IMG/VR virus record: IMGVR_UViG_3300034104_004985
Span: 1 to 35,916 of that record
Reading direction: 5' to 3' (one strand)
DNA length: 35,916 nucleotides
Origin: a virus
The position numbers and the translations under genes were made by a program. Within the stretch, counting starts at the first letter, position 1. Each line of letters begins with the position of its first letter. Below, piece by piece: positions 1 through 35,916 of this stretch. Below the pieces are notes generated by a model. That model saw only the letters and a list, made by a program, of their open reading frames with translations. It searched no databases and was not told the origin of the DNA.

Positions 1-18
1 AGTACAAACCTAAAAGAG

Positions 19-43
19 TCCTTACGAAAGTAAGGATTTTTTT
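19..43 (+). terminator. Rho-independent terminator of an upstream transcript
   Basis: A perfect 7-bp stem (TCCTTAC at 19-25 pairs with GTAAGGA at 30-36) closes a GAAA tetraloop and is followed by seven T residues at 37-43. It ends a + strand gene lying before the window. The gp25-like unit starts 38 bases downstream, so that unit needs its own promoter or read-through. Confidence 0.9.
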
Positions 44-75
44 ATTTATATAAAATTTTACATCTTTATATTTAT
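43..75 (+). promoter_or_regulatory. Two TATTTAT elements before the baseplate unit
   Basis: The 7-mer TATTTAT occurs at 43-49 and again at 69-75, just after the terminator and just before the ATG at 81. The same 7-mer precedes most structural transcription units in this window. Its role as a promoter element is inferred from recurrence and position only. Confidence 0.4.
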
Positions 76-80
76 TGAAT

Positions 81-542
81 ATGGCTAACGGAATAACATA
101 CGGTATTAATTTTCCTTTTCAAGACTCAATGGTTGGTAAATATTTAATGACAACACAGAGTACTGATGATGAAATTAGATCAAGTTTAATTCATTTATTG
201 TTAACAAGAAAAGGTAGTAGATATTTTTTACCAGATTTTGGTACTAGATTATATGAATATATTTTTGAACCACTTGATGGACCAACATTTAGTGAGATTG
301 AATCAGAAATTAGAGATAGCGTTGGCCAGTATTTACCTGGAATTAAAATAACCGATATTGAAATAAAACCAGCAACAGCCGATTATATAGATCCGGGTGC
401 AACTTACATTACAGAAAATGGTACAAGAGAATATAGAGTACCTGGCTTGTCTGAAAAAGAATACACAGCAAAAGTAAGAATAGATTATAAAATTACAAAT
501 ACCGCACTTGAATCTAGTGATTTTGTAATTCTAAATATTTAA
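81..542 (+). CDS. 25: T4 gp25-like baseplate wedge protein (GPW/gp25 family)
   Basis: Predicted baseplate wedge subunit of a contractile tail. Family members have a lysozyme-like fold and help join the wedge to the sheath and hub region. The 153-aa product carries the family core at about residues 38-65, including LTRKGSRYFLPDFGTRLYEY followed by FEPLDGP, and the usual amphipathic segment around IESEIRDSVGQYLPGI. Its length is a little above the roughly 130 aa common in the family. The ATG at 81 is preferred over an in-frame TTG at 75 because MANGITYGI is a natural start and the TTG lies inside a TATTTAT element. The gp6-like gene begins 9 bases after the stop, the gp25-gp6 order seen in T4-type tails. 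Confidence 0.93.
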   Translation: MANGITYGINFPFQDSMVGKYLMTTQSTDDEIRSSLIHLLLTRKGSRYFLPDFGTRLYEYIFEPLDGPTFSEIESEIRDSVGQYLPGIKITDIEIKPATADYIDPGATYITENGTREYRVPGLSEKEYTAKVRIDYKITNTALESSDFVILNI

Positions 543-551
543 TAAAAAGAT

Positions 552-2390
552 ATGGCAGAGAAAAAAATATCCTATACGGTAAGGGATTTCCAAGGAGTAA
601 GAACCGAACTTATAAATTTTACAAGACAATACTATCCTGATCTTGTACAAAATTTTAATGATGCCGGTATTTTTTCTGTTCTTTTAGATTTAAATGCTGC
701 TGTAACTGACAATTTACAGTTTCACATTGATAGAAGTATCCAAGAAACAGTACTACAGTATGCACAACAAAAATCATCCATTTACAATATTGCAAGGACT
801 TACGGTCTTAAAATCCCAGGTCAAAGACCTTCTGTAGCACTTGTTGACTTTTCAATAACGGTTCCAGCTTTTGGTGATAAAGAAGATTTAAGATATTGTG
901 GAATATTAAGAAGAGGAGCTCAAGTTAATGGTGGTGGACAACCATTTGAAACCGTATATGATATTGATTTTGCTTCAGCTATAAACGCAGAAGGATTTCC
1001 AAATAGAATTAAAACTCCAAATTTTGATGCAACCGGTAAACTCATCAACTATACAATCACAAAAAGAGAAGTTGTTGTTAATGGTACAACAAAGGTTTTT
1101 AAAAGAGTAATAACCGCAAGTGATGTTAGACCATTCTTTGAAATGTTTTTACCAGAAAAAAATGTACTTGGTGTTACAAGTGTTTTAATTAAAGAAGGAA
1201 CACAATATACAACAATACCACAACCTCAAGAATTTTTAGGATTAAATAATAGATGGTACGAAGTACAAGCCCTAATGGAAGATAGAGTTTTTATTGAAGA
1301 CCCAACTAAAGTTTCTGACAATCCAGGTATAAAGGTAGGAAAATATATCTACACAAGTGATAAATTTATTACAGAATTTACACCAGAAGGTTTCTTTAAA
1401 ATGACATTTGGTGGTGGTAACACATCAGCTGAAGATCAATTAAGAGAATTTACAAGAGACGGCGTTGGGTTTAACCTCTCAAAGTACTCAAATAATCTTG
1501 CTCTTGGAAGCACTCTTAAACCAAACACAACTATGTTCGTTCAATATAGAGTTGGCGGGGGACAAGCAAGTAATTTAGGTATTGGAGTAATTAACCAAAT
1601 TGGTACGGTTTCTTTTGCGGTAAATGGACCGTCACAAAGTGCGAATAATAGTGTTGTTAACTCCTTAAGATGTAATAACTTAACTGCCGCAATTGGTGGT
1701 GCTAATAACCCAACTTCAGAAGAAGTAAGACAAATGGTTTCATTTAACTTTGCAGCACAAAACAGAGCTGTAACTATAAATGATTATGAGTCAATAATTA
1801 GAACAATGCCATCACAATTTGGTGCTCCAGCAAAAGTAACAATCACTGAAGAAAACAACAAAATTAAAATAAAATTGTTATCATATGATAGTGATGGTAA
1901 ACTAACTGAGATAAATTCAAACACATTAAAACAAAATATAGCAAATTATCTTTCTAACTATAGAATGATAAATGATTATATCTCGGTTGAAAGTGCAAAT
2001 GTAATTGATCTTGGTGTTACTGTTGATGTTGTACTTGACGCTAGTCAAAATCAAGGATCACTTGTTACACAAATTATAGACATCATAACAAAATATTTTT
2101 CACCAGGAAATAGACAGATGGGTGAAAATGTTTATGTTTCAGACATTAGAAGACAGATCCAAGCACTTGACGGTGTAATTAGTATTTCAGATATATTGTT
2201 TTTTAACAAAGTTGGTGGTCAATATTCATCATCTCAAACATCTCAAAGATATTCGGATCCGGAAACAAAACAAATTGAATTAATTGCCGATACAATTTTT
2301 GCCGAACCAACACAAACATATCAAATTAGATTCCCAAATAAGGACATTAACGTAAGAGTTCTTAATTTCAAAGGAGTCAATTTCTCTTGA
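552..2390 (+). CDS. 6: T4 gp6-like / baseplate J-type wedge protein
   Basis: Large baseplate wedge subunit. In T4, gp6 forms the inner baseplate ring and its J-type relatives do the same in P2-like tails. The 612-aa product opens with a region typical of this group (YTVRDFQGV, then DLNAAVTDNLQFHIDRSIQE at about residues 46-65, where the N-terminal helices sit). It has the J-family signature near residues 397-420 (EEVRQMVSFNFAAQNRAVT then INDYESIIRTMP), followed by the alternating beta-alpha C-terminal domain (VESANVIDLGVTVDVVLD and IRRQIQALDGVISISDI). It lies directly after the gp25-like gene. The length is close to T4 gp6. A T4-like assignment is favoured over a P2-like one because of length and neighbours. 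Confidence 0.9.
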   Translation: MAEKKISYTVRDFQGVRTELINFTRQYYPDLVQNFNDAGIFSVLLDLNAAVTDNLQFHIDRSIQETVLQYAQQKSSIYNIARTYGLKIPGQRPSVALVDFSITVPAFGDKEDLRYCGILRRGAQVNGGGQPFETVYDIDFASAINAEGFPNRIKTPNFDATGKLINYTITKREVVVNGTTKVFKRVITASDVRPFFEMFLPEKNVLGVTSVLIKEGTQYTTIPQPQEFLGLNNRWYEVQALMEDRVFIEDPTKVSDNPGIKVGKYIYTSDKFITEFTPEGFFKMTFGGGNTSAEDQLREFTRDGVGFNLSKYSNNLALGSTLKPNTTMFVQYRVGGGQASNLGIGVINQIGTVSFAVNGPSQSANNSVVNSLRCNNLTAAIGGANNPTSEEVRQMVSFNFAAQNRAVTINDYESIIRTMPSQFGAPAKVTITEENNKIKIKLLSYDSDGKLTEINSNTLKQNIANYLSNYRMINDYISVESANVIDLGVTVDVVLDASQNQGSLVTQIIDIITKYFSPGNRQMGENVYVSDIRRQIQALDGVISISDILFFNKVGGQYSSSQTSQRYSDPETKQIELIADTIFAEPTQTYQIRFPNKDINVRVLNFKGVNFS

Positions 2391-2396
2391 TAATTT

Positions 2397-2430
2397 ATTT
2401 TTTCAAAATAAAGATTATTTTTTGAAAATA
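2397..2430 (+). repeat. Near-identical 14-bp direct repeat in the gp6-giant gap
   Basis: ATTTTTTCAAAATA at 2397-2410 is repeated as ATTTTTTGAAAATA at 2417-2430, with one mismatch and a 20-bp period. It lies in the 74-base gap after the gp6-like gene. The period of about two helical turns would suit a protein-binding site. The two halves can also form a weak AT hairpin, but no T-run follows, so it is not called a terminator. Confidence 0.35.
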
Positions 2431-2440
2431 GGAAATAAAC

Positions 2441-2447
2441 TATTTAT
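2441..2447 (+). promoter_or_regulatory. TATTTAT element before the 1930-aa structural gene
   Basis: TATTTAT followed by CAAAAAA lies 18 bases before the ATG at 2465, at the end of a 74-base gap. It matches the element found in the other structural-gene leaders. Promoter function is inferred. Confidence 0.4.
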
Positions 2448-2464
2448 CAAAAAAGAGAATTTTA

Positions 2465-5400
2465 ATGCCCAAATCGCATAGAATAAGAACCCAGGTAGGA
2501 ATTGATAAAGCAATCAAAGTTAATCTACAACAGGATTTTGAAAGTATTAACATATTATCATTAAAAATCCTACAAAGTGACATATACAATAGACAATGTT
2601 CCGATTATGGGGTTATTGTTGGAAGGGTATTTGTAAATGGTGGATTTGGTCTACCAAACGCAAGAGTATCCATTTTTATTCCTTTAAGCGACGAGGACGC
2701 AACAAATCCGGTAATCACCGAATTATACCCATATCAAAGTATTTCAGATGTAAGTGAAGATGGTTATAGATATAATTTATTACCAAAAGATCCATCATAT
2801 GATGGTCACGTTGCTACTGGTACATTTCCTAACAGAGAAGAGGTTTTACTTGATCAGTCATATATTGAAGTTTACGACAAGTATTATAAGTATACAACAA
2901 AAACAAATGAAAGTGGTGATTATATGATTTTTGGAGTTCCACTTGGAACCCAAACAGTTTTTATGGATTGTGACCTTTCTGACATTGGATGTTTTTCTTT
3001 AGTACCACAAGACTTAATTCAGGCTGGAATAGCAACTGAGGAACAAGTTGATGGAAATAAATTTAAATCATCAACAAATCTCTCAGAATTACCACAGATT
3101 AAAACATTAAATAAAATTATTGAAATTGCACCACTTTGGGGTGAACCAGAAGTGTGTCAATTAGGTATTACAAGAGTTGATTTTGATTTAACAGCTGAAG
3201 CTAATGTAAAAATTGAACCGAAATCAATTTTTATGGGATCAATTATTTCCACATCTAATGATGATTTTTTGAAAGTTAGTTGTAAACCAAAGAATGATAC
3301 TGGAAATCTTTGTGAATTAATTGCAGGTCAAGGTCAAATTTTAGCAATAAGACAAACAATAAATAATGACGCACTTGGTCAACCGGTTCTTGAGGAATAT
3401 AAATTAGAACAAGGTGGAAAAGTAATTGATGAGGACGGCGCTTACCTTGTCAATCTACCTATGAACCTTGATTATATCTATACAAATGAATTTGGTGAAA
3501 CCGCAATATCAACAGACCCAAAAATAGGTATCCCAACTAAAGGAAAATATAGGTTTAAATTTAAATGGAATAATGAAGGTGGGTTACAAAACGAAATACA
3601 ACGAGCAAACTTTTTTGTACCAAATATTAAAGAATATGGTTGGGATAATGGTTCCGGATATAATGATGACCCATTAAAAACTGGTACCACAACCTCAGTA
3701 AACTTTACAATTCCAGCCGGTGGAACAAGTACTTTATTTACATTTCCAAATGGTGGCGGACTTGTTTACGATAATATTATAAACGCAACTAACTTTTCTA
3801 TCGCAATAAACGGATCACCATATTACGGTGATACACAAGTAATCCCAATTAACGCAGGTGATCAAGTTGAGATAACACCAAATTTTATTGATGTAACACA
3901 ACAAGCTGAAGTCTTATTTAATTTTTATAATCAAGAATATTTTGATTTATTAAGATCATATAGTTTTAGTTTAGATTGGGATGATTATGTTAACCCATCT
4001 GCGGCAATTAATTGTGAAGATACGTTTTATGAATTTCACTATAATAAAGTTTACACAACCTCAATGTTCCTTGACCGATACAAAAAAGGTATTGGTAGGG
4101 CAAGACATTTAGGGATAAAAGAAATTGATAATAGAACTTGTAAATCAACAGTTAATACATTTCCAGTAAATGATATAGTAAGAAATTTTGATTGGATATT
4201 TTTTGTATTCAATTTACTAATGTCAATTTTAGCGTTTCCGATTTTAGCTATTTTATTTATAGCACATCTTATCTCACTTTTATGGCCAATTTTAAAATGG
4301 ATTTTAATTGCCTTATCACTTTATTTTGCTGTACAATCAGCTTTTGCTATATATGAAATTGCAACTGAAATTGCTGCGGTAGGTAACGAATTACTTGGTG
4401 TTTTTAGCGCCGGACCAACAGGTGTTGTTGTAAACATTACAAATATTTTAGAAGCTCTCAGATTGAGTTTACTTATTATAGTTTTAATTATTAAAGCAAT
4501 TTTTATTGTTGGTATATCAGTTGCATTTGTTGCACTTGCGATATTTGCGGCGCTTAGAATTACAGAATTTTCCAGAATTGGACTTCCAATGATTTCGTAT
4601 CCAGATTGTACAACATGTGATTGTGATTGTGGAAATGCTGAAATGCCAGATGATTTTGATTCTGAAAGTGTGAATAACTCTATAAATGAAGAGGGTAATG
4701 CTAATTTTGAGGGTGGCGCATCTTCTGAATATGTACCAACCTCATCATCAAAACAAACTTCAATATTTGCACCAATAAATAATATAGGAAAATACACTAA
4801 TAATCACCCAAATATTGATCAACCATTAAAACCAGCAGGAAGTCCTGGCGGTAACGATGATGAGCCTAGAGAAGATTATGGGAATTTTTGGTTTGATGGT
4901 ATTGGAAACCAAGGAGGGCCAAACAAACAATATAGATCGTTCCAAAACCAGGTTTACGACCAAAAACTAAATGGTAGTGTAGCTGTTGCGGCACAACTTG
5001 GATTCAATAGACTATCAGCTGGAAGTGAGTCGTTAGATAGTGAAGATATGACAAGAGGAATACCCGATAAATATTGTTTACATGCACCACAACCATTTTT
5101 ATTTGCTACTTACAGAATGTTTGGTAATAGTGGTAATAGTTATAGGTTTTTAGGACACCCAATTACTGAAGCGTTTTCGCAAAAATTAAATGAGTTTAAT
5201 TACAGACAAAAATATTTTGATGGTGTAAACAGAATGAAAGTTACGTTCAATACCCCAGATAATGTTACTAATCATTACGATCAACCATTAGTTATATTAG
5301 CAAAAAAAGGAACACTAGAAAGTCTAGGTACTGGAAAGTTAATAACATTCCAAGACTCAACACTATCTAATTGTAATATTAATATTACTGGCGCAACATT

Positions 5401-8257
5401 TTTTAGTGGGAATACTAATCAATTTGGTAACAACTCTGTTACCGGAACAACAACAACTGGTTTAACAACAACAATAGTTAACTACGCTGACATAACAAAC
5501 TCACAACTTATTGGTTCAGCATCTTACATTTTAAGAAATACTGGAAATACTGAATCATTTTTACAATACCCAATTGATTTAGAATATTTCCAAGTAATTA
5601 CAGGTTTTACATATAATCAATTTAGTACATTACCAAGTTTTACAACCGCAAATTATACTTATTTCCCAAACAAATATTTAAAACATAAAACTATTTATAC
5701 TTACGCAAATGATAATACAAATTTTCCAGACCCAACAGGTGCTGGAGAGTATTTATACACATTATTCAGTGCTTCACCAACCGGACTTACAGCAAAAGGT
5801 TTAGGAGTTACAACCCATATTCCGTTAACAAATAATACGGATCAAAATTGTTCTACAATATTAAAAATTGAAGATTATGGTGATATTGAAATTATTGTTT
5901 TAGCTAGAGGTGTTGACCCACATTCACCTAAACAAAAAAACAGATATGATTTATCAATATTATTAGGACAAACAACAGAAAATGGTAGTTTAGTTGTTGA
6001 AGGTGATTACTATCTTAACATCCCAATACAAGGATATTCAACAGCCGAATCACCAAATGGAAGGTTGCCTGAAACACATTCTTCATTAATCATACCTACA
6101 AATGACACACCAGGTAGAAATTTATATTTTGAACCTTATAACTTTAAAATATCACCATCATTTTTAGACGGAACAACAGTTTGTAATGAGTTCGTTAATT
6201 TCCAATCAAATTTACCATTTTATTATTCAAATATTGACGAACCAGAAGCCGTTGGGTACACACCAAATGCTGCAAAATTCCCAGCAACTATGTCATTATT
6301 CGTAACAACAAATGGGACAATAAATGTGGGACAAAGAAGTAGATTGTTACCGGCACTTTATGGTCCCACATTAGTAAACACATTTATAAACCAAACTTTT
6401 ACAAACACCTATTATTATGCTGGAGGATCGTTTACCGCATCCGGAACATTTGACAATGGATCCGTTAAAGTTGGGGATAAATTAATTAACGGAGATGATG
6501 AAGATTTTGTTTGGAATAATTTAGGTATAAGGAGGTTTGGTGTTTACTCACCAGCTTATTATCGTTATAGCACATACCCACAAATTGGATTTAATGTTAC
6601 TCAAAACACCCCAGCTGCAAAACAATACCTTGTAATGAGAAGTGATAGAATCCCAACTTCTACTTGTGTTGAAGAATTACCATCTAGTTTTACAAGTTTT
6701 GGTCTTCACCAAAATAATAATTTCTGTGTATTCAGTGCTAATAATCCAGGTTCACCGATAGTTGGGTTTGAACCAGATTTAGGATCAGGACAACAACAAT
6801 TTGACGAAAGTCAAAATGTTCAAAGTCTAACATCAACATTAACCTGTGAAGGTATGGTTTCTTTACAATGTTATTCTGGAAGCGGAACAAATGTTGGTGT
6901 CAACTCAAGCTGTGCCGTACCACCAAATAGAGTTAAACAAGGATGTTACTGTCTATTAAACCCTAAAGATAGTGATAATAAGATATTTAAAAAATTATAT
7001 TTAGTTAATGGTGCATATAAAGATGATGCTAAATTGTTCCTTGAATGGAAAACTAGATTTACAATTACATTTGCGGCATGTAGAGGTGTATTTGCACAAG
7101 TTTTCCAGAATAACTGGATAAATGGAGTTTTATATATGTTCTCGTTTAATAAATCTACAACATATAATTTACAACAACCAGATGAACCAAAATATAATTA
7201 TTGTCAAGATACGATAGTGTTTAATGATATTACAAAAGGATTTTATTATAGAAGTTCACCTTGGGACGGTTCTAATTTCATAGGTGTTGATTCACCACCA
7301 AAAATAGGTGTACCACCTTACTTAAAGAATGTTTATCCAGGATTTGGATATAACGAACAAAGAATCCAATTCCCAACAACAGTTATGGATATGGGACCAA
7401 GAGATTCATTTATTAATCAAATATGTAATGATACAAATCTTGATGGTTATATTGCCGATCAGTTAAGATCAACCTCGTATAAGGACAATTCAGATATCAT
7501 ACAAATGGGATTCATTTCCAGACTTTTAAACGAAAGATTTAGACAAAGGATTTTACCAATTAGTACCGGTGGTAACGATAGCGAAGGGAAAGGAATTATT
7601 CAGTTCTTTAATAGCGATAGAGAAGGTGAAAGAATTGATGGTGATTTTGCACAAGCGTTATCTATAAATTCAGAATGGAATGTAACACCTTATATTGAAG
7701 AAAATTACCCAAATAATTACCTATTTATTGGGGATGAAGGTCCATCAGAATACAGATCTGTGTTTGGTGTATTTTTCTCTTCATCAACAGAAGAATTTAG
7801 ATATAGAAGAAGATTAACACCTGGTATTGAAACATATACTTCTACCTGTGGTCCTGTTTTAAATTTTTATGGACATTCTTCGGATCAAATTGTTCCACAC
7901 TACAAATGGCAAATAACAACATCAACAAACATTTTTGGTAGTGAGGATAATAACTGGGTAACAACAGCAAATTTAAACTCAACCGGAAATGGGTTTTATA
8001 GTCAATATTATCAAAATTTAGATTTTAATAATGCAGATGAATATTATTTAACAAACACATCAAGTTTTGGGTTTATAACAAATTTTGACTCAAACGGTAA
8101 TCCAATAACTGGTGTTACCGCAAGTGCTGGCATTATAACAGGAAAACCAAATGATAAACCAATCTTAGTTGGAGCTCCGTTCTTCTTCTATTTTGGTTTA
8201 AATAATGGAAAAACCGCTATGGATAAATTTGCTAAATTATATCTTGAAACCGAATAA
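2465..8257 (+). CDS. Giant (1930 aa) baseplate-module structural protein with internal hydrophobic helices
   Basis: Probably a virion protein of the baseplate or tail tip, judged from its place between the gp6-like and gp7-like genes; the exact role is unknown. Residues 45-175 look like a carboxypeptidase-regulatory/transthyretin-like beta-sandwich (GRVFVNGGFGLPNARVSIFI, then ESGDYMIFGVPLGTQTVF). Residues about 577-605, 607-630 and 664-697 are strongly hydrophobic (for example LAFPILAILFIAHL and LLIIVLIIKAIFIVG) and look like membrane helices or hairpins. A tight Cys cluster, CTTCDCDC, follows at about 715-722. The remaining 1200 residues are Asn/Thr/Gly-rich beta-type sequence with no family I recognise. 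The stop overlaps the next start by one base (TAATG). Membrane helices are unusual in baseplate proteins; the tape-measure protein is where they normally occur. Confidence 0.85.
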   Translation: MPKSHRIRTQVGIDKAIKVNLQQDFESINILSLKILQSDIYNRQCSDYGVIVGRVFVNGGFGLPNARVSIFIPLSDEDATNPVITELYPYQSISDVSEDGYRYNLLPKDPSYDGHVATGTFPNREEVLLDQSYIEVYDKYYKYTTKTNESGDYMIFGVPLGTQTVFMDCDLSDIGCFSLVPQDLIQAGIATEEQVDGNKFKSSTNLSELPQIKTLNKIIEIAPLWGEPEVCQLGITRVDFDLTAEANVKIEPKSIFMGSIISTSNDDFLKVSCKPKNDTGNLCELIAGQGQILAIRQTINNDALGQPVLEEYKLEQGGKVIDEDGAYLVNLPMNLDYIYTNEFGETAISTDPKIGIPTKGKYRFKFKWNNEGGLQNEIQRANFFVPNIKEYGWDNGSGYNDDPLKTGTTTSVNFTIPAGGTSTLFTFPNGGGLVYDNIINATNFSIAINGSPYYGDTQVIPINAGDQVEITPNFIDVTQQAEVLFNFYNQEYFDLLRSYSFSLDWDDYVNPSAAINCEDTFYEFHYNKVYTTSMFLDRYKKGIGRARHLGIKEIDNRTCKSTVNTFPVNDIVRNFDWIFFVFNLLMSILAFPILAILFIAHLISLLWPILKWILIALSLYFAVQSAFAIYEIATEIAAVGNELLGVFSAGPTGVVVNITNILEALRLSLLIIVLIIKAIFIVGISVAFVALAIFAALRITEFSRIGLPMISYPDCTTCDCDCGNAEMPDDFDSESVNNSINEEGNANFEGGASSEYVPTSSSKQTSIFAPINNIGKYTNNHPNIDQPLKPAGSPGGNDDEPREDYGNFWFDGIGNQGGPNKQYRSFQNQVYDQKLNGSVAVAAQLGFNRLSAGSESLDSEDMTRGIPDKYCLHAPQPFLFATYRMFGNSGNSYRFLGHPITEAFSQKLNEFNYRQKYFDGVNRMKVTFNTPDNVTNHYDQPLVILAKKGTLESLGTGKLITFQDSTLSNCNINITGATFFSGNTNQFGNNSVTGTTTTGLTTTIVNYADITNSQLIGSASYILRNTGNTESFLQYPIDLEYFQVITGFTYNQFSTLPSFTTANYTYFPNKYLKHKTIYTYANDNTNFPDPTGAGEYLYTLFSASPTGLTAKGLGVTTHIPLTNNTDQNCSTILKIEDYGDIEIIVLARGVDPHSPKQKNRYDLSILLGQTTENGSLVVEGDYYLNIPIQGYSTAESPNGRLPETHSSLIIPTNDTPGRNLYFEPYNFKISPSFLDGTTVCNEFVNFQSNLPFYYSNIDEPEAVGYTPNAAKFPATMSLFVTTNGTINVGQRSRLLPALYGPTLVNTFINQTFTNTYYYAGGSFTASGTFDNGSVKVGDKLINGDDEDFVWNNLGIRRFGVYSPAYYRYSTYPQIGFNVTQNTPAAKQYLVMRSDRIPTSTCVEELPSSFTSFGLHQNNNFCVFSANNPGSPIVGFEPDLGSGQQQFDESQNVQSLTSTLTCEGMVSLQCYSGSGTNVGVNSSCAVPPNRVKQGCYCLLNPKDSDNKIFKKLYLVNGAYKDDAKLFLEWKTRFTITFAACRGVFAQVFQNNWINGVLYMFSFNKSTTYNLQQPDEPKYNYCQDTIVFNDITKGFYYRSSPWDGSNFIGVDSPPKIGVPPYLKNVYPGFGYNEQRIQFPTTVMDMGPRDSFINQICNDTNLDGYIADQLRSTSYKDNSDIIQMGFISRLLNERFRQRILPISTGGNDSEGKGIIQFFNSDREGERIDGDFAQALSINSEWNVTPYIEENYPNNYLFIGDEGPSEYRSVFGVFFSSSTEEFRYRRRLTPGIETYTSTCGPVLNFYGHSSDQIVPHYKWQITTSTNIFGSEDNNWVTTANLNSTGNGFYSQYYQNLDFNNADEYYLTNTSSFGFITNFDSNGNPITGVTASAGIITGKPNDKPILVGAPFFFYFGLNNGKTAMDKFAKLYLETE

Positions 8258-10008
8258 TGAGTATAGATAGTCCAAATAACATTTTATTAGGTAGTAAAAG
8301 ATACCAAGGAGCACCTGACATTGATATGTCAGAGAAAGTTGTATTGGAACAAACTTCTCACGAAGAGGTTGAATATGAGAGAACTATAGATATAAGTCTA
8401 GCTCAAATTTTTGATGATGAACGACAAACTTCCGAAGTGTTTAGACCAACAACAAAGTTTAATTTTGTATTTAAAAACGTTTACTACGGAACATCAAACT
8501 TTCAACCATTCTATAACTATTTTTATTATGTTGATTTAGTTGAAAGTGCCCAACAATCATTATGCATTCAACCACCGGTATGGTATGGATACCCGCAATA
8601 TGATGAATTTGATTTTATTAGAACTGATAATAATAAAAATGGTTACACATCTGGCACACCAAACCATAAAACTTTTATAAATAAAAGTGCGTCAACATAT
8701 AATTGGACACAATATATTAGTTATGCATTTGAAAACGATTATAATAAATTACTATATTGTTCGGATCCTGAATATGTTATAAATTGGAACTGGAATGCCG
8801 GAGACGGAATCCCATTTTACATTAGTAATATTACTAGCGATTCAATTGTGTTTAAATGTCCTATGAAACACGGGTTAATTGTTGGTGAATATGTTAAATT
8901 ATCTTTTAACTATAATGGCACTGACGTTTTTGCTGTTAGTGGTTTAGGTGATGGTGGATCTGGAAGTGATGAATATATTTTCAGTATAGATAATATTGGA
9001 TTTATAGGTACAACATTTAATATTGGTGTTACTGGAAATTTAAAAAGAGTAATTAACCCAACAAATGAAACTGAAACAACATCAAAATATTACATACGAA
9101 GACATAGAATAATTACTGTTTCAGATGATGCCGTTTTAGTTAATAGTGGATATGAACAAAGTATTTTTAATAAAAAAACACAATTAGAAAAAGTATTATC
9201 TGGTGGAACACCATTACAAATTTTAACACCACCAACCTGCCCAAGAACATCTGTTTTAGAAGGTAGTCAAAATTATACATTATCTTTTAATAGAGACATT
9301 GATATTTCTGGAATTTTAGATAATCAAAAAAGACCGGTTAGTGAATTGTTTTTCACAACAATTTGGAAAGGTTATTATGGTTGGACAAATAGATTAAAAG
9401 AAGGACATTATTTTAACTCTTATTTGGATGGTGCGGTACCTAATTTTTGGTGGAATACCGCAAACCCAGGATCTGATTCAACAATCCCTTTTAGTACATA
9501 CAATACTAACTACCCTGGTGTTTTCCCACAATTTGTTTATACACAAGATTTAACAAGTGGTGACACGATTGATGGTGATTATTGTGAATGGAATGATTTT
9601 GAACAATTAGAAAGAGTTGTGTCTAGAAAAATACATAAGATTACATTTAATCAAAATCATTTTGCAACAAATCCTTTATTACCAAATACGAATAAATATG
9701 GGTACTACTACTTCCCTTTAAGTCCATTAACAATTAAAGTTTATTCTGATTATATTGAAGAGGGCGATCCAAATCAAGTGACCAATATACCAACTTACGC
9801 ATTCTATTCAAACGCGTCAAATGGATTTAGGTGGCGAGATATTTATCCTTACGGATATGTTGACACAAATGACTTAGGTGTTGATTATCCATTCACAAAT
9901 GGGACACATTATCCATTTAAGACGACTATTTTCAGATTATATTCGGAAGGTACAGGAGTCCAAGACATAACACAAATACCAGACCCTACAACAGATGAGT
10001 GTGAGTAA
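8257..10008 (+). CDS. Unrecognised 583-aa structural protein of the baseplate module
   Basis: I do not recognise a family. The product is soluble-looking, rich in Tyr, Asn, Phe and Trp, with no signal peptide or membrane segment, as expected for a beta-rich virion protein. The N-terminal 60 residues are more acidic and polar (VVLEQTSHEEVEYERTIDIS). The C-terminus ends in the acidic tail DPTTDECE. It overlaps the preceding stop by one base, and the next gene overlaps its 3' end by 14 bases, so the three genes are probably translationally coupled. A role as a tail or baseplate component is inferred from position only. Confidence 0.75.
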   Translation: MSIDSPNNILLGSKRYQGAPDIDMSEKVVLEQTSHEEVEYERTIDISLAQIFDDERQTSEVFRPTTKFNFVFKNVYYGTSNFQPFYNYFYYVDLVESAQQSLCIQPPVWYGYPQYDEFDFIRTDNNKNGYTSGTPNHKTFINKSASTYNWTQYISYAFENDYNKLLYCSDPEYVINWNWNAGDGIPFYISNITSDSIVFKCPMKHGLIVGEYVKLSFNYNGTDVFAVSGLGDGGSGSDEYIFSIDNIGFIGTTFNIGVTGNLKRVINPTNETETTSKYYIRRHRIITVSDDAVLVNSGYEQSIFNKKTQLEKVLSGGTPLQILTPPTCPRTSVLEGSQNYTLSFNRDIDISGILDNQKRPVSELFFTTIWKGYYGWTNRLKEGHYFNSYLDGAVPNFWWNTANPGSDSTIPFSTYNTNYPGVFPQFVYTQDLTSGDTIDGDYCEWNDFEQLERVVSRKIHKITFNQNHFATNPLLPNTNKYGYYYFPLSPLTIKVYSDYIEEGDPNQVTNIPTYAFYSNASNGFRWRDIYPYGYVDTNDLGVDYPFTNGTHYPFKTTIFRLYSEGTGVQDITQIPDPTTDECE

Positions 10009-10807
10009 GTATAAAATATTAATTCCAACAACTGACAAACAGATCAATATTCCAATTGAGATGAAATGGGATTTTACTGAAAGAGATCAGGCTATAGATA
10101 GATATCAAAATGAAGTTTTAAATGAACTCATAGGTCCAGTTAATGATTTTGAACTTGTAAGGTTTTCACACGAAGATTATTTATCGGCAAACACAAACGA
10201 CTTTGTTACAAAAATATTTTATGAGTTTAATTTTTTTGATACCGGAAGTACAATAAACAACCCAACAGCCTGGGTTAATAGTTACATATATGAAGGATTT
10301 TCACCATTAGAAATATATTCGTATTCAAAACCTTTTACAAAATCATTTTTTAAAATTGACTTTTATGATACACCAGATGAAGCATCACAGATAAATTATT
10401 TTACAATAATATTACCAGTACAACAAGGTGATTTTGAAACTGTTACAATCTCATCTTCATTATCAAATGTTAAAATAAGAAAACCAAGGATGGGTCTTGA
10501 TTTTATTGGTGATAAAGAAGGTTTCTTCATTTATTGGTTAAGAAAAAGAACTTACATAGATAAAGATGAGTTCTATATGAGTGCAAAATTTTTTAATGGT
10601 AAAACCGGAACATTTACAAGAATGATGAACAGACCGCAATCAACATTACTTGGAAATTATTATACATTCAATAGTAACGATTATTTTTATTATAAAGTTA
10701 AATTAAATTATGACCAAAGAAATTACCAAGCAACTTCAACGGTCACAAACAATAGAGTCGGAGACGAAATAAACCCAATTTCTTGGTATGAATATGTAAA
10801 TCCATAA
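9995..10807 (+). CDS. Unrecognised 270-aa structural protein
   Basis: No family recognised. The start at 9995 lies within the last codons of the previous gene (14-base overlap, different frame), and the stop shares a base with the next ATG (TAATG). The product has mixed alpha/beta composition, with aromatic-rich stretches (IFYEFNFFDTG) and a basic patch (IYWLRKRTYIDKDEF). There is no Cys cluster, signal peptide or membrane helix. Its position inside an unbroken baseplate operon suggests a small wedge or connector subunit, which is an inference. Confidence 0.7.
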   Translation: MSVSKYKILIPTTDKQINIPIEMKWDFTERDQAIDRYQNEVLNELIGPVNDFELVRFSHEDYLSANTNDFVTKIFYEFNFFDTGSTINNPTAWVNSYIYEGFSPLEIYSYSKPFTKSFFKIDFYDTPDEASQINYFTIILPVQQGDFETVTISSSLSNVKIRKPRMGLDFIGDKEGFFIYWLRKRTYIDKDEFYMSAKFFNGKTGTFTRMMNRPQSTLLGNYYTFNSNDYFYYKVKLNYDQRNYQATSTVTNNRVGDEINPISWYEYVNP

Positions 10808-11982
10808 TGGAAGAACAAAAGTATTATTTTAAGATTTCTCCGGAAAATATTAAAGGTGATTTAATTACGGTTCCCTATACAGGCGAAACTGATATTTCAG
10901 TTTTTATTGATCCTTGCTGTCCATCAAATTCCACAATTACTATAAATACCTTAACTGGAGACACTGGGTATTACCTTCCAATGGATATTGTTTTATCTGG
11001 TGGTACAAGTGGAACATCAATTCTTGAATGTTTATCAATTAATTTACTCTTTACTGAAAATACTGTTGATTTTGGGTATTATACACCTTTTGATGGTGCT
11101 GTATTACAAAAAGATGTTATTACAAATTTCCTTTGGTCTGGAAGCACTGGTAGCCCATACAATGTTGTATTTTATAATACATCAGAGACCGATGTGACTA
11201 AATTTTTAGAACTTTGTACATTTGTGTTAGATTGGGGTGATGGGTCACCATTAGTTACATTAACCGGTGGAGCACCACTTACACATTCATATCCACCAGC
11301 AACAACAACATATGAAATTGTTTTAACTTGTTACTCACCCTGGGGTATATCAACAGTTACAAAACCAATTAATTTACCATATACAAATGTTACAATACCA
11401 AATGAAAATGGTACTTCGTATTTTACACCAACAAATTGTAGTTGGACTGGAACTCCAGTAAGTTACGATTTTATTTTTACCGGAGACTCAAATACAAACC
11501 TTTTGGATCATATAAGTAGCGGATACACAACAACACCATATTTGATTACCGGAACAACAAGAAGTTCAATTAACGACCTAAGAGTTTATGGTCCCAAATA
11601 TAATTTATTTGGTGGTAAGTTTAAATTAAATGTACCAGTAACAGGAACTTCTGGTAGTGTTGGTATTGTTTATGGTCCTGATCCGACAGGATTATATACC
11701 GCCTATACAATTAACGATATATTATATTGGGATTTAAGTGGTGGAACAACAATTTTCTTTGCAACATCTTATGGGATCCAAGAAGACCTTTATACCCTTT
11801 CCGCGATTACAAAAAATGAGGCTCTTATGAATGTGATTGATGAACCACAAATACAATCTGATTTATTTGTTGAGAGAGGTAAACTATCAGGACTTGAAGC
11901 CTTACAGAGATTAGGTGAAATTGATAATTTGGGAGATATTAACAAATATGGATATGGGTATTTTAAAGTTAAAAAATACTAA
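10807..11982 (+). CDS. PKD-like domain structural protein (391 aa)
   Basis: A predicted virion protein with a polycystic-kidney-disease-like immunoglobulin fold at about residues 105-190. The diagnostic DWGDGSP lies at 142-148, followed by the usual THSYPPATTTYEIVLTCYS strand pair. Flanking parts are Thr/Gly/Ser-rich beta sequence. The C-terminal 60 residues are more charged (LFVERGKLSGLEALQRLGEID), and the last residues, GYGYFKVKKY, look like a conserved tail. PKD domains are common in Bacteroidota secreted proteins and in phage appendages, where they act as spacers or weak glycan binders. It is coupled to the upstream gene by a 1-nt overlap and followed by a 43-base gap with a TATTTAT element. 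Confidence 0.75.
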   Translation: MEEQKYYFKISPENIKGDLITVPYTGETDISVFIDPCCPSNSTITINTLTGDTGYYLPMDIVLSGGTSGTSILECLSINLLFTENTVDFGYYTPFDGAVLQKDVITNFLWSGSTGSPYNVVFYNTSETDVTKFLELCTFVLDWGDGSPLVTLTGGAPLTHSYPPATTTYEIVLTCYSPWGISTVTKPINLPYTNVTIPNENGTSYFTPTNCSWTGTPVSYDFIFTGDSNTNLLDHISSGYTTTPYLITGTTRSSINDLRVYGPKYNLFGGKFKLNVPVTGTSGSVGIVYGPDPTGLYTAYTINDILYWDLSGGTTIFFATSYGIQEDLYTLSAITKNEALMNVIDEPQIQSDLFVERGKLSGLEALQRLGEIDNLGDINKYGYGYFKVKKY

Positions 11983-11988
11983 ACTCTG

Positions 11989-11995
11989 TATTTAT
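11989..11995 (+). promoter_or_regulatory. TATTTAT element before the 302-aa gene
   Basis: TATTTAT followed by AAAAAG lies 30 bases before the GTG start at 12026, in a 43-base gap that breaks an otherwise overlapping gene series. Promoter function is inferred from recurrence. Confidence 0.4.
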
Positions 11996-12025
11996 AAAAA
12001 GATAAACATTACTAAAATTTAAATT

Positions 12026-12934
12026 GTGGCAACAGGTAGTTACGGAACAATTAGACCGGCAGATGTAAGTCCGGATGATGTGGAGATAATTTTAAATTAT
12101 ACACCATCCAGAGATAATACTGATAATTTTTTACTTACAACACTTGACGCAAAAAATGTATTGGTACCATATTTCCACAATAATAATACTGGTGGAAACG
12201 CAAATGTTGAGATATTAGGTGGTTTATATAATTTAAAACTACCTGCCGATCAATTTAATAAACTCGGAATTTACACACTTTATATAAGACCTGCCGAAAT
12301 CAGAACCAAAATAACAGATTGTGGTGTATTATCAGCACTACCAAATGTTAGAGGTATTGTAATTGACATTAACAATGTCCCAGCAAATTTTAAAAATAAA
12401 TTTGTAAACCAAGGATTAATTGGGTTTAGAGTTGAATATCTAAACGATAATGGTACAAAAATACCAAACTTTTTTAGAATAATTACCTCATCTTTTTATT
12501 GTGAACCAGTTTATCAAAACCTTACAAATACATCACAAAAGTCAATTAGATATAGGTATGTTGAAGGGACAACTAATTTGATATTTTGTACTCTTTCACC
12601 AGCTTCATCACCAACCAACAAACCAAATGCGATACCATATATTGGACAACCAAATCAAAATATTATTATAACAAATACTTTTTTTAACCCAATAACAACC
12701 GAAATTGAAATTGTTGATCAGGACATCTCAACTCTTGCAATAGCTCTTTATGGTAATCAAACTAAGTCTATGGATGATGGTATTTACACAATCTATGACA
12801 ACCAAAATAACATTTATAAACAATACAATCTATACGAAATTAGAGACCAGTTTAATAACCCACTTTATGAGGTTAGACAAGATCGTGGTACTAATATAGA
12901 TTTCAGTAAAGCTTTTAATAACATTACCGGATAA
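12026..12934 (+). CDS. Unrecognised 302-aa structural protein, GTG start
   Basis: Start codon GTG (12026-12028, reading VATGSYG); there is no in-frame ATG upstream and the TATTTAT leader sits just before it. The product has no recognised family. It contains a repeated aromatic/Asn pattern, an internal ILGGLYNLKLPADQFNKLG segment and a C-terminal IYDNQNNIYKQYNLYEIRD segment that looks like stacked beta strands. No signal peptide or membrane helix is seen. The stop shares one base with the next ATG. Its place before the gp7/gpI-like gene suggests a wedge or tail-fibre-connector component, by inference. Confidence 0.72.
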   Translation: MATGSYGTIRPADVSPDDVEIILNYTPSRDNTDNFLLTTLDAKNVLVPYFHNNNTGGNANVEILGGLYNLKLPADQFNKLGIYTLYIRPAEIRTKITDCGVLSALPNVRGIVIDINNVPANFKNKFVNQGLIGFRVEYLNDNGTKIPNFFRIITSSFYCEPVYQNLTNTSQKSIRYRYVEGTTNLIFCTLSPASSPTNKPNAIPYIGQPNQNIIITNTFFNPITTEIEIVDQDISTLAIALYGNQTKSMDDGIYTIYDNQNNIYKQYNLYEIRDQFNNPLYEVRQDRGTNIDFSKAFNNITG

Positions 12935-15900
12935 TGGCTATTAGTAAATTTACTTGTCCGCCCCAAGCTTCAGCTCAGGGATCTTTTTCTGACAATTTAG
13001 TTGGATTACAAATTGTCGATGGGGGAGGTCTTACACAAGGAAATTTTCAGTTTACAACTACAATTAGTGAAAAACAAGACCGTAATTTTGAGATAGGATC
13101 ATTCTCAGATCCAATATCATTAGATTCTATGAATATATCTAATGTTGAACAGTCTAAAATGATTATCGCAAATAATTTACAAGTTTACCCAAACTATGAC
13201 TTATCGCAAATTACAAACTTTACACTTTACGGTTCGCTTGTTTTAAGAGTGTCGGCCGCAATATCAAAAATAATTAATTTCTTTCCAGCCGCATTAGATG
13301 TTTCTTCATTAAGACCAGATTTTAGTACTGGGTACACCGTAACAAATATATCATACGATAAGATTGAAAATGAGACATCTATTGAAATTTATTTGGACGC
13401 AATAAAAAATCCATTTGGAATTGATTTTAGTGAAAATGCCGATAGAAATACGGCATCCTACGAATTTTCAACATCCGAGTTAAGAAATATGAAAAAGAAT
13501 TATATTAAATATTCTTTATTTCTTAATGGTGAGGAATACCCCCTAAATGATATTGTTCCAATAAAAAGTACAGACACTACTTTTACGGTTTATTTAAAAG
13601 GTGAACCATTCCCAAACCAGTACTTTTCCGATTCAAGTTTTTTAATTAAACCATCTGACTTTTACACAAACGAAGTTTTTCTAAATAATTTTGATACTGT
13701 AGAAAACTTTTTATTAAATAGACAAAACACACCAATATATACAGCATACTTCCAGGTACCGAGAGAAAATGAGGACGGAACATATACCTTTACTTATGAA
13801 GCTTTAAAATTTCCTGTGGATGGAACCTGGAACTTAGATATTTCCACTTTAGCCTTCCAAAATTACTTGAATCAATTAAATAATTTTGCTGTTAATTTGG
13901 ATGAGTATACGACTAATTTAATTTCAAGATTTTTTACCACAGCATCACTTAAAGAGTTTGATACTGTAGATAGAAAATTTGAAAAAATAATACAAATATA
14001 CGGAAGAAGTTTTGATGAAACAAAACAATTTATTGGGACTCTAGCAAATATGAACTCGGTAAATTACAATATTAAAAATGATATACCATCACAACTGCTA
14101 AAAAATCTTGCACAAACTTTAGGTTGGAATATAAACATATCGCCAACAACTGAAACAAATTTTTTAAATTCTGTATTCAAACCAACTGATAGTAATTTTG
14201 AGGGAGTACCGGTAGGTCAAACGCCAGACGAATTAAATTATCAATATTATAGAAATTTGATAATGAACTCTGCGTTTCTATTTAAGTCAAAGGGAACCAG
14301 AAAATCAATTGAGGTTTTGATGAGGTTTATTGGTGCTCCAGATTTTTTAGTTGATTTTAACGAATATGTATACCTTGCAGATCAAAGAATATCCATAACT
14401 GATTTTGAAACACAATATGCAAATATTTCAGGTGGAACATACACCCAGGTAACACCGGTTTTAGACCCAACAGACGTGTATTCAATTATGGGGGTACAAT
14501 ATACTGGGGTCACATTATCAAGTGATACTAAAGATGTTAGTATAACTTCGGTTGATTATCCAATAGATCAATACGGTTGTCCATATATGCCACCAGATGG
14601 TGAAAGTTATTATTTCCAGATTGGTGGTGGGTGGTTTGAATCAACACCTCAACATAGAATGCCAGAACAAGTTGACTTAACAACTTCAGTATTTACTGGG
14701 ACAAACCCAAATTATCAAACAAAATTAAAACCATTTAATTATGGTGAAGAATATCTTGACAGATATAGAAAGTTCCCGTATATGAATTTAGGGCTCAAAT
14801 TGAGAAGAGTACAAGATAATAAAAAAAGTTGGACAGATAATGATAATGGGTTAAGAACAAGTTTTGATGCTAATTTTAATTCCTATTACCCAACATCTGA
14901 AGATTGTTTGGTACTTAATGTTAAAAATGTTGACATAATGTTAAACCCAAGTTTGGGTCTAGCATATGATGTTTGGTCAATGTCAAGAAGATATAATTAC
15001 CCAATACCAAATGAAGGTTTAAATTATGTTGAACCAACATATTGTAATCCAAATCCAAATACACCGTACCCAAAAAGAGGTGGGATTGATTGGACAGAAA
15101 TTGTACCAAAACCAAAAGAAAAAACATTTTTTGAGTTTTTACAAACATTTTGGCATAACACAATTAATGTTAGAAATAGACAATTTATCACTGATGGTAA
15201 AACCGGTGGCTACCCAACCCTACAATCTATATATTGGAAGTATCTTGAATCAAGAACATTAGCAGGACTTCCAAATGATAATTTTACATATCAACCACTA
15301 ATTGATTATGTTGTTGGAATGGGAGATTATTGGGTTAGACTTGTTGAACAAATGGTTCCGGCAACAACAATCTGGAATACTGGTATTAGATACGAAAATT
15401 CTATTTTTCATAGACAAAAATTTGTCTGGAGACGACAATTTGGTTGTAAAATTGTTCCGATACCTTGCAAACCTTGTGAAGTTACCGGACAACTATTCGC
15501 TTACGATTGCCCAACTCAAATAATTGAATGTCCATTATATCCTTGGAACGCAGATCCTACTTATCTAACTTTTGGTAATTTACTTGCAAATGTAATTAAA
15601 GAAAAAATAATACCAAGTGGTTTAACACTTAATGATTGTCAATTAAATAGTGTTGTCGCAAATTGGTTTGTTGATATTAGATATGATGGAACACCATTAA
15701 TTATAGAACCATTTGCGGTAACTAGTGGATATTATTCATACCCAACAAATCAAGAATGGATAGATGGATTAAATTCGGCATTTACTAATTTACAAAATAG
15801 TGGATATGAATATTTTATAGATGAGGACAATGAAACAATAACAGTTTACAATATAAATTGTTCTGTGTTGAATAACGAGGACTTATTTCAAATAAATGTG

Positions 15901-15945
15901 GGAATAAACTTTACGATACTTTGTGATCAAACAGGGATAGGATAA
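12934..15945 (+). CDS. Baseplate wedge protein, tail-protein-I / gp7-like (1003 aa)
   Basis: Residues about 395-475 show the layout of the phage tail-protein-I family: LLKNLAQTLGWNINIS, then YYRNLIMNSAFLFKSKGTRK followed by SIEVLMRFIGAP. The LKSKGTR-type helix after a conserved Leu-rich helix is the hallmark. In P2-like tails this fold attaches fibres to the wedge; in T4-like tails gp7 has a related role. Residues about 745-835 carry a second conserved-looking block (VEQMVPATTIWNTGI, NSIFHRQKFVWRRQ). The C-terminal 100 residues resemble the end of the next protein (shared LNS, PT, W-x-D/G, N-x-TIT and Cys positions). The product is much longer than P2 gpI, so it is probably a fusion of wedge and fibre-docking parts. 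The next gene starts one base after the stop. Confidence 0.8.
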   Translation: MAISKFTCPPQASAQGSFSDNLVGLQIVDGGGLTQGNFQFTTTISEKQDRNFEIGSFSDPISLDSMNISNVEQSKMIIANNLQVYPNYDLSQITNFTLYGSLVLRVSAAISKIINFFPAALDVSSLRPDFSTGYTVTNISYDKIENETSIEIYLDAIKNPFGIDFSENADRNTASYEFSTSELRNMKKNYIKYSLFLNGEEYPLNDIVPIKSTDTTFTVYLKGEPFPNQYFSDSSFLIKPSDFYTNEVFLNNFDTVENFLLNRQNTPIYTAYFQVPRENEDGTYTFTYEALKFPVDGTWNLDISTLAFQNYLNQLNNFAVNLDEYTTNLISRFFTTASLKEFDTVDRKFEKIIQIYGRSFDETKQFIGTLANMNSVNYNIKNDIPSQLLKNLAQTLGWNINISPTTETNFLNSVFKPTDSNFEGVPVGQTPDELNYQYYRNLIMNSAFLFKSKGTRKSIEVLMRFIGAPDFLVDFNEYVYLADQRISITDFETQYANISGGTYTQVTPVLDPTDVYSIMGVQYTGVTLSSDTKDVSITSVDYPIDQYGCPYMPPDGESYYFQIGGGWFESTPQHRMPEQVDLTTSVFTGTNPNYQTKLKPFNYGEEYLDRYRKFPYMNLGLKLRRVQDNKKSWTDNDNGLRTSFDANFNSYYPTSEDCLVLNVKNVDIMLNPSLGLAYDVWSMSRRYNYPIPNEGLNYVEPTYCNPNPNTPYPKRGGIDWTEIVPKPKEKTFFEFLQTFWHNTINVRNRQFITDGKTGGYPTLQSIYWKYLESRTLAGLPNDNFTYQPLIDYVVGMGDYWVRLVEQMVPATTIWNTGIRYENSIFHRQKFVWRRQFGCKIVPIPCKPCEVTGQLFAYDCPTQIIECPLYPWNADPTYLTFGNLLANVIKEKIIPSGLTLNDCQLNSVVANWFVDIRYDGTPLIIEPFAVTSGYYSYPTNQEWIDGLNSAFTNLQNSGYEYFIDEDNETITVYNINCSVLNNEDLFQINVGINFTILCDQTGIG

Positions 15946-15946
15946 T

Positions 15947-18160
15947 ATGAGTTACATTGGATTAAATAATTTTTCAATAACCGGAGATTGTAATAACACA
16001 TCATCTGGTGAAATCTATTTTGAAATAACCGGAGATTCACCAAATTGGTTAGTTACGGAAGTAAGTTCAAGTGGTCTTTTACCAACAACAGTTCTCACAC
16101 CATTATCTTTCACATACTATGTTGGAGGACTACCATTTGGAAGTTACCAACTAATCGTTACCGACAGTGGAGGCTCACCACAGTACCCAATTTCTTTTTA
16201 TATCTCAACAGGAACAACAACTAGCGCAGTTTCAGAAGATACAACATGCAATTTACCAAATGGTAGTGTTACAGGTTACACAACATATAACTACGGAACA
16301 TCAGTTTTCTATCTTTACGACACTTCAAACACACTAATTGATTCGGCAAGCCCAATTCCACCTAGTACGAATTATGTTTTTACAAATTTAACACCTGGTG
16401 ATTACTATATTATTGCCGATGACGGTGGTGGATGTTCAGGTCAAAGTGAATCTGTTATTGTTAGATCAAGTACAAATTTTACATTTGGTTATTATTCTGT
16501 TGACGACGCAAGTTGTGTCCTAGGACAAGGAACCGGAAAAATCTACATAACAGGACTTACAAACCCAACAAGTGCCTTTACAATAAATTGGTTATCAGAT
16601 GTAAACGGTCAAACTGGAACTGTTGTAACTGGATTAACACAAGGATTATATACTGTTGAAATTACAAATTCGGTTGGTTGTACAAATACCGAATCAATTT
16701 ATATTGACAATATTCCACCAATTGGAATTGCAAATGGTAGTTCAATAACGGTAGCACCAACTTGTTTTAATAGTGATGGATCAATTACCGTCATTGTTAC
16801 TGGAGGTACCGCACCTTTTTATTACAGTTGCTCAAATGGAGATTCCGCAATTTCTTTTAGCACAACACATACATTTAGTAATTTAACCGCCGATCTATAC
16901 ACAATAACTGTAACTGACGCAGGACTTTGTCAAACATCAATTCCTGTGACTTTGGCAACACCAGGATCATTTGGTGTTGTAAGTATTTCTACAACAAACT
17001 CAAATTGCAATTCAAGTAACGGGGTTGTAAATGTAACCGTAAACAATGGCGTTGGTGGGTTTAACTTTACATATACTCTCTCTGGAAATACCGGACTAAT
17101 ATCCGTTTCTCCAAATCAAGGACAAAGTCACACATTTAATGGTGTACCATCCGGTGATTATATTGTTTTAGTTGATGATAATTTAGGTTGTGTATTTACT
17201 GGGACAACTACAATAATAAATGAGAATAAGTTTACTATTTCAGCTGCAACAACCGGAACAACTTGTGGGTTAAATAATGGATCAATTATAATCTCAACAT
17301 CAACCGGAGGAACATTACCATATTCATATAATTTAGTAGGACCTTTATTTGACCCATCACCATCAAATATTACACAATTAAGTGGTGTTTTTAACAATTT
17401 AAAATCTGGAAATTATACTCTAACTGTAACTGATAGTACTGGTTGTCAACAAATTACGGGTGTATATATTGATCCGTCAAGTCCAGTCCAATTCACATTA
17501 GTAAAAACAGACCCAGTACTTGGAAACGATGGTACAATTGATTTAATTATAACTGCCGGAAATCCACCATTTACATATAATTGGTCACCAAACGTTGGAT
17601 TACAAACTGGTTTATCAATTACAGGTCTTTCATCTGGAATATATACCGTATTAGTTACCGATTCTGACGGATGTCAACTTTTCAAATCGATTAAATTAGC
17701 CGGTACTGATCTTATACAAAATTACGATTATGTAACAATTTGTGAGAAACCATTTGGCGCTAGTGATATTGTTGGAAAAAGAGGAATACAACAAATGTAT
17801 AATGAGGGTTATAGTGATTTAATTTCTGGCGACACAAATTGTATATTAAATTCTGCAGAATTTAAAGCTGTTGTTGAAGTAGGTGACGAAATTGTTGAAA
17901 ATACTTTTTATACATCAACGACACTCCAGGATTTCCCAACTGATTTTTTATGGGCTGATACATTACAAACTGTACTTGAATCATTCACGGGTATTGGTGA
18001 AGTTGTTGTTGATCTTGCTAATAACACAATAACAATCACAAATGATTGTGAGGAAATAAACAAAAATTGTGGAACACAAACATATAATCTTTTAAACGAT
18101 ACAAGAATTATTGTAAATATGGTAATTACTTATAACATTTCTTGTGTTGCATGTAATTAA
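15947..18160 (+). CDS. SprB-repeat adhesin-like virion protein (737 aa)
   Basis: About seven tandem Ig-like repeats of 65-75 residues (roughly 15-75, 95-165, 185-250, 265-335, 345-415, 435-505, 515-585). Each has the SprB-repeat pattern: a Cys near the start followed by NGS or DGSI, TGGTxPFxYxxS in the middle, and L-x-x-G-x-Y-x-x-x-V-T-D-x-x-GC at the end (for example GIYTVLVTDSDGC). SprB repeats are best known from the flavobacterial gliding adhesin SprB and related outer-surface proteins. The C-terminal 110 residues are a separate domain like the end of the preceding baseplate protein, a probable docking unit. There is no signal peptide or type IX secretion sorting domain, so it is a virion part rather than a secreted host protein. 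It is likely a fibre or whisker that contacts the host surface. Confidence 0.85.
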   Translation: MSYIGLNNFSITGDCNNTSSGEIYFEITGDSPNWLVTEVSSSGLLPTTVLTPLSFTYYVGGLPFGSYQLIVTDSGGSPQYPISFYISTGTTTSAVSEDTTCNLPNGSVTGYTTYNYGTSVFYLYDTSNTLIDSASPIPPSTNYVFTNLTPGDYYIIADDGGGCSGQSESVIVRSSTNFTFGYYSVDDASCVLGQGTGKIYITGLTNPTSAFTINWLSDVNGQTGTVVTGLTQGLYTVEITNSVGCTNTESIYIDNIPPIGIANGSSITVAPTCFNSDGSITVIVTGGTAPFYYSCSNGDSAISFSTTHTFSNLTADLYTITVTDAGLCQTSIPVTLATPGSFGVVSISTTNSNCNSSNGVVNVTVNNGVGGFNFTYTLSGNTGLISVSPNQGQSHTFNGVPSGDYIVLVDDNLGCVFTGTTTIINENKFTISAATTGTTCGLNNGSIIISTSTGGTLPYSYNLVGPLFDPSPSNITQLSGVFNNLKSGNYTLTVTDSTGCQQITGVYIDPSSPVQFTLVKTDPVLGNDGTIDLIITAGNPPFTYNWSPNVGLQTGLSITGLSSGIYTVLVTDSDGCQLFKSIKLAGTDLIQNYDYVTICEKPFGASDIVGKRGIQQMYNEGYSDLISGDTNCILNSAEFKAVVEVGDEIVENTFYTSTTLQDFPTDFLWADTLQTVLESFTGIGEVVVDLANNTITITNDCEEINKNCGTQTYNLLNDTRIIVNMVITYNISCVACN

Positions 18161-18162
18161 TT

Positions 18163-18459
18163 ATGACACAACTAACCATAAATTCAATCATAGGTCTTAT
18201 TCCACCATTTAGTGGATATGCTTGTGATGTTTATGGAAATCAATGTGTTTACATTGGTGAAATTACAACAACTCCGGTTACATTAACACTTCCATCGCAA
18301 TTTAATATGGCACCAGCAATTGGTTTAAAACTAATTGATGGAACTGGGTGTGAAAAATTTAGAATATTAATTTGTATTGATGATCCACTTGTTGAGAAAC
18401 AATTCCAGGACTACGATGATTTCTTCTTTATGGATTATGAAATTTATCAGTTCCAATAA
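18163..18459 (+). CDS. Small fibre-companion protein, copy 1 (98 aa)
   Basis: A small protein of unknown function that begins two bases after the previous stop and directly precedes the YadA-like fibre. It aligns with the 95-aa protein at 33285-33572, which also directly precedes a fibre gene: shared TI-(N/D)-SI-x-G near the start, CD then CVYI in the middle, LK-x-x-DG-x-x-CE, then DD-x-FF-x-FM/MD and a Y-x-FQ C-terminus. Four Cys residues are kept or shifted slightly. Conserved synteny suggests a fibre adaptor or assembly chaperone; this is inference. Confidence 0.75.
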   Translation: MTQLTINSIIGLIPPFSGYACDVYGNQCVYIGEITTTPVTLTLPSQFNMAPAIGLKLIDGTGCEKFRILICIDDPLVEKQFQDYDDFFFMDYEIYQFQ

Positions 18460-18472
18460 TAAGTTATTGAAG

Positions 18473-18484
18473 TATTTATAAATA
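18473..18484 (+). promoter_or_regulatory. TATTTATAAATA: TATTTAT plus an exact T4 late-promoter octamer
   Basis: TATTTAT at 18473-18479 overlaps TATAAATA at 18477-18484, which is the T4 late-promoter -10 consensus, ten bases before the ATG at 18495. It is the only exact TATAAATA found in the leaders of this window. It probably marks transcription of the fibre gene, though the short distance to the start would give a very short leader. Confidence 0.45.
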
Positions 18485-18494
18485 AAAATATAAA

Positions 18495-20714
18495 ATGGCA
18501 ATTCTTACAGATAGAGATTTAGCACAAGCGTCAGCAATAACAGCAACGACACTTATTCATATTGTAGATCCTTATGATCAATCACAAAACCCAGCGGGAT
18601 CATCATATAAAGCAACTCTTGGTCAAGTATTAACACTTTTTAGTGGTGCAACATCAATATATGAAGTTGGTTCTGGTACATTATCAGTACAGAGGATTGG
18701 TGTTAATGCCGATGCAAGTGGTAATTATTCAACAATAAGTGGCGGGTATAAAAACACAGCAAATTCCGATTATTCAGTTGTAAGTGGGGGATTTAGTAAT
18801 ACAACATCTAATAATTATTCAACAATAAGTGGTGGTTATTGTAATACATCAGAACAATATGGTTCATTTATTGGTGCCGGTGGATGTAATAGTATTTTGG
18901 ACAATACAACAACTAGATCTGTAATTGTTGGAGGACTTTCAAATGTTGTAGAACAAGGTTACGGTAATTTTATTGGTGGCGGATTTAGTAATACAACATC
19001 TAATAATTATTCAACAATAAGTGGTGGATATTGTAACACATCAAGCGGTGGCGGGTCAACAATAGGAGGAGGAAGATTTAATGTATCGAGTGGAGATTGT
19101 TCTCCAACCGTAGGTGGCGGAGAAAGCAACACATCAAATGGGTGTTACTCAACCATAAGTGGTGGTCGTTGTAATACCGCATTTGGAAATAATTCATATA
19201 TTGGTGGTGGTCAAAATAATACGACTGACTCTGGATATTATCAAGGAACCACAATAGTTGGTGGTGCATATAATACAGCAATAAATGCATATAATTTAAT
19301 TGGTGGTGGTTATTTTAACACAACTGACCTTGGTAGTTTTTCTGTACTAACTGGTGGCTATTGTAATGTTTCAAATGGAGATTATCTATCAATTGGTGGT
19401 GGCCGTGAAAACACTTCATTAGATAATTTTTCTGTAATTGGTGGCGGACAAAGCAATACAAATACAAGTTGTTTTTCATCAATTGTTGGTGGACTTTCAG
19501 GACTTACAAGTGGTATTTTTTCATTTGTTGGTGGTGGTCGTTGTAATACAACTTTAGGTAGTTGTTCTGTTGTCGTTGGCGGGTTACTTAATACTGCTAA
19601 TGGTAGTAATTCTTTTGTTGGTGGTGGAGGACAAAATACAACCTCAAACAGTTATAATGTAATTGGTGGTGGTGGTGAGAATACAACAATAGGTTGTTAT
19701 TCATTTGTTGGTGGGGGATGTCTTAACACAATAAGTGGATATTATTCAACCGTAGGTGGTGGATATAAAAATTGTACACTTGGTCAAAAATCTTTTGTTG
19801 GTGGTGGTGATAAAAATGTTGTTTTAGAGAGTTGCTCAACAATAAGTGGTGGATACTGTAACACAACAATTGATTGTCTTTCTGTTATTGGTGGTGGTAG
19901 GGATAACACGACTTGCGGAAGAAATAGTATTATTGTTGGAGGGTCTTATAATAGAGCATTAGTTCAACATGGAATAATTGTAGGTGGTACTTGCAACACT
20001 GTTGCTGGTACTTGTTCTACCATCGGTAACGGTGTTTGTAATACAGTAACCGGAAATTTATCAACAATTGGCGGTGGTCAAAATAATACTGCAAGCGCTC
20101 TTTTAAGTTCTATTCTTGGTGGGTGTGGTAACATATCATCTTGTAACTATTCTTTTATTGGGGGTGGAAGATGTAATACATCATCAAATTATGATGCTGT
20201 TGTTTCCGGTGGTTTTTGTAATGTTTCATCTGGTGTATGGTCTGGTGTTGGAAATGGTATAAAAAATACTGTAATAGGTAATGGATCTAATATTGCTGGT
20301 GGTAGAGAAAATACAACATTAAATCAAGATGATACTGTATCTGGTGGTTTTTGTAATAAATCATTAGGAAGTGGCGGATTTGTTGGTGGCGGTTTATGTA
20401 ACACAACAGTAAGCCCAATCTCAACAATTGGTGGTGGTATTTGTAACACAACAAACGCAATAAGATCTGTAATTGGTGGTGGCGAATCTAACGTAATTAA
20501 TAATCAATATGGTGGTATTTTAGGAGGATCAGGAAATACAGTTTCACATAATTGTTCTTTTATTGTTGGAAACGCAATTACAACTTCCTGTCCAAATACA
20601 ACATATATGAATTGTTTATCAATTATGGATCTACAAGATGGTTCAGCAGGATTATTATCTGGTGCGGTATACTATTGCTCAACAGATTCAAATAGATTAT
20701 ATTACGTTCCATAA
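18495..20714 (+). CDS. YadA-like beta-roll tail fibre with about 40 rungs (739 aa)
   Basis: A long fibre. Residues 1-59 form an N-terminal segment (LAQASAITATTLIHIV, GSSYKATLGQ) nearly the same as that of the - strand fibre, so it is likely the virion attachment part. From about residue 75 to 700 come roughly 40 repeats of 15-16 residues with the pattern S-x-I-x-GGG-x-x-NTxSxx (for example YSTISGGYCNTS). This is the head-repeat type of YadA-like and Hep_Hag adhesins, which form trimeric left-handed beta-rolls. Asn is nearly invariant and many rungs carry Cys just before it. The last 35 residues (LQDGSAGLLSGAVYYCSTD, NRLYYVP) break the pattern and may be the tip. No intramolecular chaperone domain is visible. 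Trimerisation is inferred from the family. Confidence 0.88.
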   Translation: MAILTDRDLAQASAITATTLIHIVDPYDQSQNPAGSSYKATLGQVLTLFSGATSIYEVGSGTLSVQRIGVNADASGNYSTISGGYKNTANSDYSVVSGGFSNTTSNNYSTISGGYCNTSEQYGSFIGAGGCNSILDNTTTRSVIVGGLSNVVEQGYGNFIGGGFSNTTSNNYSTISGGYCNTSSGGGSTIGGGRFNVSSGDCSPTVGGGESNTSNGCYSTISGGRCNTAFGNNSYIGGGQNNTTDSGYYQGTTIVGGAYNTAINAYNLIGGGYFNTTDLGSFSVLTGGYCNVSNGDYLSIGGGRENTSLDNFSVIGGGQSNTNTSCFSSIVGGLSGLTSGIFSFVGGGRCNTTLGSCSVVVGGLLNTANGSNSFVGGGGQNTTSNSYNVIGGGGENTTIGCYSFVGGGCLNTISGYYSTVGGGYKNCTLGQKSFVGGGDKNVVLESCSTISGGYCNTTIDCLSVIGGGRDNTTCGRNSIIVGGSYNRALVQHGIIVGGTCNTVAGTCSTIGNGVCNTVTGNLSTIGGGQNNTASALLSSILGGCGNISSCNYSFIGGGRCNTSSNYDAVVSGGFCNVSSGVWSGVGNGIKNTVIGNGSNIAGGRENTTLNQDDTVSGGFCNKSLGSGGFVGGGLCNTTVSPISTIGGGICNTTNAIRSVIGGGESNVINNQYGGILGGSGNTVSHNCSFIVGNAITTSCPNTTYMNCLSIMDLQDGSAGLLSGAVYYCSTDSNRLYYVP
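18718..20585 (+). repeat. In-frame array of about forty 45-48-bp fibre rung repeats
   Basis: The coding DNA is an array of degenerate 45-48-bp units centred on GGTGGTGGN(3-6)AATAC(A/T). Most copies differ at many sites, so the array is old, but two regions remain identical over 47 bases (18789-18835 and 18981-19027). Confidence 0.85.
18789..19027 (+). repeat. 47-bp perfect direct repeat within the fibre gene
   Basis: The 47 bases at 18789-18835 (beginning GGATTTAGTAATACAACATC) recur without change at 18981-19027. The offset of 192 bases is exactly 64 codons, so loss or gain of the segment by recombination would keep the frame and change fibre length by four rungs. Confidence 0.9.
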
Positions 20715-20756
20715 CAAATAATTCACTTTACACATATATATGATATATTTTTCTAT

Positions 20757-21737
20757 ATGAAAGATTTAGTATTTGTATGTGCCCATCCGGACATCCCATA
20801 TTTTCACTGGCAAACAAAAGTTTATACTCACAACTTTATTGAAAAAGGAATAAAACCGGAAAATATTCACGTTTTATTTGTTATTGTTAATGGATCAACT
20901 GAACCAACAAAAGAATCTCTTGACTTAAAAGAAATCGGAATTAATGTCCACCATTATTTAGACGATAGAAAAAATAAAAGATATATCCCAAGTCTTAGAC
21001 CTTTAGCATTATCAAGATGGTTAAAAGAATACCCAGAACTTGGAAAATACTACTTTTATCACGATTCTGATATCATATTTAGAGAATTACCAGATTTTGA
21101 AAAATTATTAAAAGATGATTTTGTATATCTTTCAGACACATTAGGATATATAAATTATGATTATATTCTTAGTTGTAGTAAAAGATATGAAAGACAATAC
21201 CCCCAATTAGAAAAAGACGAGTTACTAAAATTAATGACAGAAACAATTGGAGTCTCAATTGATGATATTAAAAAAATAAATAAAGACTCCGGTGGAGCGC
21301 AGTACCTTATCAAAAACACAGATTATACGTTTTGGGAAAAAATATTTAAAGACTGTGAAACACTATACGAAAAGATATTTCTTTTTGATAGAAGACACCC
21401 GATACCACACGGTGGACTCCAAATCTGGACATCTGATATGTGGTCCGTACTTTGGAATTTAGTATTAACCGGACACGAAGTTAAAGTAACAGATGATTTA
21501 GATTTTTCCTGGGCTACAGATACTATTGAAATCTATGATAAAAAACCAATTTTACATATGGCCGGAGTTACCGATGACATTAAACATACAAAGTTTTATA
21601 AAGGAGAATTTATAAATGTTGATCCTTTAGAAAAACTAAAGGAGAATGAAAATTACTTTGATTATGTTGAACCGACAAGTTCTACAATAAAATATATTGA
21701 AGTTATGAAATCTTACTTAGAAAAAACAAAAAACTGA
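20757..21737 (+). CDS. Putative GT-A-fold glycosyltransferase (326 aa)
   Basis: A probable sugar-nucleotide-dependent glycosyltransferase acting in the infected cell. Seen in sequence: an N-terminal beta-alpha start (MKDLVFVCAHPD), a segment PLALSRWLKEYPELGKYYFY running into the DxD-type motif HDSDIIF (Asp103-Ser-Asp105) for metal/nucleotide-sugar binding, GGAQYLIKN at 179-187, WTSDMWSVLW at 224-233, and a C-terminal ILHMAG whose His (267) could complete the metal site. There is no membrane segment. It lies between a Cys/Asn-x-Thr-rich fibre and two Thr-tract proteins, after a 42-base gap lacking the TATTTAT element. Virion-protein glycosylation is a reasonable target but is inferred; sugar modification of host surface or DNA is also possible. 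The family subgroup is not identified. Confidence 0.62.
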   Translation: MKDLVFVCAHPDIPYFHWQTKVYTHNFIEKGIKPENIHVLFVIVNGSTEPTKESLDLKEIGINVHHYLDDRKNKRYIPSLRPLALSRWLKEYPELGKYYFYHDSDIIFRELPDFEKLLKDDFVYLSDTLGYINYDYILSCSKRYERQYPQLEKDELLKLMTETIGVSIDDIKKINKDSGGAQYLIKNTDYTFWEKIFKDCETLYEKIFLFDRRHPIPHGGLQIWTSDMWSVLWNLVLTGHEVKVTDDLDFSWATDTIEIYDKKPILHMAGVTDDIKHTKFYKGEFINVDPLEKLKENENYFDYVEPTSSTIKYIEVMKSYLEKTKN

Positions 21738-21738
21738 T

Positions 21739-21745
21739 TATTTAT
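21739..21745 (+). promoter_or_regulatory. TATTTAT element before the 758-aa gene
   Basis: TATTTAT starts two bases after the glycosyltransferase stop and ends 7 bases before the ATG at 21753, so any transcript from it would be nearly leaderless. It matches the element in the other structural leaders. Confidence 0.35.
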
Positions 21746-21752
21746 TATTTGA

Positions 21753-24029
21753 ATGGGTGCTTGTTATGATACATGTTATGTTGTTGAGTTAAAAAACACA
21801 GGAACAACTGAAGAATCAATATCTTTTGTTGATTGTAGTGGTTATACACAATCTTTAACAATACAACCTAATGAAATATCTTTAATAAATGTTGATATTG
21901 ATTTTGCTGTAAGTGGTAATACTAGTGAAAATATTGCAACATCATATTTTGAACATGTAACAGATTTGTATTATTTTAGTTCATGTTGTGAAAACAATGA
22001 GTATTTTTGTTTTTTAGCAACAGAAGAATTATTTTCAGATAATTATGGTTTATATAGTGACAATTACATTGTTAGTGACACATCTGAAGAATTAAATTAT
22101 CAATGCACCTCAGTTTTTGATCTTGAGAGTGTAACATCTTGTCCACCAATTAGTGGTAATTTAATATCAATAATAAATAATTACACAATATATTCTGGAG
22201 ATATAACAACAAATGGTTGTGTTAACTGTGTAGATGAAAATCCTTGTTTAACACAATGTTACGGACTTTTAGCTTGTGAGGGAATTTACGATTTGATTAC
22301 ATCATCAGATCCATCACTTTCTGGTTATGTTGATACATATGTTAATATTGATATTTTAACACCATTTCCTGAATCACCAACAACACAATTTTTAGTTAAA
22401 GATCTTGGTGTTATAGATTGTACTCAGGAATATACTTTTACATATACCGCAAGTACTGGAACTTGTGATTGTCAGTGTTATAGATTTAAAACACCAAGTG
22501 ATCCATTTATAACCTCTTTTGTTGATTGTGATGATAACTTATTACAAGTTTATTTACCAACCGGAAAGACAACTAATATTTGTAGTAAAGTTAGACCTAT
22601 TTTTAACACACAAACTGCAATTCCAGTAAAACTTGGTGGTTTATGTGTGAATGGTGATTGTCCAGATTTACCTATTGTCACAATTGAACCAAGAAACGAA
22701 TGTGATGTTTTAACAATATTTCCTATGGATGTTAGTTGCTTGGTAACACACCCATCTACACCATACTCTTTTGATGGTGAGGCTCAATTATTAATATCAG
22801 GAGGAACACCACCTTATACAGTTTCCTGGGAAATTGGAAGTGTTGCACCAACAATTATTAATTTGAGTGTTGGAAATTATAATGCTACTGTTACTGATTT
22901 TTATAATGATTTTGAAATAAACACAACTTGTGTTTTAACAGCTGAAACTCCAGCAACAACTACAACTACAACAACAGCACCACCATTACCTACATACGAT
23001 AACTTATGTATGTTTGTTAAATATTTAAAACCAAAAATCACAGTTCAAATACAATTTATATTCAATGGATACTTGAATGGAAAACCAACTTGGGTTTCTA
23101 ATGATAGTGTTTATGATTTATACTGGAACACAGGATCAACACCAAATCAATGGGTTGTGAGTGGATTCCAACCACCAACAACACAAGTTATAAATGTTAA
23201 CCCAACAACACCACCGATAACCGGATGGCAAGTATTTGGTGAATCTTTAATTTCTAGTGTTTTTGTTGTTAGTGGAAACTGTGAATCAAATCAACCTGTC
23301 GAATTTACATATAACGTAACTGAAGCTAAATGTGGTAATAACGGAACAATAACAATACAAGCAACTGGTGGTGATGGTGTATATGAATATTCTGTAGACA
23401 ATGGAATTACTTGGACAACAAATCCAATATTCCAAAACCTATCCGCAGGATCGTATCAAGTACACGTAAGAGACGGCCTTGGAACAACAACAATCCAAAC
23501 AGTCGTGGTACCATTAGCCGCAGCACCAACTGTAAATCTTAATTTAAATGTAAATTATTCACTTGGAACATTCACGGTAACATCTGATGTTCCACCAGGA
23601 TTCACAGTATCATTTGATATTAATCATACAAATATTTTTGAATATTACCCTAGTAATATATCACCTTTACCAACATATAATAATATTGTAACAGTGATAA
23701 ACCCAAGTTTTGGTCCTTTACCACAAATTGGAATAACACAAACACAACAAACACCAATTATTGTCCCAGCATGTGGTTTAGGTCCTGTATTAAAAAATGT
23801 AGAGCAAAAACAATATGGAACAACATTAACAATTACAAATGGACAAACAATAAATGGAACATTTACAAATCAACTAACACAATCAAGTGCGCCTACCAAA
23901 TGCAAAGGTGCTAATAGAAGTATGCAAATAACACTTACAAATACAAAAGTAAATGATTGTGAATGTTGCGTTATTAAAACAACAAGTTTACAAATTGGTG
24001 AAGGTTCTGGGTTAGTAATAAAAGCCTAA
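21753..24029 (+). CDS. Cys-rich multidomain adhesin-like protein with SprB-like repeats and a Thr linker (758 aa)
   Basis: A mosaic of small beta domains. Two copies of a Cys-centred module appear: residues 3-60 (YVVELKNTGT, FVDCSG) and about 238-305 (CYRFKTPSDPF, FVDCDDN, NICSKVRP, GGLCV). The same module ends the - strand protein at 27302-28354. SprB-like repeats lie at about 335-400 (GEAQLLISGGTPPYTVSW, VGNYNATVTD) and 510-586 (CGNNGTITIQATGGDGVYEY, LSAGSYQVHVRDG). Between them is a Thr tract (ATTTTTTTAPPLP, about residues 405-417). The C-terminus has DCECC. There is no signal peptide. It is probably a fibre, whisker or decoration protein; the exact role is unknown. The start ATG at 21753 is the only good one after the TATTTAT leader. 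Confidence 0.78.
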   Translation: MGACYDTCYVVELKNTGTTEESISFVDCSGYTQSLTIQPNEISLINVDIDFAVSGNTSENIATSYFEHVTDLYYFSSCCENNEYFCFLATEELFSDNYGLYSDNYIVSDTSEELNYQCTSVFDLESVTSCPPISGNLISIINNYTIYSGDITTNGCVNCVDENPCLTQCYGLLACEGIYDLITSSDPSLSGYVDTYVNIDILTPFPESPTTQFLVKDLGVIDCTQEYTFTYTASTGTCDCQCYRFKTPSDPFITSFVDCDDNLLQVYLPTGKTTNICSKVRPIFNTQTAIPVKLGGLCVNGDCPDLPIVTIEPRNECDVLTIFPMDVSCLVTHPSTPYSFDGEAQLLISGGTPPYTVSWEIGSVAPTIINLSVGNYNATVTDFYNDFEINTTCVLTAETPATTTTTTTAPPLPTYDNLCMFVKYLKPKITVQIQFIFNGYLNGKPTWVSNDSVYDLYWNTGSTPNQWVVSGFQPPTTQVINVNPTTPPITGWQVFGESLISSVFVVSGNCESNQPVEFTYNVTEAKCGNNGTITIQATGGDGVYEYSVDNGITWTTNPIFQNLSAGSYQVHVRDGLGTTTIQTVVVPLAAAPTVNLNLNVNYSLGTFTVTSDVPPGFTVSFDINHTNIFEYYPSNISPLPTYNNIVTVINPSFGPLPQIGITQTQQTPIIVPACGLGPVLKNVEQKQYGTTLTITNGQTINGTFTNQLTQSSAPTKCKGANRSMQITLTNTKVNDCECCVIKTTSLQIGEGSGLVIKA

Positions 24030-24047
24030 ACAAATTAGAATAAAAGA

Positions 24048-24054
24048 TATTTAT
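24048..24054 (+). promoter_or_regulatory. TATTTAT element before the 843-aa gene
   Basis: TATTTAT followed by AACTAA lies six bases before the ATG at 24061, in a 31-base gap. It also contains TATAACTA, one base from the T4 late consensus. Promoter function is inferred. Confidence 0.38.
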
Positions 24055-24060
24055 AACTAA

Positions 24061-26592
24061 ATGGCATATATAATTAAAAATACATCTGGACTGGTTAGTA
24101 CAAGAGTTACTGATATTGGTAGACAGAAGTTGTCACAAGGATTATTTAAAATCTCATACTTCCAAGTTGGGGATAGTGAGGTTTCCTATGATAAAGTTTC
24201 ATCAACTTACAATCAATCTAACAGTTTTGTATTAGAACCCCAATTTAATAGTCAGAATGGTAGTGGAGTTCCTCAATCAAACAAACAGTATGTAAAATAC
24301 CCTTATTTTGCCGATTCAAATCAGTCAAATACATATGGAATACCATTTATGGATTCTGTTATTGATCCCGTGTTTAATAGAGCGCCACTTAGAGGATTTT
24401 TTGGTGGCATCACAACCGCAACAACCATAAATTGGGAAGCTTTAGTTGGAAACAAATATGTTGTAAGTTCTAACTATATTGTTGATATGTCAACTTTAGA
24501 TGGGACAGATAAGATAAAACTTATTTATTCTGGATGTAATATAACAAGTGAAAATAAACCACAAATTGGTGATATTATAACAATCTATTATGATGGTAAG
24601 GCAAAATATAATTGTGATTGTATTAATTTACCAACACCCACACCAACACCTACAATAAGTCCTTCACCAACAGTTACAGCATCACCAACTCCGTCACCAA
24701 CGGATATTTGTGCTTCACCGACACCAACACCAACTCCGAGTAAAACACCTTGTTTAACACCAACTCCGAGTCCTCAGTGTCCACTACCACCGGAACCAGA
24801 ATGTTTCATGCCGGTGAATAGTTGTTATACAATTTTAACTTATAGAATTATTAATGTTTGTGAAGACACAATTACACTTGATAGACCGGTTCCAGATTAT
24901 AGATATTTCCCTCTTAATTGTTATTCAAGAGTTCTTATCTATCCATCAAATATTAATCAAATTTACGATAGTATTACTCCAGCACCACATTGGAATGAAC
25001 AAGTAATTAATTTTGAATCTATTTGTGATACAGATCAGTTTGATGTTAAAATTTGGAATATGAATATTCCGTGGACTGAAAACCCAGCTGGGTTAATTCC
25101 AAATACATATGAAGATTACACAAAATTTGGTTCGGTTAATTATATCGGTAGTAAAGAATATTTTGGTTATAATTCATCATCAGGTCAGACGGATACTGAT
25201 ATGACTTATTATTATAATTCATTTGGTGAGTTAGTTCAGGTAAAACCAGAAGAACAAAAAGCAATTGCAATTATTCATTATACAAATCAAACGATTGATT
25301 TCTTCTATGGTGAGAAATTTGCACTTGAACCATATAACCCAACAAACCCATCGGATACTACTGGACAAGCTAGGAATTTTAAATTACACATTCCTTGGCT
25401 TATGTGGCATAAGAATCCGGAGTGTTGTTTTGGTCAAACTTTTTGGGTAGATCCTCCAGGGTTTGAAGGGCTTGACTTATTTAGTATTCATTATTTGAAA
25501 TCAACTAAGAACTCAGATATGAATCAACCGGGTATTAGATATTATCATTTGTGGGATACAAACCCAAACACAAATGGTATTCCAAATAGAATTGGAAAGG
25601 TATTCCCAGATAGCAAGTTAATTATTATTGATGATGAAGAAATTATTGCTGCGATGTCTTACAAGGCAAATAGAAACTGGACATTACCAGCACCACAATT
25701 ATCATTAATTACACCTAATGTTTGTGATACAACTACAACATCTCAAGGGTTACTTTCTGGTAGTAATGAAACTATGTTTGTAACATATAGACTTACAAAT
25801 AAATTTGGATATACAAATTCATTACACTGTAATTATTACCAACATATTGTAAATAATAATGACTGTTTCCAGGATGTTTCTAAAAATATTGCGGTAAGAT
25901 TTGGTGGTGAATTTAATTGTTTGGTACAACCTGGATCAAACCCAACAACAACGACTACAACATATTTCCCAACAACAACGACTACAACATATTTCCCAAC
26001 AACAACGACTACAACTACAAGTCCATATACTACAACAACCACAACTAGTTATCCTTGTAATACTTGTGATTTACCACTTGGCTATTATGCTGACACATTC
26101 CAGATATTAGCACAGAAAGTTGTAACCGGACAAAGACCTGATCCTACTAAATGGAAACTTATTGATTTTACTAGTCAAATTAGTGGAAGTTTTATTGATG
26201 GATATGTAACACAATCTTCATTGACTGGTAGTACATTTATTATATCGCCAGACAATTACAATAGTGCACCATATTATAACTTAAACAGTTATATTCCATT
26301 AACACCAAATGGTACTACTGGATCAAAACTTAATTTTGGGGACGAGTATTATTTCTACGGATCTTTTGAAACAGATATCCAAGCAACAATATATGAAATG
26401 AAATATAAGATAAACTTAAGCTCAAGCGAGTTCCAAGTTTCAACTAACCCAACGTGGACTCCCGGAACAAAATCTTATGTTACAGAAATTGCATTACTTG
26501 ACGATGATAAGGATATTCTTGTAATGTCAAAACTTCAATCACCAACATTAAGACAAGGTATACAGCAGTTCGTTGTTAAAATAGACTTCTAA
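24061..26592 (+). CDS. Tail-fibre/collar protein with a large Pro/Thr-linked insertion (843 aa)
   Basis: The N-terminus (STRVTDIGRQKLSQGLFKIS then YFQVGDSEVSY) matches the opening of P2 gpH-type tail-collar fibre proteins (TxxGxxxLAxG, then VGD). The last 50 residues (KSYVTEIALLDDDKDILVMS, then FVVKIDF) match the other end of that domain (EIGLYDxxGxLxAVGKL). Between them lies a large insertion, about residues 190-700. It begins with a Pro/Thr/Ser linker (PTPTPTPTISPSPTVTASPT, about 192-240), continues with a Cys- and Trp-bearing domain, and ends with poly-Thr tracts (PTTTTTTYF repeated, about 627-662) before CNTCDLPLGYY. So it looks like a collar-fibre domain split by an inserted receptor-binding or glycan-modified arm. 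A virion location is inferred; there is no signal peptide or membrane helix. Confidence 0.75.
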   Translation: MAYIIKNTSGLVSTRVTDIGRQKLSQGLFKISYFQVGDSEVSYDKVSSTYNQSNSFVLEPQFNSQNGSGVPQSNKQYVKYPYFADSNQSNTYGIPFMDSVIDPVFNRAPLRGFFGGITTATTINWEALVGNKYVVSSNYIVDMSTLDGTDKIKLIYSGCNITSENKPQIGDIITIYYDGKAKYNCDCINLPTPTPTPTISPSPTVTASPTPSPTDICASPTPTPTPSKTPCLTPTPSPQCPLPPEPECFMPVNSCYTILTYRIINVCEDTITLDRPVPDYRYFPLNCYSRVLIYPSNINQIYDSITPAPHWNEQVINFESICDTDQFDVKIWNMNIPWTENPAGLIPNTYEDYTKFGSVNYIGSKEYFGYNSSSGQTDTDMTYYYNSFGELVQVKPEEQKAIAIIHYTNQTIDFFYGEKFALEPYNPTNPSDTTGQARNFKLHIPWLMWHKNPECCFGQTFWVDPPGFEGLDLFSIHYLKSTKNSDMNQPGIRYYHLWDTNPNTNGIPNRIGKVFPDSKLIIIDDEEIIAAMSYKANRNWTLPAPQLSLITPNVCDTTTTSQGLLSGSNETMFVTYRLTNKFGYTNSLHCNYYQHIVNNNDCFQDVSKNIAVRFGGEFNCLVQPGSNPTTTTTTYFPTTTTTTYFPTTTTTTTSPYTTTTTTSYPCNTCDLPLGYYADTFQILAQKVVTGQRPDPTKWKLIDFTSQISGSFIDGYVTQSSLTGSTFIISPDNYNSAPYYNLNSYIPLTPNGTTGSKLNFGDEYYFYGSFETDIQATIYEMKYKINLSSSEFQVSTNPTWTPGTKSYVTEIALLDDDKDILVMSKLQSPTLRQGIQQFVVKIDF
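25941..26014 (+). repeat. 27-bp tandem repeat coding PTTTTTTYF
   Basis: A 27-bp unit starting CCCAACAACAACGACTACAA is present at 25941-25967, exactly again at 25968-25994, and as a 20-bp partial copy at 25995-26014. The perfect identity indicates a recent in-frame expansion of a Thr linker. Imperfect ACA/ACT repeats follow to about 26045. Confidence 0.9.
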
Positions 26593-26641
26593 AACTTTAA
26601 TTTTTTAACTTTTCATCTATAATCTATATAAAAGTTTATAT

Positions 26642-27250
26642 ATGGCAAAGCAAATTAAAAATTCCCCAAAAGTTCTTGGTTTAGACATATCAACGAAAAC
26701 AATAGGTTGGGCACTATTTGATATTCAATCACAAGAACTATTGGAACTCACACATATTTCACCAAGACCAAAAATGGCAAAAGAAGATGATGATAAATTA
26801 AAAGAACTTCTTTTAAAATCTGAAGTATTTGCTGAGAAATTAAAGCAATACCTTAATTTAGGAATCGTTAAAGTTGTAATAGAAGAACCACTACTTAACT
26901 CAAATAATGTTTATACAATCCAAACACTTTTAAGATTTAATAGTTTTGTATTTAAAGAAGTATATAATATTTTAGGTATTGTTCCAGAATTTATCTCAAC
27001 TTACAACTCAAGAAAATTTGCTTGGCCAGATCTGGTACAGGAAAATGATAAAGGGAAACACGTATTATTTGGAGGACTACCAAAGGACATTGATAAGAAA
27101 ATGATAATTTGGGAAAAAGTCGCAAAAAGAGAACCACAAATTACTTGGCATTATACAAAAAATAATACACTTAAAAAAGAGAACTTTGATCAAACAGATG
27201 CGTACACTTGTGCTTTAGGTTATATGAGATCAAAAGAAATCTGGAGTTAA
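26642..27250 (+). CDS. RuvC-like Holliday-junction/branch endonuclease (202 aa)
   Basis: An RNase H-fold nuclease of the RuvC family, expected to resolve branched DNA during replication, recombination or packaging. Motifs: KVLGLDISTKTIGWALFD at 10-27, with catalytic Asp15 in the G-x-D-x-S/T-x-x-x-G-W/Y pattern; KVVIEEPLLNSNNV at 77-90, with Glu81/82; and NFDQTDAYTCALGYM at 182-196, with Asp183 and Asp186 as the final acidic pair. The length is normal for phage RuvC-like enzymes. The leader lacks TATTTAT and instead has TCTATAATCTATATAAAAG. It is the last + strand gene before a bidirectional terminator and is isolated from the replication genes by the - strand fibre block. An RNase H-like transposition or Cas role is unlikely because no partner domains are present. 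Confidence 0.85.
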   Translation: MAKQIKNSPKVLGLDISTKTIGWALFDIQSQELLELTHISPRPKMAKEDDDKLKELLLKSEVFAEKLKQYLNLGIVKVVIEEPLLNSNNVYTIQTLLRFNSFVFKEVYNILGIVPEFISTYNSRKFAWPDLVQENDKGKHVLFGGLPKDIDKKMIIWEKVAKREPQITWHYTKNNTLKKENFDQTDAYTCALGYMRSKEIWS

Positions 27251-27275
27251 TATCTGAAAAATAATAGATAATTTT

Positions 27276-27303
27276 AAAAATCGGTTTTAGGACCGATTTT
27301 TTT
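27276..27303. terminator. Bidirectional terminator between convergent genes
   Basis: AAAAATCGGT (27276-27285) pairs with ACCGATTTTT (27292-27301) around a TTTAGG loop. A T-run at 27297-27303 serves the + strand RuvC-like gene, and the A-run on the left becomes a T-run for the - strand gene. The - strand stop codon (27302-27304) lies inside the T-run, so both units end at the same hairpin. Confidence 0.92.
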
Positions 27304-28354
27304 ATAAACATATGTTTCCAGTTGGATTAATTTGAACTGGAACCCCACTTAAAACTATAGGAGTTGATACTGAACAAACTACTGCAACATTATTAGGTGG
27401 TGTTCTAAGTAAACTTCCAGTTAATTCATTACCATCACAATCAAAATATTTAAATTTAGTGTTAAAAGGTGAATTGTTCACTAATTGATATTCATTTAAT
27501 ACACAAGGTGGTATTGTTGTTGTGGTGGTTGTTGACGTTGAAGTTGTTGTGGTTGTTGGTGGAGGATCAGGAAGACACTCAAGACAACCACCTTCATTTT
27601 CAGGTCCTATTTCATCAACTATTACAATATTATCAATACCGCTTATTGAATCATTAAGACCAATAAACGTTGCACAAGTTGAAACACCATTAACATTAAT
27701 TTTATATACGTATTCTTGTGTTGGGGATATTCCTTCTGGTGTTAATAATATTTCAGATGAGAAATATACAAATCCATTAAGACAATCTCTAAATGCTTTA
27801 CTATTAGCACATCTTAAATACTGATCAAAAATATTAAATTGTGCCGTACCATCAAAATTACAAGGTCTGTTAATTGTGGTAGTTGTGGTCGTTACTGGTA
27901 GTGTTGTTGTTGTAGTTGTTGGATATTCATCAATAGAAATTTTAATATCAACATCCTCACAAGGGTCAAATATTGTTGTGGTTGTGGTTGTTGTTGGAGG
28001 AATTGTTGTGGTTGTGGTTGTTGTAGTCGGAATAATACAATCAAATAACGCCTCAAAATCAAAAACATCACAAGGAGATGTTGTTGTAGTTGTTGTTGCG
28101 GGACAAGGACCAACAGAGAAAAAATCACTATCTAAATCCGGACAATCAGATCCTGAAAGTAAAGGACCAAACTGATAACAAGAACCACCTAAAGAATCTG
28201 ACAAACACCATTTGTTTTCTGATGTTGAATAATAAATAAAATAAGTTCCACCGGTAAAATAATCCTGGGAGTTATAAGTACCAGCAAAATTATACTCACC
28301 ATCATATGGGTAAACATAAGTTAAAACACAATATGTAGAATTTAAACAGCTCAT
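27302..28354 (-). CDS. Poly-Thr-linked, Cys-rich protein (350 aa)
   Basis: Small Cys-bearing segments joined by Thr tracts at about residues 87-92, 110-117, 121-127, 146-151, 155-160 and 267-280. The tracts are flanked by Pro (IPPTTTTTTTIF), like a mucin-type linker. The N-terminal 85 residues are a Tyr/Cys-rich domain. Residues about 165-260 form a second domain with Cys at 182, 191, 227, 257 and 260. Residues 284-350 are the Cys-centred module (CVLNEYQLVNNS, YFDCDGNELTG, VVCSVSTP, GNICL) seen twice in the protein at 21753. It starts inside the stop of the 72-aa gene (TAATG) and is the last gene of the - strand block. No signal peptide. A fibre accessory or receptor-binding role is inferred. 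The mirror + strand frames, rich in Val, are antisense artefacts. Confidence 0.75.
   Translation of the reverse strand: MSCLNSTYCVLTYVYPYDGEYNFAGTYNSQDYFTGGTYFIYYSTSENKWCLSDSLGGSCYQFGPLLSGSDCPDLDSDFFSVGPCPATTTTTTSPCDVFDFEALFDCIIPTTTTTTTTIPPTTTTTTTIFDPCEDVDIKISIDEYPTTTTTTLPVTTTTTTINRPCNFDGTAQFNIFDQYLRCANSKAFRDCLNGFVYFSSEILLTPEGISPTQEYVYKINVNGVSTCATFIGLNDSISGIDNIVIVDEIGPENEGGCLECLPDPPPTTTTTSTSTTTTTTIPPCVLNEYQLVNNSPFNTKFKYFDCDGNELTGSLLRTPPNNVAVVCSVSTPIVLSGVPVQINPTGNICL
27540..28110 (-). repeat. ACA/ACT/ACC trinucleotide tracts coding Thr linkers
   Basis: Several low-complexity tracts (27520-27555, 27876-27920, 27973-28030 and 28076-28100 on the + strand as GTT/GTG/GTA runs) encode the poly-Thr linkers. 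Mixed synonymous Thr codons show the tracts are kept at the protein level rather than only by slippage. Confidence 0.75.
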
Positions 28355-28572
28355 TAACTTTCAATTGGTATTATTGTTCTTGTACCACCACTAAATAATA
28401 ATATCTCATTTTCATTTAAAGGGTAGTAATAAGTCAATCTTAATTTATCAATTTGACCAAAACAATTATCTTGTGTTGGACCTTCATAAATAAAATAAGG
28501 GGTTGCAGTAACGTCACTCGTTTCAAAAAGGTCAATCACGTCAGTACTATTATATATCAATCTCCAAATCAT
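28354..28572 (-). CDS. Unrecognised 72-aa protein of the second fibre block
   Basis: A small protein with no recognised family. It begins MIWRLIYNSTDVIDLFE, contains one Cys (DNCFGQIDKLRLTYYYPL) and ends RTIIPIES. Two bases separate it from the upstream gene's stop, and its own stop overlaps the next ATG by one base, so it is firmly part of a translationally coupled set. The composition is globular with no membrane helix. It may be a small fibre-tip or assembly protein; this is inference from position. Confidence 0.62.
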   Translation of the reverse strand: MIWRLIYNSTDVIDLFETSDVTATPYFIYEGPTQDNCFGQIDKLRLTYYYPLNENEILLFSGGTRTIIPIES

Positions 28573-28574
28573 AT

Positions 28575-29759
28575 TTAATAAGTTATTGTCCAGTTATATG
28601 GTGATCCGGTTAAAAACGCGATTGCCGCAAGACCATCATATCCGCCACTTGATGAATCTGGATCCGCATTTGTACCACCAATATTTAAATTAACATTTGA
28701 CCACCCAACTGGGTTAACAGTTGTATTACCACTAAAATCAACAAGTATATGATTCACATCACCAGCCGACATACTATTATCTCTTAAAGATATTCTTGGG
28801 TTACCTTGTGTTGAACCAGTTAAAAGTGTTGCACCTGATAATGGTGTAAAATCAACATAGTCTAAATTACAAGAATACATAGCAAATGCTGAAGACGACT
28901 CAATATTAGCGGTATTTCTAAAAAAGTTATTAACATTTGGTAATAATACGTTAGTTAAATTACTGTTGTTATCACAAAAAAAATACCCTGGTGATGTACT
29001 AGTAAGTCCACCAAAGTTATTTAACATAGAAATGTCATGCGTATTTTGTATATCACATAAACTAATATAATATTGTGTTATATTGATTGTGGATGTGGAA
29101 GCTGTATGTATAATACTATTTAAGTTTGGATTATCAGCAACTAAAAATGACCCACCCAATTTAGTTAGGTTACTAACATCTAAAGTACCAGTTAAATCAC
29201 AACCATTAAAATTATAATTAGTTATTAATAAATTTGATGGTGCTTGTGTAATACCTGTTAAATTAACATTAAAAGCACCTTGTAAAGTACCACCTAATAA
29301 GGACGTACTACCAATAATAACATTTGATAAATTTAGATTACCTATTATATTACAAGCACTAAATGAAAATTGTCTAATATTAGTGGTAATATTTGGTTGT
29401 GTAAACCCAGTTAATTGTGGATTACCATCTATAAAAAAGTTGCTACTACTAGTCATACCAATTAAACCAGAAGCGTCTAAATTACCTTTAATTTTTTTAG
29501 ATTGTGCGGCAAAACTATTAATTCTTTTTAATTTAGGGACTAATAGTTTAACAGTTTTTGTTGTACCACTATCAATATAAACATAACTTAAACTATTACC
29601 AGCAACGTATTGTGATCCATCACCTAATGACCACAAAACTCTATCACCTACGGTACTTAAAGTAACATTAGGATTAAAAGTGTCAGCGCTAGAAGAGTAT
29701 GTTTGAAACATAAATACCTCAACCTCTTTATTTAAAGAATTAAAAACCCCTCTACTCAT
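28575..29759 (-). CDS. PKD plus leucine-rich-repeat protein (394 aa)
   Basis: Residues about 15-75 form a PKD-like domain (DRVLWSLGDGSQYVAG, then YVYIDSGTTKTVKLL). From about 85 to 320 come BspA-like leucine-rich repeats, about five double turns with the pattern LDxSxLxxLGGSFxxxxNPxLxxI (for example GTLDVSNLTKLGGSFLVADN), many with a Cys in the second strand (SACNIIG, NGCDLTG, SLCDIQN, YSCNLDY). The C-terminus (AGDVNHILVDFSGN, NIGGTNADPDSSSG, SPYNWTITY) is the type that caps LRR proteins in Bacteroidota. It starts five bases after the fibre stop. In a virus this protein is probably a receptor-binding accessory to the fibre; no secretion signal is present. The LRR assignment is from pattern only. 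Confidence 0.75.
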   Translation of the reverse strand: MSRGVFNSLNKEVEVFMFQTYSSSADTFNPNVTLSTVGDRVLWSLGDGSQYVAGNSLSYVYIDSGTTKTVKLLVPKLKRINSFAAQSKKIKGNLDASGLIGMTSSSNFFIDGNPQLTGFTQPNITTNIRQFSFSACNIIGNLNLSNVIIGSTSLLGGTLQGAFNVNLTGITQAPSNLLITNYNFNGCDLTGTLDVSNLTKLGGSFLVADNPNLNSIIHTASTSTINITQYYISLCDIQNTHDISMLNNFGGLTSTSPGYFFCDNNSNLTNVLLPNVNNFFRNTANIESSSAFAMYSCNLDYVDFTPLSGATLLTGSTQGNPRISLRDNSMSAGDVNHILVDFSGNTTVNPVGWSNVNLNIGGTNADPDSSSGGYDGLAAIAFLTGSPYNWTITY

Positions 29760-29764
29760 ATTAT

Positions 29765-32700
29765 TTAATTATAATCGTTTCCTACAGTCCAATACATTAC
29801 CGAACCATTATATGTGAATGTTAATATATCTATAGCACTTGCATTTGATGTTAAAGTTGGTGTTCCACCACCACCATTTACAACTCTATGTGTTGTTGCA
29901 CCACCATTAACGGTACCAAATGTTATTGTTCTACCACCTGTACCATCTTGTGTTAATATTATTGTTCCATAATCACCATTTCTAACATTTGATAAATTAA
30001 GCGTTGTGTTTGCTGTAAGTGTTACTTCATAATTTGTACTTAAACCAGATACATCCCAATTAAATGAAGTGCCCGTATTTCCAACATTATTATAAGGATC
30101 TATTGTTACACCACCACTAGATGCTTGCCAACTAGCATTACCACTCGCATCTGACGTTAAAACATAACCATTTGTTGCTCCCGATGTCATTTGGAAATTA
30201 ATGGTTTTTGTTTTACCACTAACATCTAATTTTTCGGATGGAGTAGTTGTTCCAATACCAACATAACCATTAGCAACATTTGATGTAAACCCATTTGTTA
30301 TATATTTTTGGGTCCAAGAGTCATTAGTTTCACCAGATAATGATGTCCCAATAATAGTTCCATAATTAACAAGACCAGCAGGTGAATTACCTAAATACGT
30401 ATATACGGGATTTGAATAATTTTTAACTATTTTATGATAAACAGTAACTGTTTCAGTTGCAGAGTCTAATAGTATTTCAAAATCAGATACATCTAATGGT
30501 GTTTTTCCATAATTAATAATATTTGCATATACATACCAATTTGAAGATTGTTGTTTATATGAAATATATACATCTGCAGAAGTATTTGAGTGATCTGTAC
30601 TACCACCAACATCAACCCTCATTACAAATGTTGCATAGTCGAATAGATTAGCTGGATTCCCAAAAGAACAAACTTTTTGCCATTGATTTGTATATGTACC
30701 TGCACCAGTATTTGTCCCATTAAATGAATACATACCTTTATCCGCAATAACTAAAGTATGACGAGATTCACCACTAACGTGAAGTTTTGCCGTTGGGTTT
30801 GTCGTACCAATACCAACATTACCAGATGAGGATATAAACATTCTAGTAGTATTCTCAGTACCAAATATAATTGCCCCAGTTGATACTTCATTCCAAAAAT
30901 TTAACGATGTACTACCAGAAGAGCCGTATCCTATATATCCAAATCTACCGGCAGCTATTCCTTGTGGGAAATATTCTTGATATACATGATCAACGCCTTC
31001 ATACACAACAGAATCAGCATTGCCACCAATGTGTAGGGTTGTAGATGGAGTAGGTGTTCCAATACCAACTCTACCAGCATTATCAATTACAAATGGTGTT
31101 GAATCTGGGTTTGTAGAATCTTCTACTAGGAATGAAGCAGATGGTGTTGTGTTGTTAATGTGAAGTTTTGCTGTTGGAGAAGCTATTCCGACACCAACTC
31201 TATTATTTGTTAAATCAATAGTTACTCCGCTTGTTGAACCAAAATAAACATTTCCTTCATCTAGTGGGTTAATGTTTAATGGAGAACAAGAATGGATATT
31301 TGAAACATATAAATCTGAAATACAAGAAGCTGATGTGTTTCCCGTAAATACACCACTTGACGCTTGCCAAGTAGCGTTACCACTTGCGTCAGATGTTAGA
31401 ACATAACCGTTTGTTGCGCCAGATGTCATTTGGAAATTGATGGTTTTTGTTTTACCACTAACATCTAATTTTTCCGAAGGCGATGTTGTCCCAATACCTA
31501 CGGTTCCTGCAAAATAGTTCCTTCCATCATCATCAATATAGACACCATACCTATTAGTAGTTGGTGGTATGTTACCAGATCTACCTGACTGACTATCCAT
31601 ATAGAAACCGTAAATATTATTAGTGGTTCCATTATGAGTGATATCCGCACTTAAACCATTAGCCCAAAATCCAACGTACTTATCAATTGTCCCTCCAGCA
31701 ATTGCATTTTCTAAAACAGCTGACGAACTTTTTACAATACCATTATAAGTTCCTGTATTAGTATAAATTGAAACTAAATTTACTTCACCTGTTAAAGCTT
31801 CATTACTTGATAAATCAGATAAATCATCAGTAAAAAATGTTAAATTTGCTGATGCGTAAAATTCAGCAGAAGTTGATGAATTAATATTAGGATAAATAAT
31901 TGTTCCGTCCGTAGCAACCGTATTAGAAGAAGTTGTTGTTGGTCTAAATTCTTTATAAAAAGATTTAATATTTGTTGTATCTGTTGGGGTTGATACACCA
32001 TCCAAAAGTCTGAAAGATGGTATTGTTGAGGTTGTTAGGCCAGTTGTGTCAAAATAACTAGTACCACTAACGTGAAGTTTTGCCGTTGGGTTTGTCGTAC
32101 CAATACCAACATACCCTCTTGTTGACCCACTACCTTGGATGTGAATGTCTGGTATTCTTGATGATATAGTACCGGTTCCTCCAGCAAAAAACTTTATGTT
32201 ATCTGTAGTTCCAGTACCTGAATTATTTATAATATTTAAGTCTTGTGCTGATGAAAAGGCATAAAGTGCGGTGTCTCCTGAATTACCAAACCCCCTATAA
32301 AGTGCGGTATTTGGTGTATCATTACCGACTAAATACATACCCATACCAACAGAACCTGTTACATCATTTTGGAATAATGACACAGAAGTTATACCACTAC
32401 TAACACCACCAACACCTAATTCACTTTGTCTATATTGACTTCTTATTTGATCACCATCGTAGAATAAATAACCAGTAGAACCTGTAACTTGTAATCTATA
32501 GTTAGGAGAATCTGTACCAATACCAACTCTACCATTCGCAACATCTATTGTAACCCCACTTGTTGAACCAAAATAAACATTTCCTTCATCTAATGGATTA
32601 ATATTAAGTGGTGAACAAGAATGAATGTTAGAAACGTATAAATCAGTGATACAGTTACTTGACCCACCAGTAAAAGGTGTTGTAAATCCAGTAATTGTTA

Positions 32701-33256
32701 TTGTGTTACCACTATTATCAAAAAGATCTAAAGTTCCTAAAGAATAAGTTCCACCAGTTACATATGTGTCATTTACATCAATTGAACTTAAATCTACCGT
32801 AAAATTTGTTCCATCATTTTTACTAAAAGTAATTAAAGCAGTTCCATTATCATATGTTCCACCAGTAATAAATGTGTTTTCAGTATCAATAAAATAAGGA
32901 CCACCAATTGGCGTTCCGTGATAATCAAGTTGAGATGATTGTGAATTTGTGTCGTTATCAGCTGAAGTTAATGTACTACCAGTAACATAAACATCATCCT
33001 GATCTGTATAAAACCCTGTGATTGTAATTGTACCACCAGTAAGGTTTGTAAGCGTTAAAGTACCAGATGAATATGTACCACCAGTAATATATAGATCTGT
33101 GTTTCCACCAAAAAGAGACGTTAGTTGTCCAAGTTCAGCTTTATATGAAGACCCTTGAGGACTTTGACTTGTATCACCAGTTACAACAATATGAATTAAT
33201 GTTGTTGGTGTTATTGCAGATGCTTGAGCAAGTAATCTTGTAGTTAGTGTAGCCAT
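29765..33256 (-). CDS. Long tail fibre with VGIGTT-type shaft repeats (1163 aa)
   Basis: A tail or long-arm fibre. Residues 1-59 (LAQASAITPTTLIHIV, GSSYKAELGQ) match the N-terminus of the + strand YadA-like fibre at 39 of 59 positions. The shaft holds repeated TGGTYxxGTLxLxxxxG strands (about 55-200) and at least six copies of the fibre motif VGIGTxxPxxKLxVSG, typical of phage fibres and Bacteroidota surface fibres. Two longer blocks occur twice: LYVSNIHSCSPLNINPLDEG, and KTINFQMTSGATNGYVLTSD with flanks. The last 105 residues form a jelly-roll-like tip (WDVSGLSTNYEVTLTANTTL, then GTIILTQDGTGGRTITFG, ending YWTVGNDYN). The S74 self-cleaving chaperone that often ends VGIGTT fibres is not present. 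It follows the 95-aa companion gene by 28 bases. A trimer is likely. Confidence 0.88.
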   Translation of the reverse strand: MATLTTRLLAQASAITPTTLIHIVVTGDTSQSPQGSSYKAELGQLTSLFGGNTDLYITGGTYSSGTLTLTNLTGGTITITGFYTDQDDVYVTGSTLTSADNDTNSQSSQLDYHGTPIGGPYFIDTENTFITGGTYDNGTALITFSKNDGTNFTVDLSSIDVNDTYVTGGTYSLGTLDLFDNSGNTITITGFTTPFTGGSSNCITDLYVSNIHSCSPLNINPLDEGNVYFGSTSGVTIDVANGRVGIGTDSPNYRLQVTGSTGYLFYDGDQIRSQYRQSELGVGGVSSGITSVSLFQNDVTGSVGMGMYLVGNDTPNTALYRGFGNSGDTALYAFSSAQDLNIINNSGTGTTDNIKFFAGGTGTISSRIPDIHIQGSGSTRGYVGIGTTNPTAKLHVSGTSYFDTTGLTTSTIPSFRLLDGVSTPTDTTNIKSFYKEFRPTTTSSNTVATDGTIIYPNINSSTSAEFYASANLTFFTDDLSDLSSNEALTGEVNLVSIYTNTGTYNGIVKSSSAVLENAIAGGTIDKYVGFWANGLSADITHNGTTNNIYGFYMDSQSGRSGNIPPTTNRYGVYIDDDGRNYFAGTVGIGTTSPSEKLDVSGKTKTINFQMTSGATNGYVLTSDASGNATWQASSGVFTGNTSASCISDLYVSNIHSCSPLNINPLDEGNVYFGSTSGVTIDLTNNRVGVGIASPTAKLHINNTTPSASFLVEDSTNPDSTPFVIDNAGRVGIGTPTPSTTLHIGGNADSVVYEGVDHVYQEYFPQGIAAGRFGYIGYGSSGSTSLNFWNEVSTGAIIFGTENTTRMFISSSGNVGIGTTNPTAKLHVSGESRHTLVIADKGMYSFNGTNTGAGTYTNQWQKVCSFGNPANLFDYATFVMRVDVGGSTDHSNTSADVYISYKQQSSNWYVYANIINYGKTPLDVSDFEILLDSATETVTVYHKIVKNYSNPVYTYLGNSPAGLVNYGTIIGTSLSGETNDSWTQKYITNGFTSNVANGYVGIGTTTPSEKLDVSGKTKTINFQMTSGATNGYVLTSDASGNASWQASSGGVTIDPYNNVGNTGTSFNWDVSGLSTNYEVTLTANTTLNLSNVRNGDYGTIILTQDGTGGRTITFGTVNGGATTHRVVNGGGGTPTLTSNASAIDILTFTYNGSVMYWTVGNDYN
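30123..31504 (-). repeat. Duplicated shaft block A (413-codon offset)
   Basis: About 143 bases at 30123-30265 recur at 31362-31504 with high similarity, including an identical run of about 34 bases around TTTTTGTTTTACCACTAACA. The offset of 1239 bases is exactly 413 codons. Both copies encode the KLDVSGKTKTINFQMTSG block. The range spans both copies. Confidence 0.8.
31219..32655 (-). repeat. Duplicated shaft block B (443-codon offset)
   Basis: About 108 bases at 31219-31326 recur at 32548-32655 with high similarity; the offset of 1329 bases is 443 codons. Both encode the DLYVSNIHSCSPLNINPL segment and its EGNVYFGSTSGVTID follow-on. The range spans both copies. Confidence 0.8.
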
Positions 33257-33271
33257 TATTTTTTTCTAAAA

Positions 33272-33278
33272 ATAAATA
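33272..33278 (-). promoter_or_regulatory. TATTTAT element (minus strand) before the 1163-aa fibre
   Basis: ATAAATA on the + strand reads TATTTAT on the coding strand, 15 bases before the fibre ATG at 33256, in a 28-base gap. It is the same element as in the + strand structural leaders. Confidence 0.38.
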
Positions 33279-33284
33279 TGTTTA

Positions 33285-33572
33285 TTATTGAAAATCATAT
33301 AGTACACCACCCATAAAGTGGAAGAATATATCATCTTCATATTGTTTAGGGTTACCAGCGAAAGGTGTAATTATTTCACAATCGTTGCCATCAACCACCT
33401 TTAAATTAAAATTAACAAGACCCTCCAAATAAGTCGGAACCAAAAATGTATAAGGAATTGAAGATCCGGAGATTGTATCAATATATACACAAGTGGTTAT
33501 CGGATCATCACAAATGTATATATCATATGGCGAAGCCCCAGTAATTGAATCAATTGTTATTTGAATTGGCAT
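33285..33572 (-). CDS. Small fibre-companion protein, copy 2 (95 aa)
   Basis: Paralogue of the 98-aa protein at 18163-18459: shared ITIDSITG start, CDD then CVYI, LKVVDGNDCE, an acidic DDIFFHFM stretch and a YDFQ end. Like copy 1 it directly precedes a fibre gene that has the common N-terminal segment. It is the first gene of the - strand block, read divergently from the primase gene. Function unknown; a fibre adaptor or assembly factor is suggested by the conserved pairing. No signal peptide or membrane segment. Confidence 0.78.
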   Translation of the reverse strand: MPIQITIDSITGASPYDIYICDDPITTCVYIDTISGSSIPYTFLVPTYLEGLVNFNLKVVDGNDCEIITPFAGNPKQYEDDIFFHFMGGVLYDFQ

Positions 33573-33587
33573 CTTGGTTATTTTTAT

Positions 33588-33594
33588 ATAAATA
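33588..33594 (-). promoter_or_regulatory. TATTTAT element (minus strand) before the second fibre block
   Basis: On the coding strand TATTTAT is followed by ATAAAAATAA, 15 bases before the ATG at 33572, the same spacing as in the next gene of the block. It lies in the 83-base divergent region shared with the primase gene and is the likely promoter region of the whole - strand block. Confidence 0.45.
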
Positions 33595-33603
33595 TAAAAG
33601 GAC

Positions 33604-33617
33604 TCAAAAACTTTTGA
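33604..33617. promoter_or_regulatory. Small palindrome in the divergent fibre/primase region
   Basis: TCAAAA-AC-TTTTGA is a perfect 6-bp inverted repeat with a 2-base centre, about midway between the divergent starts at 33572 and 33656. It could be a repressor-type operator separating late and early expression. In AT-rich DNA such short palindromes are common, so support is weak. Confidence 0.25.
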
Positions 33618-33655
33618 AGTTGATAAGATTAAATATTTTACCTATATTATGAAAG

Positions 33656-34561
33656 ATGGAAGATATATCAGAAGCGGTTGTTGAATTATTAGAAGAAGTT
33701 TTAGGGGATCACGGATTACATTATGCAAACCGAGGCCAGATTTCTTTTAATTGTCCCAATTGTGATGAAGGAAGAAATAAACACAACCTTGAAGTAAACT
33801 ACTTCAACGATGTTTATAAATGCTGGGCATGTGGCGATAGTGACGGAACTCACGGATCACTTGGAAAACTATTTGACAAATTTGGAACCAAAAAACAAAA
33901 AAAGTTATATAACATTTTAAGACCTGACGAAACTGAAAAAAAAGTTAGAGTTAAAAAACCAAAAGTTGTTCTACCAGAATCATTTACACTCTTTAAAGAT
34001 TCCCACCCAATCTATCCAGTAAGAAGGCAAGCATACAATTATCTTAAAAATCGTGGAATAACAGATGAAATAATTGAAAAGTTTGGCATTGGATTTTGTG
34101 ATAAAGGAAGTCACGCCGGAAGAATAATAATTCCTTCATATGATTTAAAAGGAAATCTTAACTATTATGTTGGTAGAAGTTGGGATCCTAATAGTAGAGC
34201 AAAATATAGAAATCCAGAAGCAGAGAAAGATCAAATTATATTTTGGGAAAATCTAATTGATTGGAACAAAGACATTTATCTTGTTGAGGGAGCCTTTGAT
34301 GGGATGTTTCTTGACAATCCGGTTGTAATGCTTGGAAAACATATGTCAGAACTTCTTTTTGAGACAATATACAATAAAGCAAAAGGCAATGTTATAATTT
34401 GTTTAGATGGTGACGCCTGGACAAATGCTGTTAAATTATATCACGAACTTAATGGTGGAGAACTCTGGGGTAGGATAAAGATTGTTAGACTACCAGATGA
34501 CAGAGATGTTTGTGATTTAAAAGGACAAATAAATAATTATTATATTGAAATAAGAGATTAA
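33656..34561 (+). CDS. DNA primase with zinc ribbon and TOPRIM domain (301 aa)
   Basis: Synthesises RNA primers at the phage replication fork. Residues 33-59 hold a zinc ribbon (CPNC at 33-36, CWAC at 56-59) of the CHC2/T7-type primase class. The TOPRIM core follows: DIYLVEGAFDGMFL with Glu211, then VIICLDGDAW with Asp251 and Asp253. Between them GIGFCDKGSHAGRIIIPSYD is the usual pre-TOPRIM segment of DnaG-like primases. The protein lacks a helicase domain, so a separate helicase is expected elsewhere. The ATG at 33656 is used; an ATG seven bases upstream is in another frame. The leader has no TATTTAT, consistent with a different expression class. The nuclease gene starts two bases after the stop. 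Confidence 0.9.
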   Translation: MEDISEAVVELLEEVLGDHGLHYANRGQISFNCPNCDEGRNKHNLEVNYFNDVYKCWACGDSDGTHGSLGKLFDKFGTKKQKKLYNILRPDETEKKVRVKKPKVVLPESFTLFKDSHPIYPVRRQAYNYLKNRGITDEIIEKFGIGFCDKGSHAGRIIIPSYDLKGNLNYYVGRSWDPNSRAKYRNPEAEKDQIIFWENLIDWNKDIYLVEGAFDGMFLDNPVVMLGKHMSELLFETIYNKAKGNVIICLDGDAWTNAVKLYHELNGGELWGRIKIVRLPDDRDVCDLKGQINNYYIEIRD

Positions 34562-34563
34562 AT

Positions 34564-35430
34564 ATGAATATAGAAGAATCAGTTTTAGAAATAAGAGAGA
34601 TATTAGAAAATAAAAGAAAAGAATTTCAACTAACTTTTGAAGAAGAATCTCACAAATATACAATGCTTGGGTTGGATAGTGAGTTGACTGATAGTTGGCC
34701 ATCAGTTTCAAAGGTGATGAAGTTATTTTATGATGAGTTCCCAAGTGAAGAAAAAGCTTATCAAATGTCCGGAGGTGATCCAGAAAAAACTGAAGATTTA
34801 CTAAATGAGTGGAGATTAGCCGGAGAGTATTCAACCAATATAGGAAGTAGAGTCCATTTTTTATTAGAACAACACTCTTTAAATGTGTTTAACCACAATA
34901 AAACTATTAGAGAACCAATTTTTAATTGTGATGCGATACAAATAACAAAAAGTGACTCAATGGTGTTTGCCGGGAAAAACTTTTTAGAAATAATGAAACA
35001 ACGAGGAGCCCATTTAATTGATACTGAAATTGTTTTAGGACACCCTGAACTTGGTTATGTTGGTCAGGGAGATACTGGGTGGTTAATTGAGAACACAAGT
35101 AAAACCGGTTTTGGTCTAATAATAACAGATTATAAAACAAATAAAGAAAAGAACTTTTTAACTCAAAGATACACAAAACCAATGCGTTCACCATTTGAAC
35201 ATTTACCAAATAACGCACTTGGACACTATAAAACCCAATTACCACTTTATGGTAAATTACTACTTAAAATGCTTGAAGGGTCTAAATACGAAGGGGTAAA
35301 ACTACTCGGTTGTATTATTGTAAGACTTACAGAAGATAGAGAATATGTTGAATATAGAGTTGATAAACAAACTATGAACCTTATATTAGATATGGATATA
35401 AAGTCAAAATTGACAAAATTAAAAAAATAA
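34564..35430 (+). CDS. PD-(D/E)XK nuclease, RecB/Cas4-like (288 aa)
   Basis: A predicted exonuclease for phage recombination or replication. The motif set is complete: GSRVHFLLEQH with His98; TEIVLGHPELGYVGQGDTGW with Asp170 (the Asp of the PD motif position); IITDYKTNKEKN with Asp189 and Lys191 (D-x-K); and GHYKTQLPLYGKLLL with Gln225 and Tyr229 (the Q-x-x-x-Y motif of RecB-family enzymes). The Cys cluster of Cas4/AddB iron-sulfur forms is absent. It follows the primase by two bases, so they are co-transcribed. A Cas4 function is not supported, as no CRISPR genes are nearby. Confidence 0.87.
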   Translation: MNIEESVLEIREILENKRKEFQLTFEEESHKYTMLGLDSELTDSWPSVSKVMKLFYDEFPSEEKAYQMSGGDPEKTEDLLNEWRLAGEYSTNIGSRVHFLLEQHSLNVFNHNKTIREPIFNCDAIQITKSDSMVFAGKNFLEIMKQRGAHLIDTEIVLGHPELGYVGQGDTGWLIENTSKTGFGLIITDYKTNKEKNFLTQRYTKPMRSPFEHLPNNALGHYKTQLPLYGKLLLKMLEGSKYEGVKLLGCIIVRLTEDREYVEYRVDKQTMNLILDMDIKSKLTKLKK

Positions 35431-35443
35431 ATTATATTTTAAT

Positions 35444-35536
35444 ATGGCAACAACTATTGAACTTGATTGGTACTACACAACATCTTGGGACCAGGTAGGA
35501 TTTGGAAAAATAAAAGTTAATTATACTGTAAAATGA
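35444..35536 (+). CDS. Micro-ORF, 30 aa, coupled to the next gene
   Basis: ATG at 35444, stop TGA at 35534-35536. The product begins MATTIELDWYYTTSWDQVGF and ends NYTVK. The stop overlaps the next ATG (ATGA), the form expected for translational coupling. It is too short for family assignment, and the Trp/Tyr-rich composition is unlike random AT-rich sequence. It fills most of the gap after the nuclease gene. Moderate support only. Confidence 0.5.
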   Translation: MATTIELDWYYTTSWDQVGFGKIKVNYTVK

Positions 35537-35781
35537 AAATTAGAATGACAAGATCGTATAGTGTTTGGGAATCTTACGAATCTATTGAAATTAACCCAGA
35601 AGATTATCCGGAACTTGGAGGAATGTCGGAAGAAGAAGTTCTTGCATACATTAATGATAATCCGTATGATTTTGAGATAAAAGACGGAAGTGAAGGAAAT
35701 ATTGTAGATGAAATTATGTTTGGTGGAGATATAATTAAAGATAACGAAGCAGACGAAGAAATAATCTTTTATTTAGACTAA
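35533..35781 (+). CDS. Small acidic protein, 82 aa, unknown
   Basis: No family recognised. The N-terminus is basic (MKIRMTRSYSVWESYESIE), the rest strongly acidic (INPEDYPELGGMSEEEVLAY, then EADEEIIFYLD). Small acidic phage proteins of this type often bind host enzymes or mimic DNA, but nothing here shows that. It begins within the stop of the micro-ORF and is followed by four bases before the last gene. Confidence 0.68.
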   Translation: MKIRMTRSYSVWESYESIEINPEDYPELGGMSEEEVLAYINDNPYDFEIKDGSEGNIVDEIMFGGDIIKDNEADEEIIFYLD

Positions 35782-35785
35782 AATT

Positions 35786-35916
35786 ATGGACGATATTATT
35801 AGACCGAAAATAGATTTAAGAACACAAGAAACGGTAGAATGTGAAAAGTGTCAGTCAAAATATTTTAAAGAAGTTGTCCTACTTAAAAAAGTACCAAAAC
35901 TATTAACAGGTAGTTC
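35786..35916 (+). CDS. Partial CxxC zinc-ribbon-like protein, runs off the window
   Basis: Only the first 43 full codons are present (starting MDDIIRPKIDLRTQETVE), with CEKC at about residues 19-22 followed by a basic stretch. A CxxC near the start suggests one half of a zinc ribbon; the second pair would lie beyond 35916. It starts four bases after the previous stop. Function cannot be judged. Confidence 0.6.
   Translation, partial: MDDIIRPKIDLRTQETVECEKCQSKYFKEVVLLKKVPKLLTGS

Follow-up and report, generated by a model that had tools for sequence, protein, structure and literature searches.

Proteins of the Pfam family PF13573, among them SprB of Flavobacterium johnsoniae and other Bacteroidota surface proteins, are built from tandem units of about 75–85 amino acids with a cysteine near each end. 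Another Bacteroidota surface protein, the grappling hook protein GhpA of Aureispira, carries strings of Ig-like domains and forms a giant heptameric filament; PMC13319060 cites its length as 5,898 residues. In phages, the crAssphage tail proteins with BACON repeats or Ig-like domains also contain tandem Bacteroidota-type modules (PMC6949934), and the abstract of that paper regards tandemly repeated domains as evolutionary hotspots. The SprB domain itself is not new to phages, because UniProt already holds phage proteins named 'SprB repeat'. Among open-licence papers, we found none that dealt with SprB repeats in proteins of the phage virion.

Here we describe a phage protein with an array of SprB-type repeats, encoded in a virus record of 35.9 kb that may be a fragment and was analysed over its full length of 35,916 nucleotides (the window). 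The protein shares with PF13573 proteins the same profile, the tandem layout and a unit of similar length with similarly placed cysteines. It differs from the bacterial SprB proteins in being encoded in a tail cluster and in having exactly seven differentiated repeats, whereas the arrays in complete bacterial open reading frames (ORFs) contain 1–20. It resembles GhpA in its Ig-like strings but not in forming a giant bacterial filament, and the crAssphage proteins belong to another domain family. The fixed seven-repeat array and a C-terminal domain held in common with a baseplate-cluster protein appear to be new.

Seven SprB-type repeats encoded beside baseplate genes

The gene at 15947–18160 (plus strand, ATG start) encodes a protein of 737 amino acids, consisting of seven Ig-like repeats followed by a C-terminal domain. 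A first-pass annotation of the sequence had proposed that seven SprB-type repeats make up most of this protein, and profile searches bear this out. PF13573 matched with 54.1 bits (E = 1.1e-14; curated cut-off 28). Pfam by itself separated just three repeats, and a profile built from orthologues found seven contiguous units at about residues 4–588, each scoring 49–76 bits. We delimited these, all on the plus strand, as R0 (15947–16207, residues 1–87), R1 (16208–16468, residues 88–174), R2 (16469–16714, residues 175–256), R3 (16715–16963, residues 257–339), R4 (16964–17218, residues 340–424), R5 (17219–17479, residues 425–511) and R6 (17480–17701, residues 512–585). R3 is the top match to Pfam SprB and R0 is the weakest repeat. 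The similarity of R1–R6 to one another was well above that of shuffled sequences (z = 2.7–14.3), which indicates internal homology, and R0 was marginal in the same comparison (z = 0.9–4.8).

The repeat assignment extends to relatives, which fall into a near clade and a diverged clade (up to 78% and about 50% identity, respectively, in the neighbouring ORF 12934). At E ≤ 0.001, PF13573 matched 23 of 23 near and 21 of 26 diverged orthologues. The cysteines at either end of R1–R5 are conserved in the near clade, and exactly two cysteines are also present in 788 of 993 bacterial repeats.

The same annotation had placed the protein next to the baseplate and without a secretion or sorting signal, and the gene context bears out the first of these points. 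The window opens with a gp25-like baseplate wedge (75–542, plus strand) and a gp6/Baseplate_J-like wedge (552–2390, plus strand), which are followed by six large proteins (2465–15945) kept in 79–84 of the related viral loci, then by the SprB-repeat gene and by genes for fibre-like proteins and for replication. The SprB-repeat gene begins 1 base past the stop of the last of the six, ORF 12934. Direct reading of its N terminus (MSYIGLNNFSITGDC) revealed no visible signal-peptide pattern, and in contrast to bacterial SprB proteins it had no Pfam match to Por_Secre_tail, the C-terminal sorting domain of the T9SS. Weak Por_Secre_tail matches were present in two relatives. The PHROG match was 'virion structural protein' (E = 1.6e-6), in a family whose category is 'head and packaging'.

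Predicted fold of the array

An AF2 model of the protein contained seven beta domains with a mean pLDDT of 78.7 and a pTM of only 0.35, so that the array may be a straight rod or folded. The modelled repeats appear to be Ig-like beta-sandwiches, as the top PDB matches were proteins made of Ig strings. By E-value, the first Foldseek matches were to GhpA (PDB 9fly, 9flp and 9flw); its Z of 9–10 was no higher than that of generic Ig/Fn3 string proteins, and a profile search yielded no sequence match between GhpA and the SprB-repeat protein. A profile match linked R5–R6 to a phage neck-whisker protein (PDB 9occ, E = 2e-4). The top viral model match was A0A6J5LD72, a protein from an uncultured Caudovirales phage (UniProt/BFVD) that carries only a domain name, 'SprB repeat', and was found via its model. 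This match spans the full length of the predicted fold (E = 5.9e-56, 30% identity, 714 amino acids), and A0A6J5LD72 is probably an orthologue of the SprB-repeat protein.

A C-terminal domain in common with the upstream protein

The C-terminal alpha/beta domain of the SprB-repeat protein (17705–18157, plus strand; residues 587–737) is homologous to the C terminus of ORF 12934 (12934–15945, plus strand), a conserved baseplate-cluster protein of 1003 amino acids that is encoded directly 5' of the SprB-repeat gene in relatives. The paralogous domain of ORF 12934 lies at 15589–15927 (plus strand; about residues 886–998). HHalign comparison of the two C-terminal profiles returned a probability of 97% (E = 1.1e-10), compared with 1% for a control region, and the C-terminal profile of the SprB-repeat protein also found the C termini of many ORF 12934 orthologues, with domain E-values of about 7e-3 to 2e-5. 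In separate AF2 models, both domains had the element order H-E-E-H-E-E-E.

Homologous C-terminal domains in the products of a tandem gene pair may mean that both proteins attach to one site or assemble via the domain. We take the sequence homology to suggest that the SprB-repeat protein and ORF 12934 attach at the same site; the common domain could instead act as a chaperone or serve in oligomerisation or assembly. ORF 12934 itself had no match in Pfam, PHROG, PDB sequence or fold searches, and the core of its model is of low confidence. Its 'baseplate' label is therefore based on the order of its gene relative to gp25 and gp6. Motif reading had raised the suspicion that it is a T4 gp7 or P2 gpI wedge protein, and neither profile nor fold searches gave a match to these.

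The PHROG category and the neck-whisker match would both fit a neck or head decoration protein, a non-baseplate component that happens to be encoded within the tail cluster. We consider this unlikely, given the fixed place of the gene behind that of a gp25/gp6-cluster protein and the domain common to both products.

Conservation of repeat number and order

Copy number usually evolves rapidly in arrays of tandem domains. A search with the 1003-amino-acid ORF 12934 retrieved 80 viral contigs. Of the loci, 66 extended for 2200 bases or more downstream, and in 63 of these the array lay in the ORF adjoining the ORF 12934 orthologue. The three exceptions were two ORFs cut by the contig end (L062 and L063) and one locus whose seven repeats lie in an ORF slightly further on (L093). 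All complete syntenic ORFs had exactly seven repeats (59 of 59). An independent search with a generic SprB consensus retrieved 80 viral loci, and all 51 that also held an ORF 12934 homologue had seven repeats; viral families in this search that lacked the link to ORF 12934 had mostly 2–4. The 59-ORF and 51-locus sets overlap, and when merged they comprise 80 distinct contiguous arrays, every one of seven. An 81st array (L205) was left out, as it is non-contiguous and falls outside the SprB-repeat/ORF 12934 family.

The order of the repeats was conserved as well. Between the near and diverged clades, 292 of 311 repeats matched the same position best, with a size-matched bacterial sample included in the comparison. 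In a tree of the repeats, a test proposed in the first-pass annotation, six of the seven positions formed pure phage clades spanning both the near and the diverged clade; the deep branches of the tree between phages and bacteria lack resolution because the units are short. This position-specific orthology implies that the seven repeats differentiated before these phages split. Unlike the view of tandem repeats as evolutionary hotspots in the abstract of PMC6949934, both number and order are fixed here. A number frozen in some 80 diverse phage sequences argues that it matters to the virion.

Other viral proteins with SprB-type repeats were encountered in these searches. The 642-kb phage LR756502 has a distinct, long SprB-type protein carrying roughly 15 repeats (L180, 18606–23630), which we rejected as an orthologue since it is without a C-terminal domain like that in the window. 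Several short viral contigs (L197, L200, L204 and similar ones) encode a family of ~823 amino acids with two SprB-type repeats and no ORF 12934 neighbour.

Relationship to Bacteroidota adhesins

The first-pass annotation made its reading depend on a tie between the repeats and Bacteroidota adhesins, and such a tie was apparent: the best 80 cellular loci for the SprB consensus were all from Bacteroidota, for a query that was composed from the known repeat pattern and whose retrievals thus lean towards canonical repeats. The best bacterial matches were distributed among Chitinophagales, Saprospirales, Flavobacteriales, Bacteroidales and Cytophagales with no preference for Flavobacteriales, so 'SprB repeat' denotes here a general Bacteroidota Ig-like module. 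These comparisons support assignment of the repeats to a Bacteroidota surface-adhesin type. Whole-protein alignment of the SprB-repeat protein found no relatives in bacterial genomes.

The proposed connection to gliding, or to SprB itself, found no support. A special tie to Flavobacterium SprB was sought among the best hits and rejected. Mimicry of the gliding adhesin SprB, or binding to it, would let the virion ride on or blend with the moving adhesin track; the repeat type is identical and a Bacteroidota host is likely, but with the best bacterial matches scattered over several orders, a repeat type that is not specific to gliding and an array that is ancient, we regard this explanation as very unlikely.

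Derivation of the protein from a host adhesin, also proposed in the annotation, would agree with the type of repeat; if it took place, it is older than the phage group, given the six pure phage clades among the seven positions. A recent gain of part of a host adhesin would fit the Bacteroidota-like repeat type, but two phage clades whose neighbouring proteins are only about 50% identical carry an orthologous array, which makes such an event extremely improbable. We discarded recent host capture on the position-specific orthology of the repeats between these clades.

Variable modules outside the array and a model for its role

Outside the repeats, relatives carry different additions. About 500–2200 amino acids precede the seven repeats in part of the diverged clade (L060, L061, L074, L083, L089 and others), and in five members of that clade these N-terminal extensions include VWA domains. 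Some near-clade proteins have a TPT-rich linker and a DUF285 domain after the C-terminal domain. The changing modules, VWA and DUF285, are better candidates for receptor contact.

One possible role is that of a receptor-binding fibre or whisker, in which the Ig-like repeats would bind glycans or proteins of the host surface, as the Ig-like and BACON domains in proteins of other phages have been proposed to do, and the length of the array would be incidental. Ig-like modules are common among phage fibre and tail proteins, the adjoining genes are fibre-like, R5–R6 match the neck-whisker profile and other phage families have proteins with 2–4 SprB repeats. However, a receptor-contact surface would be expected to turn over fast, whereas the position and number of the repeats are strongly conserved and the modules that vary lie outside the array. 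We therefore see this role as conceivable but on balance doubtful.

We favour, with modest confidence, the explanation that the SprB-repeat protein is an old Ig-type arm of fixed length, borne by the baseplate, that holds host-contact modules in position. The C-terminal domain would dock the protein on the baseplate at the site used by the paralogous domain of ORF 12934, and the seven Ig modules would serve as a spacer of set length, in which the paired cysteines of R1–R5 may be oxidised outside the cell. Contact with the cell surface would be made by the outer end or by the added modules, VWA before the repeats and DUF285 after the C-terminal domain. The repeats would have been derived long ago from a Bacteroidota-type adhesin module and would now be a building block of the virion. 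This suggests that phages preying on one bacterial phylum permanently incorporated an adhesin module of that phylum. A more specific proposal, which we put forward as speculative and rather improbable, is that, in a widespread group of Bacteroidota phages, the count of seven modules acts as a ruler that sets the reach of receptor contact, for example to the thickness of a host capsule or surface-adhesin layer.

Phage group, host and neighbouring genes

The window phage is T4-type: gp25 and gp6 are present in the window, and two large relatives encode a T4-type gp23 and terminase, head genes being absent from the window. The nearest named relatives of the wedge, the primase and the relatives' gp23 and terminase include Flavobacterium phage vB_FspM_immuto (Immutovirus); among named phages of Bacteroidota hosts it is the closest for gp6, for primase and for the gp23 and terminase of a relative of the window, with about 25–41% identity. 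Within 42 kb around its baseplate genes, we found neither SprB repeats nor an ORF 12934 homologue. A Shine–Dalgarno-like site of at least 4 bases preceded 1 of 22 genes, fewer than the 9% given by random places, and the window has a GC content of 32%. The relationship to immuto, the lack of a Shine–Dalgarno signal and the GC content make a Bacteroidota host likely. We found no cultured member of the group, and searches of named phages with ORF 12934 and ORF 21753 gave no homologues. The SprB-repeat gene together with the ORF 12934 gene provides a marker by which these uncultured phages, and their hosts, could be located.

Related repeats recur downstream in ORF 21753 (21753–24029, plus strand; Pfam, 40.6 bits), as the first-pass annotation had noted, and there are two of them, weaker than those of the array, at about 22722–22943 and 23292–23516. 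Between the two SprB-type genes lie two others on the plus strand. The first (18495–20714) encodes a 739-amino-acid protein of short 'YSTISGGYCNT'-like repeats, with a beta-roll, YadA-head-like appearance and no Pfam or PHROG match. The second (20757–21737), located among structural genes, encodes a 326-amino-acid protein of phrog_4417 (unknown function) with a DxD-like motif (HDSDIIF or HDADIIF); it has a counterpart at 9612–10589 of contig L010 and homologues in 31 related loci. This protein had no convincing PDB match; it is possibly a glycosyltransferase of the GT-A type, decorating the virion or the host surface. Immediately 3' of the tail genes, the window encodes a RuvC-like resolvase (26642–27250, plus strand).
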